Shown: positions 1 through 64,000, counted from the stretch's first letter. The stretch is DNA of 64,000 nt from Hyphomicrobiales bacterium (GCA_028285595.1 JANQOW010000066.1:64350-128349); one strand, 5' to 3'. Made by a program: numbers and translations. Notes: generated by a model from the letters alone, not told the origin.

Positions 1-214
1 GAATAAGCGAAACCAACCAAACAAAGGCGACCGCGGTGACGTAGAGCTCTTGCTTACCGTGGTAGTCGATCAGCGCCATGTAGGACAAAAAACCGCTGCA
101 CAAGATCGAGACGCTGTCTCCGATGACCAATATCGTTGCTGCAACGGTTGAGCTTAGTGGTGGCAAAAAGCGCCACAGCTTCTTCTTGTCGATTTTACTC
201 ACTCTATCCAGCAT
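1..214 (-). CDS. Probable polyprenyl-phosphate sugar transferase, N-terminal part (partial)
   Basis: The reading frame starts at an ATG on the minus strand (212-214) and runs off the window edge, giving 71 codons. The peptide opens with a short Lys-rich cytoplasmic stretch followed by two hydrophobic segments, beginning around the residues IGDSVSILCSGFLSYMAL and ending around TAVAFVWLVSL. This resembles the multi-spanning N-terminus of exopolysaccharide phosphoglycosyltransferases (WcaJ/PssY type), which start repeat-unit assembly on undecaprenyl phosphate. The catalytic domain is outside the window, so this is inference from a hydropathy pattern and from the neighbouring export, co-polymerase and kinase genes on the same strand. 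Another polytopic membrane protein cannot be excluded. Confidence 0.5.
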   Translation of the reverse strand, partial: MLDRVSKIDKKKLWRFLPPLSSTVAATILVIGDSVSILCSGFLSYMALIDYHGKQELYVTAVAFVWLVSLI

Positions 215-544
215 CACTATGCGCCTTCTAAGATACACAACCGACAAAAGTAGCTGAGACCAGCTCTCTCACGTTCGGTTTCAAACCCCCTCTCATCTAG
301 GTTCTCTACCTACTGAGTAATACTAACCTTTTCACTATTTACTTGCAATTAACCATAACCAATCTGGTTAAATTATTTGCCGTAAACCTTTAACGCCCCC
401 AGACAGAATCCTCATGCGACAAACGCATAGAGATCTCCGTAGGTCTCGAGGAATCTTCATACGCTTGATCGACATTTGTTCTCAAAACAGAACCCCGATC
501 ACGCAAACCTCTCCTGCTGAATTCGCGGAAAACTCAGTCCGTCG
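215..544. promoter_or_regulatory. Intergenic region with inverted repeat upstream of the partial sugar transferase
   Basis: No credible gene is visible in this 330-bp AT-rich spacer between two minus-strand genes. It contains a 7-bp inverted repeat, TTAACCA (349-355) and TGGTTAA (365-371), with a 9-nt loop. The left arm continues as TTAACCAT, which matches a half-site known for the alphaproteobacterial cell-cycle regulator CtrA. The spacer probably carries the promoter of the downstream partial gene; the regulator assignment is speculative. Confidence 0.3.
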
Positions 545-1900
545 CTAGTCCGCGCTTATAGCAATTGTTTGAGGTGGTTGCGGTAGCTCACCCCCGACCG
601 TCTGAAGCGCGATTATCTGCGCGATCAGCGAAACGACCAGCATCGATCGGTCTTCGTTCTCACTCCCATAGTCGGGCTTCGGAATGTGGTACCTTTGGCC
701 TTCATCGTCCGTGATCGATACGGCGGCATTGGCGCTGACACCGCGCTTCACATTAAACAGTTCGACAGGGAAATACTGCTTTTGCACATTTACCATGGGC
801 TCGAACCCCTGCCCTAGAGGATTATAGTTCTGAGCAGCAACCAATGCGCCAAGATATGCAATCATCTCTTGGGGCGATCTCAGTTTGAACTCTGCGAGAT
901 AGCGTTCCGGAATCCGATCAGAATCTACCCGCACCAATCTGCCGCCCCGCAGGCCAATCGTTGGGACAAAAGAGACATCGGCTTGGTTCTTTTCTGCGTT
1001 CAGCTGCTTTGTGACAGTTCTCGATTTTGAGGGACCGCGCTGAGAGACAACCGTCTGGCTTTGTTGTTCAAACTCGTATGTTTTGTCTGGTTCGATGTCT
1101 CGATGTTTAGCGTCTAACATCCGCAACACATGAAAGACCGTTCTGAACTTCACATACTCACATTCCAGCCGGCCATCGTTTAGGAACCTGATCTCTTGGT
1201 TGCGTCCGATTCTCGCTTTTATGCTTGCAAGCGACCGTTCGGGGCTGGAGATCAAACTTGGCCCCGTCAAGGCGCGTCGCAATGTCACTTCTTGGAATTC
1301 CTCCGCACACGCAGGATTTGCTTCCAGGCGCGCCATGTCTTCGTTAAGTGCCCGGCAAACCCTCCAGTTCGCACGGAAACCACCGCGTTCTGCCGCTTCG
1401 CTGCAAATGATCCTGGAAGCAATCATCCAACGAGCATAAACATGCGCGTTGATCGTAACCCTGTTCACGAAGATCGAAAAGATTAAATGCCCTGGCCAGT
1501 TTTGCGACAGGTAGTTCAGCATCAGATCCGGCGCGACCGGCTCTTTCATTTTTTTCGTGAATTCGTCCGCGTTCAAATTTTGAAAACTGGTTCCGTCTTG
1601 AATGTATCCCTCAAGGGTTGGGCTAATGGAGCCACCAGTCAGCACACCGGTAAGCGGCAAAAATGCACTCAGTGTACCGGTCTTTCGCGCAACCCCGGTG
1701 TAACCACCAATTGCGGAGAAGCTCATCGGCGAGCGTTTGCTCGCTCGGACCGCATTGAGCAAGATTTCTTCGTTCACATATTGAGCCAATGACTTGTTGT
1801 ACTCAATCGCAGTGTTCACGATGTAGGGTTGTGTGCACCCTAGCAATGCTAAGAGCGGTATGACCGCTAACACACCCTTTATGATTGAAATCTGCCTCAT
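545..1900 (-). CDS. Uncharacterised outer-membrane-type lipoprotein
   Basis: A 451-residue protein of no family that I recognise. The start is placed at the ATG at 1898-1900 because the peptide then begins with a compact lipoprotein signal (Arg2, Lys8, a hydrophobic core and the lipobox LALLGC, so Cys22 is the probable lipidated residue), and a purine-rich GGTAGGTAAG precedes it; an in-frame start 33 bases upstream is less likely. After the signal the protein is soluble, with a Lys/Gln-rich middle and no further membrane segment. It lies between a sugar transferase and a Wza-type gene on the same strand, so a role in polysaccharide export or envelope attachment is plausible but not shown. It is separated from the next upstream gene by about 200 bases, so it may have its own promoter. 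Confidence 0.75.
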   Translation of the reverse strand: MRQISIIKGVLAVIPLLALLGCTQPYIVNTAIEYNKSLAQYVNEEILLNAVRASKRSPMSFSAIGGYTGVARKTGTLSAFLPLTGVLTGGSISPTLEGYIQDGTSFQNLNADEFTKKMKEPVAPDLMLNYLSQNWPGHLIFSIFVNRVTINAHVYARWMIASRIICSEAAERGGFRANWRVCRALNEDMARLEANPACAEEFQEVTLRRALTGPSLISSPERSLASIKARIGRNQEIRFLNDGRLECEYVKFRTVFHVLRMLDAKHRDIEPDKTYEFEQQSQTVVSQRGPSKSRTVTKQLNAEKNQADVSFVPTIGLRGGRLVRVDSDRIPERYLAEFKLRSPQEMIAYLGALVAAQNYNPLGQGFEPMVNVQKQYFPVELFNVKRGVSANAAVSITDDEGQRYHIPKPDYGSENEDRSMLVVSLIAQIIALQTVGGELPQPPQTIAISAD

Positions 1901-2107
1901 CTTACCTACCCCGCTTGGCGAGCCAACGCTCACATACTGGCACGCCTAGCCCAAAGTACCCAATCAATACGCGTTACATTTTTGCAACACTTTGAAACCA
2001 TGTTCTTTGGTGAGGAGCACAGCTCGTATCTCTGCCCGTCCATTCGTGCACGAAACAATTTGCCTTCTCACACTGCTTCCCTCGCAGGATCACACAATAA
2101 TACCGGG

Positions 2108-2695
2108 CTAATCCAACAAACCGTTTTCCGGTACCACAATCACATCACCAGGCTTTAAAACAATGTTTCCCTTTGGATTCCTGCCACGTTTGAACTGACG
2201 GAAATTGAATTCATGCAAAGCATCTCGGCCATCAATCCTCCGATGCACTTGAATTCGTCGCTCTGAAGCGAATGCCGCAAGCCCGCCAGCCAATGCCAAA
2301 GCCTGTAAAACCGTTGTTTGCTCCTTCAGAGGATATTGCCCCGGTCGGATAACCTCTCCCATCACGAAGAACAACTGTTCTTCATCTTTTGCCTCTGTAT
2401 CAGTTGGTTGCGAGACCAAAGACACGGTAATATCGAGTCCCGTTTGGTACTTTTCGCTCAAACGTTCCCTTATTGCACTCTCCACCTCTTCCGACGACTT
2501 GCCTTCCACCTGCAAGTGTCCTGCCAAAGGCATCGAAACCCTTCCATCTGGCGCCACTTTTAACTGGCTGTTGAGCTTCGGCTCTTGCCAGACTGAAATC
2601 TGAATGACGTCTCCAGGCTTGAAAACATAGGTTTCCTGCGCCGCTGACGCCGATATTAACGCAAACTGAATCAAAATCGCGAAAAGATATCGCAT
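2108..2695 (-). CDS. Polysaccharide export protein, Wza/Poly_export type
   Basis: A 195-residue periplasmic or outer-membrane polysaccharide export protein. The start is the ATG at 2693-2695, preceded by GGGAGAGAG; an upstream in-frame start would add 11 residues. Residues 1-19 form a signal peptide ending SASAA, with no lipobox Cys, unlike classical Wza. Then comes the Poly_export domain (GDVIQISVWQEP, APDGRVSMPLAG), followed by an SLBB-like domain with the motif FVMGEVIRPGQYPL and the closing LKPGDVIVVPE. These motifs are typical of proteins that form the exit channel for Wzy-dependent polysaccharides. At this length it has only one SLBB repeat and no C-terminal helix, matching the short export proteins of XrtA/EPS loci. 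The BY-kinase and Wzz-like genes lie immediately upstream on the same strand. Confidence 0.92.
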   Translation of the reverse strand: MRYLFAILIQFALISASAAQETYVFKPGDVIQISVWQEPKLNSQLKVAPDGRVSMPLAGHLQVEGKSSEEVESAIRERLSEKYQTGLDITVSLVSQPTDTEAKDEEQLFFVMGEVIRPGQYPLKEQTTVLQALALAGGLAAFASERRIQVHRRIDGRDALHEFNFRQFKRGRNPKGNIVLKPGDVIVVPENGLLD

Positions 2696-2860
2696 CGAAC
2701 TCTCTCCCTCGCGATTATCTAAAGTCAATCATCATGGTATTGCAATAGGTTGATGGCGCGATTTCACATTCGATGAACAACGAAGTTGAGCATGAGAAGC
2801 GCCGGTGCATGGTTTTCGGCCACATTAGGTAATGCAGTTCACAACTGTCCCCTTATCCGT

Positions 2861-3667
2861 TCAATAATACGACTTAGCTGACACCTTCGCTTTGTTGAGA
2901 ATGATGTCGAGGCTATCCGCGCCGGACAACAAACGTTCGCATTCTTCGATCTCAGCCGGAGTGGTTTGACCAGATGCAGCAACGAGGAGGACGTTATCAA
3001 TATGTGGCAACACAGCGATCACGTCATCGGCGACAAGAACCGGCGGCAAATCAACGATTACGATTCCTTGACCAGCTTTGTCGCGTAGGCCGGACAGAAG
3101 TTCCTCCATGTTTCCCGAGTTGAAGAGCAGTGACGGGTCAACCACTGTCCCAGAGCACGGTAAAACCCGCAATCCGCTTCCACCAATGTTCAGACCTACA
3201 CACGAATTATGAAGGCGGGCATCACCGCTCAGGACATCGTGCACGTCGCTCTGGCTCTTTATGCCTAAGCATTTTGCTATGGATGGTTTTCTGAGATCCA
3301 AATCGGCAAGCAAGACCACCTGATTGGGTTGGCGAGCCATACTGAAAGCCAAATTTATTGCCGTCACGGTCTTTCCGCACTCGGCGCGAGGCGAGGTAAT
3401 GCCTAGGACGTGATGATTTGAGAAACGCATCTTTTGCATAATGCGGGTCCTCAACATATCGTACGCGCGTGCCGCCACGTTCTCGCCATCAAACGCCACA
3501 ATCCTGGTATTCTCGAGATGGGCTCGATTTAGATGGCATTTGGGGGCTCCAAGCAAACTGCCTTCGGTCTGACTTTGCGAGTCCCGGCGCGCCGGATTGA
3601 TTTTGTTATTCGCTTGAATGTCAGTTTGGAGCTTCGATTTATCTATCGCATGCTTGATGGATTCCAC
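2861..3667 (-). CDS. Stand-alone BY-kinase (CpsD/CapB-type tyrosine kinase)
   Basis: A 268-residue cytoplasmic P-loop kinase of the bacterial tyrosine kinase family, which controls polysaccharide chain length with a Wzz-type partner. Visible motifs are a Walker A variant SPRAECGKT (residues 92-100), the Walker A' motif LLADLDLRKP (119-128) and Walker B IVIVDLPP (about 203). The C-terminus ends in KSYY, a minimal tyrosine tail of the kind that is autophosphorylated. The start is a GTG (3665-3667) preceded by AGGAAA; no ATG fits the frame. The first 50 residues are polar and probably disordered. The gene follows the Wzz-like gene after 36 bases, so the two probably act as a split equivalent of Wzc. 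Confidence 0.9.
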   Translation of the reverse strand: MESIKHAIDKSKLQTDIQANNKINPARRDSQSQTEGSLLGAPKCHLNRAHLENTRIVAFDGENVAARAYDMLRTRIMQKMRFSNHHVLGITSPRAECGKTVTAINLAFSMARQPNQVVLLADLDLRKPSIAKCLGIKSQSDVHDVLSGDARLHNSCVGLNIGGSGLRVLPCSGTVVDPSLLFNSGNMEELLSGLRDKAGQGIVIVDLPPVLVADDVIAVLPHIDNVLLVAASGQTTPAEIEECERLLSGADSLDIILNKAKVSAKSYY

Positions 3668-3703
3668 GACACCAATTTCCTGTTCATTGACATAGCTGAC
3701 CGT

Positions 3704-5332
3704 TTAGAGACTGAGGCGCTTCATAACTTTCGGGATGAGAACTTCCAGCGGCATAAAGTAGAGGTGCACACCCAACACGACCGCTACCGCAACCACTAGG
3801 AGCAAAATGAAAAGAAAGAACCTCTTCAAAAAACGCTTTCGCCGCTCATTGCGCGTGTTGATGTAGGGGATCACGACAAGCGGACGCCTGCCCAACTTGC
3901 TCATAAGATCAGCGCTACTCCTGATACTCTGATCCAACAGTTCCAGGCCAAAAACCAAACCACCTGCAATCGCCCCCGAAATCGCAAACCCCATTGCCAT
4001 TATCTTCTTGCGATCCGGTTTGATTGGCTGTTGGGGCGTAACAGGTTGCTCGAGTACCTGCAACCGTTCCGCCTGCTGGTCAGCCTCAAGCCGCTCTCCC
4101 AACCGGGCCTGAGCGAGTTTTTCTGATATCTCCGTCAGCGACTTTTGCGTTGCTGTATGTCTGCGTTCCAAAACTGCGAGGCCATTCTCGACTTCCGGTA
4201 TTCGGTCCATCTTGGCCTGTAACTCGGCCATTTCCTTCTCGTTCTTAGCCTTCTGGTCAACCAAAAGTTTTTTGCGTGATTTGGCCGAATTGATTCTCTC
4301 TAGAACCAGCCGCGAAGGTACGTCCATCTTCTCCGCTTCTTCATCAGAGATCTCCTCGTCTGGGAGAATTTCGATTGACGCTATTTTTTTGTGTTGGTTC
4401 TCCAGTGCCGCGATCTGCGCCTTAAGCGTTTTAATGTCAGGATGTTGATCAGAATAGATGAGAGACCTCTCGGCAAGTTGAGCCTTCAGGACATTTAAAC
4501 GCTGCTCTGTGAGATTGACACTCGATCCAACGGCCGCGCCTTGCCCATCTCCACTTGTCGCAGCGCTTTTCCGAACTTGTAGCTCGAAATTCAGCAATCG
4601 AATCTGATCATCCGCGGTGCGAATATCGTTTGCGAATGCGATATCTTGAAGCTTGGCCTTCTCCAGAGCATTTACGTAAAGCGGTAACTGGGATGGGAGA
4701 GCGCCCTTATTCCTTGTCTTAAAAACTGCAACCTCCCGCTCAATAACCACTAACTGGCGTTGCAGTCGACCGTGCTCTCTCTCCAAGAACTTCGTGGTAT
4801 CTGATGCTCTGCTGGTGCGGCTCTTAACATCTTCGTTCAAAATCAACGTAACAAGCTCGCCCGCCACACTTGCTGCGACGTGCGGTTTCTCGTACTCAAA
4901 GCCAACACGAAATGCGATAGTAAAAGCGTCTCTTCTGTTTTGCCTGCGTCTCTGACCGCCGATATCATATATGCTGATGTCTATTCTCTCTCGGATCAAC
5001 TCAACGAGACCTGAGGTTGAGAGCTTCGCACGCTGTTCCGGAAACAAGTCAAACTTTCTTGCCAGGTTCAATATCGTGTTTCGGGTAGTAATCCGCTGTC
5101 TGATAACCTGAATGCGCTCTTCGGCGAGTGCAGTAACGGTAGAGCGGACCAGATCTCTAGGAATCTGCTGAGATTCCACGAGAATTCGGGCCTCAGAGCG
5201 ATAAATTGGCGGCAACCAGACCGCGACAGCTACGCTCGCTCCGAACAACACCGCAAACAACAATATGAAATGCAAATAGCGGCGTTTCAGAATGTCCAAA
5301 CTGATCCTTAAGATGTCATCTTGTTCATTCAT
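3704..5332 (-). CDS. Wzz/GNVR-type polysaccharide co-polymerase (chain-length determinant)
   Basis: A 542-residue inner-membrane protein that sets polysaccharide chain length together with the adjacent kinase. It has a transmembrane segment near residues 19-40, a Wzz-like periplasmic start (PPIYRSEARILVESQQIP), a long coiled-coil central region rich in Leu, Glu, Lys and Gln (about 165-420), a GNVR-like segment (ENGLAVLERRH) and the proline-rich motif QPIKPDRKK before a second membrane segment (about 450-470). Unusually, a further hydrophobic segment rich in Leu and Val lies near the C-terminus (about 505-528), followed by a short basic tail. No kinase domain is attached; that function is the next gene downstream. 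It is probably the first gene of the export operon reading toward position 1. Confidence 0.92.
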   Translation of the reverse strand: MNEQDDILRISLDILKRRYLHFILLFAVLFGASVAVAVWLPPIYRSEARILVESQQIPRDLVRSTVTALAEERIQVIRQRITTRNTILNLARKFDLFPEQRAKLSTSGLVELIRERIDISIYDIGGQRRRQNRRDAFTIAFRVGFEYEKPHVAASVAGELVTLILNEDVKSRTSRASDTTKFLEREHGRLQRQLVVIEREVAVFKTRNKGALPSQLPLYVNALEKAKLQDIAFANDIRTADDQIRLLNFELQVRKSAATSGDGQGAAVGSSVNLTEQRLNVLKAQLAERSLIYSDQHPDIKTLKAQIAALENQHKKIASIEILPDEEISDEEAEKMDVPSRLVLERINSAKSRKKLLVDQKAKNEKEMAELQAKMDRIPEVENGLAVLERRHTATQKSLTEISEKLAQARLGERLEADQQAERLQVLEQPVTPQQPIKPDRKKIMAMGFAISGAIAGGLVFGLELLDQSIRSSADLMSKLGRRPLVVIPYINTRNERRKRFLKRFFLFILLLVVAVAVVLGVHLYFMPLEVLIPKVMKRLSL

Positions 5333-5777
5333 TTGGTACGTTTGCTCGCATTAAGAGACTTGACCGTGGGTTCATCGCTGTTGCGATCCTAGACGAGCAA
5401 CACATTCGAACCTCGTCATTTTAGTAATATCTCGCAGTTTATTGGCTCTTTTTGTCCCGGGAAGACGCAAACCCATTTAAAAATCGCATCTGCAAGGCGC
5501 ATACCAGTTCGGACACAAAAACCGCATTTTCCGATATCAGCACTTTGTTCACAGAAGTAACGCGTGGAATTTCACTCTTATACAGGCCTTTAACCTCACT
5601 TGGCGAGGAATTTGCAGAACATGCGGCAATCTGGAGCCAATCGAACCAGTCATGCCTCATCGCGTCACTTCAAAGTGCCGAGAACCCGCCTGCCTAGCAG
5701 GAATTGCGACTTACAATCAAAAACTTAATCCGCTATGCAAGTGATTAACTTGTGCAGCCTTTTACAGATTTATACAG
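5333..5777. promoter_or_regulatory. Divergent intergenic region
   Basis: About 445 bases between the divergently transcribed co-polymerase and SGNH hydrolase genes. The short frames inside have neither ribosome binding sites nor recognisable protein features, so I read the stretch as promoter DNA for both sides. No clear operator or terminator is visible. Confidence 0.35.
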
Positions 5778-6878
5778 ATGCAAACACCCGGCAAATGGCG
5801 AAACATCTTCTTCGCGGGAATTATTACTTTACTAAGCCTCAGCCTCAGCATCGCTGCGGTCGAATACGTGCTGCGGATCGCACGTCCTTCAAACACTGGC
5901 GGCGGGCAGTTGGAAAGTGGTCTGTTCACATATCACTCCCGCTTAGGTTGGACCTTAACGCGTGACTGGCAGGGCGGCCACACACATCATGACTATCAAG
6001 TTAGGTATTCGACAAACGGCTTTGGTCACCGAGGACGCACACTCGACGCTGACGAGGGAGACCATAGACGATATGCTTATCTCGGCGACAGTTTCACATT
6101 CGGAATGGGGGTAAATGATCAAGATACATTTACCGAGATCCTGAACCGTCAATCACAGGGAAAGAAACTCCACCTCAATTTCGGCCACCCGGGATACAGC
6201 ACTGACCAAGAACTGATTTACGCCAAGGAGCGTATTTTGCAGGTAGAACCGAATGTTCTCGTCTTAATTGCTTACTTGGGAAATGACCTAATCGACAATA
6301 CGGCGCCTGTTCCACTGCAGGTCGACCTTGCCAAACCATATTTTGAGCTGACCGATGGGCGCCTCGCGTTGCGGAACACGCCCGTTCCTCGGCAAGCAAG
6401 AACTGCGGTCCTTAGAAGGCGTTCATTGGCTGACATTCTGCTTGAAGGTGTGCCACCAAAGAATGACCCGTTGGGCAGTTCAGAGATTCTGAAACGACTG
6501 GGATACAAACCACGCGCACAAGACATCAGCCGCGTGCTGCCAGAACGTGTTGATCCATCAATAGATCTCTTCATATCTCTGATCGCAGAGATGAATCGTT
6601 TGGTGAGCGAAACAAAGGGCCAGCTAATTGTCGCATTGTTGCCGGGGCAGTCATTTGTGACGGACCCAGCCAGCTACTCTGGTCAGTATCAGGATTACAT
6701 AAGACGCAACGTTTTGAGCCGATTGAAGACGAAAGACATTACAGCACTCGACCTGGGGTCCGAGCTTCGCTCCAAGTTCGATGCAGGCGATAAAGATCTA
6801 TACTATCCCTTCGACGGCCACCTTACGCCAAAAGGGCACCGGGTGTTGGCAGATTACTTCTGGCATAACCTCCCTTGA
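5778..6878 (+). CDS. Membrane-anchored SGNH/GDSL hydrolase
   Basis: A 366-residue protein with an N-terminal membrane anchor (about residues 12-32) and a periplasmic SGNH-type hydrolase domain. Catalytic blocks are visible: GDSFTFG near residue 104 (nucleophile Ser), the Gly of GHPGYSTDQ, the GND triplet of AYLGNDL near 169, and FDGHLTPKGH near 349, which holds the Asp and His of the triad. Family members remove or transfer acyl groups on sugars or lipids; in a polysaccharide locus the likely job is acetyl or acyl editing of the exported polymer, which is inference. A tiny DUF5989-like gene follows after 54 bases; SGNH proteins often sit beside that family. Confidence 0.85.
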   Translation: MQTPGKWRNIFFAGIITLLSLSLSIAAVEYVLRIARPSNTGGGQLESGLFTYHSRLGWTLTRDWQGGHTHHDYQVRYSTNGFGHRGRTLDADEGDHRRYAYLGDSFTFGMGVNDQDTFTEILNRQSQGKKLHLNFGHPGYSTDQELIYAKERILQVEPNVLVLIAYLGNDLIDNTAPVPLQVDLAKPYFELTDGRLALRNTPVPRQARTAVLRRRSLADILLEGVPPKNDPLGSSEILKRLGYKPRAQDISRVLPERVDPSIDLFISLIAEMNRLVSETKGQLIVALLPGQSFVTDPASYSGQYQDYIRRNVLSRLKTKDITALDLGSELRSKFDAGDKDLYYPFDGHLTPKGHRVLADYFWHNLP

Positions 6879-6932
6879 AGCGGGGTGGATTAGACTGTCA
6901 GCTCGAGATTTACGGGGTAATGGAGAGAACCG

Positions 6933-7085
6933 GTGATTTCATTCATGCGTGAGTTCTGGCAGTTTGCGCGGCAGCGGAAGAAGTACTACCTCGTGCCCAT
7001 ATTCATAATGATGGTGCTGCTGGGAGGCTTGCTGGTTTTCACGAAAGGAACGGCAGTGGCACCTTTCATTTATACAGTTTTCTAA
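6933..7085 (+). CDS. Small DUF5989-like membrane protein
   Basis: A 50-residue frame starting at GTG 6933, with GGAGAG five bases upstream; an in-frame ATG lies at 6945. The peptide has an aromatic and basic start (REFWQFARQRKKYYLVP), one hydrophobic helix (IFIMMVLLGGLLVF) and the ending GTAVAPFIYTVF. This pattern of basic segment, single helix and a final APFIYT-like motif matches my recollection of the small DUF5989 family, which accompanies SGNH hydrolases and polysaccharide or toxin loci. Function is unknown. The good ribosome binding site and the position just behind the SGNH gene support a real gene. Confidence 0.8.
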   Translation: MISFMREFWQFARQRKKYYLVPIFIMMVLLGGLLVFTKGTAVAPFIYTVF

Positions 7086-7183
7086 AACATCACCTGCCGT
7101 CAAAGCCGGCATCGCTCGTTACGAAAACCAAACGTTGCGCTCAGATCAGCCAATGAGATCTTGAGAGAATTAGGTTTAAGACT

Positions 7184-8362
7184 CTAGTGTTGCGGCCCAA
7201 ACGTGTCGCCAAGTCCGTTCAATTTCAACGCAGTTTTTATTGCCTGTGTGGCGCGGATGATCTGCAAGCTACAACCGCGTTCAAGAAGCACTTGGGAAAT
7301 CACGAGAAGCGTCCCCATTGCGGACGTATCGATCCATTTTGCATTGCTCAAGTCCAAATGAAGTACCTCCTTCCTATGACTTGCCTTTTCAATCACACGA
7401 CAAAACTCGTTTAGCGAACTGTTCACAATCGGGCCTGTGACAACAATGCAAGGGGATGCAGTATCAATTTGCTCAACCTCCGCCATAAACTTCTCATTAC
7501 GCCAACGCCAGCTATTCCAGCGCAGCGAAACAGCTAGAGGAACGACTTTGGTTAACAATAGTCTGAGCAAAGTGCGGCCGTCATTCCAATAGCGTGTTGC
7601 AAGCTGAGGCTCCTCGCGAATTCGCCAAACCCACTCGAGGCCGATTTTTTGCCACAACTTAGGTGCGCGTCTGACACTGCCCGCAAAGAAATTAATCGTT
7701 GCCCCCAGATGGCTAACAATAGGCGCCTCTAGCGCGCTCCTGTTGCGCATGATCCAGCTTTGTCCTTTCTCTGCGCCAAGAGAGACGATCACAAAGTCGG
7801 GTCGGGCAGCATTCACGCTCGCAATAATCTCATCGGTGCTCATCTCCTCCACCGATCCAAATCCGGGGCTCAAATGGCCCACGCAGACCACTTTGTCCGG
7901 TTGCAAGCAATTTAAGGCCAAGCAAGCCTTTCTGCCCGCCTCTTCGGTGCCGCCAAAGAAAAAGACTCGAAGTGGATCATTCTGGACAAACCGATCCGAC
8001 GCAAGCACAGCATCAATAATGTCAGAACCGGCAACCCGCTCGACAACCGGTATACCCAGACACTTGCAACCAAACATTACCGCGATGCCATCAACTAAGG
8101 ACAAATCACTGCAGCGCAGCGAAACTCCAAACTCGGGACTTCGATCCAAAATTGCGATGAAGTTTAGATTTGGCGTTGAGATGAAACATGACCGGCGTGT
8201 TGTCTGAGCATTGGAGATTGCTTCGATTACCTGGTCCATTGTCACAATGTCTATCGGCACTCCAAGCATGCAATGGACATCGCGGGCCCCACCCCCCCCC
8301 AAGAAGTAGGATTCGTCACGAGAGTCATCAAGATCTTTGTGAGGCGGGGATGTCGGTTGCAT
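7184..8362 (-). CDS. WecG/TagA/CpsF-family glycosyltransferase fused to a STAS domain
   Basis: A 392-residue two-domain protein. Residues about 30-215 are a GT26 glycosyltransferase domain (LGVPIDIVTMDQVIEAI, STPNLNFI, LVDGIAVMFGCKCLG, RVAGSDIIDAVL, VSLGAEKGQSWI), which normally transfers an N-acetylhexosaminuronic or related sugar to a lipid-linked acceptor. Residues about 300-390 are a STAS domain with WIDTSAMGTLL, where Ser347 lies at the position phosphorylated in anti-sigma-factor antagonists. The start is uncertain: no good ribosome binding site precedes the ATG at 8362, and another ATG (8269) lies just before the GT domain. A run of nine G on the coding strand (8292-8300) lies between these two starts. 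It is downstream of the TPR lipoprotein gene on the same strand. Confidence 0.85.
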   Translation of the reverse strand: MQPTSPPHKDLDDSRDESYFLGGGGARDVHCMLGVPIDIVTMDQVIEAISNAQTTRRSCFISTPNLNFIAILDRSPEFGVSLRCSDLSLVDGIAVMFGCKCLGIPVVERVAGSDIIDAVLASDRFVQNDPLRVFFFGGTEEAGRKACLALNCLQPDKVVCVGHLSPGFGSVEEMSTDEIIASVNAARPDFVIVSLGAEKGQSWIMRNRSALEAPIVSHLGATINFFAGSVRRAPKLWQKIGLEWVWRIREEPQLATRYWNDGRTLLRLLLTKVVPLAVSLRWNSWRWRNEKFMAEVEQIDTASPCIVVTGPIVNSSLNEFCRVIEKASHRKEVLHLDLSNAKWIDTSAMGTLLVISQVLLERGCSLQIIRATQAIKTALKLNGLGDTFGPQH

Positions 8363-8549
8363 ATCGGCACTTAATGACGATCACAGCAATGCACGCTGGT
8401 GCGGACTGCCTTGCTGCTGGAGATAGTGAACTTCCACTTTACGCAGATCCAATTGGAACGCACGCGGCCAACCCGGACGTGGGGCCTGTTCCTTTTCCAC
8501 TCCAAATGTCGTCACCGTGTCAAAGCGGACTGCTCACCAGAGCCGCATC

Positions 8550-10979
8550 TCAATCGGTTGTCTCAGCTGCAGGTAGCTCATTTCGCGCCTTAGCAATTTT
8601 TTCTCCAAGCGGAGGTTGCCCCTTGTTCAATTCCTCCGCCTTCTTCAACTGATCAGAGGCGTCTTTAGTTCGACCCAAAGCTGCATAGGTCAGCCCCAGA
8701 TGATAGCGGGCGAGCGCCAATTCGGGAAGTTTGGCCACGGCTTCTTCGAGATAAACCGCAGCTTCCTTGTATTCGCCTCGTCTGTAGGCAATCCAGCCGA
8801 TTGTGTCCTTGAACTGCGGAACCTCGACCCGCCTTAACAATTTAGCCAATTCTGCTGCGCGATCTAGGCTCGCTTGGTCATCACGAAAATCGCTCAAAAG
8901 ACTTGCCAGATTATTTAAGATAATTGGTGAAGAGCCGCGGGGGACTGCTTTAAGATGACGCTCATAGATATCGATCGCCCCTTCGATGTCTCCTCGGATC
9001 TGAAGATGGCCAGCCAATGCCAAAGCCAGACGCAGGTCACCGGGAGAGTTATCGAACCCCTCTTGAAACACTTCTCCCGCCTGATCAGTCTTCTGCCTTC
9101 GTGACAAGTGCGAACCCAGAGCAACATAACCGATCGCTTTTCGGGGTTGGCTCTCAATTGCCCGCCGATAGGCCGCTTCAACTTCATCCGTCTTGTTCTG
9201 TGTGGCCTTTACTGCACCGGCAAGAACATGCGCTTCTGCATTCTTGTCGTTCGCGTCAAGCACAGATTGAACAAGCTTCTCTGCTTCATCCACATTCCCT
9301 GATTTCAGATGGAGCGCAACCAAAGAAAACAAGGGCCGGGCCGAGTTCGGATTCTTATCAATCGCACGCGCAAAACTTAAAGCGCTTTCATCGACTTTTC
9401 TCTGCCCGAGCAGCGCACTGCCGAGCAACTCCTCACCGACACTACTTTTGTCACCAAGTTTGCTTAACGTGGCAGCGACTTCTTGAGCCCCGACCCAGTC
9501 TTGTTTTTGTAATCGGACCTGCCCGAGCATTTGCAACAGTCGGATGTTGTTAGGCCGGCGGACCAACGCGTCACTGAGTGTCGTTTCAATCACATCAATC
9601 TTGCCGCGCGCACGGAGAAACTGCACGAAGCGGATCGTGACGCGTGGATCGAAGTTAGCGGCGCGCACCGCCTGCGCGTAGCGCTCTTGCGCCAATTCCA
9701 ACGAACCCTTGCGTTCGAATGCCGTTCCAAGCAGCTGCAAGAGACCGACCGACTCAGGTTCCTGGCTTAATGCCTCTCGCAGATCGCTTATGGCATTATC
9801 AATTTCGTTCCGACTGATCCGAATTGCCGCCCGCAGCCTCAGCGCCTCTGTATTTCTCTCGTCCCCAGACAAAACCTCTTCGATCAGCGCAAGTGCATCT
9901 GGACCATTTTTGCTTGCTAACAAGAGCTTTGCCAAGTGCAGCCGCGCGCGTCTTGCATGCTCGGGCGGCTCTTTCTTTTGCACGATTGGATCGAGTGTCT
10001 CTCTAGCGGCCTCTAGGCCCTTGTTCAGAAAGTCAAATTGCGCCAGCGCGATTTTGAGGTCAATCTCACTGGATCTTTTCTCAATCAACGCTATTAACTC
10101 TGAACGCGCCGCCTCTTTGCCCTTCAATGATTCAAGAAGCGCCACTAACCGAAGCGCAGCTGGATTGTCATCTGGAAACGCGGCAACCAAAGAGCGCATT
10201 TCAGTTTCAGCGCCTTCTTTGTTGCCAGTTCTCAAAAACAACGTGACCAGTGCCTGACGGAAACGCTTATTCTCTGGATAAGTATTCTGAAGCTTGCGGA
10301 GAACCGCTTCAACCTCGCCAAATTCTCCTTTCTGCTCGTACAGTCGCATACTGAACAGCAGGAGCATAAAGTGGTCTGGATCAGCCTTCAGGCCCCGATT
10401 AACAAACTCGAGCGCACCATCCACGTTGCTGTCGGTCATTTGATCAGCCGCAAGAACGGTCAGTGCATCAGCATTGCCCTCTTCAATACTCAGTGCCTTT
10501 TGAGCATCCTTACGCGCACCATCACGATCATTCAGCCTTAGCAAAATTCCCGCTCGGGTCGCATGGACTTCAGCCTCGCCACTCTTGAGTTCGCTTGCGC
10601 GATTGATATGTTCCAGGGCCCGTTCATGCTGTCGCGCAGACAGGCTCAATTTGGCCATACTCAGATGTGCTTCGAAGTGATCCGGATCAAGTTCCAGGAC
10701 CCGGGCCAAGTTGGATCCCACCGCGCCCCAATTGCGATTGGTTTCATCAATCTTGGCCAGATTGAACCAGGCGCTAGTCAGCTTATCATTGAGCTTGATC
10801 GCATTGAGAAATTCGAGGCGCGCCTTGGCGGGTTGATTTGCTGATAGCAACTCAACGCCCTTTTCATAGTGCGCCTGCGCCTGTTCTTCTGGAGAAGAAC
10901 ACCCCGCAACAACAAGCATGCACGCCCCAAAAATCGGCGCCATTAGGTATCTAGGTTTAAGCTTCAAAAATCTCACCAT
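8550..10979 (-). CDS. prsT: PrsT-like TPR lipoprotein (PEP-CTERM/EPS system)
   Basis: An 809-residue lipoprotein made almost entirely of tetratricopeptide repeats. The start is placed at the ATG 10977-10979 because the signal then begins directly (basic n-region, hydrophobic core, VVAGC lipobox, Cys27). More than fifteen TPR-like helix pairs follow (ARLEFLNAIKLNDKLTSAWFNL, LARVLELDPDHFEAHLSMAKL and so on). Length, lipobox and repeat composition match the PrsT proteins found beside exosortase and polysaccharide genes, which are thought to scaffold envelope assembly. The glycosyltransferase-STAS gene lies downstream after 187 bases, and a VPLPA-tailed protein gene lies upstream on the same strand. 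Confidence 0.82.
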   Translation of the reverse strand: MVRFLKLKPRYLMAPIFGACMLVVAGCSSPEEQAQAHYEKGVELLSANQPAKARLEFLNAIKLNDKLTSAWFNLAKIDETNRNWGAVGSNLARVLELDPDHFEAHLSMAKLSLSARQHERALEHINRASELKSGEAEVHATRAGILLRLNDRDGARKDAQKALSIEEGNADALTVLAADQMTDSNVDGALEFVNRGLKADPDHFMLLLFSMRLYEQKGEFGEVEAVLRKLQNTYPENKRFRQALVTLFLRTGNKEGAETEMRSLVAAFPDDNPAALRLVALLESLKGKEAARSELIALIEKRSSEIDLKIALAQFDFLNKGLEAARETLDPIVQKKEPPEHARRARLHLAKLLLASKNGPDALALIEEVLSGDERNTEALRLRAAIRISRNEIDNAISDLREALSQEPESVGLLQLLGTAFERKGSLELAQERYAQAVRAANFDPRVTIRFVQFLRARGKIDVIETTLSDALVRRPNNIRLLQMLGQVRLQKQDWVGAQEVAATLSKLGDKSSVGEELLGSALLGQRKVDESALSFARAIDKNPNSARPLFSLVALHLKSGNVDEAEKLVQSVLDANDKNAEAHVLAGAVKATQNKTDEVEAAYRRAIESQPRKAIGYVALGSHLSRRQKTDQAGEVFQEGFDNSPGDLRLALALAGHLQIRGDIEGAIDIYERHLKAVPRGSSPIILNNLASLLSDFRDDQASLDRAAELAKLLRRVEVPQFKDTIGWIAYRRGEYKEAAVYLEEAVAKLPELALARYHLGLTYAALGRTKDASDQLKKAEELNKGQPPLGEKIAKARNELPAAETTD

Positions 10980-11283
10980 CAAACTCAACTCGGATCCGTT
11001 ACATAAGTTCATCTATCAACTCACTATGTTTTACAGTACGGGCTGTTGATCTTCTGACATTTTTGATTTGTTAACGTTAACGAGTCGGCAACTGATTTGA
11101 GTAATCTGCGCAGAGTGAACCCAAATTTGGTCCAGTGGTCGATTAATCTCCCGTCGCATAAGCATGTCGCGCTGCAATCCAGGCTTCTTCTTGAGTTTCT
11201 GCGTGCGTAATGAGCGCAGCGCTCAACCGCTAAATCAGGCTCAAAAACGTTCTGCTCACTCTCGTCCGTCACCGCAGCAAACT

Positions 11284-11308
11284 CAAGATCAGCTAAAAGC
11301 TGATCTTG
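11284..11308. repeat. Perfect 11-bp inverted repeat
   Basis: CAAGATCAGCT (11284-11294) and its exact reverse complement AGCTGATCTTG (11298-11308) are separated by only AAA. No T-run follows on either strand, so it is not a textbook terminator. It lies between the VPLPA-CTERM gene and the TPR lipoprotein gene, downstream of the terminator-like hairpin at 11372, and may be a second hairpin stabilising transcript ends or a protein-binding site. Confidence 0.6.
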
Positions 11309-11371
11309 TATAGTGCGAGTGTTGGCCAATTCCCACTAACAAAATAGTGTTTGAAATCACCGCAAACAAAT

Positions 11372-11400
11372 GGCGACCGGGAACTAAGCTCCCGGTCGCC
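11372..11400 (-). terminator. Terminator-like hairpin after the VPLPA-CTERM gene
   Basis: An 11-bp perfect stem (GGCGACCGGGA at 11372-11382 and TCCCGGTCGCC at 11390-11400) with a 7-nt loop lies 55 bases beyond the stop of the minus-strand gene at 11456. On the minus strand it is followed by ATTTGTTT, a moderate T-rich tail. The stem strength and position fit intrinsic termination. Confidence 0.75.
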
Positions 11401-11455
11401 ATTCTCAGTGTTCATTCATTCTTTGTCCGGGCTACTTCCGAACCTTTGCAGAACC

Positions 11456-12391
11456 CTATGCGTTTTCAGCTCTTTTCTTTGACCGGTAGCGCCCCAGGAA
11501 ACCAAGGCCGAGCAGGCCAGTCAGGAAAAGCGGAAGACCAGCAGGGATCGGCACTTCACTCGTAATGAGGCTATCCAAACGTACCTCATTAATAATGACG
11601 TCGTTTGCACAGGTCATAGCCCAGCCGATAGCCAGTCTATCAGAGGCATTAGGTCCAGTGAAATCCGAAAGCTCAAAGAAGTCTGCAATTGTCCACTGCA
11701 GAACACCATAGCCGGCCTTGTAAGTTGAAGCGCCAGAACCGTCTTTGCCCATCCACTCGTTGATAGCGTTATCGGCAACAGTGATAATTTCGAATTTTGC
11801 CTCGTTGCCCAGCACATCTCCGCCATCAGCAAGGACTTGCTGATCATGACGGAAGGTATCGTCCAACGGATCACCCAAATCGTCATAGAAAGAACGGATC
11901 ACATCGGCTTCAGTGATAGAACGAAGCTGCGGCGACTCACCGGTTCCAACGCTTTGATCATCTGGTGATGTGACAGCATAATTCCAGCGATCAAGCTGGA
12001 AGGAATATCTGTCTTGGTGCGTCGGATGTGGCGCTCCCACGGACGCATCAATGTTCAGGTTCAAGCCGCCTGTTCCAAGGAACAAGTCACCGATAAACGT
12101 GTCGAGCTCACCTTCCACCCGATTGATATCCGGCGTTTGCGGATTGTCGGGAGTAGGGTCGATTGACTCGGTGTATTTGGTCAGCACCTGAACGATCAGG
12201 TCGTTGTTGAACTTCAACGCGTGCCCTTGATCGATGTCGAAAAACATGTTCCCGACGACATCACGAGCGCTCAGAGTGGGGTTTGTGTACCCCCAATAAT
12301 CATCGTTAAAGGTTACCCCAGCGTTCGCTGGCACCGACAACATTGCCACTCCCGCCCCAACGAGCGCGGCGCGCTTGAAATACCTTGACAT
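11456..12391 (-). CDS. Secreted protein with VPLPA-type (PEP-CTERM-like) sorting tail
   Basis: A 311-residue exported protein. Residues 1-24 are a signal peptide (basic n-region SRYFKRA, cleavage after PANA). The body is acidic, Asp/Asn-rich and of no family that I know. The C-terminus carries a tripartite sorting signal: the motif VPIPAGLPLF, a hydrophobic helix (LTGLLGLGFLG) and a basic end RYRSKKRA. This is the VPLPA variant of PEP-CTERM, normally recognised and cut by an exosortase of the XrtD/XrtA group during outer-surface export. The start is supported by GGGAAAAG upstream. A strong hairpin follows the gene, so it is probably monocistronic. No exosortase gene is visible in the window. 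Confidence 0.88.
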   Translation of the reverse strand: MSRYFKRAALVGAGVAMLSVPANAGVTFNDDYWGYTNPTLSARDVVGNMFFDIDQGHALKFNNDLIVQVLTKYTESIDPTPDNPQTPDINRVEGELDTFIGDLFLGTGGLNLNIDASVGAPHPTHQDRYSFQLDRWNYAVTSPDDQSVGTGESPQLRSITEADVIRSFYDDLGDPLDDTFRHDQQVLADGGDVLGNEAKFEIITVADNAINEWMGKDGSGASTYKAGYGVLQWTIADFFELSDFTGPNASDRLAIGWAMTCANDVIINEVRLDSLITSEVPIPAGLPLFLTGLLGLGFLGRYRSKKRAENA

Positions 12392-12576
12392 TGAACTTTT
12401 CCCAGCTCTGTTTGACGTTAACCCCGGTGTGGTCTCGTCGCCCCATCTATATCCTTAACAGATAATGAACAACCATCGATCACGAGTCAAGAAAGAAAAA
12501 AGAAAATTTCTACTTTTGCGTGCCTTAAAAGTCACACGCTGATATGTAGAACAACACCTAAAAAGAAGCCAAAGCT

Positions 12577-13785
12577 ATGCCTCTGTTTGCTATCGAAGTT
12601 GCGGTGAGCTTAATTGCCGCAGTTTTGCTGTTCATGTCGGTAGTGTTCGCCCTGCAGATTTCGGTGGGGACATGGCACAGTCCAAAGCAAACGGGGAGAA
12701 AACCTTCGGGAGCATTGCCACCGGTCGCGGTATTAGTTCCTGCTCACAACGAAGAAAACTCGCTAGACGTATCGCTTGCTTCTATCAAGCAACAACTGCG
12801 AGAACGCGACCGCTTGATGGTGGTTGCAGACAATTGTACCGACCAAACTGCCCGCGTTGCCGGCCGTCATGGTGCAGACGTTGTTGAACGCACGGATGCC
12901 GCGAACCGTGGAAAAGGATATGCCCTGCAATTTGGCATAGATCAGCTGAGAGACGATCCGCGTCCAATTGTGATCATTATAGATGCCGACTGTACACTCG
13001 CGCCCGGCTCCATAAAGACCCTTTGCTCGACCGTTGAGTCAACTGGACGGCCAGTTCAGTCTCTCAACCTCATTGAGTTGGGATCCGCACCATCCTTGCA
13101 GGAGCGCTTGGGCGTCTTTGCTTTCAGAGTTAAGAACTATGCGCGCTTCAAAGGTCTTCAGCGCCTCGGGTTCGCCTGCCCGCTGGCCGGCACAGGCATG
13201 GCCTTTCCTTGGGCCATCATTAAGAATGTCAAGCTTGCATCGGGCAACATTGTTGAAGATTTAAATCTAGGGATCGATCTTGCGATCGATGGACATCCAG
13301 CGGTCTTCGAGGATCGTGCAATGGTGACAAGTCATTTCCCGGACAAGCAAAGCGATCAACTAACTCAACGCCGACGTTGGGAACACGGACACATCCAGAC
13401 GATCATCAGTCAAACACCCCGCTTGCTAAGGCAGGCCGTGATTCAAAGACGAATGGATCTCGTTGTGATGGCCGCCGACTTGGTCGTTGTGCCGCTCTCA
13501 CTGTACGCGCTTACTTGTGCACTTACTGTGTTTGCTGCTGCCGGCATACTCTATTTTGGAGGCAGCCCATCGGCACTCATAATGACTACAGCTTCTGCCG
13601 CACTCATGGTACTCGGACTGCTGATCGCTTGGTATGGTTTTGGTCGTGAACTCGTCAGCCTAAAAGAGCTCTTTCAGATTCCGGTCTATATCGCACGGAA
13701 GCTGCCAATGTATTTTGATTTGATCAGGAATCCTGAACGCAAATGGGTCAGGAGCGCGCGCAAAAAAGAGGAACGCGACGAGTGA
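12577..13785 (+). CDS. Membrane GT2 glycosyltransferase
   Basis: A 402-residue inner-membrane glycosyltransferase of family GT2. An N-terminal membrane segment (about 5-28) is followed by a GT-A catalytic domain with VLVPAHNEE, the VVADNCTDQT loop, the metal-binding DADC near residue 136, the catalytic Glu-Asp of NIVEDLNLG near 228 and QRRRW near 265, then two or three C-terminal membrane segments (about 295-350). The D,D,D,QxxRW pattern is that of processive or lipid-linked sugar-adding enzymes. The nucleotide-sugar donor cannot be deduced. It is divergent from the VPLPA-CTERM gene (185-bp shared promoter region) and converges on the next gene with no spacer at all. Confidence 0.9.
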   Translation: MPLFAIEVAVSLIAAVLLFMSVVFALQISVGTWHSPKQTGRKPSGALPPVAVLVPAHNEENSLDVSLASIKQQLRERDRLMVVADNCTDQTARVAGRHGADVVERTDAANRGKGYALQFGIDQLRDDPRPIVIIIDADCTLAPGSIKTLCSTVESTGRPVQSLNLIELGSAPSLQERLGVFAFRVKNYARFKGLQRLGFACPLAGTGMAFPWAIIKNVKLASGNIVEDLNLGIDLAIDGHPAVFEDRAMVTSHFPDKQSDQLTQRRRWEHGHIQTIISQTPRLLRQAVIQRRMDLVVMAADLVVVPLSLYALTCALTVFAAAGILYFGGSPSALIMTTASAALMVLGLLIAWYGFGRELVSLKELFQIPVYIARKLPMYFDLIRNPERKWVRSARKKEERDE

Positions 13786-14790
13786 TCATTCCGCAGCCTT
13801 GTATTCAATAAGAGTGGATTTTGCTCCTCGGAATCTGCGATATACATAAGTCATCACGCCTTGAAATTCCGGAAACTTGCCCAGCGTGATCAAGCCAGCA
13901 TGCACCCAATCATCTGTGTTGGTATCTGTGGCGCGCAAGGCAATACGCGCAACTTGCGCGGGATAGACTCCAAAACCCAGAAGTGCTGCAGGGTGGATCA
14001 GGGCGCTAAGAATAATGATGGTTGGGACTACCCCGCCCCAAACAACTGCCCGCAGGGTCGACTTCATCCAGATATCAAGTTCAGACTCTCGATGCATCAT
14101 ATGAACTTCAGCAAATCCGTAGCCTGAACGAACGTTCCGCTTCCACCATTGTGACCAACTGGTCATAGCGGCGTCATGCAAAGTCATTTCCGCATCAAGC
14201 CGCCAGATCCTCCAGCCTTCTTCGCGCAATCGGATGCATAGCTCGGGCTCTTCACCACAAATGAGAGTTGGATCAAATCCCCCTACAGCTTTGAAAGCAT
14301 CGCAGCGCATAAGCGAATCGCCGCCGCAAGCTTCCGCTACGCCAGTGGGTGTATCCCATTCGCGATCGAACATCCGATTGAAAATCGAAGCCTCTGGAAA
14401 TCTCTCTCTGCGCCGGCCGCACACCACAGCAACATCTGAGTGCCGCGACAGAAACTTCATTGCCTTTTCGATCCAATACCGATCGACTTCACAATCGCCG
14501 TCAACGAACTGCACAAACTTAAGGCTTCGGCGAGCCGACAGAATTGCCTCGAAGCCTGCATTTCTCGCACGCGCCGCAGTGAACGGTACTGAAAGGTCAA
14601 GCTCGACTACAATAACCCCTGCCGCCCTGGCTGCATCAACACTGCCGTCCGAGGACCCGGAATCCACATAGACCACGGTTCGCCCTTCGCACTCAACTGA
14701 AGCAAGGCAGCGCAATAGACGAGAACCCTCGTTACGGCCAATGATAACGACGCCAATCGACTCGGACAGAGAATGTTGTTTGGCGTTCAT
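13786..14790 (-). CDS. GT2 family glycosyltransferase
   Basis: A 334-residue glycosyltransferase from the ATG at 14788-14790; an in-frame start at 14895 would add 35 residues that look unrelated to the fold. The GT-A core begins at once with GVVIIGRNEGSRL and VVYVDSGSSDGSVD, the nucleotide-binding DGDCEVD lies near residue 98, and the acceptor-side GEEPELCIRLREEGW lies near 200. A hydrophobic stretch near 250-285 suggests membrane association. Closest in style to cytoplasmic GT2 enzymes that add a single sugar to a lipid-linked oligosaccharide. Its stop codon abuts the stop of the convergent gene, the two forming the palindrome TGATCA. Confidence 0.85.
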   Translation of the reverse strand: MNAKQHSLSESIGVVIIGRNEGSRLLRCLASVECEGRTVVYVDSGSSDGSVDAARAAGVIVVELDLSVPFTAARARNAGFEAILSARRSLKFVQFVDGDCEVDRYWIEKAMKFLSRHSDVAVVCGRRRERFPEASIFNRMFDREWDTPTGVAEACGGDSLMRCDAFKAVGGFDPTLICGEEPELCIRLREEGWRIWRLDAEMTLHDAAMTSWSQWWKRNVRSGYGFAEVHMMHRESELDIWMKSTLRAVVWGGVVPTIIILSALIHPAALLGFGVYPAQVARIALRATDTNTDDWVHAGLITLGKFPEFQGVMTYVYRRFRGAKSTLIEYKAAE

Positions 14791-15145
14791 GTTTCTCAGA
14801 TTAAATCGTTTCGTTTGTGCCACACCGCGGTCTGCATACTTTGGGCCAAGCCCCCACACCCCGATGTTAGAGGCTGGTTGGTGGTAATACTTCAATTATG
14901 AACAGAGGCAAGGTCTAGCATCGAGCCAATCTGCAATTGCCGGTTGAACCACCCACCATATGGTGCGAACTGTCATGTTGTTTCCAGTGCTTTCTTCACT
15001 TTGCTGCCATTTCTGACCGCATACCTTTTTGGTTTTCTCACGGGATAACTTCAAACTGGAATGAAGTTTGCTTACAGCCTATGAGTTATATCAATTTTCC
15101 CTCCTCTGCCAGGCAAGGGCCATAGGTTGATTTGATTGGGTCTTC

Positions 15146-16252
15146 ATGAGAATTCTGTTTGCGTTGCCAGGGCTTCACCGTGTTTCTCGGGGAGCCGAAG
15201 TTGCATTCATCTCCATTGCCCGTGCACTGGCTGGTCTTGGGGAAGAGGTGAGCCTCATTGGCTCTGGCCAAAGTGTGCCCGACGCCCCTTACAAGTTCAT
15301 CCACGCCCCATCTGTTCATCGTGAAAGGCTGGAGTGGTTACCATCTATTCCGGGATTGCGAAATGATTGCGCTTATGAGGAGCTCACTTTTGTTCCCGGT
15401 TTGCTGAGAAAGTACCAACCGCACGAGTTCGACGTTACTTTGACTTGCGGCTATCCATATACGAACTGGGTTTTGCGCGCGCGGCGTCAGCGCGGCGTGC
15501 GACCAGCGCATGTGTTCGTCACACAGAATGGTGACCACCCAGCGACCACAACCACCAGAGAATATCGTTTCTTTGGTTGTGAGGGGTTGGTGTGCACGAA
15601 CCCAGACTACTTTGATCGCTGCCACGAAAGCTGGCGGAGCACGCTCATACCAAACGGCGTCGACGTCCAAAGATTCCGGGATGCAAACGCGGCCAAATCA
15701 GCATTAGGCCTTCCCGCGTCAGAAAAAATTGTGTTGATGGTCAGCGCTCTCGTGCCAACAAAGCGCGTAGCGCTTGGCATTGAAGCAATCTCACAGATTG
15801 AAAATTGCCATTTGGTCGTCGCAGGAGATGGCCCGGAACGTACCACAATCGACGAGCTGGCAAGTCAGCTTATGCCGGGCAGGTTTTCGCGCCTCACAGT
15901 ACCATCGGAAAAGATGCCGTCCCTTTACAAGTCTGCAGAGGTTTTCATGCACCTCTCAAAGGAAGAATCGTTCGGAAATGTATTTCTAGAAGCTATGGCC
16001 GCCGGACTTCCAGTGGTTGCGCCAGATACTGAACGGATTAGGTGGATCGTCGGTGACGACAATTTTCTCTTTCATGGAGATGAAGCCGCGGCTGTTGCGA
16101 ACGCAACAAAGTCTGCTTTTCAAGCACTTGAAACCAGGGAATTTGTTCAAAGCAACAGGGTCACACAGTTCAGTTGGGATCGGATTGGCGAAATGTACAA
16201 GGATTTCCTCGGAGAGGTCGTCGAGAGCCACAGAGATGAGATAGGACTGTGA
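15146..16252 (+). CDS. GT4 family glycosyltransferase (group 1)
   Basis: A 368-residue retaining glycosyltransferase with a GT-B fold. The N-terminal acceptor domain begins MRILFALPGLHRVSRGAEV; the C-terminal donor domain carries LIPNGVDVQRF, VLMVSALVPTKR, LVVAGDGPERTTIDEL and the nucleotide-sugar binding E-x7-E region ESFGNVFLEAMAAGLPVVAPD. It is the first gene of a tightly packed plus-strand operon: its TGA overlaps the GTG start of the next gene by four bases, suggesting translational coupling. Substrate unknown; the following oxidoreductase and epimerase may supply its donor sugar. Confidence 0.9.
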   Translation: MRILFALPGLHRVSRGAEVAFISIARALAGLGEEVSLIGSGQSVPDAPYKFIHAPSVHRERLEWLPSIPGLRNDCAYEELTFVPGLLRKYQPHEFDVTLTCGYPYTNWVLRARRQRGVRPAHVFVTQNGDHPATTTTREYRFFGCEGLVCTNPDYFDRCHESWRSTLIPNGVDVQRFRDANAAKSALGLPASEKIVLMVSALVPTKRVALGIEAISQIENCHLVVAGDGPERTTIDELASQLMPGRFSRLTVPSEKMPSLYKSAEVFMHLSKEESFGNVFLEAMAAGLPVVAPDTERIRWIVGDDNFLFHGDEAAAVANATKSAFQALETREFVQSNRVTQFSWDRIGEMYKDFLGEVVESHRDEIGL

Positions 16253-17319
16253 CCACAACCAACACAGAAATTGTTACCGTGTTAATCGGCGCCGGCGCAA
16301 TCGCCCGCGAGCACATTACCGCGCTGCAATCCATGCCCAACGTAACCCTCGCAGCGATTTGCGATTTATCACCAACACGCGCCCGCGCGATTTCGGAGCG
16401 CTACGAGATCGCCAAAAGCTACACAGACTATCTCGAGATGTTGGACGATATCCCAGCTGATTGGGCACACATTACGACGCCCCCCTCCTCTCACTATGGG
16501 ATCTCGGCCCAGTGTCTTGAGAAGGGTCTAAATGTGCTTTGCGAAAAACCGATCGTCCCAAGTCGCGAGGAGTTCTCTGAACTGCGTGAGATCGCTGAGA
16601 AGAACCAGGTGTTTCTCTTGGAAAATCAGAACCTGCGTTTCCATTCTTCCGTGAGGAAAATTTCCAGATTGATTGAAACGGGGGAGCTTGGCGAAATTGT
16701 TGATGTTCAGGTCCACCTCGCCCAAAACCTTGAGGGATCCGGCAGTCCATACCTGGACAAGCACGTACCGCATTTCGGCTTGGGCCTTCCAGGCGGCGTC
16801 ATAGGCGACTTCCTCCCACACATGGCCTATTTGGCAACGATGTTTGCCGGGGCGCCGAGCAGTGTTAGAACCATCTGGAAAAACGTGAATGCCGACTCTC
16901 CCCTACCCTATCACGAGTTTAGAGCACAAATTCAGTGTCAGACGGCGCCCGCCACAGTCGCCTTTAGTTGTTCAGCTCAGCCGGCTGGCTTCTGGTTGCG
17001 AGTTTTCGGCACAAAGCTTTTCGTTGAAGCTAACCTATTCGAACCACCGCGGCTCCAGGTACGCAAACATCGTACGCAACCCGCGCCTCTACCCAGCCTC
17101 CTCAATGGGCTAAGCGAGGCGGTATCCGTAAGCGCTAGCACGTTAGCATCAGTTTGGAGAAAACTTGGCGGCAGGAGCCAGTATGACGGGCTCGCTGAGC
17201 TTATAGATGCTTGCTACCGCTCCCAGCAAAAAGGACAGCCTCAGCCTGTTTCTCTCAATGATATTGCCGAGAACATAAACCTGGTAAAGGCCTTTACAGA
17301 TCCGGAGCTAATGCAATGA
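16249..17319 (+). CDS. Gfo/Idh/MocA family sugar oxidoreductase
   Basis: A 356-residue NAD(P)-dependent dehydrogenase. The start is a GTG inside the GTGA overlap with the previous gene. The N-terminal Rossmann domain reads VLIGAGAIAREH, and the family motif EKPIV (GLNVLCEKPIV) near residue 103 contains the conserved catalytic Lys; the C-terminal alpha/beta domain begins near 125 with the region VDVQVHLAQN and His-rich HVPHFGLG, HMAYLATM segments. Enzymes of this group oxidise or reduce sugar rings, commonly in the synthesis of unusual nucleotide sugars. Overlap by ATGA with the next epimerase gene indicates a common pathway, probably making the donor for the flanking GT4 enzymes. Confidence 0.9.
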   Translation: MTTTNTEIVTVLIGAGAIAREHITALQSMPNVTLAAICDLSPTRARAISERYEIAKSYTDYLEMLDDIPADWAHITTPPSSHYGISAQCLEKGLNVLCEKPIVPSREEFSELREIAEKNQVFLLENQNLRFHSSVRKISRLIETGELGEIVDVQVHLAQNLEGSGSPYLDKHVPHFGLGLPGGVIGDFLPHMAYLATMFAGAPSSVRTIWKNVNADSPLPYHEFRAQIQCQTAPATVAFSCSAQPAGFWLRVFGTKLFVEANLFEPPRLQVRKHRTQPAPLPSLLNGLSEAVSVSASTLASVWRKLGGRSQYDGLAELIDACYRSQQKGQPQPVSLNDIAENINLVKAFTDPELMQ

Positions 17320-18299
17320 GGGTGTTTGTGACGGGTGCTGGTGGCTTCTTGGGCCGAGCCACAGTTCAAAAACTTCTAGACGACGGTCACGAAGTTATTG
17401 CCATGGTGCGCTCACATGCCGGCAGTCCAGCTTGGCCACCCTCTGTTGAAGTCGTTCAGGCCGACTTACGCGTGCCCTCTCAGTATGAGGCGGCGCTGTC
17501 AGAAGCGGACGCCGTGGTCCATGTTGCGGCGGCAGTCGACGGTGATGAAGATCAGCAATTCAACTCGACGGTTCTGGCAACAGAAAAGTTCTTAGATGCA
17601 TTGGCGTGTTCAAGTGTTCGACGTGTTGTCCATATCAGCACCATCGCGATCTATGATTGGCACAACACGAAGGGAGAAATGAACGAGGATAGCCCGCTTT
17701 CTGAAAATGTTTACGAGCTTGGGCCTTACAGCATCGCCAAGATGTGGCAGGAGCGGATTGTTAAAGAAAAGGCCGAGTCGCATAACTGGCACCTAACGAT
17801 CCTCCGGCCAGGATTTGTTTGGGGATCGGAGCGACCGAATCTAGCTGGTATGGGCAGAACAATGGGACCAATTCATCTCATGTTTGGACCGTTTACGCGC
17901 TTACCCCTCACTTATGTGGAGAACTGTGCGCACTGTATCGCGAAGGCATTGCCGCGCGAACCTATGGCACCCGAAGTGTTTAATGTGTTTGACAGCGACA
18001 GTGTCCGTGTCTGGCAGTATTGCCGAGCCTATTTTCGAGCACAATCCAGACGGCAATTGCTGGTTCCCGTACCATACTATGTTGGCTTACTGACCGCTCA
18101 CCTCGCCGGCCTCACAAGTCGTATTCTGTTTGGACCAACCGGACGGCTACCCAGCCTTTTAGTTGCAAGGCGATACGAGTCCCAGTTCAAGCCCATCCGA
18201 TACAGTACTCGCAAGCTTCGTGAGGTGCTTAGTTGGACACCGCCCGTTAGCTTTAAGTCGGCGTTAGCAAAGGCGTTCGATGTGAAGGTTGGTCGTTAA
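17316..18299 (+). CDS. NAD-dependent sugar epimerase/dehydratase (extended SDR)
   Basis: A 327-residue extended short-chain dehydrogenase. The N-terminal dinucleotide site is VFVTGAGGFLGRATVQ; ADAVVHVAAAV follows, the catalytic region has HISTIAIYD and the Tyr-Lys pair in YSIAKMWQE, and the substrate loop has LRPGFVWGSERP. It acts in the cytoplasm on a nucleotide-activated sugar, but epimerase, reductase and dehydratase roles cannot be separated from sequence alone. It starts in the ATGA overlap with the oxidoreductase and is followed after three bases by a GT4 gene, so the four genes are one operon. Confidence 0.9.
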   Translation: MRVFVTGAGGFLGRATVQKLLDDGHEVIAMVRSHAGSPAWPPSVEVVQADLRVPSQYEAALSEADAVVHVAAAVDGDEDQQFNSTVLATEKFLDALACSSVRRVVHISTIAIYDWHNTKGEMNEDSPLSENVYELGPYSIAKMWQERIVKEKAESHNWHLTILRPGFVWGSERPNLAGMGRTMGPIHLMFGPFTRLPLTYVENCAHCIAKALPREPMAPEVFNVFDSDSVRVWQYCRAYFRAQSRRQLLVPVPYYVGLLTAHLAGLTSRILFGPTGRLPSLLVARRYESQFKPIRYSTRKLREVLSWTPPVSFKSALAKAFDVKVGR

Positions 18300-18302
18300 C
18301 AA

Positions 18303-19535
18303 ATGCCCGCAAAAGTAGGCTACATACTTCATCGCTTTCCCAGTCCGACGGACACGTTCATTCGGCGTGAGATAGAGGCAATTCGCCAACTTGGCACGTC
18401 TGTAGAGGTACTGTCTGTTTGGGGGCCCGGGCCAGAGGAAACTCCCTCCGACCTAATGCAACATTGGAAGAGCACCACATTCTATCTTCTCCCCGCTTCG
18501 CCCTTCAAGATTGCTTGGACCCTGTTGAGATGCGCCATCCTGAGGCCAATGCGACTGGTCGATACGATTTGGACTGCCCTTCAGACTCGCAAGCCAGGAC
18601 TTAAGGGGCTGGTCTATCAATTGTTCTATCTTGTAGAAGCGCTTCTGGCCGCCGACATCGCCATTAGCAGGGGCTACAACCATCTCCATAATCACATTGG
18701 CGACCAAAGCGGGACAGTCACGTTGCTTGCCGCACGCTACTCCCAGACGAGTTTCAGCATCACATTCCATGGATGGCCGGTTTTCTTCGATGCGTACAAC
18801 TCGAAACTGAAAGAGAAGGTGCTGGCTTCCAGCTTCACGCGTTGCATTAGTTACTTTTGCCGAAGTCAACTCATGCTTTTTTCGGGCACCAGCAATAGGG
18901 ATCCATTCAAGGTTGTCCATTGCGGGCTCGACCTGGCCAGATATCCCTATCGACCACCGAAGCCGGAAGTTAGGAAGATATTTTGCGCCGCCAGGCTTTC
19001 GCCTGAAAAGGGGTTGGAAGTTCTTATTGAAGCAGTGCGGGACCTGTTGCAGCAAGGGTTCGATCTAGAGCTTCAACTTGCTGGCGACGGGCCCTCCAGA
19101 CCTCAACTGCAAGACTTTTGTGAGCAGTGGGGGATCACCGAAAACGTTCGTTTCTTGGGATACCTAAGCGAAGAAGGCATTGTTGAGGCGCTAACCGAGA
19201 GTGATCTTTTTGTATTACCGAGCTTCGTTGAAGGGTTGCCAGTTTCCGCCATGGAAGCGATGGCCGTTGGTGTTCCGGTGATCTGTACGAACATTGCCGG
19301 AACCGCAGAACTGGTTGAGCCGGACGCAACCGGACTGCTCATTAAGCCAGCGAATGTGAACGCTCTCGTTGAAGCAATCCAATTCATGATCTCTGACTTT
19401 GGCGCGCGCAAGCGTTACTCCTTAGCCGGGCGAAAGAAGGTTGAGGCGGAGTTCGATCTTCACGTCGAAGCGAAGAAGCTGCAATCTTGCTTTGAGGCAA
19501 ACCACACTTGGCCGCACCGGGACCCTTTCAGTTAA
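18303..19535 (+). CDS. GT4 family glycosyltransferase (colanic-acid WcaL type)
   Basis: A 410-residue GT-B glycosyltransferase resembling WcaL-type enzymes. The start MPAKVGYILHRFPSPTDTFIRREI is characteristic of that subgroup (YxxxxFPxxSETFI-like). The donor domain has VVHCGLDLARYP, AARLSPEKGLEVLIEA, LQLAGDGPSRPQLQDF and PSFVEGLPVSAMEAMAVGVP. Last gene of the operon that starts at 15146; it converges on the GH9 gene with a 47-bp spacer. Probably adds one sugar to the repeat unit made by this locus; donor and acceptor unknown. Confidence 0.9.
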   Translation: MPAKVGYILHRFPSPTDTFIRREIEAIRQLGTSVEVLSVWGPGPEETPSDLMQHWKSTTFYLLPASPFKIAWTLLRCAILRPMRLVDTIWTALQTRKPGLKGLVYQLFYLVEALLAADIAISRGYNHLHNHIGDQSGTVTLLAARYSQTSFSITFHGWPVFFDAYNSKLKEKVLASSFTRCISYFCRSQLMLFSGTSNRDPFKVVHCGLDLARYPYRPPKPEVRKIFCAARLSPEKGLEVLIEAVRDLLQQGFDLELQLAGDGPSRPQLQDFCEQWGITENVRFLGYLSEEGIVEALTESDLFVLPSFVEGLPVSAMEAMAVGVPVICTNIAGTAELVEPDATGLLIKPANVNALVEAIQFMISDFGARKRYSLAGRKKVEAEFDLHVEAKKLQSCFEANHTWPHRDPFS

Positions 19536-19582
19536 GCGTGCACACACACTACTAAATGCGCCAGCTTCTCAGCCCCCCGGAG

Positions 19583-22081
19583 CTACTTCCGGTTCCACCC
19601 ATCCAGATAGATCCACATCGCCGCGGTGGTGGCGATGGTTTGGTGGATTGTGTACTCGGAGGACATAACCATTCGAGGGTGCTCTATAAAATACTCGAAA
19701 ATGGGAAGAGCGGTTCTGTGTGGTTCGACGCGCCGTGTTGGAACTTCATTGGATAACGGCGCCCACTTGGGACCCCACAACCACCAATAATCAGTCGCGG
19801 CGGGATCCGCCCAACCATAGACTGTTATTCCCTTAGGGGCTGGCACGCCGGCGGCGATGGAGTTTTCGTGTAGAGGTGACTTGGGCCACCGATGCCCAAG
19901 TCCGATTGTAAAACTCATACCCATTTGGTTAGCGCCCAAGATATGAGCTGAACCGTCCAACATAGCAGCCAATAGTTCGTCCCGCACCGCACCCATGCTG
20001 TGCGCTCGAATCAACGAACCAATTTCCGTCAGATTTGGTGCGAGCCCCGCTCCCCACCTCATAGGCGCATCACGATGTTTGAGAGATTTGTAGGCCCATT
20101 TCGCTTGGGGCTTGACGATATACCGCTCAGCAAACGTGCTAATGTTACTTCTGATCTGCTCGAGCAGATCTTCACTACGTCCACTGTGGCTCCCGATTAG
20201 ATACTCCCAACCTGCGTTAAACCGAGAACCATACAAGTACAATCCCATCTTGAATTCGTCTTCTACAGCATTCCTGAAAACGGTTTTCCCGTTCAGTCTG
20301 TGCAAAGTCGCCGCCGCCCACAGGCGATGGCCTGATTGGATCCTCAAAACTGTTAGAAAGCGAGTTTCCTGATTCTCCTTGAAGCCACCCAGTAGGCGAA
20401 TGGCTTCTGCGTACGCTTTTCTTGGCTCAGAAGAAAACTGCGCCGCCCAATTCCAGGCACGCAACGCACTTGCGGCGTATAGGTCGGACAACTCCCGTTC
20501 CTCTATAGACTTGAGGACGATTGCGAGTTTTGCGGCAGCCGCAGCATAAGCGTAAGTGGAGCTGGGATCTGGCGCATAGCTGAACAGTGTTTTCGATTCC
20601 AACCAACACGGCTCCCGAAAACTCGGGCCTCCGCTCGATTCAACACCGCCTGAGACTGCGCCATCGCTCCTTTGCAAGCGACGAAAAAAATCTATGTTCC
20701 AAATTGCTTCATCAACAATGTCAGGCAGTTTACGATCGCGATAGGCAGGGTGAGGCAGGACTTCACTGCTTTCAGGTATCCCAAAGCTCGTGTTCCGGAC
20801 AACTTCCGGCAGCAGCTCAAACAAATCCAAAAGCATGTAGCTTGCCGAAAGGTGCTGAATGCGGCGATCCCAGTCACCCGCGTCATGATAGCCACCCCAG
20901 GCATCGGATACGATTTCCCCGGTTATCCACGGGCGCTTCGCAGCTTCAGAGAAGGGCACGAAACCGCCACCTTCACCACTCATGGCAAAGGGAAGCTTAC
21001 TTTGATAAACCGTTACACCGCTCGCCTCTGTTAGACATTCTGGGCGGTGGTAGCCAAAACGCCCGTCGAGTTTCAAACCACTTCTCTGATGGTAAAGGCC
21101 GGCCAAGGAAACTTGAGCAGCCCGGCGCCAGACATCATCGGCAATTTCAAATGGGTCGGAGACACCGAGGCCGGCTATTCTAATCCTGTAGGTGCCGGGT
21201 TTTGGGGATTGCCATGCGCTGTAATCCAGGTCGAAAACAAAGGTAGCTGCGCGGTTCGCTTTGTATTGTGACCCGTCAGCTCTTTTGTAGGTTATAAGTC
21301 CAGCACTGATGCCGTTTCCCGGCTCCGGATCCAGGGGGCCTGTACGTAACTTCACGCGCCCAGTAAAAACCGGTTTCCCGCGATCATCCACCACTTGAAA
21401 CCTGTCGATCCCATATCGGCGAAAATCAACAGAACCATTTCGAGGACCATTGGGTAACCAGAGTGCCAGGTATGCATGTTTCGAGATATCGCTCGGACGG
21501 TGACCCAGCTGTGTGGCACGAATGGCAGACGCGCGAGTTTTGTTGTCATCAAATGTGAAATGCGTCGGTCGTAAACTCTCAAGCGGCCACGCAATGGTGT
21601 AAGCGCCTGGACTTAACGGAGAATCCAGTTTCAGGAAGACAAAGTGGGCAAAACTGACCAGGTAGCCGTTCTTGGAATAGCCTGTGCTCCATGGTACGGA
21701 CTTTCTGTAAACCGCCACCACACGGCGCCCACCAATGGCACCGTATTTCTCCGCTTGATCAATAGTTTGGCGGTCTAGGGGCTTTAATTCCGCAGTATCC
21801 TCCAACCGAAAATAGTTGCGTTTTGGACCTATAACGGCTCCCGTTCGACCATCTGGCAAGATGGTCCATCGCGACCTACTCGCTTCCACCGACTTGTTCA
21901 GTTTCACAATATTTCCGAGTTTAACTTCAGGTTCCCGGATCTCAACTCTGATGACGTTCGGAGTTGCCATTGTGATTTCATGTATTTCGAGAACGGAAGA
22001 TGCCTGAGCCTTATTGATGAACAAGACAGCCCAAAAAACACAAAATGAAAATATAATACGATCCTTCAATTCAAAGCTCAT
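19583..22081 (-). CDS. Secreted glycoside hydrolase family 9 (endoglucanase-like)
   Basis: An 832-residue exported glycosidase. From the ATG at 22079-22081 it begins with a signal peptide (hydrophobic IIFSFCVFWAVLFI, cleavage after KAQA); in-frame starts at 22108 (ATG) and 22123 (TTG) are possible. Residues about 25-320 contain Ig-like beta domains of the CelD_N kind, and about 330-832 an (alpha/alpha)6 barrel of GH9. Catalytic Asp residues lie in YHDAGDWDR (about 398-404), the family His region in GLGHRWPKSPLHE, and the general acid is probably Glu in SSEYTIH (about 805). GH9 enzymes cleave beta-1,4-glucans and some related polymers. Its place directly downstream of a flippase suggests trimming or release of the polysaccharide made here rather than feeding. 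Confidence 0.85.
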   Translation of the reverse strand: MSFELKDRIIFSFCVFWAVLFINKAQASSVLEIHEITMATPNVIRVEIREPEVKLGNIVKLNKSVEASRSRWTILPDGRTGAVIGPKRNYFRLEDTAELKPLDRQTIDQAEKYGAIGGRRVVAVYRKSVPWSTGYSKNGYLVSFAHFVFLKLDSPLSPGAYTIAWPLESLRPTHFTFDDNKTRASAIRATQLGHRPSDISKHAYLALWLPNGPRNGSVDFRRYGIDRFQVVDDRGKPVFTGRVKLRTGPLDPEPGNGISAGLITYKRADGSQYKANRAATFVFDLDYSAWQSPKPGTYRIRIAGLGVSDPFEIADDVWRRAAQVSLAGLYHQRSGLKLDGRFGYHRPECLTEASGVTVYQSKLPFAMSGEGGGFVPFSEAAKRPWITGEIVSDAWGGYHDAGDWDRRIQHLSASYMLLDLFELLPEVVRNTSFGIPESSEVLPHPAYRDRKLPDIVDEAIWNIDFFRRLQRSDGAVSGGVESSGGPSFREPCWLESKTLFSYAPDPSSTYAYAAAAAKLAIVLKSIEERELSDLYAASALRAWNWAAQFSSEPRKAYAEAIRLLGGFKENQETRFLTVLRIQSGHRLWAAATLHRLNGKTVFRNAVEDEFKMGLYLYGSRFNAGWEYLIGSHSGRSEDLLEQIRSNISTFAERYIVKPQAKWAYKSLKHRDAPMRWGAGLAPNLTEIGSLIRAHSMGAVRDELLAAMLDGSAHILGANQMGMSFTIGLGHRWPKSPLHENSIAAGVPAPKGITVYGWADPAATDYWWLWGPKWAPLSNEVPTRRVEPHRTALPIFEYFIEHPRMVMSSEYTIHQTIATTAAMWIYLDGWNRK

Positions 22082-22136
22082 AGAATTCGTTTTATATTCA
22101 TGAATCATAAAGAATGATTTCAATGCAATTTTGGTA

Positions 22137-23453
22137 TCAAATTAGAACGTTTAACAAAAAATACGATGCGCCCCCCAATACAATTACAAAAACATCAAAC
22201 CTCAAATCACTTAGTTGTATTTTTTGAGCACCGAAAATTGAAACAAACAGTGATCCAACATGACTCAAGGAATACGCGACTGCAATTCCGTGCGCTCCGA
22301 ATGCGGAGTAGCATGGCATGAGCAAAACCGCGAAAATCAAAATCGATATGGCACTACCGAAAGTCGTATATTTAACTTGGTCAGCAGCCAGATTGTATAC
22401 CCGGTAGGACTCGTCAAAGATACGAACCACAGACCCTGCCAGCAAGACCGTCAAGAACTCAATCGAAGGCCAGTATGTTTCTGGGTAGATTAGGCGGAAA
22501 AATGGCTCTGCCAGGACGGCAGCCAGTGCGATGCTCATTACGCAAACGAGCATCAAACGACGCCGATAGTCACGCAATCCTTCGCGGTCGGCGTCAGTTT
22601 CTCTTAAGACTTTTGAAGAAAGAGGAAAAACAATCTTGGCGATCCATGTTTGCACCGCTTGGACCGGCAAGGCCGCCCACATGAATCCGATCGAATAAAA
22701 GCCGACCACATCTAGCGGCACGAGTTTTGCCAAACTCAATCGGTCAATCTGACCGGCCAAAAATATCAACATGCTGGTTAGAAAGATCCACTTTCCAAAG
22801 TGTATGATTTCCCACGCGCATTCGCGCTCCCAGCCAAATTTCGCCTTCCATTTTGGGAAGATGAAGTGACTTGAGACCATCACGGCTGCGGCGTTGACAA
22901 GATGACCCGCTACGATTGCCCAAACTGTTGGAGAAAACCAAGCCCAGCCAATCATTACACAAATGGCGAGCAGATGAGACGCAAGCCGCGCAACCGTAAC
23001 ACGCCCCATCCAAAGCTGTCTCGTCGCAAGCGCGGGTGCATTCGATGAGAACCCATCAAGCATCGGGCAGATGGCTATGATCAATAAGATTTCGTACAGC
23101 TCAGGTTTACCGTAGAACTGCGAGACGGGCCCGGCCAGCGCCACCACCACACCCGAAATCAAGATTCCGCGGAGGACTTTGATGGTCCATGCGGTCTTCA
23201 CAAACGGCAGCTTGTCTCCACGCCGGTTCTGAATCAGGGAGGCATCTATGCCAACGTCGGACAGCATTTCCAGGCCGGTGAGCAGAATAACCACGATTGC
23301 CATCAAACCAAAAGCGTCCGGCGCCAAGAGGCGTGTCAGCATAAGGTTGCTTGCAAGACGAAATAATTGAGTCAAAGCGAACCCAGACGCTGTCCACAAA
23401 GACGGTCGAAGCAGCGGACTGCTCGCAAAGTTCGCTATCAGGGCTCTAGGCAT
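22137..23453 (-). CDS. Wzx-type polysaccharide flippase
   Basis: A 438-residue integral membrane protein with about twelve to fourteen hydrophobic segments and few charged residues between them, of the MOP/Polysacc_synt superfamily. Characteristic N-terminal features are ASGFALTQLFRLASNLMLTRLLAPDAFGLMA and the downstream GIDASLIQN, as in WzxC-like exporters. Such proteins move undecaprenyl-linked repeat units from cytoplasm to periplasm. It is the only flippase I see in the window, so it may serve more than one of the nearby glycosyltransferase sets. The GH9 gene follows downstream on the same strand with a very short spacer. Confidence 0.92.
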   Translation of the reverse strand: MPRALIANFASSPLLRPSLWTASGFALTQLFRLASNLMLTRLLAPDAFGLMAIVVILLTGLEMLSDVGIDASLIQNRRGDKLPFVKTAWTIKVLRGILISGVVVALAGPVSQFYGKPELYEILLIIAICPMLDGFSSNAPALATRQLWMGRVTVARLASHLLAICVMIGWAWFSPTVWAIVAGHLVNAAAVMVSSHFIFPKWKAKFGWERECAWEIIHFGKWIFLTSMLIFLAGQIDRLSLAKLVPLDVVGFYSIGFMWAALPVQAVQTWIAKIVFPLSSKVLRETDADREGLRDYRRRLMLVCVMSIALAAVLAEPFFRLIYPETYWPSIEFLTVLLAGSVVRIFDESYRVYNLAADQVKYTTFGSAISILIFAVLLMPCYSAFGAHGIAVAYSLSHVGSLFVSIFGAQKIQLSDLRFDVFVIVLGGASYFLLNVLI

Positions 23454-23614
23454 TCACCCGCGCCCATATCGACAAGGGCTGACCTTGGCATTCTGCAGTT
23501 CGTGAATTGTCATTTGTACAGGAGGCCCATCTCAGGATCAGGAAGCCATGGAAGTACTATTGAGGCAAATACACTTTACTGGCCTCATACGTCACCAGGT
23601 CCCTGAGGTTCAGG

Positions 23615-24319
23615 TTAATCTAAAGGCCTCTTTGCAAACACCAAAATCACATCTGCATCGTCGAGTCTCCTCCTGGTCACAAAATTCATCAACCGGAGCA
23701 CACATCCAAAGGCATAATCCAATTTCGGAAGGCGTTCCCTCAGCAGATCGCGGTGCCGGCTTTCATAAGGCGCAAAATAGAGGGCTGACAGGTCACGATT
23801 CTTGCCCCACTCCAAGAGACGATCTGGAGCTACATCTTTGTGATGAACAGTGGGAAACGGCGCATGGCCAGGTTGCCCAGCAAACTCTCGGCCCAAAATG
23901 TACTTATAGACAAAAACGTGAAAAAAATGCGGCGTATGGCCGACAATCATCCCTTGTAACGATCTAATATTTGGAAACGAGAGTATTAAGATTCCATCAC
24001 TCTTCAATGACGGCAATAAGTTGTTCAATACTAACTTCGGATCTTCAAGGTGCTCCAGCACATCCCATGCGATCACAATATCATAGGCGTCTTTTTCCAG
24101 TTCGATCTGATGCAAATCACACAGTATCTTCACATCTGCATATTCGTTGTTCTCCAACTGCTCAGGTGAGATGTCGAGGAGAGTGATTTTGTGGCTAACT
24201 TCAATCGGCACATGCGCCAACGAGCCACCGCCAGCTTCCAACACATCAATATTATCCCGCCCGATCTCCCAGTTGCGAACTGTCTTCATCAATCCAGCAT
24301 AAGCTTCGTCATAAGTCAT
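23615..24319 (-). CDS. SAM-dependent methyltransferase, class I
   Basis: A 234-residue Rossmann-fold methyltransferase. Motif I is VLEAGGGSLAHV (acidic and glycine-rich SAM loop), motif II LLDISPEQL, and the post-I region IVIAWDVLEHLEDP is typical of Methyltransf_11/23 enzymes; ILILSFPNI follows. It probably methylates a sugar of the repeat unit or a chain end, judging only from its place between flippase and polymerase genes. The start lacks a strong ribosome binding site, so a slightly different N-terminus is possible. Confidence 0.85.
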   Translation of the reverse strand: MTYDEAYAGLMKTVRNWEIGRDNIDVLEAGGGSLAHVPIEVSHKITLLDISPEQLENNEYADVKILCDLHQIELEKDAYDIVIAWDVLEHLEDPKLVLNNLLPSLKSDGILILSFPNIRSLQGMIVGHTPHFFHVFVYKYILGREFAGQPGHAPFPTVHHKDVAPDRLLEWGKNRDLSALYFAPYESRHRDLLRERLPKLDYAFGCVLRLMNFVTRRRLDDADVILVFAKRPLD

Positions 24320-24660
24320 CGGTATCTAGTTCCCTCAAGTCCAAGTTGCTTGATTGCGCCGCATGTGCTCGGCGTAGGGGGCTCGCCGACTTTTGGTGAC
24401 CTCCAAGGGCCCCCACGACCGGCAAACTGCAGGTCCAAATATGCTTATTGTCGAAGACATTAGGACGTGATCATTCAATTATCACTGCAGGTCATAGTCG
24501 ATCAATGCGTTTAACGCGAAGGCTGCTTGGCCAAGGCTCATCCGAAGTACCAGCCTTCGCCGCTTCTTTCTGTGCGTATCGTACGACCCAAGGCCTCTTG
24601 GTGCCGAGCGCACTTTGAAGCCGCACCGCTCTGAACGCGCGCCGGCGCCAAAGCCATCCG
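24320..24660. other. Intergenic stretch without recognisable gene
   Basis: A 340-bp GC-rich spacer between two minus-strand genes. Short frames exist on the minus strand but their predicted peptides are Arg/Trp-rich and without any family feature. No terminator with a T-run is visible. It may carry the promoter of the methyltransferase gene. Confidence 0.3.
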
Positions 24661-25992
24661 TCAATCATCCAAGTGCCTCCGCCTTGCTTTGACTTCCGAT
24701 GCTTTTTCGGACAATTCGGCCTGTCCTGCTTGCTGCGCAAGGCAGGCGATAATCCCCACTAAACTGACATAAATGAACTGGACTTTGTCTAAAAGGAAAA
24801 CCCATTCATAATACGAATGAACATAAGTGATAAATATACATACACCCAGCCCAAGAAGTATGCCATAATTCTTATCTCTCCTATATTTCCATCCATTAAA
24901 TATTGCCACTTTTAACGGCTGCCAAAGCAAAATCAGAAGGGCAATTAGGCCGAAATATCCAATCTCAGCTAGTGAAAGGTAGTAAATATTATGCACCATA
25001 TTTTTGCGGCTTTGATATCTGCTCGCAACTCCACCCCGGTCGTAATACCCATCAACATTTGCCACGACAGTAAAGTTATTTGCCCCTATGCCAAATGGAT
25101 GATCGTTAGACATAAGCTGAGAGGTCTTTATCATCGCAGCCCGCTCATCATAATCACCTAGAGCCTCCAGACCAGCAAAGCGCTGTTCCAACGTGCCCCA
25201 AACAAAAGGAGTGAGAGCGGCGGCAATCACAATTCCGGCGATCCCAATTAGTAGTTTTCGAGGATTAAAATCGTATGTCAAATACAATAGATATATAAAC
25301 GAGAAGCCAATAAACCCTAACCCCAACGTGGCGCGAGAAGCTGTAAGAGATATAGTCACGCATCCCGCAATCAATCCGGCGGCTAATATTTTAGACTTAC
25401 TCGAAAGGTACGAAGAAAATATTGCAAGAGCCATAAGGTTTACGACAAGTCCCAGTTGATTTTGGTGACCGTACCCGCCAACGGCAGGAAACATTCCATT
25501 AAGAAACACTTGCTTCACAGAGATGATGGCTTGGAAAACTAATCCAATGCTCATGCCAATCAAAACAAGATCGATGTTGTCTCTATTTTGACAAACGCGT
25601 AAAATGATAATGTAGAGAACAAAAACTCGTAACAGTTGCCATACATAGAACAGCACAGGCTGTGTCAGGTTGCTGTTTGCAGCTGAGAGTAACACAGCCG
25701 CAAAATAAATAATCATTGGCCAGAGGAACGGAATCCGTCCCTTTGTCCTGGGGTAGGCAATCAACATGGACAACACCAGAATGTCTAGCGCCGAAAACAG
25801 GATCCCTTTTGTGAATCCAGGCCACCACCCCCAATCTACAAGAGCAATGTCGAGTTCCGGCACTGTCGCCACAACCGAAGGCAACAGCCCCAATGCAACC
25901 ACACCTAACCGCATGTTTTGTGGTTTCGAACGCAGCCAAGCAGCCAATGGAATGATCGCAACAAGCGAGATGATTGCTAGCAGCCACTTCAA
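24661..25992 (-). CDS. O-antigen ligase/Wzy-type polymerase
   Basis: A 443-residue polytopic membrane protein with about eleven hydrophobic segments. A large periplasmic loop near residues 280-345 contains DHPFGIGANNF and NMVHNIYYLSLAEIGYFG, the N-H-N-type signature of the Wzy_C/O-antigen ligase family. It would join lipid-linked repeat units in the periplasm or ligate the polymer to its carrier. The start is a TTG preceded by GGGAA; the first ATG is 26 codons further in. Base composition is more AT-rich than the adjacent genes, as is common for polymerase genes carried with variable sugar loci. Confidence 0.87.
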   Translation of the reverse strand: MKWLLAIISLVAIIPLAAWLRSKPQNMRLGVVALGLLPSVVATVPELDIALVDWGWWPGFTKGILFSALDILVLSMLIAYPRTKGRIPFLWPMIIYFAAVLLSAANSNLTQPVLFYVWQLLRVFVLYIIILRVCQNRDNIDLVLIGMSIGLVFQAIISVKQVFLNGMFPAVGGYGHQNQLGLVVNLMALAIFSSYLSSKSKILAAGLIAGCVTISLTASRATLGLGFIGFSFIYLLYLTYDFNPRKLLIGIAGIVIAAALTPFVWGTLEQRFAGLEALGDYDERAAMIKTSQLMSNDHPFGIGANNFTVVANVDGYYDRGGVASRYQSRKNMVHNIYYLSLAEIGYFGLIALLILLWQPLKVAIFNGWKYRRDKNYGILLGLGVCIFITYVHSYYEWVFLLDKVQFIYVSLVGIIACLAQQAGQAELSEKASEVKARRRHLDD

Positions 25993-26493
25993 TCGGAAAT
26001 TCCCAACTATTTGGATAGAAGTTCAAGGGGATGCGGATCCCCAACCCTACAGATTCATCCGTTCACATAACACACAGAGTGTTAATTCATCTGCAATCAA
26101 AGCGTTTGGACAACTTTAATATGGATGGCATCTAAGTTTGACTCTTTTTTGAGGCTGCAGATTGGGCGTTTGTGACAGTTCAAGGGATGGCAGTGAGAAC
26201 CGTGCCACGTCAGCTGTTCTTCTGCCTCGACCTCACTGCGAGGTGGAGCACTATCTCGCGCATTCAAAGGGGTGTGCTGATTTCGCTCGGAACCGCCAGG
26301 TTTCATCCCTTGTGAATGTCTAAACGTGCAAGAGATGGATGGAGGCACTCCCTTAAGGCCGCATGGGATCGGAGGTTAAGCTTTTCAGTTTTTCGGACTT
26401 GGCATGGCAAGGATATCATGGGCATGATCAACAGATTGCGGGGTTGGCGACTTGCCGGCTCAGCACATTACCTTAGTACGAAAGCTATTCAGA
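25993..26493. promoter_or_regulatory. Divergent intergenic region
   Basis: About 500 bases between the minus-strand polymerase gene and the plus-strand GT25 gene. Short frames in it show no domain features. It should contain promoters for both directions, but I see no convincing paired -35/-10 elements or operators. Confidence 0.3.
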
Positions 26494-27273
26494 ATGCTTA
26501 GAAGCAAGTTCTCTAGATCGGGATCGGAAGTATCTAACGACGATATTGGAGTTGAGCTTCTAAAGGTCTTCGACTCCCTATTCGTGATCAATCTGCGCAC
26601 TCGGACTGATCGCAGGAAGGAAATTGAGGAACAACTTGCTCAGATTGGGCTCACATTTAACGATACGACGGTCAGGCTTTTTGACGCTGAGCGGCCTACA
26701 ACACCTGGCCCATGGACTTCAATTGGCGCGCGAGGCTGCTTCATGAGCCATTTAGGCATAATTCAGACTGCACAAAGAGAAAGCTTAGAGAGCATTGCGA
26801 TCATCGAAGACGATATGGATTGGACAACCGATTTCCTTTCCAGTCCGAGTGACACAATCAGTCAAATTGCTAAAGATAACTGGAGTTACCTGCATGGCGG
26901 GACAACAGGTAACATTGTGAGTTCACAGGTCCCCAAAGCAATGCCAGTTGCCCCTAAAGCCCACCTTCATGCTAGCCATTTCATTGGCCTTCGCGGCCGG
27001 GCGCTTGAACTTATTGGAGATTACCTCGTCTCCATGACTGAGCGGCCCAGAGAAGATCCAAAGGGCGGCCCGATGCCCATCGACGGAGCATACCATTGGT
27101 TTCGGAGCGACCATCCAGAACTTGTTGGGGCGGTCTGCACGCCTGGAATCGCCGCCCAGCGAAGCTCAAAATCCGATATAACCCCGAAGGTCCATGATAG
27201 AATTCCCGGCGTCTCCACATTAGCCTCGGCCTTCAGACGCCTCGCGCGCAAAGCCACCTCTAAAAAGGCATAG
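26494..27273 (+). CDS. Glycosyltransferase family 25 (LPS-type)
   Basis: A 259-residue protein from the ATG at 26494; a TTG at 26452 would extend it by 14 residues. The core begins FDSLFVINLRTRTDRRKEIEEQL, the hallmark of GT25 enzymes, followed by ARGCFMSHLGIIQ, the metal-binding EDDMDW (residues about 110-115) and the C-terminal DGAYHWF. GT25 enzymes usually add galactose or glucose to lipopolysaccharide cores or to polysaccharide side chains in the cytoplasm. It stands alone between divergent and convergent neighbours, so it has its own promoter. Upstream bases give only a weak ribosome binding site, which keeps the start uncertain. Confidence 0.85.
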   Translation: MLRSKFSRSGSEVSNDDIGVELLKVFDSLFVINLRTRTDRRKEIEEQLAQIGLTFNDTTVRLFDAERPTTPGPWTSIGARGCFMSHLGIIQTAQRESLESIAIIEDDMDWTTDFLSSPSDTISQIAKDNWSYLHGGTTGNIVSSQVPKAMPVAPKAHLHASHFIGLRGRALELIGDYLVSMTERPREDPKGGPMPIDGAYHWFRSDHPELVGAVCTPGIAAQRSSKSDITPKVHDRIPGVSTLASAFRRLARKATSKKA

Positions 27274-27533
27274 CCGAATCGCTTGGTGAGGGCCCTCAGC
27301 ACGGCTCGCCTTTAGGCCACAGTCGGCCTAGCTTGAGTTGTCTGCTAGGTACTTGCAGCCCGGGTCAATGATACTCTTTGGAAGGGTATCTTCACCAGGA
27401 ACAGCCTAACGAAGCTTACTAAGCGTGGGACTATACTGGTCAATGGTATGGCAGGCCCTACACACCCAGGACATTGGATCAACTTTTCCTCACCGAATAC
27501 GATTGAGACAAGCCGTTCTTTATCAAATGGACA

Positions 27534-29450
27534 TCACTCACGCGCCAGCGAACGATGCACTATGCCTGCTACGAATTTTGACCCGCCTTCCGTGTAGTGG
27601 GCCTCATCCCATGCTAACGGAGTTCTTGACGCGCCGCCGACAGACGCGCGGCATTTCGTTCCCTCGCACAAATTCTCAATCAATGACACATAGATCGCGC
27701 CATACTGCATCGAGATCTTTGAGAGAGACTTGTCGAGTTTCCTGAGCTCGGCTATCAGCGGCATGTTAATCATTTCCGGAAGTTCACCGCTCGCCACCCG
27801 GACAAGGTGCTCTGGCAGAGACGGTTTCCACATTGGTGTGGGGCCGATTAGCACCGTTTTCTCAGAGTTTTTCTTCGAGAAATCTAAGGCAGATCTAAGA
27901 TTTCTCTCGAAATATTTGGCATTTTGATGATAGAACCAGTTTGCAGATAAGATAATTATGTCAAATTTTTTACGCTCAATTTTTTTCTTAATATCTTTTA
28001 CAAGATTATTGCAGTTCAGATTAAATCTCTGCACCTCTTGTTCAAACGGCGGACAATTCATAGCCGTAAACTGAGAAACGTTTGAGTCGGATGGGAATTT
28101 GTCGTTGATCCCAATATACAGATGCGCCGCGTGAGAGTCGCCCCATATGAGGACGTTGTTCCCGACGCCAAATCTAAGACACCCCGCTTTGTCCTCGAAA
28201 CCTCGTTGATTATTATGCAAAAAACACGCCCTCAGGCGATACTTCTCATCAATATTATAATCATTATATGCTAGTAGATTTTTCTCATCTTGATTAAATC
28301 TATCAGGAATTCCCCCACTTACACCACTGTAGATTGAAAGACCGGAAAGCACGGTGATGGGAACAAATATCGATGCAGCAAAGGATGAATTTGATCGCAA
28401 CAAGGTCTTCTTTCTGATGGGGTTCTCAAGAAACCGGTACGTTAGGGCCGCAAATACCACACTAAAGAAAATAACAGAAATTTTCAGATATATCTTTTCG
28501 ATCGGAATATTAACATTGTCGGCAAAAACAAAAAGCACCCAGTGCCAAAGATATAGTGAATACGAGATCAACCCAATATATATTAAAACACTGTTGCTAA
28601 ATAGCTTGGTGATCAGCGGTTTAAATCGATACCCACCGGACCACATGATCATCGCGGTCCCAACGCAGGGCAACAAGGCACGATAAGATGGAAAGGGTGT
28701 CGCGCTGGAAAACCAGAAGGCGGACGCCAATATCATGGCGAGCCCGACCACTGACGCGCCGGACAACAACCATGGCGGCACCTGTTCCTCGCCCGTTGCC
28801 TCGGCAGATAGCAGTGCAAGGCCCGCCCCCAGCCCCAGCTCCCAAGCCCTGGTAGGCAGCAAAAAGAAACCTGCGACTGGCTTAGCCGCCGCTGCCCAGA
28901 TCGCCAAAGCCAGCGACAGGAGTATTGAAGCGCACAGCAATGGAAATAGTAAATTTCTTTTAAACTTGAATATCAAACACACTATAACCGGATAAAAAAT
29001 ATAAAACTGTTCCTCAACGGAAAGCGACCACATATGCAACAGCGGTCGCAATCCCGCATCCACATCAAAATAATTTGTATTCTTCCATAAATATATATTT
29101 GAAACGAAGAAAATCTGAGAAATCAAATTTGACGTCATGTCATAAAATAATTTCGGCGAGTACAAATTATAAAAAACTATAAATGTAAATGACAAAACCA
29201 AAATCATAGACGGCAGCAATCGCCTAGCACGTCGTATCCAAAACCTCTTAAAAGAAAAGCGATTATTGTGCAGATCTGAGTAAATTATCTTAGTTATTAG
29301 ATATCCGCTGATCACGAAGAACACATCGACACCAACGTATCCTCCAGATACAACACCCAACTCTGCATGGAAAACAATAACCAGCCCGATGGCCAGCGCC
29401 CGAAGCCCGTCAATATCGGGTCTGTAAACTGTGTCGAAGTTTGAACGCAC
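27534..29450 (-). CDS. OafA/YrhL-type acyltransferase with C-terminal SGNH domain
   Basis: A 638-residue membrane O-acyltransferase. The first 370 residues hold about ten membrane segments with the acyltransferase-3 motifs YRPDIDGLRALAIGLVIVFH, GGYVGVDVFFVISGYLI and SVEEQFYIFYP. The C-terminal 230 residues are a periplasmic SGNH domain: IWGDSHAAH near residue 435 carries the nucleophile Ser and WDEAHYTEGG near 614 the Asp-His pair. Proteins of this fusion type bring acetyl groups across the inner membrane and attach them to O-antigen or exopolysaccharide sugars. The coding DNA is conspicuously AT-rich except for a GC-rich patch around 28640-28900. Single-gene unit, convergent with the GT25 gene. 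Confidence 0.92.
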   Translation of the reverse strand: MRSNFDTVYRPDIDGLRALAIGLVIVFHAELGVVSGGYVGVDVFFVISGYLITKIIYSDLHNNRFSFKRFWIRRARRLLPSMILVLSFTFIVFYNLYSPKLFYDMTSNLISQIFFVSNIYLWKNTNYFDVDAGLRPLLHMWSLSVEEQFYIFYPVIVCLIFKFKRNLLFPLLCASILLSLALAIWAAAAKPVAGFFLLPTRAWELGLGAGLALLSAEATGEEQVPPWLLSGASVVGLAMILASAFWFSSATPFPSYRALLPCVGTAMIMWSGGYRFKPLITKLFSNSVLIYIGLISYSLYLWHWVLFVFADNVNIPIEKIYLKISVIFFSVVFAALTYRFLENPIRKKTLLRSNSSFAASIFVPITVLSGLSIYSGVSGGIPDRFNQDEKNLLAYNDYNIDEKYRLRACFLHNNQRGFEDKAGCLRFGVGNNVLIWGDSHAAHLYIGINDKFPSDSNVSQFTAMNCPPFEQEVQRFNLNCNNLVKDIKKKIERKKFDIIILSANWFYHQNAKYFERNLRSALDFSKKNSEKTVLIGPTPMWKPSLPEHLVRVASGELPEMINMPLIAELRKLDKSLSKISMQYGAIYVSLIENLCEGTKCRASVGGASRTPLAWDEAHYTEGGSKFVAGIVHRSLARE

Positions 29451-29949
29451 TGGTCGCCCGCCCGCCTCTGAAGTGGTTGTTCTCGTTGTACGATTTGCCT
29501 GATCGTAAGTTACCGAGTCACGCTGTTTTAACGCAAGCTACGAACAAAGTATTGTCGAAATGAGTATGTGCATGTTCTTAAAGTATTGAAGGTTAAGCCG
29601 TTCGAGGGAACATCAGCAGCTTGCCGGCACACCTTGGGCCTTACTCTCTAGAGTCCGGTTTCTGTTGCGCAGCTGCATGTGGCTTTGCCCTATGGAATCC
29701 CCGTCAAGCGATCCGCAGAAGCCTTTATCCAAGAGGAAATACCTCTGAGAACGCCTCGCGAGAATCACTAGGCGGCAGTCCAGATCGAGAACTTGTTTAA
29801 GACTTCAATAAAATCCTTGTTCTGACCTTAATTTGATCTTTAACGCGTGATCCTACTCTCTCCTGCGCGATGGTGCGCACATCATGTTTAGGCATGAAGC
29901 TGCGTCGAGATCAAAACCACGGTTTAGGCGGTGGTGGGAGTTTTGAGTT
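29451..29949. promoter_or_regulatory. Intergenic region upstream of the G8/RTX gene
   Basis: Five hundred bases between divergent genes. Frames here are short and featureless. The last 150 bases before 29950 should hold the promoter and leader of the large RTX gene; its ribosome binding site is the GGGAG in GGTGGTGGGAG. No clear repeat or terminator was seen. Confidence 0.3.
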
Positions 29950-32900
29950 ATGGGCGACGACAACAAGGTCGATCTGCGTACAGGCATTCACGCTTTCTGG
30001 CCCGTCAACGGGCACGCGAGTCACGATCCATCGGACACGCTTGAACTGCGACGAGACCAATCTGCAGCGCTGATGCCTCCGGTACAGACCGCGCCTGAAT
30101 CCGCCGAACCAAACACAATCATATTCGATGCGCAGTTTGACGATACCAACGCGGCATCAGCTGCTGCAGAACCGCCTTCGTCCAAAGAGCAAGCCGACAG
30201 CTCTGATTTTCTGCTCAACGCAGCAGAACAGCATACTCCAGGTACGCAAGAAGCTGAGAACAAGTTCGAGAATGGGCCAAGCAGCCAACAGTCAACTCCC
30301 AGTGACGTCTCCGCAACGAATGAAGCACCGCCGACAGTTCACGACGAAGAGGCGGATACCACGAGCTCGCGTGAAGAAAGCCTAGACACCAGTTTTGAGC
30401 CTGCTGCGGGCACGTTCGATGGTGCAAGTGACACCGCTGGAATCGCCACCGTTCAAGATGCCACCGCCACGGCCAATGTCGGTGGGATGCATTCGGCCAA
30501 TGGGTCTCAAACGACTCCCGAACCGGGCCACATGGGTGCAATGTCATCAGACACCGAACCAGGAAGTCCGTTTATTGATTGGTCATTGGATGAAACGCGG
30601 CTTCAAGAACAACAAATGACACTGAATTTGGTGCCATCCGACATGGTCACGCACCGTGCCGTTCAGAGTGGTAGCTGGTTTGATCCAAACACTTGGGAGA
30701 CTGGAGAGGTACCGGGAGCTGGAGCGCGAGTTCAAATCCCGCTCGATACGCAAGTCACATACGACGGCCAGAGTACTGCGCCACTCCTAACTGTTCGGGT
30801 GGATGGAGAGCTCAAGTTCTCCAATGCCGTAAACACAAAAATGGTCGTCGATACGTTTGTGGTTACCCATCCGGGCAGACTGGAAATTGCGCCCAACAAA
30901 GATGTCACGACAGATGTGGTGTTTCAGGATCACGACGGCCCAATAAGTGACATGATGTCCATGGGGCTTGGCCTTGTCACCTTGGGCTCAGTGTCGATCC
31001 AAGGCACAGAAAAAACGTCGCATACCAAAGTCGGTGTCGACGCCTATCAGGGGGACACGTCTCTCGTCCTTAGCGAAATCCCAGTTAACTGGGAGGTCGG
31101 AGATACCATCGTCCTCACTGGAACCACTGCCCTGGACTTTGAGATGCGGGAGCATCAAGACGAAGTGCGGACCATCACCGCTATCGAAGGCAATGTCGTC
31201 CACTTTGATGGGCCGTTACAATTTGACCATGTGGGCCCTCAAGACGGCCTCTTTGCATCAGTCGCGAACATGAGTCGAAATGTAACATTCTCCAGCGCGG
31301 ATCCGGACACAATCGCCAACCGTGGCCACGTAATGTTCATGCACAACGATGATGTGGATGTTCGCTATGCTGAGTTCGACGAACTCGGGCGCACTGATAA
31401 GTCGCGGTTGGACGTCGGCTCGATGGAAAACCCGAATGGTCGATATGCCTTTCACTTTCACAAGCAAGGCGTTGAGCTTGATGACGACCCATCGATGGCC
31501 ATCGGCAATGCAGTAACGGGGTCGCCTGGCTGGGGATTCGTCCACCATTCGAGCTATTCCATCTTCGACAACAATGCTGCGTACGGGGTAGCAGGCGCCG
31601 CATTCGTTGCTGAATCTGGCGATGAAACCGGATCGTGGGGCGGTAACATCGCAATTGGTGGGATTGGCATCGAAGGAAGCGCAGACTCTCCAAAAGCTGC
31701 GGTATTAACCGCGAACACAGGCAATGGCGGCGTGGGCTTTTACTTCCAGGGACGCCTCGTCCACAATCACGACAACATCGCGGCGAGCCAGTCCAGTCAT
31801 GGATTTCTCTACTTTCATCGCACAGTAACCTCCCTGAAAAACCCAACTCCCGGCACCTTTGATGACATCCTTGCGGAAGGATACATGGTTGGCGATTCCA
31901 ACGATCTTGAGACTGATCGCCCCCCTATCCAAGGTTTCGCCGGCAATGAAGCTTTTGCTGTCGGCACTGGCTTTGAGGTGATCAAAAACATAGCCCATCA
32001 GCATCACGGTGACCGCTCGGTTTTCGAAGATTTTCTCGCTTGGAATGTGCAAGAGGGAGTGCTGTTCGATTATACGGGCCACTATCTGCTTAGGGATTCC
32101 CTTGTGATTTCCCGCGCCGATACAGGAGAGCACATTGGCCCCGATCGCAGCTGGGATTCAACAGGATTGCAGGGAGGAAACTGGGCTGTCGACACGGTTT
32201 TTGACAATGTTGAGGTGATCGGGTTTCATGATGCAATCAAAACCTCCAGCGTTGGCTCGCTTGACTCTGGAAGCTTTATCGTCACCCGCCTAACCGCAAC
32301 TGACGTTGTGAACCGGATCAACAACAGATCGGATGTAAGTGACTTTGTAATTGAACTCGACATGAGTTCTGTAGACCTGTCACAAACACCAACGTTGATT
32401 TTCGACGCTGACGCTGATCTTACGATCGACTCAATTTCAGGCAACGAGTATCTCGACCTGTCCGGAACCTTCACCGACAGCCTCGGAACCAGCGATTATC
32501 AGATCAATACAGATCATGCCACCCGCAGGCATTACTATGAAGTAGATCTTCGCCAGATGATTCGGGAGAACGGCTTCTACGATGCAGCCGATGGAAGCAC
32601 GGTTACGCTGTATCGGGAACTCCTGTCAGACCGCTGGACCGGCGATACGTTCGTCATGGACATCGTGATAACGATCGCTGACCCTACAATCCTCGACACA
32701 ATATACGATGCCGAGGGTCACCCGATCAGTCAGACTGGCTTCAAGGGCGTATTGGACACAACAGAGTTAGGCGGGTTTCTGTACACCAATTCGGGCGCTT
32801 ATGCCCAAACTGACTATGTAAAGGTAGACGAAGGCAAAAGCATCGTCTTCGATGTCTTTGCGAACGACAGTGATCTTGACGGTGACGCCATCTCTCTTGT

Positions 32901-34035
32901 TGGGTTCACAGGTGTTGAGAACGGCACTCTTACACATCTAGGCAACGGTCAATTTAGTTACACCCCAAACCTCGGTTTTGTCGGAAGGGACGACTTCACT
33001 TACACAATTGTGGATGCCGGATCAGGTCGTCAAACACAAGGCAGAGTGTATGTAGATACAAAAGACGTAGTCGGCGACGAATACCTGACAGGTGGCTCGG
33101 GTTCGGATGTGATCGATGGCGGCGTGGGCAATGACGCCCTCTTAGGTTTCGAAGGCAACGATGTGCTGGACGGCGGTTCCGGCAGTGACATCCTGCAAGG
33201 AGGCAACGGCATAGACTGGCTGTTCGGTCGAGACGGCGCCGACACCCTGGATGGCGGCGAAGAAACTGACGCGCTTTTCGGCGGAGATGGTGACGACAAC
33301 CTTACAGGTGGCGCGGGCGGAGACAGTTTGGATGGAGGCTACGGCGATGACGTTATCAACGGAAACGGCGGCATCGATTGGTTGTATGGCTCCTTTGGCG
33401 ACGATGAGCTTATTGGGGGAGCCGACACCGACGCTCTGTTCGGCCAAGAAGGCAATGACACGCTGAGAGGGGGAGACGCCGGAGACAGTGTTGACGGAGG
33501 CGCAGACGACGATCAGCTGTTCGGCGACGCGGGTGTTGATTGGTTGTATGGTCAGAGCGGAAATGATTCACTAGACGGCGGAGACGATGGTGACGTGCTG
33601 TTCGGCGGCGCTGGAAACGACACACTTTCCGGCGGCGCTGGAAACGACAGCCTTGACGGCGGAGATGGGGACGACGTGCTGAACGGCGGTGCGGGCGTCG
33701 ACATCCACTGGGGTGGCCTGGGAGCGGACAGTTTTGTCTTCTCCAGTCCGTCCGACGGTGGTGACGTGGTGAGAGACTTTGTGAGCGGAATCGACACCAT
33801 TGTCATAAACCAAACTGGCTTTGGCCTGGGGGCTTCAGGCCCTCTGTCGAGCGAGATGTTTGAATCAGGTGATGGTTTGCCGGCGGGGTTCACAGCCTCA
33901 GGTCCAGTCTTTTATCTCGAGACCGTAGGCGGCGGACTTTGGTTCGATCCAACAGGCGGATCTTCATCCGATGTTGTGATCGTCGCGGGGTTTGAAACAG
34001 GCAGGCCAGACTTTTCCGATATCATTATCGCCTAG
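29950..34035 (+). CDS. Giant secreted G8 domain / beta-helix / cadherin-like / RTX protein
   Basis: A 1361-residue secreted protein. Residues 1-200 are low-complexity, rich in Ser, Thr, Glu and Ala. A G8 domain begins near 240 (GSWFDPNTWETGEVPG), followed by a long region (about 330-800) with the alternating pattern of a right-handed beta-helix (HFHKQGVEL, GWGFVHHSSYSIFDNNAAYG). Near 954-1040 is a cadherin-like/tandem-95 domain (VDEGKSIVFDVFANDSDLDGD). Residues about 1043-1250 are calcium-binding RTX nonapeptides (GGxGxDxLx), ending in a 110-residue C-terminal module that should hold the type I secretion signal. There is no N-terminal signal peptide. Function is unknown; G8 proteins are linked to extracellular polysaccharide binding or degradation. 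Its C-terminal third is duplicated in the next gene. Confidence 0.88.
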   Translation: MGDDNKVDLRTGIHAFWPVNGHASHDPSDTLELRRDQSAALMPPVQTAPESAEPNTIIFDAQFDDTNAASAAAEPPSSKEQADSSDFLLNAAEQHTPGTQEAENKFENGPSSQQSTPSDVSATNEAPPTVHDEEADTTSSREESLDTSFEPAAGTFDGASDTAGIATVQDATATANVGGMHSANGSQTTPEPGHMGAMSSDTEPGSPFIDWSLDETRLQEQQMTLNLVPSDMVTHRAVQSGSWFDPNTWETGEVPGAGARVQIPLDTQVTYDGQSTAPLLTVRVDGELKFSNAVNTKMVVDTFVVTHPGRLEIAPNKDVTTDVVFQDHDGPISDMMSMGLGLVTLGSVSIQGTEKTSHTKVGVDAYQGDTSLVLSEIPVNWEVGDTIVLTGTTALDFEMREHQDEVRTITAIEGNVVHFDGPLQFDHVGPQDGLFASVANMSRNVTFSSADPDTIANRGHVMFMHNDDVDVRYAEFDELGRTDKSRLDVGSMENPNGRYAFHFHKQGVELDDDPSMAIGNAVTGSPGWGFVHHSSYSIFDNNAAYGVAGAAFVAESGDETGSWGGNIAIGGIGIEGSADSPKAAVLTANTGNGGVGFYFQGRLVHNHDNIAASQSSHGFLYFHRTVTSLKNPTPGTFDDILAEGYMVGDSNDLETDRPPIQGFAGNEAFAVGTGFEVIKNIAHQHHGDRSVFEDFLAWNVQEGVLFDYTGHYLLRDSLVISRADTGEHIGPDRSWDSTGLQGGNWAVDTVFDNVEVIGFHDAIKTSSVGSLDSGSFIVTRLTATDVVNRINNRSDVSDFVIELDMSSVDLSQTPTLIFDADADLTIDSISGNEYLDLSGTFTDSLGTSDYQINTDHATRRHYYEVDLRQMIRENGFYDAADGSTVTLYRELLSDRWTGDTFVMDIVITIADPTILDTIYDAEGHPISQTGFKGVLDTTELGGFLYTNSGAYAQTDYVKVDEGKSIVFDVFANDSDLDGDAISLVGFTGVENGTLTHLGNGQFSYTPNLGFVGRDDFTYTIVDAGSGRQTQGRVYVDTKDVVGDEYLTGGSGSDVIDGGVGNDALLGFEGNDVLDGGSGSDILQGGNGIDWLFGRDGADTLDGGEETDALFGGDGDDNLTGGAGGDSLDGGYGDDVINGNGGIDWLYGSFGDDELIGGADTDALFGQEGNDTLRGGDAGDSVDGGADDDQLFGDAGVDWLYGQSGNDSLDGGDDGDVLFGGAGNDTLSGGAGNDSLDGGDGDDVLNGGAGVDIHWGGLGADSFVFSSPSDGGDVVRDFVSGIDTIVINQTGFGLGASGPLSSEMFESGDGLPAGFTASGPVFYLETVGGGLWFDPTGGSSSDVVIVAGFETGRPDFSDIIIA
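33214..33699 (+). repeat. Three 162-bp higher-order RTX repeats (G8 protein)
   Basis: Three consecutive 54-residue units (33214-33375, 33376-33537, 33538-33699), each made of six RTX nonapeptides and each starting with DWL(F/Y)G. Within a unit the nonapeptides differ in a fixed order: DWLxG, DxL, D(A/V)LFG, DxL, DS(L/V)DGG, D(V/Q)(I/L)xG. The same three units in the same order recur in the metalloprotease gene. Confidence 0.9.
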
Positions 34036-34421
34036 CTGCTCCAGATCGTTTCTGACCTCCAGCTATGGCACATCGCGTCTACTTGAACGGGAAAGCCAGA
34101 GCTGAACAAGGCCAAACCTAAAGCAAAAATCAGCCTCTCCCGCCCCCCTCGCTGACCGCGTCGTCCTACACCCGCGGCGCATGTTCAGCACTTGTTTCGT
34201 CAAGCAGTCATTTGGAAACTAATAGATTTCGCAGTAGGTCAAAACGCTGTGGAGCGACGAAACCTGTGCTTATCGTGAAATTGCCCTGCTTCGGTCACAA
34301 AGCTATAGTTTTCATCAACTTTAATTCTTTTTTGGGGCGGCGGCCTAACTCATTATCAGCAGCGAGGGTGTTAAGGTTCACTCAACCTTGTGTGGGCTTA
34401 ATGTGAGTGCGGGAAAATCAG
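34036..34421. other. Spacer between the two RTX genes
   Basis: About 385 bases with no supportable gene. It probably contains the promoter of the metalloprotease gene and the 3' end of the G8 gene. I see no strong terminator hairpin with a T-run directly behind 34035. Confidence 0.3.
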
Positions 34422-36890
34422 ATGTGTAACGTGTGCATGAGAGCGTCTGCGGAGCTCTGGGTGGAGGACCCAATCGCCGATGACGCACTATCAACCAGCG
34501 CGACTCTTAATCAAGAGATTAAAGTCGATACGTCGGGGCAAACCAATACTGATGTGGTAGGGGCCGATCAGGGCGCATTTGGTTGGATTGCAGATAGTGT
34601 AGGCACTTCTAATCTGACGTCAGTGGACGGCGATCAGGAGATCTGGTCGACAAGTGGGGAAGTTGACTACTCGCACGAAGTTGTGGCCAGCGACCCTAGT
34701 CAAGATTGGAGCGGTAATTCGTCAAACCGTGGCCAACAAACCGTTGAAGTCGGCGAACTCCAGATCATCCAGGAAAACTCAGGCGAATCGGCTGGAACCG
34801 AAACTTCCGGAACGACCGGGCAAGAGGGTCCGGGAACGCCACCGATCGCCCTTCTGGCGGGAACTGCAGAAGGTGGCGAGGCATCTGGCACGTCGCAGGG
34901 ATTTAACCAGGACTTGGTTGATCAACTGGATAGCGGTAACTACTGGTTTGAAGGCGGTGGCGCGGTTGCCCAAACCATTACTTACGGTTTCACAACAAAC
35001 AGCAGCTTTGCATCGGGATATGGCGAGCAAAGCGGCTGGTCGGCGTTCGTGGCCAGCCAGGAAACCCTCACCCGCGAGATTATGGGACTTTGGGATGACC
35101 TAATTGCACCGGCTTTCGTTGAAGATACCAGTTCCCCGGATACGGCCGACATAAAATTCTCAAACACAACCACCAACAATGGTTTCGCAAAAGCCTACGG
35201 ACCAGGCCAGGTCAACGTAGAGTTCTTTCAGTTCCATAAGATTGAAGGTTCAGTCTGGCTGAATCCCAACTATAGCAGCGGTATCAATAACCTGATTGAT
35301 CCGACTGCGGGTGATTTTGGCTATCAGGTGATTGCGCATGAAATTGGTCACGCCTTGGGCTTGAACCACGGCGGCAACTATAATGGTGGCTCGCCAGTGT
35401 ATGGCGACACCAGCACAGGTTGGCAGTACGTTGAAGACTCTCGCCAATACACCATCATGTCATATTTCAACGCCTCAGCGACTGGCGCGGATTATGATGG
35501 CAACTACGCCCAGACTCCTATGGTCTATGACATCATGGCGCTTCAGCAGCTCTATGGGGCAGATTACACCACGCGTTCAGGGGATACGACCTACGGCTTC
35601 AACTCGACTGCCGGTCATTGGCTTTACGACTACACGCTGAACACCGCACCCATCATGACAATTTGGGATGGAGACGGAACAGATACAATCGATCTGTCCG
35701 GGTGGAGCACAAGTTCCACTTTGTCGTTGGTGGCTGGATCCTACTCAAGCGTCAACAGCATGACCTACAACTTGGCGATCGCCTACGACGTAGACATTGA
35801 AAACGCCCTTGGCGGTTCAGGCGATGACACCCTCACCGGCAATGATTTGAACAATACCATCGCCGGTAACGGAGGAGATGACCAGATCGAGGGTCACGAG
35901 GGGAACGACAACCTCTATGGAGGCTCTGGTGAGGATGTGCTGCTTGGGGGCATCGGAGAAGATGGTTTGTTCGGCGGCACTGACAACGACGAATTGACGG
36001 GCGGAGCAGGCAACGACAGTCTTAATGGCGAACAAGGGGACGACACGCTTAACGGCGACGCCGGCATGGACTGGCTTTATGGAGGCGATGGTTTGGACGT
36101 CCTGAATGGCGGATCAGAAACCGATGCGCTTTTCGGTGAGGCTGGCAATGATACCTTAAATGGCGGCGCCGGCGGTGACAGCCTTGATGGTGGATTCGGC
36201 GACGACATCTTGAACGGCGGTGAAGGTGTTGATTGGTTATTCGGCTCATTTGGAGCCGACCAACTCAACGGCGGCGGCGATACTGATGCTCTTTTTGGAC
36301 AAGAAGGCAATGACATCCTGAACGGCGGCAGCGGTGGCGATAGCGTGGACGGCGGAGCTGATGACGACCAGTTGTTTGGGAACGACGGGGTCGATTGGCT
36401 TTTTGGTCAGGCCGGCAATGACCACTTGGACGGCGGGAATGATGCAGATGTGTTGTTCGCAGGCGACGGCAACGACACCCTCTTAGGGGGTGGTGATGGC
36501 GATAGCTTAGATGGCGGTGATGGGAACGACAGTTTGGACGGCGGCGCGGGTGTCGACGTCCTTTGGGGCGGGTTGGGTGCAGATACATTTGTATTTGCTG
36601 ACCCCTCTCATGGTGGCGATGTGGTGCGCGATTTCATCAGCGGCACCGATACAATCAACATCAGTCAGACAGGGTTTGGACTGTCGGTAAACGGCGCTCT
36701 CGCAGCCGATATGTTTGAAACCGGAAATGGTCTGCCGTCTGACTTCGCAGCTTCCGGACCGGTGTTCTACCTTGACACTACTGGCAATGGGCTTTGGTTT
36801 GATCCGACCGGCGGAACGTCGACGGACGTGACAATCGTTGCCGGATTTGAGACAGGAACTCCGGTATTGTCCGACATCTTCATCGTATAA
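34422..36890 (+). CDS. M10 (serralysin-type) zinc metalloprotease with RTX tail
   Basis: An 822-residue secreted protease. The start is set at the ATG 34422 because GGGAA lies eight bases upstream; an in-frame GTG at 34407 is the alternative. The N-terminus MCNVCMRAS resembles that of other alphaproteobacterial M10 proteases. After about 170 polar, Gly/Ser/Glu-rich residues comes the metzincin domain: zinc site HEIGHALGLNH at about 306-316 (three His and catalytic Glu) and Met-turn IMSYF near 345. A serralysin C-terminal domain begins near 375, RTX nonapeptides run from about 465 to 711, and the final 110 residues match the end of the G8 protein. No signal peptide is present, so type I secretion is expected; no such transporter gene is in the window. 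Confidence 0.93.
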   Translation: MCNVCMRASAELWVEDPIADDALSTSATLNQEIKVDTSGQTNTDVVGADQGAFGWIADSVGTSNLTSVDGDQEIWSTSGEVDYSHEVVASDPSQDWSGNSSNRGQQTVEVGELQIIQENSGESAGTETSGTTGQEGPGTPPIALLAGTAEGGEASGTSQGFNQDLVDQLDSGNYWFEGGGAVAQTITYGFTTNSSFASGYGEQSGWSAFVASQETLTREIMGLWDDLIAPAFVEDTSSPDTADIKFSNTTTNNGFAKAYGPGQVNVEFFQFHKIEGSVWLNPNYSSGINNLIDPTAGDFGYQVIAHEIGHALGLNHGGNYNGGSPVYGDTSTGWQYVEDSRQYTIMSYFNASATGADYDGNYAQTPMVYDIMALQQLYGADYTTRSGDTTYGFNSTAGHWLYDYTLNTAPIMTIWDGDGTDTIDLSGWSTSSTLSLVAGSYSSVNSMTYNLAIAYDVDIENALGGSGDDTLTGNDLNNTIAGNGGDDQIEGHEGNDNLYGGSGEDVLLGGIGEDGLFGGTDNDELTGGAGNDSLNGEQGDDTLNGDAGMDWLYGGDGLDVLNGGSETDALFGEAGNDTLNGGAGGDSLDGGFGDDILNGGEGVDWLFGSFGADQLNGGGDTDALFGQEGNDILNGGSGGDSVDGGADDDQLFGNDGVDWLFGQAGNDHLDGGNDADVLFAGDGNDTLLGGGDGDSLDGGDGNDSLDGGAGVDVLWGGLGADTFVFADPSHGGDVVRDFISGTDTINISQTGFGLSVNGALAADMFETGNGLPSDFAASGPVFYLDTTGNGLWFDPTGGTSTDVTIVAGFETGTPVLSDIFIV
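36069..36554 (+). repeat. Three 162-bp higher-order RTX repeats (metalloprotease)
   Basis: Units at 36069-36230, 36231-36392 and 36393-36554, each 54 residues and starting DWL(Y/F)G. Unit by unit they resemble the units of the G8 protein more than one another: the second units share DALFGQEGND and DSVDGGADDDQLFG in both proteins. This shows that the whole array, not single units, was copied. Confidence 0.9.
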
Positions 36891-37050
36891 ACGGTCGTGA
36901 TTGACTTTGTGATCCACGCACCCGGTCGATCTTGTTTGGCCCGTCTCGGGTCAACTCGGACTAAGTTATCAGTATCCGCTTTCAATCAGGCTGCACTCGC
37001 GCGAAGGAACCTGATATAGCAGGAGGCATCATCATGGCTGAGGGTGGCGG

Positions 37051-37143
37051 ATGCGTTGGAAATTTTATCAGAGAACCGTTTCCCTCATAGTCTTTGGGCT
37101 CGCTGATCGCGGTGCGCCTAACCTCCACTGGAGCCTGTTATGA
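37051..37143 (+). CDS. Possible short upstream ORF coupled to wecB
   Basis: A 30-codon frame (begins MRWKFYQRTVSLIVFG) whose TGA overlaps the wecB ATG as ATGA. A second tiny frame, 37034-37090 (18 codons), has an ideal AGGAGG site seven bases upstream. The two overlap in different frames. They could be leader peptides that set wecB translation, or the AGGAGG could be chance; neither peptide is recognisable. Confidence 0.25.
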   Translation: MRWKFYQRTVSLIVFGLADRGAPNLHWSLL

Positions 37144-38291
37144 CGTTTCGGGTTCTCTCCGTGATTGGGACCCGGCCAGAAGCCATAAAGATGGCTCCTG
37201 TTGTGAAGGCACTCGAGAACTCGGACAGATTCAAGTCGCTTGTCTGCACCAGCGGACAACATCGAGAGATGCTCACTCAGGTTCTTGACCTGTTTCACAT
37301 AAAGCCGGACGTCGATCTGGCAGTCATGAAGCACGCGCAGGATCTCGCACACATTACATCTTCCGTTTTGACAGGCACCGGAAAAGCCTTGAGGGAATTG
37401 AAACCCGATTTGGTCCTCGTTCAAGGTGATACGACAACAGCTTTTGCGGCAGGTTTGTCTTCTTTCTACGAGAACATCCCCGTCGGTCATGTGGAAGCGG
37501 GCCTTCGAACGTTCAATCTGAATGCGCCATGGCCGGAAGAGCTAAACAGAAAAATGATCGGCACGTTTGCCCGCTTGCACTTCGCGCCAACCCAGAGGGC
37601 CGCTCAGAACTTGAAAGCAGAAGGCGTTCCAGCCGAGGCTATACACATCACCGGAAACACAGTCATCGATGCGTTGCTGCGCACGAGCGAACGGTTGAAG
37701 AATGATGAGGCGCTGGCAAAAGAGATAGAAGCAGAGCTGCCCTCGCTCGATGGTCAGCGGAGAATGATCTTGGTCACGGGTCACCGCCGTGAAAACTTTG
37801 GCCCAGGATTCAAAAATGTTTGCGAAGCTTTGCTTCAACTGGCCGACCGGGGGGACGTCCAGATTGTTTATCCAGTTCACCTTAATCCCAGAGTGCGGGG
37901 ACCTGTCTTTGAGATTCTCGGCGGGCACAAAAACATACTACTCATTGAACCCTTGGGCTATTTGCCGTTCGTGAGCTTGATGAATCGGAGCCATTTCATC
38001 ATTTCTGACTCTGGCGGCATCCAAGAAGAAGCGCCGTCACTCGGGAAACCTGTTCTGGTGACGCGTCGTGTTACCGAACGCCCCGAAGCCGTAGATGCAG
38101 GTACAGTTCATTTGGTCGGGACAAATTCGGCCACCTTGATCTCATGGGCGAATCGACTACTCGATGATCCAAAACTCTACGAATCAATGCGCTTTGCACA
38201 CAATCCGTACGGTGATGGACAGTCGTCGGGCAGGATCATCGACATCTTATCCTCGTACTTATCGCTACATAAGCGAGAAACGCGAGATTAA
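37140..38291 (+). CDS. wecB: UDP-N-acetylglucosamine 2-epimerase (non-hydrolysing)
   Basis: A 383-residue cytoplasmic epimerase interconverting UDP-GlcNAc and UDP-ManNAc. Family motifs are VIGTRPEAIKMAPV at the start, HVEAGLRTFN near residue 120, VTGHRRENFG near 218, and SDSGGIQEEAPSLGKPVLVTR near 285. Length is normal. It provides ManNAc units, or the precursor of ManNAcA, for polysaccharide; the WecG/TagA/CpsF-type enzyme at 7184 belongs to a family that transfers such sugars. The dehydrogenase WecC is not present in the window. A GGAG eight bases upstream supports the start. Confidence 0.95.
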   Translation: MTFRVLSVIGTRPEAIKMAPVVKALENSDRFKSLVCTSGQHREMLTQVLDLFHIKPDVDLAVMKHAQDLAHITSSVLTGTGKALRELKPDLVLVQGDTTTAFAAGLSSFYENIPVGHVEAGLRTFNLNAPWPEELNRKMIGTFARLHFAPTQRAAQNLKAEGVPAEAIHITGNTVIDALLRTSERLKNDEALAKEIEAELPSLDGQRRMILVTGHRRENFGPGFKNVCEALLQLADRGDVQIVYPVHLNPRVRGPVFEILGGHKNILLIEPLGYLPFVSLMNRSHFIISDSGGIQEEAPSLGKPVLVTRRVTERPEAVDAGTVHLVGTNSATLISWANRLLDDPKLYESMRFAHNPYGDGQSSGRIIDILSSYLSLHKRETRD

Positions 38292-38718
38292 CTCGCGCGA
38301 AAAAATCTGACGATCTAACAAGACCAAGCTCTCACGAGCCCGGCTTCTTCTCAACTTCTAGAACGTAAATTAATTTCCGTTATATAACAATAGGATAAAG
38401 GAATTAGTTCGAGCAAGAGCTTACACTCTGCCTTAGCCGATCGTCATTGATCACAACGAACACAAGATCTGAGATCATCAAAATTTTGGCTCGGATCGCC
38501 CATTGGTTGTACCAAGAATTTGCTCGCCAATTGCATGGAACCCAAGAATATCAGTTCGGTTCTGCAAAGCTGAAAAAATAAATTGACATCAGAGAACGGA
38601 GATCGTTACTGGGTTGAACACGCATTAACCCTGATCCGAACGAATGTGCCCGGTATACCAATTCTTAAAGGTCCGCACGCAGTCTGCTAAGATTCTCGAT
38701 TTGGGAGGGGTTAGGGCA
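38292..38718. promoter_or_regulatory. Intergenic region after wecB
   Basis: About 430 AT-rich bases. A short inverted repeat, CGCGAG-ATTAA-CTCGCG (38281-38297), spans the wecB stop codon but has no T-run on the plus strand, so termination is doubtful. The rest should hold the promoter of the following beta-barrel gene. Confidence 0.35.
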
Positions 38719-39519
38719 TTGCGAACGATACTAACAGCAGCGTTTATCACTGTTCTGGCAGTGTCTCCTGGGGCTGCTGGAGAAACAGAGGTCGTGAAAA
38801 CCAATATCACGGTTCAATCCGGTGGATTGAGCGTGAGCAACGGGAATAGCGATCGGTTTTTCAGCAGTGCACACTTGGACTTTCTGACCCCCTCGGGACT
38901 GGGAATTCACACTGAAGTTTCAGGCCATGTACGCGAGGAAGACGCAGCTTTTGTGTCCGGGGGCGTTTCTTACGCGTTAACCCCCATGATCCGACCAAAG
39001 GTCGTGGTTGGATCGAGCACCAGAAACAACCAGATCCTGCCGAGCTTTTTCACCCGTGGAGAAGTGCAATTTGATTTGGGACCCACTGCCGGTCTTCTGT
39101 TTACCCCTGAAATCAATTATCGCAAGTATCGGGTGGGGACTGAAGAGATCTCTGCCGGCGGCACGATTACAAAGTACTTCCCGCCGCTCAACGACGGGTC
39201 CTATTTGGTGGGATCTGTGCGCGGATCTGTGACTGACGTGTCGCCTGGGAACAACACCGGTTGGGAGGTGGGTGGATCGCTCATCTATGTGGCACCACAG
39301 TTCTACTCCTTCGGCGCAGAGGTTTTTGGGGGATTGATGGCCTACGATAGTGTGCTGTCGGTCGGCACCGCGGCGGTGCGCAACGAGTTCGTGGGCGTAC
39401 GTCCGTTAGCAAGTACGTATGCCTCTGAGAATATCGAGCTCTTTTTGCGAGGTGAGTATGTGTCAACCGAGGCATATGACATTGCCGGCGGTTCTGCGGG
39501 TGTAAAAATCGCCTTCTAG
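38719..39519 (+). CDS. Probable outer-membrane beta-barrel protein (YaiO-like)
   Basis: A 266-residue exported protein from the TTG at 38719, chosen because the signal peptide (LRTILTAAFITVLAVSPGAAG) then starts directly and GGGAGGGG lies upstream; an ATG at 38644 would put 25 odd residues in front. The mature part is a series of amphipathic strands with alternating hydrophobic residues and Gly/Asn turns (DRFFSSAHLDFLTPSGLGIH, SAGGTITKYFPP), ending in the terminal aromatic of VKIAF typical of barrel proteins. I compare it with YaiO-like outer-membrane proteins, tentatively. It precedes a processive-type GT2 gene by 28 bases, so it may form the outer-membrane exit of that system. Confidence 0.65.
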   Translation: MRTILTAAFITVLAVSPGAAGETEVVKTNITVQSGGLSVSNGNSDRFFSSAHLDFLTPSGLGIHTEVSGHVREEDAAFVSGGVSYALTPMIRPKVVVGSSTRNNQILPSFFTRGEVQFDLGPTAGLLFTPEINYRKYRVGTEEISAGGTITKYFPPLNDGSYLVGSVRGSVTDVSPGNNTGWEVGGSLIYVAPQFYSFGAEVFGGLMAYDSVLSVGTAAVRNEFVGVRPLASTYASENIELFLRGEYVSTEAYDIAGGSAGVKIAF

Positions 39520-39547
39520 CTCCCCATTCTGAGGCACAGCGATCCAA

Positions 39548-40816
39548 ATGACGGAATTCATCACTACTGGTTTTGCAGTGGTGTTTTTGAGCATATTTGC
39601 CTCTACGGCCCTCCTAACGATCATCTTTCTCATCAGGCAACTGACTTTCTCTATCTTCATACACTACACGAAACAACGGTCTCCCTATCGCCGGTTCGAC
39701 CTAAATCGTTGGCCGACCGTCACTGTGTTGGTACCAGCGCATAACGAGGAGAAAGTTATCGAAGGCTGCCTCTCAGCCATGTCGAAACTCGACTACCCCA
39801 CCCACGCTCTGACTGTTCTTGTGATCAATGACCGATCAACAGACAGGACCCAAGAAATCGTTGAACGGTGGATGTCGGCAACGCCTCAACTGAAGCTCTA
39901 CAACCGGCCAGACGATGCAAAGCCTGGCAAACCGTCAGCAATCAAAGACGTGATCGGCAGCGTCTCATCAGAAGTCGTGGTTTTCTTTGACGCCGACTAT
40001 CTTCCAGACCCATTGGTTCTGAAACAACTCGTTACACCATTAGTCGATCCACAGATTGGAGCCACTATGGGACGCGTTGTGCCTTACAACACCAATACCA
40101 ATCTCTTGACGAAGCTAATCGATCTGGAGCGGCGCGGCGGTTATGTTGTGGATCAGCAAGCTCGCAGCCTCCTGAACCTACTCCCTCAGTTTGGCGGCAC
40201 TTTAGGCGCCGTTCGAATGGAGGCGCTCAATAGCGTAGGCGGGTGGCGTGAAGATCTACTCGCAGAGGATACCGATTTAACCTACCGCCTGTTCTTGAGC
40301 GGATGGACGGTGGAATATCTAAATCATGCCACTTGTTATGAAGAGTCACCAGAACAATGGCCTACGCGCTTCAAACAGGTGCGGAGGTGGGCTTATGGTC
40401 ATAATGAGTGCCTCTTTCGATATCTCGGACCAGTTTTAAAAAGCAAGCGGCACTCGCTTATTCAGCGGGTTGATGCCGCGGTTGTTTTGTTGTTCTATCT
40501 CTTCCCTAGCCTATCCTTTGTATGCCTCTGCGCTGCATTCTTTTATCCCGTGTTCTATGATTACCCCCCGTTCAATATGACTCTGTTCCCGGCAATTTCG
40601 TTCATGATAGGATTTGGAAATCTAGCGCCTTACTTTCAAATTCTCATTGCTTTGGAAAAAGACCGTCAACCAGGGGCTGTTAACCTGCTGCCACTGCTCT
40701 TTGTGACGTCGACAATCAGCATGTTGGCCGCGATGTCGGCACTTACTTTAAACATAAGACACGTTATCGGTGGGGACCAACTTGGCTGGGACAAAACAAT
40801 CAGGTTCCGGATCTGA
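39548..40816 (+). CDS. Processive-type membrane GT2 (PgaC/NodC-like)
   Basis: A 422-residue inner-membrane glycosyltransferase. One N-terminal membrane segment (about 8-30) precedes the GT-A domain: VTVLVPAHNEEKVIEGC, LVINDRSTDRT, FFDADYLPDP (metal site), LLAEDTDLTYRLFLSGW (catalytic Asp) and the QVRRW motif (QVRRWAYGHNE); three to four membrane helices close the protein. This is the architecture of enzymes that polymerise and extrude beta-linked hexosamine or glucose chains, such as PgaC, NodC and hyaluronan synthases. The exact sugar is not determined. It starts 28 bases after the barrel gene and runs into the next gene with a 2-base gap. Confidence 0.9.
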   Translation: MTEFITTGFAVVFLSIFASTALLTIIFLIRQLTFSIFIHYTKQRSPYRRFDLNRWPTVTVLVPAHNEEKVIEGCLSAMSKLDYPTHALTVLVINDRSTDRTQEIVERWMSATPQLKLYNRPDDAKPGKPSAIKDVIGSVSSEVVVFFDADYLPDPLVLKQLVTPLVDPQIGATMGRVVPYNTNTNLLTKLIDLERRGGYVVDQQARSLLNLLPQFGGTLGAVRMEALNSVGGWREDLLAEDTDLTYRLFLSGWTVEYLNHATCYEESPEQWPTRFKQVRRWAYGHNECLFRYLGPVLKSKRHSLIQRVDAAVVLLFYLFPSLSFVCLCAAFFYPVFYDYPPFNMTLFPAISFMIGFGNLAPYFQILIALEKDRQPGAVNLLPLLFVTSTISMLAAMSALTLNIRHVIGGDQLGWDKTIRFRI

Positions 40817-40818
40817 CA

Positions 40819-41835
40819 ATGCTCTTCATTTTTTTACAATTAGGGATCTTGGTGACCTTTTTTGGATCAATCATTTTGATCCACCTAATCTATTTTAAGA
40901 CGGTTTTTTCAGCTGATACCCGGCTTAGGCTTTCCAGCCAATCGCAGCGCTGGAACGCAATCGACTTTCATCTGCTAATGTTCCAATCGGTTGAAGCTTC
41001 GTTACCGAAAGAAAAGGCGACGAACCGGCAATTCATGACCTTGCAGATGACACAGTTTGACATGGGTTTCGGCAGCCAACCCCTCGCCGTCCCATCGGGT
41101 GACATAAACTATCACACAGCCAATGCCGTGCCTGATTTCTCGATTGCGTCCGCGCACGATGTGGCATTCGCGGGACAAAGCCGGTTCCCATACGTCTTCG
41201 CAAACGACGTTCGGATCACGCATCCTGACTCCATTACGGGACAGTATCTCGTTGCTCGGCAGAACATGTACCTGCGTTCAGAGAGCTTAGAGATAGATGC
41301 CCTGCTGGCGGGCGGCGATATTGAGGTAGATTGCGTGAGGTTTGCCACCAATCGAATTGCCGGAAGCTCATTCAGCATAAACGCAGAAACCATGCCGATG
41401 ATCGGCCGCAAGGCATTTGAACTTGATCGGTCGCCCAACGCCGCCCGGAAATCAAAGTTTCTGATCACCGCGACATCATGGACGGGCGACAATGTAGTCC
41501 AGGATCACATTGTCTGCACGAAAGACCTAAGCGTCGATGGGATCTGGATTTTCTTCGGCGATGTGAAGATCTATGGTGATCTGCAACTGAATGGCCCAAC
41601 GATATTTTTGGGCACCGTCATTGTGAATGGTGATCTCCACGCTTTAGCAGACTGCGTGTTCATGTCGAACGTCGTGGTGAAAAAGCACTTTTTATGTGAG
41701 GGTGATGTCATCGCTGGTCAGCCTCTCTCGCATCCGGTGAGCGTCGTTGCGAGAGATTTAACACTCACCAACTCTGTTGTCGGCAACGGTTTACTCTCAT
41801 GCAGCAAGCGCATGGGGATCAGCTATGAGATCTAG
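40819..41835 (+). CDS. Membrane-anchored beta-solenoid (bactofilin-like) protein
   Basis: A 338-residue protein that I do not recognise by family. One membrane segment at residues about 2-27 is followed by 300 soluble residues. The C-terminal half has a periodic short-strand pattern with Gly-Asp turns (DLSVDGIWIFFGDVKIYGD, GDLHALADCVFMSNVVVK, CEGDVIAG), like the polymer-forming beta-helix of bactofilins. It might scaffold the adjacent GT2 or bind the nascent chain; this is inference from position and fold pattern. Its 3' end overlaps the next gene by eleven bases, indicating an operon. Confidence 0.65.
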   Translation: MLFIFLQLGILVTFFGSIILIHLIYFKTVFSADTRLRLSSQSQRWNAIDFHLLMFQSVEASLPKEKATNRQFMTLQMTQFDMGFGSQPLAVPSGDINYHTANAVPDFSIASAHDVAFAGQSRFPYVFANDVRITHPDSITGQYLVARQNMYLRSESLEIDALLAGGDIEVDCVRFATNRIAGSSFSINAETMPMIGRKAFELDRSPNAARKSKFLITATSWTGDNVVQDHIVCTKDLSVDGIWIFFGDVKIYGDLQLNGPTIFLGTVIVNGDLHALADCVFMSNVVVKKHFLCEGDVIAGQPLSHPVSVVARDLTLTNSVVGNGLLSCSKRMGISYEI

Positions 41836-42454
41836 GTCTCTGTTGTACATTTCCAAGGTTGCGTCTCTCATTCTTCTGCTTTCTTTTACGGTTGCGTCCA
41901 ATCTAATTTTTGCTTTTTTTCTCGAATGGACACAGTTCAGCACGTGCACCGGATATATTTTCAATTTCTTCTGTGAGTTTAATATTAAATATCAGTTTGA
42001 TAGTTTTTTGTATTTTTTTGTAATATTATTTTTTGTAATTTCATTTTTTATAGCGGACCACATCTTCAAAGAGAGGAGCTTCTACCCGTTTATCAAAATG
42101 ATAGTTTTAATAATAATAATTTTGCTGATTTTTGACTTAATATTCAAACTACCTGTAAAAAATTTAGATAAACTCTACAGCAGTTCGTACAACGTCATCG
42201 ACTTCATGATAATACTGAATTTTAGTATCTTTATTATCCTAAATTTATCATCCATGGTAACGCTTTTAGCGGCTATGATAATTTCATTTTTTGTCAAATT
42301 TTTTTCGTTTTTCACGCTCTACATAATACTATCATTTATAGATGGGACACTTGGAACTTTTTTTATTTTCTTCACGTTTTCATTCGGTGCACTCACACCA
42401 CATCTAATGTCACTGTGCATGGCGTTTCGATCACGCGGCGAACAACGAGTTTAG
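41825..42454 (+). CDS. AT-rich polytopic membrane protein of unknown function
   Basis: A 209-residue protein from the ATG at 41825 (GGGGA nine bases upstream). It consists of about six hydrophobic helices very rich in Phe, Ile and Leu with short charged loops, and ends in a basic tail. No family recognised. Coding DNA from about 41930 to 42400 is strikingly AT-rich, with long runs of T, unlike its operon partners, partly from its Phe/Ile content and possibly from horizontal origin. Last gene of the unit beginning at 38719. Confidence 0.7.
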   Translation: MRSRSLLYISKVASLILLLSFTVASNLIFAFFLEWTQFSTCTGYIFNFFCEFNIKYQFDSFLYFFVILFFVISFFIADHIFKERSFYPFIKMIVLIIIILLIFDLIFKLPVKNLDKLYSSSYNVIDFMIILNFSIFIILNLSSMVTLLAAMIISFFVKFFSFFTLYIILSFIDGTLGTFFIFFTFSFGALTPHLMSLCMAFRSRGEQRV

Positions 42455-42652
42455 ATTGCAAACCCTCTCACTTCAGGAGCCGAACCACATCTAAGTGTTT
42501 GTTTGGCCCGCTCCTCGACAACACGCAAAAGCAAACAGCTCGAGAAGTGAAGTGGATTGTTGCAAAAGAGATTTGCAGGTCCGATTGATTTTGACGAAAG
42601 ACCTAATCAAGCAGCTAAAGAGCCGCCTGAAATAGAATGTTGCGCGAACAGA

Positions 42653-43402
42653 TTAACGGGCAGCAGCCTTGCGTCTCCTGCGCCAACCCAGGAACCCCAT
42701 CAAACCAAGACCACCTGCCAGTAACGGCAGTGCCGCAGGCACTGGCACAGGCGTTAGGTCGAGTCTTACGCGCCTGCCGGCTTCTAAGTCCAAACTTATG
42801 CTTGTTGAACCAAAGGAACTGACGGCCCATTGATTGATCCCAATTGGCGCGGTCAGGAATTGACCGAACATTGCCCAGCCATCACCATCTAAACTGCCCA
42901 GTGCGTAGCCGTCGGTGCAACATCCAAGCCAATTTTTGGTGCTATTAAACTGCGTTCCCCCACCGCTTACGCTCACCAATTCACTTGGATCGTCTGCTAG
43001 AACCTGTGCGGCCGTGTCACCCGTAAGGTTCCACTGCATACTAGTTGAGCCGCCGGATCCATCATTGGGGTTGTCGTGTACAACCACTAATGACAACCCA
43101 TCCGAAGCATCGAGCAAAAATATCTGCGACAATTGAGAGATAGGGCTAGGGCCGCCATTCTCGTCCCCGTTGTAACTAAACACATCTGGCGTGTCGTACT
43201 GATAAAACGCAGCGGTCGATAGGGACGTTGAAAAAGGATTCACAAAGCCCAAAACGTTGGCGTCAAAGTCACCAGAACCGGAAGAACTCTCTTGGGAGAC
43301 CCGGAAAACGGCCGCTTGAGCGGCATCATGAAAAGGTAAATAGGCACAAATGGAAAAAAACGACGCCACAACAACGCGGAACGTACGATTCAAGGTACTC
43401 AT
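42653..43402 (-). CDS. Second secreted protein with VPLPA-type sorting tail
   Basis: A 249-residue exported protein. The signal peptide lies at residues about 1-30 (RTFRVVVASFFSICAYL, cleavage near AAQA). The central domain is Gly/Ser/Asp-rich with beta-strand character, and ends with the sorting tail VPVPAALPLLAGGLGLMGFLG followed by the basic cluster WRRRRKAAAR. Like the protein at 11456 it is a predicted exosortase substrate; the two bodies show no obvious similarity. Its gene is downstream of the ATPase gene on the minus strand, after a 444-bp AT-rich spacer. Confidence 0.88.
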   Translation of the reverse strand: MSTLNRTFRVVVASFFSICAYLPFHDAAQAAVFRVSQESSSGSGDFDANVLGFVNPFSTSLSTAAFYQYDTPDVFSYNGDENGGPSPISQLSQIFLLDASDGLSLVVVHDNPNDGSGGSTSMQWNLTGDTAAQVLADDPSELVSVSGGGTQFNSTKNWLGCCTDGYALGSLDGDGWAMFGQFLTAPIGINQWAVSSFGSTSISLDLEAGRRVRLDLTPVPVPAALPLLAGGLGLMGFLGWRRRRKAAAR

Positions 43403-43845
43403 AACAACGCCTCCACCAGTTCCAATAACTAAATTAGAATAAACAACGCCAGATTTCAGGTGTCAATAGTGATAGCCTCTCAAGCGCTACTTTGGCAGGG
43501 TAGCTCCACAAAAATAGGTGCAAGCTCGATCCTCCAAACAATGAATTATCAAAGTAGTAAAAAATGTGCGCCTGACTGGCAAATTTTTTCAATTTTCTTG
43601 CATATTCATATACGATGCTATCAAATCCTGGCAGAATAATTGATAATCGAAACGAGTAGGACAATCTCACACGATGTAAAAATCTCGCGTCGTATTAAAA
43701 AATTAAATTTATTCTATTATATTGAGTAACACGAATATGCCTGTACTCTAACAGATGTTAAAAATTATCAGATTGAGCTGCCACGGAGATATCATACGAA
43801 ATGTAGATTATCGTTTGGCAGTTACCAAGCTAATCTGCGCAAACG
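43403..43845. promoter_or_regulatory. AT-rich intergenic region upstream of the second VPLPA gene
   Basis: This spacer is among the most AT-rich in the window, especially 43680-43740. A 78-codon minus-strand frame (43434-43670) has no features that I trust. It most likely carries the VPLPA gene promoter and an H-NS/MucR-type silencing target, the latter being speculation. Confidence 0.3.
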
Positions 43846-44718
43846 TTAGGACGCGGAACCCTTGGCTTTACTCCGCTTTGGAACTGCTTTGGGGCGCGTT
43901 TTCTCTGGGAAAATCCCGTACTTGCGCTTATCTTCTAGGACATCCCTCACTATTTGAATGTTAACGCCCGCAGCACCATTAGAGTACGCATAAACGAGGG
44001 CCGTGTCACATAGGATATTGATTGTGCGCGGCACCCCGCGGCTCGCGGAGGCGATCATCTCAATGGCGTGTGGCGTGAACACGGATTTTGTGGCGCCAGC
44101 ATGCTTCATGCGATGATCAATGTACTCTGCAACCTGCTCTTTATCCAATGGGCGAAGGTGAAAATCAGACGACACCCGTTGGGCGAACTGGACGAGGCTT
44201 GAATGTTGCAGTTGATCCCTTAGCTGCGGCTGACCCACCAGGATTAACTGCAAGAGCTGATGCTTATCCACGTTCATGTTTGATAGCATGCGCAACTCTT
44301 CAAGAGCATCCATATCTAGATTCTGCGCTTCATCAATGATGAGTACCGTACGTCTTCCAGCTTTATATTCTTTGGTCAGGAACTCTTGGAGTTGCCGATA
44401 AAGTTCAACGTAAGACGTGGCATCAAAAGGCTGGCCCAACGACATCAAGGCCCATTCGAGGAGTCGCCCTGAACCAAGCATGGTGTGCGACATCAATCCG
44501 ATAGTGACTTTGTCGTCGATTTTTTTGAGCAGGTGGCGCACCAGTGTGGTTTTACCGCAGCCAACCTCACCGGTGATCACCGTAAATCCTGCTTGATTCA
44601 AAATCCCATACTCAAGCATGGCAAAAGCCATTTCATGATGTGGGGACCAATATATGAAATCTGGGTCTGGCTGAATTGAGAAGGGTTTTTCCTTCAGGCC
44701 AAAGTACTGCTCATGCAT
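43846..44718 (-). CDS. XrtA-system-type / GspA-like ATPase
   Basis: A 290-residue AAA-type ATPase of the ExeA/GspA group. It starts MHEQYFGLKEKPFSIQPDP, a hallmark of this family, followed by Walker A GEVGCGKTT (residues 50-58), Walker B VLIIDEAQNL (about 124-133), a sensor region LVGQPQLRD and an arginine-containing C-terminal helical domain (SRGVPRTINILCDTAL). ATPases of this subfamily accompany exosortase and exopolysaccharide loci with PrsT and Wzz-like genes, all of which are present here. The short C-terminal tail is Lys-rich. Role: probably energising or regulating envelope export from the cytoplasmic side. Confidence 0.88.
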   Translation of the reverse strand: MHEQYFGLKEKPFSIQPDPDFIYWSPHHEMAFAMLEYGILNQAGFTVITGEVGCGKTTLVRHLLKKIDDKVTIGLMSHTMLGSGRLLEWALMSLGQPFDATSYVELYRQLQEFLTKEYKAGRRTVLIIDEAQNLDMDALEELRMLSNMNVDKHQLLQLILVGQPQLRDQLQHSSLVQFAQRVSSDFHLRPLDKEQVAEYIDHRMKHAGATKSVFTPHAIEMIASASRGVPRTINILCDTALVYAYSNGAAGVNIQIVRDVLEDKRKYGIFPEKTRPKAVPKRSKAKGSAS

Positions 44719-44953
44719 ATCTACACAACTTGCCCTCTAGCGTACCCTCTCAGTCTTCATTTACAGCAAATCTTATGCCAAGCCCAGTCAGCAATTTCCT
44801 GATTTGAACGGGCGCCATTCCAGCGGCGGGCCACAGAGTTGGACTTTCTCTGGTCACCACTATCTCAGGCAACTTCACGGCGTCAGGCGATTGAGAGCTT
44901 CATAGCGAAGAGTCGAAGGGCCAGATACTCTAATTGTGTTGTGAACTCAGTAT

Positions 44954-46261
44954 TCAATTCCCGGCGGAGGCTTCGGGAGAAGGACCATCGCGAGTTGTTC
45001 GAGGTCTTCTGCGGCGTTGACCCGATCTGGAGGGGCGTCGGCCTCGCTCACGTGAGCTTTCCGTGTTATCTGGATTGGTTGAGAGTATCACCGCGACGAA
45101 GTAAGCGAATAGCACACTGATTGCCATTGTTCGAAGCGGGTAATCGACCAAACTGTGAATGGCTAACGCCAATATCGACAGGGCCGCTGCTTCGGCCAAC
45201 AAGGATCGCCGAAAGCTCCGTGCGATGAGCCCGAAAAAAAGGCCCACAATCAGGACACCGACGATCCCGACCTCGAGGAAGATCTCCAGATAATCGTTGT
45301 GCGCGTGATTGATGTAGGCTGGCAGAACATCTTCAAGCGTCTCAAAAGAGGGATACACATAGGGGAACGCGCCAAGACCTGCACCGGTCAGCCAGTAAGT
45401 TTGGATGGCCTTCCATGAAGTCGCAAAGATAACCGGGCGGATATCTGTCGCATTGGAATCATCGAATCCAAACAAAGCGGAGATCAAGAGCAGCGCACAC
45501 AATCCGGCCCCGAACAGGCTTATTCGGGGCATGAGCGCCAGTCGTTCCGTTTTGAACCAAGCCAAGCTGAGGACCGCCACCGCTGAAGATAGCGCCATTC
45601 CAGCCCTGGATCCGACGGCAAAGAGATAAAACACAATGGCAGCTGATAGAGCTATATAGATCCAGACACGGCCATCTCTCACCACATAGCGGAAGGCCAA
45701 TAACGGGAGCATGATGTAGGCCAGACTTGAAGCATGATTTTCGTTAGCCATCAGGCCAATGCTTGGGATGTAGGGCAATACGTCCAACGTATCCGGCAAC
45801 TGTGGAGACGACAGCTGGACCAGACCAGCGATCACATTCAACACAAAGCCAACAAACAGGAAAGGCAGCAATCGCTCCAACTCACGTTCGGAAAAACGCG
45901 AGAGAAAGAGCGCAAACCCGATGATGGTTAAGGCGAAGAGTGCAGATTCCAGACTTCTTTGCGGCACAGGGGTGAAGAACGACCAGCCGCCTGAACTCGG
46001 AAGAATGCCCGGCAGTTCAGCACTGCGAAGGACCGGAAGAAACTGCACCAGAATCACCACCAGTATTGCGGCCACCAGGCCTTTAGTGATGCCAGAAAAC
46101 CTGCTCTTCGTTACTCCGATCAGACCAACGTAAAGTGCCGGCAATAACAGGATCTGTAGAAGATGATCTGACCACAACCCCTGTTGCGTTCCCCCACCAA
46201 CAAGCATGGCGAAAACGATCATCGCACCTGCATAGCAGTACCTTACCGTAAGGGAGTGCAT
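44954..46261 (-). CDS. O-antigen ligase/Wzy-type membrane protein, copy 1 of a duplicated pair
   Basis: A 435-residue polytopic membrane protein with ten to twelve helices. The periplasmic signature loop includes LTGAGLGAFPYVYP and YINHAHNDYLEIFLEVGIVG, typical of the Wzy_C family. A basic, Arg-rich cytoplasmic tail of about 35 residues ends the protein. It resembles the protein at 59018 throughout (shared VGGGT near the start, the loop HAHNDYLE, the helix SLVDYPLRT/SLMDYPLRT). It lies six bases after the TPR gene at 46268, so both are translated from one message. Likely joins repeat units or ligates polymer to a carrier. Confidence 0.88.
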   Translation of the reverse strand: MHSLTVRYCYAGAMIVFAMLVGGGTQQGLWSDHLLQILLLPALYVGLIGVTKSRFSGITKGLVAAILVVILVQFLPVLRSAELPGILPSSGGWSFFTPVPQRSLESALFALTIIGFALFLSRFSERELERLLPFLFVGFVLNVIAGLVQLSSPQLPDTLDVLPYIPSIGLMANENHASSLAYIMLPLLAFRYVVRDGRVWIYIALSAAIVFYLFAVGSRAGMALSSAVAVLSLAWFKTERLALMPRISLFGAGLCALLLISALFGFDDSNATDIRPVIFATSWKAIQTYWLTGAGLGAFPYVYPSFETLEDVLPAYINHAHNDYLEIFLEVGIVGVLIVGLFFGLIARSFRRSLLAEAAALSILALAIHSLVDYPLRTMAISVLFAYFVAVILSTNPDNTESSRERGRRPSRSGQRRRRPRTTRDGPSPEASAGN

Positions 46262-46267
46262 GCGCCA

Positions 46268-47635
46268 TCAACCCCGAGCTGGCATAATGGCGATACGATT
46301 CAGCAACAGTGTTCCAGAATAAAGGTAGCTTTGTCTCCAACTGTTGGGCGTTTCTTGAGTAGACACATAGACTCTTTGCATTGAGCAATCGGCATCGGGC
46401 ACCGTGAAGGAGATGCTTTCTTCGGTTGCGCTTGCATCTTCCTGTTCAAAGACATGCATCGCCAGTCGTGCGTTATTGCTTCCCAAGCATGCGATGATAA
46501 GTCGAAGTGGCTTGGGAACTCGTAGACCCCGAGCGGAGTACGCCACCGAAAGTTGATAGGCACCAGGAGCCATGCCGATCAACTGGGACACACTTCCGCG
46601 TCGGACCGGCGTTCCCAGAAACCGAATTGAAAGCCCTTTCTGAGTATCCACTGTCCCATCCGAGGTCTCGTTAGAATTACTTTCGGCAGCATCGGTGCTT
46701 TGTCCTACAAATTCGAAATCAACGCCTGCCTGTCTTCGCACCTGCCAATCAAACCGGTTGCCTCTAACAGGTTGGTTAAAGGTTCCATTGTAAAGGAGGT
46801 TCGTTCCTGAGATGACGCCTCCTGGCCTCGTGCGTTTGAACAAGTCATAGCCTTCCTCCGCCAAATCTTGAGAGACGAGCAACGAAGTAGCTTGGTTCAC
46901 GAGAGGATCAAGGTCTAGAATCTTCCTTTCATGCCAGGCGAGAAGAACTGGCGTCAGATGAATCATGCCTTCACTGGAAGCCGTGAGCGCATCTATCAAG
47001 CGCGCGCGCAGGATGTCATCTTGCGCAAAACGACTAGTCACAGCCGCAAACGCTTGGCTATCGGATAGAAGCTCTGGAATGATCGCTTCGATGGCAGGCC
47101 AATATCCCCATCTGCGCCCTATGATTTCCAGTTGATCAATTGTGGCTGAAATGTCGCCGCGCTCATACGCCATGCCCAATGTGTTGGCGAGGGCCATTAC
47201 CTCGGTGGGAAGGATCTTGAGAGCTTGCTTATACAGTATGGCGGCCGTGTCCCGATCATCGGTTTGCTCGGCCGTCAAACCCATTAGCGAGTAAAACCGA
47301 GCATCAAGGGGGGTGTGCACAATCCCTGCATTTATGATGTCGATTGTTTCAGGTGCCGGCGCACTTCGTTCAGCCTCCAATCGGGCATAAGCAACATTGA
47401 CCCGCGCCTCTGTATTAAAGGGATTCAGGTGCAACGAAAGCTCAGGCAACCGGGTTTGCAACGAGACACTTGCCGTGTTCAACACAAGCGCAATGGTGGC
47501 CAAAATGCAAATCGCGAAGCACAGGCCCCTAACGATGCTCTGGAGCGGACCGCCCCGTAACTTGGCAAGAAGATCTGACCGCTTGGCCGTCCCGGCTCTC
47601 CGAGAAATAGGCGAAACTAGTTCGATTTCCGTCAC
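46268..47635 (-). CDS. Membrane-anchored TPR protein with C-terminal beta-sandwich, copy 1
   Basis: A 455-residue protein from the GTG at 47633-47635, which has AGGGGG eight bases upstream; a longer frame from 47713 is less likely. One membrane helix near residues 38-58 is followed by helical TPR-like repeats (NPFNTEARVNVAYARLEAE, LYKQALKILPTEVMALANTLG) and, from about residue 290, a galactose-binding-like beta-sandwich (LLYNGTFNQPV, GLSIRFLGTPV, SWRQSYLYSGTLLLNRIAI). No known family comes to mind. The same architecture occurs at 57785, again beside a Wzy-type gene. It may present or measure polysaccharide for the polymerase in the periplasm. Confidence 0.8.
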   Translation of the reverse strand: MTEIELVSPISRRAGTAKRSDLLAKLRGGPLQSIVRGLCFAICILATIALVLNTASVSLQTRLPELSLHLNPFNTEARVNVAYARLEAERSAPAPETIDIINAGIVHTPLDARFYSLMGLTAEQTDDRDTAAILYKQALKILPTEVMALANTLGMAYERGDISATIDQLEIIGRRWGYWPAIEAIIPELLSDSQAFAAVTSRFAQDDILRARLIDALTASSEGMIHLTPVLLAWHERKILDLDPLVNQATSLLVSQDLAEEGYDLFKRTRPGGVISGTNLLYNGTFNQPVRGNRFDWQVRRQAGVDFEFVGQSTDAAESNSNETSDGTVDTQKGLSIRFLGTPVRRGSVSQLIGMAPGAYQLSVAYSARGLRVPKPLRLIIACLGSNNARLAMHVFEQEDASATEESISFTVPDADCSMQRVYVSTQETPNSWRQSYLYSGTLLLNRIAIMPARG

Positions 47636-47944
47636 GCGATTACCCCCTAGGCGACAACTACTATAGGATCCGTATCGCCCGCCAGGCTTACCTGTGTTGG
47701 GGACCGCCTCCACACCGGCGAGGCGAAAACAGTGTCAACAACACGAACGCTGCCATGTTCTCGTCGACAGGCTGACATATTATCATCACATATTGCCCTG
47801 ATATTGAGACGGTCGCCAATATAATGGGTTTTTAGACCGAATAATGGCGGTAATTTAAATGAACTAGGGTTGCGTCGTGGTTGATAAAATGTTTACGTAG
47901 TGTAATGCTGCGGGGCACCACAAGCGAGAACGGGCGGATCAGAC

Positions 47945-48541
47945 ATGTGGTTAAAGTCGTTATTGGTTCAGACAGTTTTCTTAACAGTTCTAGCGCTTTT
48001 CGTTAGCGCACCCACTCAAGCGGCAGTTGCCCCTGCTTCAGCGGGATTTGAGTCGGCACAAGCGGCGCGAAGCCTGGGCGATGTCCAAGGCTTGGTAGAA
48101 GCAGAGACCGATTTTGAACGCATCAAAGTGGCCACCTATGGCCGCAAGTGGCGTTATTGGCGGGTCAGGTGGCACAGACCACGTCATCGGCATTGGCGTC
48201 GTCCATACCCGAAGCGTTGCTTCTATCATTGGAAGAAAAAGAAAAAGCACGGCGATGACGACGATGACGGCAAGCATGCTTGGCAGGGCGACGACGACGA
48301 TGGTGACAACCGCTGGTGGGGCGGTAAAGGAAACAAGTACAAGAAACACTACAAGCTAAAGCGCCGCTACGCTCGTTACGGGTATGGTCGGCACTTCGGC
48401 CGCTACAAAGCCCGCGATCGTTACTGGAAGTATCGTCGGTATGTCGGCTACAGAGGCCACAAGCGCTTCAAGAGATGGAAAAAGTGGAGACGCTACTACC
48501 ATGGTAAGCCTTGGTGGAAGCGTTGTCCCATCAGCAAATAA
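47945..48541 (+). CDS. Secreted Arg/Lys/Trp/Tyr-rich protein with Asp clusters
   Basis: A 198-residue exported protein of no known family. A signal peptide (residues about 1-27, ending PTQA) leads to a 45-residue linker, then a strongly basic aromatic region (WRYWRVRWHRPRHRHWRRP), a hinge with two Asp runs (DDDDD and DDDD, about 104-118), and a second basic, Tyr/Gly-rich region to the end. The composition suggests electrostatic binding of acidic polysaccharide, DNA or metal ions, or an adhesive matrix protein. Alternation of cationic and anionic blocks could allow coacervation. A perfect terminator follows the stop by six bases, so it is monocistronic. Confidence 0.8.
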   Translation: MWLKSLLVQTVFLTVLALFVSAPTQAAVAPASAGFESAQAARSLGDVQGLVEAETDFERIKVATYGRKWRYWRVRWHRPRHRHWRRPYPKRCFYHWKKKKKHGDDDDDGKHAWQGDDDDGDNRWWGGKGNKYKKHYKLKRRYARYGYGRHFGRYKARDRYWKYRRYVGYRGHKRFKRWKKWRRYYHGKPWWKRCPISK

Positions 48542-48546
48542 AGATC

Positions 48547-48572
48547 AGAGCCCTTCGGGGCTCTTTTCTTTT
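48547..48572 (+). terminator. Rho-independent terminator
   Basis: AGAGCCC (48547-48553), tetraloop TTCG, GGGCTCT (48558-48564), then TTTTCTTTT. A textbook intrinsic terminator directly after the basic secreted protein gene. Confidence 0.95.
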
Positions 48573-49103
48573 GGCATCGCGTCAAATTGCTGAATGTCGA
48601 TGAGTTGAACAGCATCGTCCCATTCCGTGCATCTTTCATGTAGAGCCGCATTGATGGACGCGGTCACGACCCCCTGCCTTAGAACCAGAGTGTCGAGAGC
48701 AACCGAGACGATCTCAAACCAATGCGGCGCCACTTGGTTGCGCCAAACGCATCAGAGAAAGACTGGGTTTCCCAATTACTCTTCACGGTAAGACGCTGAC
48801 CGCGACAATCTGAAATTGTCCGTGCACGGAGAATAAAATGTCCCGGTCAAGCGGGACACTCCTCGGCGAGGCTGTCGCTAATCTACTTTTGAGGAGGCTC
48901 GTCAAACTCCAGAATTCGACCAATGAGATCGCACTTCCTTCCGCTAGCGATCGCCACTTTTTGTTCACAAACGCGACACATTCTTATGATGAGAATAATC
49001 TTTAAGAATGAGTTAAGGGCGGCTCGCTTCAAAACAGATCTACGTAGCGTAGTGTCACGCTCGGTCTGCTTAACGAGAGACGCCCCAAGCACGGGGGTTG
49101 GTC
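48573..49103 (+). promoter_or_regulatory. Structured region upstream of the NusG-like gene, with candidate promoter
   Basis: No credible gene. Several hairpins lie here: GACAAT/ATTGTC (48804-48820), TGTCCCG/CGGGACA (48839-48858), CCTC/GAGG (48861-48871), and a long-range pair GCGACA (48802-48807) with TGTCGC (48873-48878) that competes with the first hairpin. ATTCTTA (48980-48986) pairs with TAAGAAT (49003-49009). A TATGAT (48985-48990), 18 bases after TTGTTC (48961), is a candidate sigma-70 promoter; if used, only the last hairpin would be in the leader. Confidence 0.4.
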
Positions 49104-49628
49104 TTGAAAGTGGCTCAGTCGATTGCGTCACCTGAAGAAGTGTTGTGGTGCGTCGTAAAAACGAAGCCAGGCCAAGAGGTTCGAGCGGAGCAAAATCTGC
49201 TTCGTCAAAGCTACTCAGTTTTCCACCCCAAGCGAACAACGACCCGCAGAAGCCGAACTGGCTGGACGCAGAGGCTGGTCACACTTTTTCCTGGTTACGT
49301 ATTCGTTTGCGTCGACCGGGAGGGCGTTAATTGGGCCCCTATAAACTCCACATACGGGGTGCAGGGCCTAATCACGATTGGAGGACAGCCAGCAGCTCTT
49401 CCGCAAGATTTTGTTGAAGAGCTCAGATCACGCTGCGCTGGAAGAAGTCGGACGATAAACAATCCAGATCTTGTAGAAGGGCAAAAAGTTCAGTTTTCAA
49501 AAGGGCCGTTCACGGAACTTGTAGGTGAAGTGGAACGCGCGGGACCAAAGGACCGCGTGCGCTTGCTGATGGACATGTTGAACGGTCAAATTTCAGTCGA
49601 AACCAAAAGAGAATATTTGTTGAACTAA
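49104..49628 (+). CDS. NusG paralogue (RfaH/LoaP/UpxY-type antiterminator)
   Basis: A 174-residue transcription factor of the NusG family. The N-terminal domain has WCVVKTKPGQEVRAEQNLLRQ, the FHPKRTTTRR basic loop and LFPGYVFVCVD, the part that contacts RNA polymerase; the C-terminal KOW-like domain has LVEGQKVQFSKGPFTELVGEV. Specialised paralogues of this kind promote read-through of long polysaccharide operons. It is the first gene of a 12-kb cluster, just as such factors often are. The start is not fixed: TTG 49104 has GGGGG six bases upstream, while TTG 49098 and GTG 49110 are in frame. The next gene begins 13 bases downstream. Confidence 0.88.
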   Translation: MKVAQSIASPEEVLWCVVKTKPGQEVRAEQNLLRQSYSVFHPKRTTTRRSRTGWTQRLVTLFPGYVFVCVDREGVNWAPINSTYGVQGLITIGGQPAALPQDFVEELRSRCAGRSRTINNPDLVEGQKVQFSKGPFTELVGEVERAGPKDRVRLLMDMLNGQISVETKREYLLN

Positions 49629-49641
49629 CCGGGGTGGTCAA

Positions 49642-50943
49642 ATGAGTTCAGAGTTCTCCCAACCGTTGGCGTCGATAAGTCCAGGATTACACTTCCGGAC
49701 AAGTTTGCTCTTGCGGAACCGTTTCCAGCTATTCGGCGGCATATTTTTTGCTGTTGTCTGGCCAGTTCTTCTGCGAACCACATACGAACAATCAAATTGG
49801 TTCAGCCAGATAAACATCACTACGATGAGCGCTGGTGCCAGTGCCATTCTTATGGGGTTTTATCTCAATCGCAGAATGACAAATTTCCCAGGCGTTCAGG
49901 CTATGTTTTACATTGCTCCGATCTTCGTGAGCTGCTTCGCCTTGTTCGCCTTTTTGTTTCTGCTCTTTCGGATAGACTACAGCAGGTACCTCTTTTTTTC
50001 CTCACTTGCACTGTCCATCGTGTGGTTCTACGCCATACATATCTCAACGCGCAGGTTGCGCCCGCTGAAACTGTCTGTTGTCCCACGAGGGAGCGCATTG
50101 GGGTTGGAGGCATTGAAAAGCGTCAATTGGTCGGTACTGAAGCAACCGATCTTTCCTGCTGAACGCATTGATGGTGTCGTTGTGGACCTTCGCAGTGACT
50201 TGGATGAAGACTGGGGCAGGTTCATAACGGATGTGGTTTTAGCAGGCGTTCCCGTATTCCATGCTAAGCACGTGAAAGAGTCACTCACTGGCAGGGTAGA
50301 AATTGATCATCTCTCCGAGAATGTGTTCGGCTCGCTGGTGCCTGGACTGCTCTATCTCAAATTGAAGCTTATGATTGATCGCTGCGCTGCAGCCGTGGTG
50401 CTTGTACCATTAGTGCCGATCATGATCGTTATCGCTTTTTTGATCAAGCTGGAAAGCCCAGGCCGGGTGATATTCACCCAACGCCGCATGGGTTTCCGCG
50501 GCAAACCGTTCACCATGTACAAGTTCCGAACCATGATCGAGGCGCCCGAAAAACCCTCCACGGTTGAGAGCGAGAAGACCCGGGAAGATGACCCCCGCAT
50601 CACCAAGATCGGGAAGTGGCTTCGCAAACACCGGATGGATGAGCTGCCGCAGATCATAAACATCATGAAGGGTGAAATGAGTTGGATCGGCCCGCGCCCG
50701 GAGGCCTATAATCTCTCAAAAGCTTATGAGGCCGACCTCCCCTACTATCGCTATCGCCATATCGTACGCCCGGGCATCAGCGGTTGGGCGCAGGTCAACC
50801 AAGGCCACGTGGCTGAAGTGAACGATGTTCACGAAAAGCTTTACTACGATTTCTATTACATTAAGCACTGCTCGCTTTGGCTTGATATCCTGATATCTCT
50901 TCGAACCATTAGGACCGTGGCGCTTGGCCTCGGAGCAAAGTAA
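49642..50943 (+). CDS. Polyprenyl-phosphate sugar-1-phosphate transferase (WcaJ/ExoY type)
   Basis: A 433-residue inner-membrane phosphoglycosyltransferase that starts repeat-unit synthesis. Four hydrophobic segments occupy residues about 30-130, a central Rossmann-like region follows, and a further helix near 245-265 leads into the catalytic domain: RVIFTQRRMGFRGKPF, YKFRTM, DDPRITKIGKWLRKHRMDELPQ, and GEMSWIGPRPE. These are the conserved blocks of the Bac_transf family, including the Asp-Glu pair. It follows the NusG-like gene and precedes manC, so the initiating sugar may be Glc or Gal, but this cannot be read from sequence. Confidence 0.93.
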   Translation: MSSEFSQPLASISPGLHFRTSLLLRNRFQLFGGIFFAVVWPVLLRTTYEQSNWFSQINITTMSAGASAILMGFYLNRRMTNFPGVQAMFYIAPIFVSCFALFAFLFLLFRIDYSRYLFFSSLALSIVWFYAIHISTRRLRPLKLSVVPRGSALGLEALKSVNWSVLKQPIFPAERIDGVVVDLRSDLDEDWGRFITDVVLAGVPVFHAKHVKESLTGRVEIDHLSENVFGSLVPGLLYLKLKLMIDRCAAAVVLVPLVPIMIVIAFLIKLESPGRVIFTQRRMGFRGKPFTMYKFRTMIEAPEKPSTVESEKTREDDPRITKIGKWLRKHRMDELPQIINIMKGEMSWIGPRPEAYNLSKAYEADLPYYRYRHIVRPGISGWAQVNQGHVAEVNDVHEKLYYDFYYIKHCSLWLDILISLRTIRTVALGLGAK

Positions 50944-50952
50944 GATTGCATC

Positions 50953-52422
50953 ATGCCTAAGATCACTCCAATCATCCTGGCCGGGGGTACCGGCACGCGC
51001 CTCTGGCCCATGTCCCGTAGAGGGTTACCAAAGCAGTTCTTGCCCCTGTTTTCGGACGAGTCGACCTACCAAGCAACGCTTCGGAGGGTGTCCAACAGTC
51101 CGCACTTCGTCAGACCAGTGGTCATTACCAATGAAGACTACAGATTTCACGCCGCCTCCCAAGCCGCCGAGGTCGGTGTCGAAGTCTCGCTTTTGCTGGA
51201 ACCCATACCACGCGATTCAGGGCCCGCCATTGCGGCAGCCGCAAGCTTTGCTCAAGAACGGGACGGTGACGACGCGTTGGTGCTCATCTTGGCGGCAGAT
51301 CACATTGTTCTGGACAAAGACGAATTCGTTAAGACTTGCCTGGCCGGCGCCAAAGCCGCCAGTGGAGGAAAGCTGGTAACATTCGGCATCAATCCAACCG
51401 AACCAAACACATCATTCGGCTACATCAAGCCCGCTAATTCCGGCAAGTCACCAGTTTCAAAAGTCGAAGCCTTCGTGGAGAAGCCCGATCTAGCTACCGC
51501 CGCTAGGTACGTGGCGGAAGGCTATCTTTGGAACTCTGGAAACTTTCTTTTCCGATCCGACGTGCTCGCGAGTGAACTGTCCATTCATGCACCGGATGTG
51601 CTGGAAGCGTCGAGGATGGCCGTTCAGAACATGGAAGAAGACCTCACGTTTAAGCGCATCGATCCGGTGGCTTTCGAAAAGGCGCCCAAGATTTCGATTG
51701 ACTATTGTCTGATGGAACCCACCGATGCGGCGGCCGTTGTCCGCGCTAGCTACCGATGGTCCGATGTGGGTAATTGGGACGCATTCTGGGAGATGTCCCA
51801 GAAGGATGATCAGGGCAACGCGACCAAGGGCAGCGTTGCTTTGGTGGACACTAAAGACTGTGTTGTCTGGTCCGATCGCAGTGTGGTGGGCTTAGTTGGT
51901 GCGGAAAATTTAATCGTCACAGTGACATCCGATGCGGTTCTGGTGGCTCACCGCAGCGCGGCCAGCAAAGTGAAAGAGCTTGTTGCAGAGCTGAAAGCGA
52001 AAGATTTGCCTCAAGCAGAAGAACATCGTTTGGTGCGCCGCCCGTGGGGCAGCTATGACAGCGTGGATGAGGGCGAACGCTTCAAAGTGAAACGGATCGT
52101 GGTTACGCCCGGCGCGTCGCTGTCCTTGCAGCGACATGTGCACCGCGCTGAACATTGGGTGGTGGTGCGCGGCGTTGCTGAAGTAACGGTAGACAAGACC
52201 GTGACGCGCCTCTCTGAGAACCAGTCTATCTACATTCCTCAAGGCAGTATGCATCGCTTGAAGAACCCCGGAAAGATTCCCCTCGAACTGATCGAAGTGC
52301 AAACAGGTAGCTACTTGGGTGAGGATGATATTCAGCGGTTCGATGATGATTTCGGGCGAGCAGGCAGAGTTTTGGACCACAGCTCTACAAATGCGGACAC
52401 GGAGCAGGACGCCACCTCATGA
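50953..52422 (+). CDS. manC: Mannose-1-phosphate guanylyltransferase / mannose-6-phosphate isomerase
   Basis: A 489-residue bifunctional enzyme that makes GDP-mannose. The N-terminal nucleotidyltransferase has [31 protein letters not shown] near residue 118, FVEKPD near 177 and WNSGNFLFR; the C-terminal type II isomerase/cupin domain has [20 protein letters not shown] and [17 protein letters not shown] with the metal-binding His and Glu residues. Length fits the family. It precedes and overlaps gmd by four bases, so GDP-mannose is passed on to GDP-fucose synthesis. Phosphomannomutase is not in the window. Confidence 0.96.
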
Positions 52423-53468
52423 CGTCCACCAAGAAAGCCCTGATCACAGGCGTGACCGGTCAGGACGGTGCGTACTTATCGGAATTGTTGTTGGAAAAGG
52501 GCTACCACGTACATGGCATCAAACGCAGATCCTCTTCCTTCAACACAGGGAGAGTGGATCATCTCTATCAAGATATTCACGAGAGAGATCTCCGTTTCCA
52601 ATTACATTTTGGTGACTTGACTGACTCGACCAATCTGATCCGACTGGTACAAGCCATCCAACCTGATGAGATCTACAATCTCGCAGCCCAAAGCCATGTA
52701 CAGGTGAGTTTTGACACTCCAGAGTACACAGCCAACGCCGATGCAGTCGGCACAACGCGTCTGCTGGAGGCCATTCGCATCTTGGGTATGGAGGAGAATG
52801 TCCGCTTTTATCAGGCCTCCACATCTGAACTCTACGGCAAAGTTCAAGAGGTCCCTCAGTCGGAGACCACCCCATTTTACCCGCGCTCTCCCTACGGAGT
52901 GGCAAAGCTCTATTCGTATTGGATTACGGTCAATTATCGCGAAGCCTATGGGATGCATGCTTCCAATGGCATCTTATTCAACCACGAAAGTCCCATTCGC
53001 GGCGAGACATTTGTAACTCGCAAGATCACGCGCGCGGTAGCTGCCATCCACAAGGGAATTCAAGATCGAGTCTTTCTAGGGAACCTCTCGGCAGAGCGCG
53101 ATTGGGGACATGCGCGCGAGTATGTAGAAGGCATGTGGCGCATCCTGCAGCAACCGGAACCGGACGACTATGTTTTGGCCACCGGCGAAAAACATTCCGT
53201 TCGAGAATTCGTGGAAGCTGCGTTCAAGGAAATCGACATCAAAATCAAGTGGCAAGGCACGGGTGTGGAGGAGAAAGGCATTGATGCCGCTACAAACCGC
53301 GTTCTTGTCGAGGTGGACCCACGCTACTTCCGTCCGACCGAGGTGGATCTTCTAATTGGCGATTCTTCAAAGGCCGAACGCGTCTTAGGGTGGAAAGCCA
53401 AAGTTTCGTTCTCGGAAATGGTCAGAGAAATGGTGAGATCTGATCTTGAAGAACTTGAGAATTCTTAA
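52419..53468 (+). CDS. gmd: GDP-mannose 4,6-dehydratase
   Basis: A 349-residue extended SDR enzyme converting GDP-D-mannose to GDP-4-keto-6-deoxy-mannose with NADP. Motifs are the dinucleotide site [15 protein letters not shown], the signature [16 protein letters not shown], the catalytic Thr/Ser/Glu region [11 protein letters not shown] and the Tyr-Lys pair [12 protein letters not shown], followed by [17 protein letters not shown]. Normal length. Starts in an ATGA overlap with manC; fcl follows two genes downstream, completing the de novo GDP-L-fucose pathway. Confidence 0.97.
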
Positions 53469-53534
53469 CGCTGGATAAATCAATGGGCCACACGCAAGCA
53501 GCATGAGTGGCGCGCGCCGGGGAGAGTGGGACGA

Positions 53535-54275
53535 ATGAGAGTGTCGGTGATTACAGTTTGCTGGAACTCGGCAAAGACAATCGGCTACACATTGGAAAGC
53601 TTCTTTGAACAAAGCCATCGAGACAAAGAGTTGGTTGTCGTAGATGGCGCCTCTAGCGATGAGACGGTTTCAATTGTCCGCTCATTTGGCGAAGACAACA
53701 TCAAGCTTGTGAGCGAGCCGGACAAGGGCATGTATGATGCGCTCAACAAGGGCTTGCAGCTTTACACGGGCGATGCATTTGGCGTGTTGAACTCAGATGA
53801 TGCCTTTCATGATGACACAGTTTTGACCCGCATCGCGGACGCGCTAGAACGCTCTGAAACCGTTCACGGCCACCTTAACTTCGTGGAGTGCCAGGAGAGC
53901 AAAAAAGTTATGCGCCGATGGCGGGGAGAGCCAAGGCCGGCCAAAGGGTTTCGGACAGGTTGGATGCCAGCCCATCCCACGTTCTATGCCAGGCGCGAAG
54001 TTGCGGCTCGCGTCGGCAATTTCGATCTGTCTTGGGGCATCGCAGCTGACTACGACTGGATGTTAAGAGCCCTGGAATGTGAGCAATCCGGGTTGGAGTT
54101 AATTGATCATGTGATGGTCGACATGGCGCAAGGCGGGGCAAGCACTCAAGGTGTTGGTGCCTATGTACATCACAATCTGGAGGCGCTTAAGTCGCGCCGA
54201 AAATGGTTGGGCGCTGGGCTGGTGGACTATGCTTTCATCGCTAAACCTGCCCGCAAGCTCAGACAGTTTCTGTAG
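53535..54275 (+). CDS. GT2 family glycosyltransferase (WcaA/WbbD-like)
   Basis: A 246-residue soluble GT-A glycosyltransferase from the ATG at 53535 (a GTG nine bases upstream is also in frame). Motifs: VSVITVCWNSAKTIGYTLES, VVDGASSDETVSIVRSF, EPDKGMYDALNKGL (typical of colanic-acid type transferases), and the metal site NSDDAF near residue 88; AADYDWMLRALE supplies the catalytic acid. It is placed between gmd and fcl, so it may transfer fucose or mannose onto the repeat unit, which is inference. The start follows a purine-rich GGGGAGAGTGGGACGA. Confidence 0.92.
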   Translation: MRVSVITVCWNSAKTIGYTLESFFEQSHRDKELVVVDGASSDETVSIVRSFGEDNIKLVSEPDKGMYDALNKGLQLYTGDAFGVLNSDDAFHDDTVLTRIADALERSETVHGHLNFVECQESKKVMRRWRGEPRPAKGFRTGWMPAHPTFYARREVAARVGNFDLSWGIAADYDWMLRALECEQSGLELIDHVMVDMAQGGASTQGVGAYVHHNLEALKSRRKWLGAGLVDYAFIAKPARKLRQFL

Positions 54276-54297
54276 CAGTCTAAACTAGTTAGAGCAT

Positions 54298-55275
54298 GTG
54301 ATCTTGAGCACCCAAGCGCGAAACATACCGTTCTCATTGCGCGGCAAACGAGTCTGGGTAGCCGGCCATCGCGGCATGGTTGGCGGCGCGCTCGTTCGCC
54401 GTTTGAACTCTGAGGACGTTGAACTGCTCACGGTCGCACGCAAAGAGGTGGATCTCTGCCGACAATCGGAAGTGGAAGACTGGTTTGCTGCCAACAAACC
54501 TGAAGTGGTGTTTCTGGCGGCAGCCAAAGTGGGCGGCATCCATGCCAACAACACGTCACCAGCTACATTTCTTTATGAAAACCTGATGATCGAGGCCAAT
54601 GTGGTGCATGCCGCTCATCTCAATGGTGTGAGCAAGCTGATCATGTTGGGCTCAACTTGCATCTATCCCAAGATGGCTCCGCAACCCATTCCAGAGTCCG
54701 CGCTTTTGGACGGCCCGCTTGAGCCCACCAATCAATGGTATGCCGTGGCCAAGATAGCCGGCATCAAGCTCTGCCAAGCCTACCGCCAACAGTATGGGCA
54801 CGACCTCATCGCCGTCCAACCCACCAATCTTTATGGCCCGGGCGATAACTATGACCTTCAATCAAGCCATGTCCTCCCAGCCCTCCTTCGTAAAGCCCAT
54901 GAGGCCAAGGAGGCAAAGCAAGAGACCATGACTGTTTGGGGTTCGGGAACTCCGCTTAGAGAGTTTTTGCATGTGGACGATTTGGCCGACGCGGTAGTTT
55001 ACCTAACCAAGCACTACAGCGCCGCTGAACACGTGAACATCGGATCCGGCGAGGAGGTCACGATCCGGCAGTTGGCGAGTATGATTTGTCAAACTGTTGG
55101 CTTCACGGGTGGCTTGGAATTCGATGCCAGCAAGCCTGATGGAACGCCCCGCAAGTTGGCAGATGTCACAAAACTGCATGCGCTCGGATGGCAAGGCGCA
55201 AGGAGCCTGTCGGAAGGTATTGAACAGACTTACGCCGACTATCTCGAATCTTTTTGCTCCACGCGAACGTTATGA
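54298..55275 (+). CDS. fcl: GDP-L-fucose synthase
   Basis: A 325-residue SDR epimerase-reductase that converts GDP-4-keto-6-deoxy-mannose to GDP-L-fucose. Motifs are VWVAGHRGMVGGALVRRL, FLAAAKVGGIHANN, LGSTCIYPKMAPQPI with the catalytic Ser, and the Tyr-Lys pair in NQWYAVAKIAGIKLCQAY; QPTNLYGPGDNYD follows. The start is a GTG with a weak upstream site; no ATG is in frame close by. With gmd and manC it forms a complete route to GDP-fucose, so the product of this operon very probably contains L-fucose. Confidence 0.96.
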   Translation: MILSTQARNIPFSLRGKRVWVAGHRGMVGGALVRRLNSEDVELLTVARKEVDLCRQSEVEDWFAANKPEVVFLAAAKVGGIHANNTSPATFLYENLMIEANVVHAAHLNGVSKLIMLGSTCIYPKMAPQPIPESALLDGPLEPTNQWYAVAKIAGIKLCQAYRQQYGHDLIAVQPTNLYGPGDNYDLQSSHVLPALLRKAHEAKEAKQETMTVWGSGTPLREFLHVDDLADAVVYLTKHYSAAEHVNIGSGEEVTIRQLASMICQTVGFTGGLEFDASKPDGTPRKLADVTKLHALGWQGARSLSEGIEQTYADYLESFCSTRTL

Positions 55276-55488
55276 GACACACATAATGACCATATGGGAT
55301 CGGCCATTTGTCACACGAGTAGCGACAATAGCGAGATTTTGTGATTTATTTGCGTTAGCCGCTACCAATATGCAGGCATGTCTGCGCTCAATAAGCGCTG
55401 CAGTGCGCGGTGCGATTGCAAGACCTCCCGAATGGCGGGATGGGACACCATACCGGATGGTTGAGATTTCTGGGGAACAGCCGTTTCG

Positions 55489-57930
55489 ATGAACTTTCAT
55501 ACACCGCCAGACAGAAGGCAACCCGCCCCACCCCCAGCGCCTATTGATCCGTACGCGCAGGACAGGTCCGTGCCGGCACCATGGCCGGGGGACCAGTATT
55601 TCCAATCAGGGCCTGCAACTTTCGACGAAGAGCGCTCCTTTGATGTGGTAAAAGTGTTTTGGCTGGTCTGGAGCTTTCGCTGGCTGATCCTTGTCCTGCT
55701 CGCCGTTGGCCTGACCGTCGGTTACGCTTTAACGTTGTTGCAGGTCCCCAAGTACCGCGCCACCACTCAGCTTGAGATCCATTCAAACGCCGCCCGTGTG
55801 ATCCAAGATCTGGCTGTTGTGAATGAGGTCTCTGATAACCGGGCGTTTAATACGGCGGTCCTAAAGCTAAAAAGCAAGGAGCTTCTGCGTCGAACCGTTC
55901 ACAGTCTCAATCTGGTCCATAACCCGAGCTTCCTTTATCCGCCCAAAAACCTGGCTTTCGAGAATCTCTGGGCACGTGTCACGGGCACCACTGCGAAACC
56001 CAAACTTCCAGATGACTCGATTGAGACTCGCGAGGAAATCGCAATAGCTCAAATTCGAGATAGCTTGAATGTGCAACTGATGCGCGACACCAGCGTCATC
56101 GCTATCTCAATGAGCAACCAAGATCCCAAGATCGCAGCACGGATCTCAGACCAACTCGCCACGAGCTACATTGACCAGCGCATAGACCAAACCGCCGAGA
56201 CCTCTGATCTGGCAAGCCAACTTATCCGCAGACAAGTGGGCGAGCTCAAAGAGCGCCTTGAGCAGTCCGAGAAAGAGTTGGTGACCTATGCCAAGACCAA
56301 AGGCATTACGGTCAATGACGAAGAGGGCGCGTTGGTTGCCGACAACATCAAGTCCATAAACGAGGCACTAGGAGAGGTCATTCGGGAGCGCTTAGTGCTT
56401 GCCCGACAGGTCAAGCAAATCGCGGCCGGAAACGGCAAAGACTTGCCTGAGGTCTTGGAAAGCGAACCCATCCAGAATCTAAGACAGGAAATTGCGAAGC
56501 TCAATGCCGAGTACCGGCAGAAACTCAGCAAATTCAAACCCCAATATCGCGAGATGCGCGCCCTCAGCGCTCAAATTGGCGAGCTACGATCTCAGGTGAA
56601 TGGTGGCATCAAAAGCATCCTGGACACGATTAATCTCAAGCATAACGACGCCATTGCCAAGGAGAACAGTCTCAAAGCAGAGCTCACTCAGTTGGAAGCT
56701 GAATATGCGGAGTTCCAGGACAAAAACATCCAGTACACCATCCTGAAGCGCGAGGTTGACTCCAACCGTAAGCAATACGAGAGCCTGATTGACAAGCTCA
56801 ACGAAGTGAATGTCGCCTCAGAAATCAAGAACGAACGCGCTGTGATCGTAGAGCGCGCGTCAGTTCCCAAGTTGCCCTTTGAACCGAGGCTATCAAGGAA
56901 CCTCATCTTGGCCTTTGTCCTATCCTTAGGCGCGGCCGGCCTGGTAATTTACATCTTTGAGCTCTTCAACAATACATTTCGTTCGCCCGACCAGATCGAC
57001 AGCGAACTGGGCCTATCTATCCTTGGGATCATCCCGCGAGTAGAGGGTGAAGACCTGGAAGAACAGTTGAGTACCAATAGCTCAGCCATATCCGAAGCCT
57101 ATCGATCGCTTCGCACTTCTCTGCAGTTTCTGGGTCCTGACGGTCCACCAGCCACCATTGTGGTGACCAGCGCAGAACCTTCCGAGGGGAAGACCACCAC
57201 TAGCAAAAAACTTGCTGAAGAGTTTGGCGCTCTGGGCAAGCGCGTCCTGCTCATCGATGCCGACATGCGCCGGCCTAACCTGCATAGGGTCCTCAATTTG
57301 AGGAATGGCATGGGCCTCAGTAATCTGCTCACAAACACCGTGGAAGCTCACGAAGCCAATAGCTCGGAAATCTTTAAGACCAGCGGGCTGCCCAACGTAA
57401 CCGCAGTTACCTCAGGAACCCCGCCCCCCAATCCAGCCAACTTGCTCTCTTCTGAGAAGATGGGCTGGTTTGTGCACTCATGTTCCAACAAGTTCGATCT
57501 GGTGATCATTGATGCTCCACCCGTTCTTGGGATCTCCGATGCACTTCTCTTGTCACGGCTCGCCGACGCTACACTGTTCGTTGTCTCCGCCCATCAGGTG
57601 AGCCGCAAATCCGCTCAGCTGGCCTCCATGCGCCTCCGCAGCGCCGGAGCCCACATTGCCGGCGCTGTACTCAGCAGTTTCAATGTGGAAGATGCGGGCT
57701 ATGGCTACAATTACGGCTATCTGGGCTACGGCTATTACAACTACGGTGAAGCCGGTCCCACGCAACGTAGTAGGGAGCTAAAAAATGGGGCGAGCGAACG
57801 GCGGAAAACCAAGCGACGCAGTTCGCTTCTTGAGCGCGCTGCTGATTATCTCCCTAATCCTGCTAAACGGGATAAGCGCCCTGTTGCAAAAAGACGCCCC
57901 CCAAATCGCCAGGATACTAAACCCGTTTAA
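55489..57930 (+). CDS. Wzc-type tyrosine autokinase / co-polymerase
   Basis: An 813-residue inner-membrane protein combining a Wzz domain with a BY-kinase domain. A Pro-rich cytoplasmic start (RRQPAPPPAPIDP) leads to membrane helix 1 (about 62-82), a periplasmic coiled-coil region with GNVR elements (about 90-455), and membrane helix 2 (about 462-484). The kinase has Walker A SAEPSEGKTT (about 563), A' LLIDADMRRPNLHR (about 586) and B LVIIDAPPVLG (about 670). A tyrosine cluster (YGYNYGYLGYGYYNYG) sits at about 737-757, followed by an unusual Lys/Arg-rich tail of 50 residues encoded by DNA that also codes the next gene. It controls chain length of the fucose-containing polymer with the downstream Wza-type protein. 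Confidence 0.95.
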   Translation: MNFHTPPDRRQPAPPPAPIDPYAQDRSVPAPWPGDQYFQSGPATFDEERSFDVVKVFWLVWSFRWLILVLLAVGLTVGYALTLLQVPKYRATTQLEIHSNAARVIQDLAVVNEVSDNRAFNTAVLKLKSKELLRRTVHSLNLVHNPSFLYPPKNLAFENLWARVTGTTAKPKLPDDSIETREEIAIAQIRDSLNVQLMRDTSVIAISMSNQDPKIAARISDQLATSYIDQRIDQTAETSDLASQLIRRQVGELKERLEQSEKELVTYAKTKGITVNDEEGALVADNIKSINEALGEVIRERLVLARQVKQIAAGNGKDLPEVLESEPIQNLRQEIAKLNAEYRQKLSKFKPQYREMRALSAQIGELRSQVNGGIKSILDTINLKHNDAIAKENSLKAELTQLEAEYAEFQDKNIQYTILKREVDSNRKQYESLIDKLNEVNVASEIKNERAVIVERASVPKLPFEPRLSRNLILAFVLSLGAAGLVIYIFELFNNTFRSPDQIDSELGLSILGIIPRVEGEDLEEQLSTNSSAISEAYRSLRTSLQFLGPDGPPATIVVTSAEPSEGKTTTSKKLAEEFGALGKRVLLIDADMRRPNLHRVLNLRNGMGLSNLLTNTVEAHEANSSEIFKTSGLPNVTAVTSGTPPPNPANLLSSEKMGWFVHSCSNKFDLVIIDAPPVLGISDALLLSRLADATLFVVSAHQVSRKSAQLASMRLRSAGAHIAGAVLSSFNVEDAGYGYNYGYLGYGYYNYGEAGPTQRSRELKNGASERRKTKRRSSLLERAADYLPNPAKRDKRPVAKRRPPNRQDTKPV

Positions 57931-59008
57931 TACCTCAGCTCAGGTAACGTATCTGCAGGCTGAGCTCTCAAAAGACCCCGAACCTGAGGCGTTAATCCAT
58001 TTAGAAGCCACAGCAGCCCGCACCATTGCATTCGCACCAGCCCGCGCCGAAGCCCACAGCTGGGCAGCGGAGGTCGCCTACCGCGCCCACCGCGAGCAAG
58101 AAGCACAGAAGCTCATTGACCGCGCCCTGAGCCTCAGACCCATTGACCTTCAGGCCAATTTGGCGCGCTTGCGAGAAGCCAGCGAACGCCAAGATGTGGT
58201 CGAAGTTCTGCACCGCCTTGATGTAATCGGCCAATATTGGCCAGCGAGCTTTCCGTCTGTCGCCCCAAATGCAGATCTGGCTCTGGCAACCAAGGCAGAC
58301 AGCCAAGCACTTGAGGAATTGATCGGCCGCGATCCCCCTTGGCGAGAAGCGCTCATTCAGCATTTGATGATCACCGAAGCGGGTCGAACCTTTCTCGAAC
58401 ATCTGTTCGTGCGAGAAGCTGAACTTGGCAAGTCCGTGGATACAGAACACCTCAACGATATCATGGAACGGTTGCTGAAAAGCGGGGCAGCAGCAAAAGC
58501 TTACCGCCTTTTCGTCCGCACCTTGAGCGAGCAAGGGCGCCGACAGCTCGGGACCATCCATAACGCTAAATTCCATCCGCGCATCGGAAACAGTCCCTTT
58601 AACTGGTCCAAACCAAACTGCCCGGCCTCTGAAACCACCCTTTCGGGGGCCAGCGAAGGTTTAATTGTCCGCTTTCTCGGGACACCGGCGCGGCACTGCG
58701 GCATTCGCCAGGTCCTGGTCTTATCGCCCTTGTCAGCAACTTGGACCGTCCGGATTTCTGCAGACAATCTGAACGTTCCCTCTGGGCTGCACTGGAAACT
58801 GTCTTGCGGAAACGGCGCCCTCTTAGCAGAGATCGACGTGCCGCCGGGCACTTATGAGCCGAGACAGTTGAGTCGCTCCTTCCAAACACCAGAGCGCCAG
58901 TGCCCCTTCCAGATCATCGAGCTCAGCACTGGCGAGAACACGTCCAGTTGGCGCAATCGCTATTCTGGAACAGTCCGTTTTCACGAGCTCTCCATATCAT
59001 CTGAATAG
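57785..59008 (+). CDS. Membrane-anchored TPR protein with C-terminal beta-sandwich, copy 2
   Basis: A 407-residue relative of the protein at 46268. Its ATG overlaps the wzc coding region by 146 bases in another frame, yet GGGAG seven bases upstream supports this start, and the encoded membrane helix (about residues 12-32) is needed to match the relative. Shared features: NPFNTSAQV after the helix, TPR-like helices (EAQKLIDRALSLRPIDLQANL), and the closing domain with GLIVRFLGTPARHCGIRQVL and SWRNRYSGTVRFHEL. Unknown function, probably periplasmic and working with the Wzy-type protein encoded directly downstream. Confidence 0.85.
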   Translation: MGRANGGKPSDAVRFLSALLIISLILLNGISALLQKDAPQIARILNPFNTSAQVTYLQAELSKDPEPEALIHLEATAARTIAFAPARAEAHSWAAEVAYRAHREQEAQKLIDRALSLRPIDLQANLARLREASERQDVVEVLHRLDVIGQYWPASFPSVAPNADLALATKADSQALEELIGRDPPWREALIQHLMITEAGRTFLEHLFVREAELGKSVDTEHLNDIMERLLKSGAAAKAYRLFVRTLSEQGRRQLGTIHNAKFHPRIGNSPFNWSKPNCPASETTLSGASEGLIVRFLGTPARHCGIRQVLVLSPLSATWTVRISADNLNVPSGLHWKLSCGNGALLAEIDVPPGTYEPRQLSRSFQTPERQCPFQIIELSTGENTSSWRNRYSGTVRFHELSISSE

Positions 59009-59017
59009 GCTCTATCC

Positions 59018-60211
59018 TTGTCCCGCGTTGCAAATACCCAAGTCTACTATCTGGGTGGGCTGCTGATCACAGCACTGATTATCGGTGGTGGAACGAACAA
59101 GGCTCTCTCCACAGACTTCCTTCTTCAGCTCCTGGTGATCCCAGCCCTACTCTGGGTCATCTATCGACATGAGTTCAAACAAACTCCTTACCTGAAGACG
59201 ACGTGTCTTGTTGTCCTATTTGCAGCCTGTACCCCCTTGGCGCTGAGCTCCGCGCGAACCTTTGGGTTTGACATTGGCACGGCAGACATCGGCCGAACTC
59301 TGGACTCTGTTATATTTCTTGTTATTGGCATCGTCGTGTTTTGCTTCACGCTCCATTTGAGCGAGATGCAAAGAGCCCGGATCGCGCAGTTTCTGCTTAT
59401 CGGCGTTGCCATCAACATCGCTTTTTCCATTGCCCAGTTTTCCGCACAACAAACAGCAGTTACCCTTTCGGGATTTCCTTTCAGTGTCGAAGCGGGCTTT
59501 TTTGAAGTTGGACGTCATCTGCAGGCCCTGCTGCTGGTGGCGATCCCGTTCATAATGCTGGCCTTTAAGAACACCACTTGGTGGTTTCTGTCGGTGCCGC
59601 TGGCTCTGGCCCTAGCGCTCTATCAGTTCTTGTTGGGCTCAACGGCCGGCGTTCTGGCAGGATTGGTATGTGTTATGGCCGGTCTTGGGATCGTGACCAG
59701 CAAGGCCCCCGTCCGGATCGGGGCAGCCGGGGCGGCCATACTGGGGACCGCCTGCCTCACATACTTCATCCCGGAACTCTTGACCACTGAGCTCGCGGGC
59801 GGTCAAACCTGGGCAAGACTTCAGCTTGCTGCCACGACGGCCCAGCAAGCCTATCTGCCGTTCGGCAGCGGGTATGGCACCTTCGATCTGGTTTACCCCC
59901 AGTATGGGGCACAGGACCGAACCGCCCTCGCCTTCCCTAATCACGCACACAATGACTATTTGGAGCTGGGCATTGAAGGAGGAGTGATCGTCATTGCCCT
60001 CCTTGTGGTCTATGTGGCAGGATTTCTCGCAATGATTGCCCGCGGCGGCTTAACAGATTTCCAGAAGGCCGCGGCTCTGGGTATCGCCGTTCTGCTTGTT
60101 CAGTCCTTGATGGATTATCCTTTGCGCACCTTGGGACTCGCCATGGTCTTCTCATATCTCAACGCCATTGTATTTGCAGGCGTGTTCTCAAAACAACAGT
60201 TGACGGCGTGA
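59018..60211 (+). CDS. O-antigen ligase/Wzy-type membrane protein, copy 2
   Basis: A 397-residue polytopic membrane protein starting at a TTG nine bases after the TPR gene. About ten to eleven helices with a Wzy_C loop: LPFGSGYGTFDLVYPQYG and FPNHAHNDYLELGIEGG. Sequence runs parallel to the copy at 44954 (IIGGGTNKAL versus VGGGTQQGL, LLQLLVIPALL versus LLQILLLPALY, SLMDYPLRTLG versus SLVDYPLRTMA). Here it is the only polymerase candidate in the manC-gmd-fcl-wzc operon, so it is the likely Wzy of that polymer. Confidence 0.88.
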   Translation: MSRVANTQVYYLGGLLITALIIGGGTNKALSTDFLLQLLVIPALLWVIYRHEFKQTPYLKTTCLVVLFAACTPLALSSARTFGFDIGTADIGRTLDSVIFLVIGIVVFCFTLHLSEMQRARIAQFLLIGVAINIAFSIAQFSAQQTAVTLSGFPFSVEAGFFEVGRHLQALLLVAIPFIMLAFKNTTWWFLSVPLALALALYQFLLGSTAGVLAGLVCVMAGLGIVTSKAPVRIGAAGAAILGTACLTYFIPELLTTELAGGQTWARLQLAATTAQQAYLPFGSGYGTFDLVYPQYGAQDRTALAFPNHAHNDYLELGIEGGVIVIALLVVYVAGFLAMIARGGLTDFQKAAALGIAVLLVQSLMDYPLRTLGLAMVFSYLNAIVFAGVFSKQQLTA

Positions 60212-60431
60212 TCAAGGGATGATCGGCATTCCGATTGGTTTGCGATGATCACACAAGAGAAATGAGATGCAAAAAGCACCGGCAGGTGCACGGCGCCGCC
60301 ATTGTGCAGTGCAATATTCGGATAGACGTTTTTCGGGCGCTGAAGTATAACAGTGTCATCAAAACGGCGCTTTTTTAATGTCAGCTGAAAAGCGGAGCAC
60401 GCGGCAACCGTCGGGCCAGGGATATCAGAAC

Positions 60432-61223
60432 ATGCATATCGCAGGTTTCACGAGGCAAAGATCGCGCGGGGCATTATTGGCTTGCGCGTGTGCTGCGCTG
60501 CTCGGTGCATGTTCCGGAAGCAACAGCCTGGATCTCGGCGGCAATGTCAGTCCTGCAGGAACGGTTGCAGAGACCGGTGCCAGTGCCAACGCGCAGTCAG
60601 TAAGCTTACGTCAGGTCAAGAGCTTACCCGCTCCCCTCAACACCAGCGGGGGCAATGACCAATTGATCTCCGCCAGCGATGTTCTTCTTGTGGAAGTTTT
60701 TGATGCCGATCCGCCCAATATGGAAGTCCAGGTAGACAGCCGCGGTCGAGTCCGCTTGCGGGACGTGGGCGTTGTGAAAGCCGCAGGCCAAACGCCACGC
60801 CAGTTAGAAGCCAAGCTGAGGCGGCTGTATGAAGCCTGCTGTTACCGCAACCCGGATGTCTCAGTCGGTGTCAAGCAATCCATTGCCAGTCAAGTCACCG
60901 TTGATGGCGAGGTCCGGCAGCCGCGGAGTTTCCAAGTCGGCAGCGGCACCACTTTAAGCAAGATCTTTGCTCCGGCCGGAGGGTTTACAGAAATCGCCGA
61001 CCCCACCAAGGTCTATGTCTACCGACAAGTGGGCGCAGAACGTCTCGTGGCTAAGTACAATGTGAAGGCTATCAGAGCCGCGCGGCGTTCTGACCCGCGA
61101 ATTTACGGGGGAGATTTTGTAATGGTGTTCAGCTCTGACACCCAGGTAGCCATGCGAAACTTAAGAGAAGCTCTGGGGCTCGCCTCAAGCGCCACCCGCG
61201 CCGCGGCCATTCCCGGCCTATAG
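60432..61223 (+). CDS. Wza-type outer-membrane polysaccharide export lipoprotein
   Basis: A 263-residue lipoprotein from the ATG at 60432, where AGGGA lies upstream and the signal starts directly; an ATG at 60378 would add 18 residues. The lipobox is LLGAC with Cys27. The Poly_export domain has LISASDVLLVEVFDADPPNMEVQVDSRGRVRL, and an SLBB domain has VTVDGEVRQPRSFQVGSGTTLSKIFAPAGGFTE. It is the second export channel protein of the window and serves the Wzc system upstream. No obvious C-terminal outer-membrane helix of the E. coli Wza type is visible. Confidence 0.92.
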   Translation: MHIAGFTRQRSRGALLACACAALLGACSGSNSLDLGGNVSPAGTVAETGASANAQSVSLRQVKSLPAPLNTSGGNDQLISASDVLLVEVFDADPPNMEVQVDSRGRVRLRDVGVVKAAGQTPRQLEAKLRRLYEACCYRNPDVSVGVKQSIASQVTVDGEVRQPRSFQVGSGTTLSKIFAPAGGFTEIADPTKVYVYRQVGAERLVAKYNVKAIRAARRSDPRIYGGDFVMVFSSDTQVAMRNLREALGLASSATRAAAIPGL

Positions 61224-61251
61224 CCGGCACGGGCCTACAACTGCTATTCCA

Positions 61252-62025
61252 GTGCTGTTCTTTGATAAGCTTCTGACGTTTTTCATCACTCCATTGGGAT
61301 TAACATTCAGCGGCTTTACCGCTGGTCTCATCTTCGGCCTACTTGGTTTAAAGCGCATACGAACGCTATTCGTCTGGGCAGCGATAGCTTTGCTCCTGGT
61401 GCTTTCCACGCCTGTTGTTGCCAGGTCGCTGTTGGGCAACTTGGAGAGCCAGTTCCCGCAGAAGGCCATTGATCAATTTGAACCCCGCGATGTCGCCGTG
61501 TTGCTGGGCGGCGTGTTCAAGCAAATGAGGCAAGAGCCGTATCAGCGCGATGCGGGCGATGCCGTGGACCGAGTGATCTTTACGGCCCGTCTTTATAAGG
61601 CAGGCAAAGTGCGTAAAGTCATCGTCTCAGGCGGCAATCTCCCCTGGCACAGCGGTGCGCCCTCAGAAGCAAAGCTTGTGAGTCAGTTGCTGAGTGACCT
61701 AGGCGTGCCTGCCCACGACCAACTTCTTGATACCGAAAGCAGCAACACTTATGAGAATGCTTTGGCAACCAAGACCATCTGGGAGACGCAGAGCTTCAAA
61801 TCCGGCTATCTCGTCACCTCTGCCTGGCACATGCGCAGGGCTTACGCCGTTTTTCAGAAGCAAGGCTTGACCGTGGCGCCGTCAGCCACCGACCATCGGG
61901 TCGCTCAACCGGTGTGGGAAACCATCTTGGATCTTCTGCCTACTGCCGCCGCTCTGCACATGACCTCGGTCTCGTTCCGGGAACATGTGGGCTATTGGGT
62001 CTACTCCTCGCGAGGCTGGTTGTAG
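61252..62025 (+). CDS. YdcF-like (DUF218) membrane protein
   Basis: A 257-residue protein starting at a GTG. Two hydrophobic segments (about 12-32 and 38-58) are followed by a soluble DUF218 domain with DVAVLLGGVFKQ, KVIVSGGNLPWHSG, LDTESSNTYENALATK and GYLVTSAWHMRRAYAVF. These match the ElyC/SanA/YdcF family, implicated in envelope biogenesis; ElyC affects undecaprenyl-carrier use in E. coli. It closes the operon 28 bases after wza, and a role in lipid-carrier recycling for polysaccharide is a reasonable but unproven idea. Confidence 0.9.
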   Translation: MLFFDKLLTFFITPLGLTFSGFTAGLIFGLLGLKRIRTLFVWAAIALLLVLSTPVVARSLLGNLESQFPQKAIDQFEPRDVAVLLGGVFKQMRQEPYQRDAGDAVDRVIFTARLYKAGKVRKVIVSGGNLPWHSGAPSEAKLVSQLLSDLGVPAHDQLLDTESSNTYENALATKTIWETQSFKSGYLVTSAWHMRRAYAVFQKQGLTVAPSATDHRVAQPVWETILDLLPTAAALHMTSVSFREHVGYWVYSSRGWL

Positions 62026-62860
62026 CAGTCTCGCCTGAGTAAAGTTGGCGCGTATTGAATGGCTTTGACGTTCCCCAATTCCAACAACGCTTTCATCCAT
62101 CAACACAACGAAGCTAGAGTCCGCTACCTGCCGAGTGGCCTGTTGCAAGTGCGAGCATCACGCAGAAACACATGCGCCTTAGGGAGCTAATTCGACACCT
62201 TCGGTAGCGCTACAAACGTTTCATACAACGGCTGGGTGTCAAGCAATAGTTTACGACAACTTGTTGTAACAATTGACAATTCCAAGTCCCCTGCCTTCCA
62301 GAATTAGCCGAAAAACATTGACGATGTGAGCTTGGCGGTCTAATCATGGGGCGTAGTTGTTTTATGCTTGCAGTGCACAATAGTAGAGTTTTGGCGTGAG
62401 TCTGATCTGGGAAGCGAGTGACCTGGAGTGCGGTAGCCATTCTGCGCTTCCGTAGCTCGAAACCAGTTTGATGCGGATTACCAACAGTGCATTGCCCAGC
62501 GCGCGGATGAACGGTCGCAAGACACTCTTTCACGTCCGCCGGATTTAGCGGGCTAACTCCTTTCCATTCATTACACATCGAACGCTGCCCCCACCGATTA
62601 GGTTTGTGGATCAATGTGCAACACGCGCTGTTTGAGCATCTCCAACGCCGACACACGGCGGACCACTCTGCATACAAGTGAATAATGAAGACCGGAGCAT
62701 AGATTCAATTAAAATGTAAAATTCAAATATTTTTGCGAGAAGCAATCATACTCACAGTCTTGCAATCCACATTCAGAGAAAAAGCTGAAATTAATACCTT
62801 TAGATGAAGAGTAATATTTTAAAAGCTCACAGAAAATCGAGAAAGAAACGGGGATAAAAC
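62026..62860. other. 835-bp gene-poor stretch
   Basis: No recognisable gene. A 155-codon minus-strand frame (62210-62677) is open but Cys/Arg-rich, with no family feature. A near-perfect palindrome TTACGACAA-C-TTGTTGTAA lies at 62251-62269. The last 180 bases are strongly AT-rich and probably hold the sqdB promoter; the Shine-Dalgarno there is GGGGA before the ATG at 62861. Confidence 0.4.
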
Positions 62861-64000
62861 ATGAAAATCGTTGTACTTGGCGGAGACGGTTTCTGCGGGT
62901 GGCCGACTTCGTTACATCTATCCAACCTTGGCCATGATGTCGTGATTGTCGACAATCTCTCTCGCCGTAACATTGATAACGAACTTGAGGTATCACCACT
63001 CACACCGATTTCGCCGATGAGTGTGAGGTTAGAAGCCTGGAAACGGGTATCGGGTCGCGATATTCGCTTCGTCAACATTGATATTGCGGAAAACTATCAC
63101 AGGTTGCTGACGCTAATAAAAGAGTTCAAGCCGGAATGTGTTGTGCATTTTGCAGAACAAAGGGCCGCTCCATACTCCATGAAATCGTCTTGGCATAAGC
63201 GTTACACTGTCAGCAACAATTTGAATGCCACGAACAACTTGCTCGCGGCCATCGTAGAAGCGGAACGCATCGAAACTCATGTGATCCATCTCGGTACGAT
63301 GGGCGTCTACGGATACAACGATTCAGGTGTTCAGATCCCAGAAGGCTACTTGGAAGTCTATGTTCGTACCGATGACGGTGACGAGCTAAAGCAAGAAATT
63401 CTTTATCCCGCTAATCCGGGAAGTATCTACCATATGACCAAAACTCAAGATCAGTTGATGTTTGGCTTCTACAACCGCAACGACAAGCTCAGGATCACTG
63501 ATCTGCACCAGGGTATTGTTTGGGGAACCCAAACCGCAGAAACTGCCATGGACGGGGACCTCATCAATCGTTTTGACTATGACGGTGACTACGGCACTGT
63601 TCTGAATCGGTTCCTAATGCAGGCAGCGATTGACTACCCCCTCACGGTGCATGGCACTGGAGGCCAGTCGCGGGCTTTCATACACATTCAAGACACCGTG
63701 CGTTGCATTCAACTTGCCGCAGAAAACCCACCCCAAACTGGAGAGCGCGTGCGAATTATCAACCAGATGACTGAAGTGTATCGGGTGCGGGACTTGGCCA
63801 AAGTCGTATCGGATCTGACGGGCGCGGAAGTTCATCATGTCGACAATCCACGCAACGAGGCACCAGAGAACGAATTGCGGGTGGCCAATGACAGCCTACT
63901 GAGGCTAGGCCTTGAGCCCATTACGTTGAAGAACGGTCTGCTTAGTGAGATAAGTGATATCGCTAAGCGTTACTCGGACCGCTGCAACCGGAGCAAAATT
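62861..64000 (+). CDS. sqdB: UDP-sulfoquinovose synthase-like protein (partial, 3' end missing)
   Basis: The first 380 residues of an extended SDR enzyme; the frame is still open at the window end. The dinucleotide site is VVLGGDGFCGWPTSLHLS, followed by VIVDNLSRRNIDNELE, a stretch typical of SqdB; then VVHFAEQRAAPYSM, HLGTMGVYGYND and the Tyr-Lys pair in PGSIYHMTKTQDQLMF, with DLHQGIVWGTQT further on. SqdB adds sulfite to UDP-glucose to form UDP-sulfoquinovose, the head group donor for the membrane lipid SQDG. The length seen suggests that only a few residues are missing. It could alternatively supply a sulfonated sugar to a polysaccharide, given the neighbours. Confidence 0.93.
   Translation, partial: MKIVVLGGDGFCGWPTSLHLSNLGHDVVIVDNLSRRNIDNELEVSPLTPISPMSVRLEAWKRVSGRDIRFVNIDIAENYHRLLTLIKEFKPECVVHFAEQRAAPYSMKSSWHKRYTVSNNLNATNNLLAAIVEAERIETHVIHLGTMGVYGYNDSGVQIPEGYLEVYVRTDDGDELKQEILYPANPGSIYHMTKTQDQLMFGFYNRNDKLRITDLHQGIVWGTQTAETAMDGDLINRFDYDGDYGTVLNRFLMQAAIDYPLTVHGTGGQSRAFIHIQDTVRCIQLAAENPPQTGERVRIINQMTEVYRVRDLAKVVSDLTGAEVHHVDNPRNEAPENELRVANDSLLRLGLEPITLKNGLLSEISDIAKRYSDRCNRSKI

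Follow-up and report, generated by a model that had tools for sequence, protein, structure and literature searches.

Locus organization

Does a polysaccharide synthase gene in a closely spaced set with three genes that Pfam and NCBIfam leave unnamed mark a secretion system of its own, and if so, for which polymer? The question arises from a locus in the window, the whole 64,000-nucleotide stretch of Hyphomicrobiales DNA that was analysed (GCA_028285595.1 JANQOW010000066.1:64350-128349; positions are counted from its first letter). A preliminary description had proposed a self-contained four-gene unit at 38719-42454. Our analysis confirmed four closely spaced plus-strand genes at these positions, encoding an outer-membrane barrel, a processive family 2 glycosyltransferase (GT2), a membrane-anchored beta-solenoid and a polytopic membrane protein. 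The set is, however, probably not complete in itself, and its border should probably be moved upstream as far as wecB (37140-38291). The features are as follows:

37140-38291, plus strand: wecB, non-hydrolysing UDP-GlcNAc 2-epimerase (UDP-ManNAc supply), proposed fifth member (TIGR00236, 484.7 bits, cut-off 210)
38719-39519, plus strand: predicted outer-membrane beta-barrel, putative distant YaiO-superfamily relative, likely polymer exit channel (AlphaFold2, Foldseek, hhalign)
38719-38781, plus strand: approximate extent of the predicted barrel signal peptide, which lies outside the modelled barrel (sequence MRTILTAAFITVLAVSPGAAG)
39548-40816, plus strand: processive GT2 polysaccharide synthase, transmembrane (TM) helices at both ends (PF13641, 95 bits; clade support 0.996)
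39989-39997, plus strand: GT2 DxD motif, D148-A-D150 (sequence motif)
40265-40270, plus strand: GT2 catalytic ED, E240-D241 (sequence motif)
40376-40390, plus strand: GT2 QxxRW motif, QVRRW, Q277-W281 (sequence motif)
40819-41835, plus strand: membrane-anchored beta-solenoid, bactofilin-/LbH-like, proposed scaffold (AlphaFold2; profile match to type-B solenoids, 94.6%)
40825-40881, plus strand: N-terminal TM anchor of the solenoid, residues 3-21, followed by positive charges (sequence)
41176-41808, plus strand: beta-solenoid domain, residues about 120-330 (AlphaFold2)
41825-42454, plus strand: AT-rich polytopic inner-membrane protein, about five TM segments, putative accessory subunit (profile match among positional homologues)

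The spacing of the four genes is operon-like, with intergenic gaps of +28, +2 and -11 bases, and wecB lies upstream of the barrel gene on the same strand, with 427 bases between them. Only the GT2 was named by Pfam and NCBIfam. Promoter and terminator scans gave results near chance, and a PHROGs search returned no match. Two Wzx/Wzy-type loci (12-26 kb and 49-61 kb) enclose the unit, and PEP-CTERM/XrtA-like genes adjoin it.

Conservation and distribution

The preliminary description had made its proposal depend on a conserved gene order and on the barrel and solenoid genes occurring together with the GT2. A class-wide search returned one other close GT2 (56% identity), in genome G157 from another order, whose locus repeats the four-gene order of the window, with 44% identity for the barrel and 24% for the solenoid. 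Scanning genome_contigs with the GT2s of the window and G157 revealed 17 loci at 35-60% identity, followed by a drop. This alphaproteobacterial type (barrel, GT2, solenoid, TM protein) is also found, with its order kept, in Bradyrhizobium (L013) and in a Holosporaceae MAG (L014), the barrel reading frame being broken in the latter. Barrel and GT2 are adjacent in all eight alphaproteobacterial loci, the window included. In three Rhodobacterales and one Hyphomicrobiaceae this pair is kept and a different polytopic protein replaces the solenoid; as the Rhodobacterales and locus L018 are without it, the solenoid cannot be essential everywhere. Over 385 genomes of the class, the barrel profile matched only in the two that have the GT2, and the solenoid matched the window genome only among 101 relatives. 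Neither of the two outcomes that would have counted against the proposal was thus observed.

Outside the Alphaproteobacteria, a second layout (type B) comprises the GT2, a solenoid, an uncharacterised protein of 340-350 residues, a CE4-like deacetylase, wecB, a YaiO barrel and a further membrane protein; individual genes are absent from some loci. Solenoid and YaiO barrel were both present in 11 of 11 further type-B loci. Type-B loci were found in MAGs of Gammaproteobacteria, Acidobacteria, Gemmatimonadetes and Rhodothermales, two copies lie on the megaplasmid pMTS1 of Cupriavidus sp. P-10, and annotated full sets are carried by the conjugative IncI1 plasmid NZ_CP057682 (E. fergusonii) and the chromosome of E. 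coli NCTC8623. In the last two records the solenoid gene is labelled 'polymer-forming cytoskeletal protein', and a separate acyltransferase is also encoded. A CE4 deacetylase of the type-B kind was not found in the window genome.

No 16S gene was found in the window assembly, and the organism is placed through its relatives. The unit is sporadic: one genome among 397 from the window's order has it, as do four among 398 from the phylum and 13 of 145 in one family; it was not found in one congener genome (86% complete), and DNA similar to the enterobacterial unit occurs in 2 of 5,426 E. coli genomes. Together with the plasmid copy, this distribution suggests horizontal spread.

The synthase and its link with wecB

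The GT2 had been described as PgaC/NodC-like. Its processive type is borne out by the DxD, ED and QxxRW motifs and the TM helices, as expected of a synthase in synthase-dependent secretion, but it is not a PgaC: its best NCBIfam model, PgaC_IcaA, scored 136 bits (cut-off 422), and identity to E. coli PgaC is 27%. An outer-membrane barrel encoded together with the synthase is a further trait of such secretion, and the label 'synthase-type' is supported. In a tree all 29 GT2s formed one clade (support 0.996), drawn from Pseudomonadota, Acidobacteria, Gemmatimonadetes and Rhodothermales, within which the alphaproteobacterial proteins were a subclade (support 1.0). Three Bathyarchaeota GT2s also fell inside the clade, but without the other unit genes, while E. 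coli YaiP (22% identity to the window GT2) fell outside it. Thirty columns are invariant across 18 aligned GT2s, YaiP included.

The window wecB aligned with E. coli WecB structures at 443 bits and keeps GDTTT, HVEAGLRT, PWPEE and TGHRRE of the solved protein, as expected of a true WecB. A nearby wecB gene accompanies the GT2 at 11 of 21 loci of the clade versus 2 of 63 control GT2 relatives from the same scan (Fisher p ~1e-6, for loci that are related and not fully independent), and at 10 of 11 further type-B loci from whole genomes. It is not beside the GT2 in G157, L014 and the Rhodobacterales. All eight module genomes tested that are without an adjacent wecB have one elsewhere above the cut-off, even a 0.9-Mb genome, which lends weak support, since 10 of 14 control genomes also have wecB. 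In the wecB tree the module genes lie on separate branches, one group including the E. coli WecB of ECA, which belongs to another pathway; the link therefore appears to have originated or been re-established on more than one occasion, suggesting repeated recruitment of wecB to the module. The simplest reading of this linkage is that the synthase uses UDP-ManNAc.

The barrel

The best start of the barrel gene is the TTG at 38719, followed by a signal peptide, in a reading frame open from the ATG at 38644. The AlphaFold2 model (pLDDT 82, pTM 0.74) predicts this signal peptide and 14 strands, in agreement with the barrel proposed earlier. Foldseek placed the model near OmpG (TM 0.66), CymA (0.57) and PgaA (0.54). 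Cyclodextrins pass through CymA, and a sugar chain could likewise pass the modelled 14-strand pore. In hhalign profile comparison the window-type barrel matched the type-B YaiO barrels at 97% (E 4.7e-11), versus less than 0.6% for each of Tsx, OmpX, OmpW, OmpG and PgaA, which points to common descent and a distant YaiO relative. Type-B barrels scored 150-155 bits with TIGR04390 (cut-off 32); the window barrel gave no match above cut-off with the curated YaiO models (TIGR04390, PF19413) and no detectable similarity to a K-12-type E. coli YaiO in single-sequence comparison.

The solenoid and the fourth gene

The bactofilin-like repeat behind a membrane anchor, as previously proposed, is supported by an AlphaFold2 model with one N-terminal TM helix and, starting at residue 120, a beta-solenoid; its overall pLDDT is mediocre (63), with residues 212-300 confident. 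Foldseek of this model gave no match below 0.1 and none that was convincing. Pfam and NCBIfam, including Bactofilin PF04519, gave no match for the window protein; its homologue L021 scored above the PF04519 cut-off (31.3 vs 27.9 bits). By family profile, the solved PDB structures closest to it are left-handed helices of the LpxD type (9e-8) and a bactofilin (0.011). Profile comparison joined the window-type and type-B solenoids (94.6%); the window sequence alone, too divergent for such a search, matched nothing in genome_contigs and plasmids. One to five positive charges follow the TM helix in 12 of 12 homologues, and none precede it in 10 of 12. Under the positive-inside rule, this suggests that the solenoid faces the cytoplasm. 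Many homologues have 3-9 cysteines, and the anchor of the G157 protein ends with a possible cleavage site. No histidine is common to both solenoid types, although one is retained in 7 of 8 type-B proteins; the family is thus without the conserved catalytic histidine of hexapeptide (LbH) acyltransferases.

The AT-rich character noted for the fourth gene holds in the window (GC 0.32 and GC3 0.39; its neighbours 0.55-0.61) but is not a family trait, its G157 counterpart being GC-rich. Direct pairwise BLAST of these two proteins gave no match; they are of equal length, and the four alphaproteobacterial TM proteins match one another's profiles at 96-99%. Relationships to the type-B polytopic protein (0.08%) and to PgaD (0.4%) were rejected by profile. 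A fusion of solenoid anchor and TM protein in the Rhodobacterales third gene, where a VDTRL stretch looked alike by eye, was not supported by profile (3%).

Proposed mechanism and alternative readings

On balance, and with confidence slightly better than even, we infer a synthase-dependent unit that secretes a polymer derived from UDP-ManNAc, the anchored solenoid serving as a scaffold. WecB would convert UDP-GlcNAc to UDP-ManNAc in the cytoplasm, and the GT2 would polymerise the amino sugar and move the chain across the inner membrane, with the polytopic protein as its probable inner-membrane partner. The solenoid, predicted to face the cytoplasm, may hold or cluster synthases as a bactofilin-like scaffold. 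The chain would leave through the 14-strand YaiO-type barrel and, in relatives outside the Alphaproteobacteria, would probably also be de-N-acetylated by the CE4-type protein. Pfam and NCBIfam identified no TPR or other periplasm-spanning partner among the unit genes, unlike in Pga, Bcs, Alg and Pel.

That last result would be accounted for if the solenoid were periplasmic and guided the chain from synthase to barrel in place of TPR proteins. Its single, signal-anchor-like N-terminal helix and the possible cleavage site in G157 fit such a role, but the charges around the anchor indicate a cytoplasmic C-terminus in most homologues, the many cysteines argue against export, and the closest family with a name, the bactofilins, is cytoplasmic; we regard this arrangement as unlikely. 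Somewhat less doubtful, though still not favoured, is a PNAG-kind GlcNAc homopolymer made by the same unit, with wecB serving other pathways. PgaC is the closest named model to the GT2, further wecB-type copies exist in the window genome and some loci are without the gene; against this stand a GT2 score of one third of the PgaC cut-off, the lack of PgaA, PgaB and PgaD, and the strong, repeated wecB linkage.

Instead of forming a scaffold, the solenoid might acetylate the sugar or the polymer as an acyltransferase of the hexapeptide type, which is how E. coli YaiX is annotated. The family profile matches LpxD and GlmU, type-B solenoids match YaiX at 82%, and yaiP-yaiX-yaiO in E. coli follow a similar order. 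Such an activity nevertheless seems improbable, as the window type gave no match to YaiX (2.7%), histidine conservation does not extend across both types, and the enterobacterial copies are annotated as cytoskeletal beside a separate acyltransferase. Finally, the unit genes could be accessory parts of the Wzx/Wzy loci to either side, which carry flippase, Wzy, WcaJ, Wzc and Wza-type genes. In the other genomes examined, however, the surroundings differ, and the order and linkage persist where those genes are absent; the unit thus does not belong to the flanking Wzx/Wzy or PEP-CTERM/XrtA-like sets, and the conserved stand-alone operon largely refutes an accessory role, which we consider very remote.

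Novelty and comparison with known systems

Searches of the open-access literature found no description of the unit or of its enterobacterial counterpart, no functional study of E. coli yaiS-yaiP-yaiX-yaiO, and nothing relevant on YaiO or YaiP function, poly-ManNAc, a bactofilin with a synthase, or wecB with YaiO. Judged on that literature, the unit is provisionally undescribed. Within that scope, the earlier statement that no described system with this gene order is known was borne out, except that a related layout in E. coli and E. fergusonii is annotated gene by gene. Few synthase-dependent systems for matrix polysaccharides have been described. The present unit is recurrent, compact and mobile; it assigns a role, by gene neighbourhood, to the uncharacterised YaiO family, connects a polysaccharide synthase with a bactofilin-like protein and allows a rare polymer chemistry (ManNAc) to be predicted from one diagnostic gene. 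A more far-reaching proposal, which we advance tentatively and think somewhat likelier to fail than to hold, is that of a separate class of synthase-dependent secretion in Gram-negative bacteria, spread horizontally across several phyla and to a conjugative plasmid, with a (partly de-N-acetylated) ManNAc polymer, an anchored bactofilin-like synthase scaffold and export through a YaiO barrel without TPRs.

The enterobacterial operon (NZ_CP057682, NCTC8623) resembles the unit in its solenoid, wecB, YaiO barrel, membrane protein and uncharacterised protein, and its GT2 is of the same clade (42% identity to the window GT2), but it has an extra acyltransferase and a different order. The yaiS-yaiP-yaiX-yaiO genes of E. 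coli K-12 similarly group a GT2, a beta-helical LbH protein, a YaiO-family barrel and a deacetylase; they are without wecB, however, and YaiX, which resembles acetyltransferases and has 193 residues, carries no anchor. We regard this set as a remote analogue. PgaABCD (PNAG) also combines a processive GT2, a membrane partner and an outer-membrane barrel. Nevertheless, E. coli pga is without wecB and a solenoid, PgaA has 807 residues with TPRs and a barrel, and neither the PgaB deacetylase-hydrolase nor PgaD had a family match among the unit genes; by sequence, the unit falls outside the PNAG (Pga/Ica) systems. Bactofilins (PF04519) resemble the window solenoid as beta-solenoids, and one homologue exceeds the family cut-off; the window protein differs by its TM anchor, by the greater length of its solenoid and by giving no direct match to the family. 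The Pss exopolysaccharide of Listeria monocytogenes, a beta-1,4-ManNAc polymer with galactose and a dedicated deacetylase, PssB (PMC6307706), is similar in kind of product (a ManNAc polymer plus a deacetylase), and its Gram-positive host has no outer-membrane barrel. With this precedent in Listeria (PMC6307706), a ManNAc product is plausible here as well.

Gene content within and around the unit

The fourth gene of the unit, encoding the polytopic membrane protein (41825-42454), differs in composition from its operon neighbours, with a GC content of 0.32 and a GC3 of 0.39 compared to 0.50-0.54 and 0.55-0.61, respectively. Despite this AT-richness, it overlaps with the preceding gene and its position is conserved. 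The unit and the wecB gene are flanked by the following features, the two RTX-repeat genes lying closely upstream of wecB:

29950-34035, large RTX-repeat protein
34407-36890, large RTX-repeat protein with a metalloprotease-like HEIGHALGLNH stretch
42653-43402 (-) and 43846-48541, PEP-CTERM protein, XrtA-system-like ATPase, O-antigen-ligase-like protein and, at 47945-48541, a small, very basic protein

The XrtA-system-like ATPase scored 295.6 bits, below the cut-off of 324.5.

Variation among related loci

The solenoid's place is taken by a polytopic protein in the Rhodobacterales loci L015-L017 (as the third gene) and in the Hyphomicrobiaceae locus L018 (following the GT2). VDTRL comes after the first helix of this protein, resembling the ADTRL after the window solenoid's anchor; despite this likeness, a fusion origin was found to lack statistical support. 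A deep-branching clade GT2 followed by a 90-residue ORF was also observed in a Bathyarchaeota MAG (L027:6944-8523), the ORF looking like the solenoid's anchor (LLPALLEL). The barrel is absent from this locus, as expected in the absence of an outer membrane, but the MAG may contain a binning error.

Most type-B operons, the longer layout outside Alphaproteobacteria, encode a conserved uncharacterised exported protein with a VDPYFATKALL motif (L019:9322-10377 and homologues). This family had no matches in Pfam or NCBIfam and only weak ones in the PDB (complement C4 thioester domain, E 0.002); it is possibly a sugar-chain-cleaving enzyme.

The Cupriavidus sp. P-10 megaplasmid pMTS1 carries two full type-B operons (L134, L135). 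In E. fergusonii, a conjugative IncI1 plasmid holds an operon related to the unit, complete with its seven genes (L133; NZ_CP057682.1, 7080-13705). Similar DNA was detected in only 2 of 5,426 E. coli genomes, and the one examined, NCTC8623, contains the whole operon.
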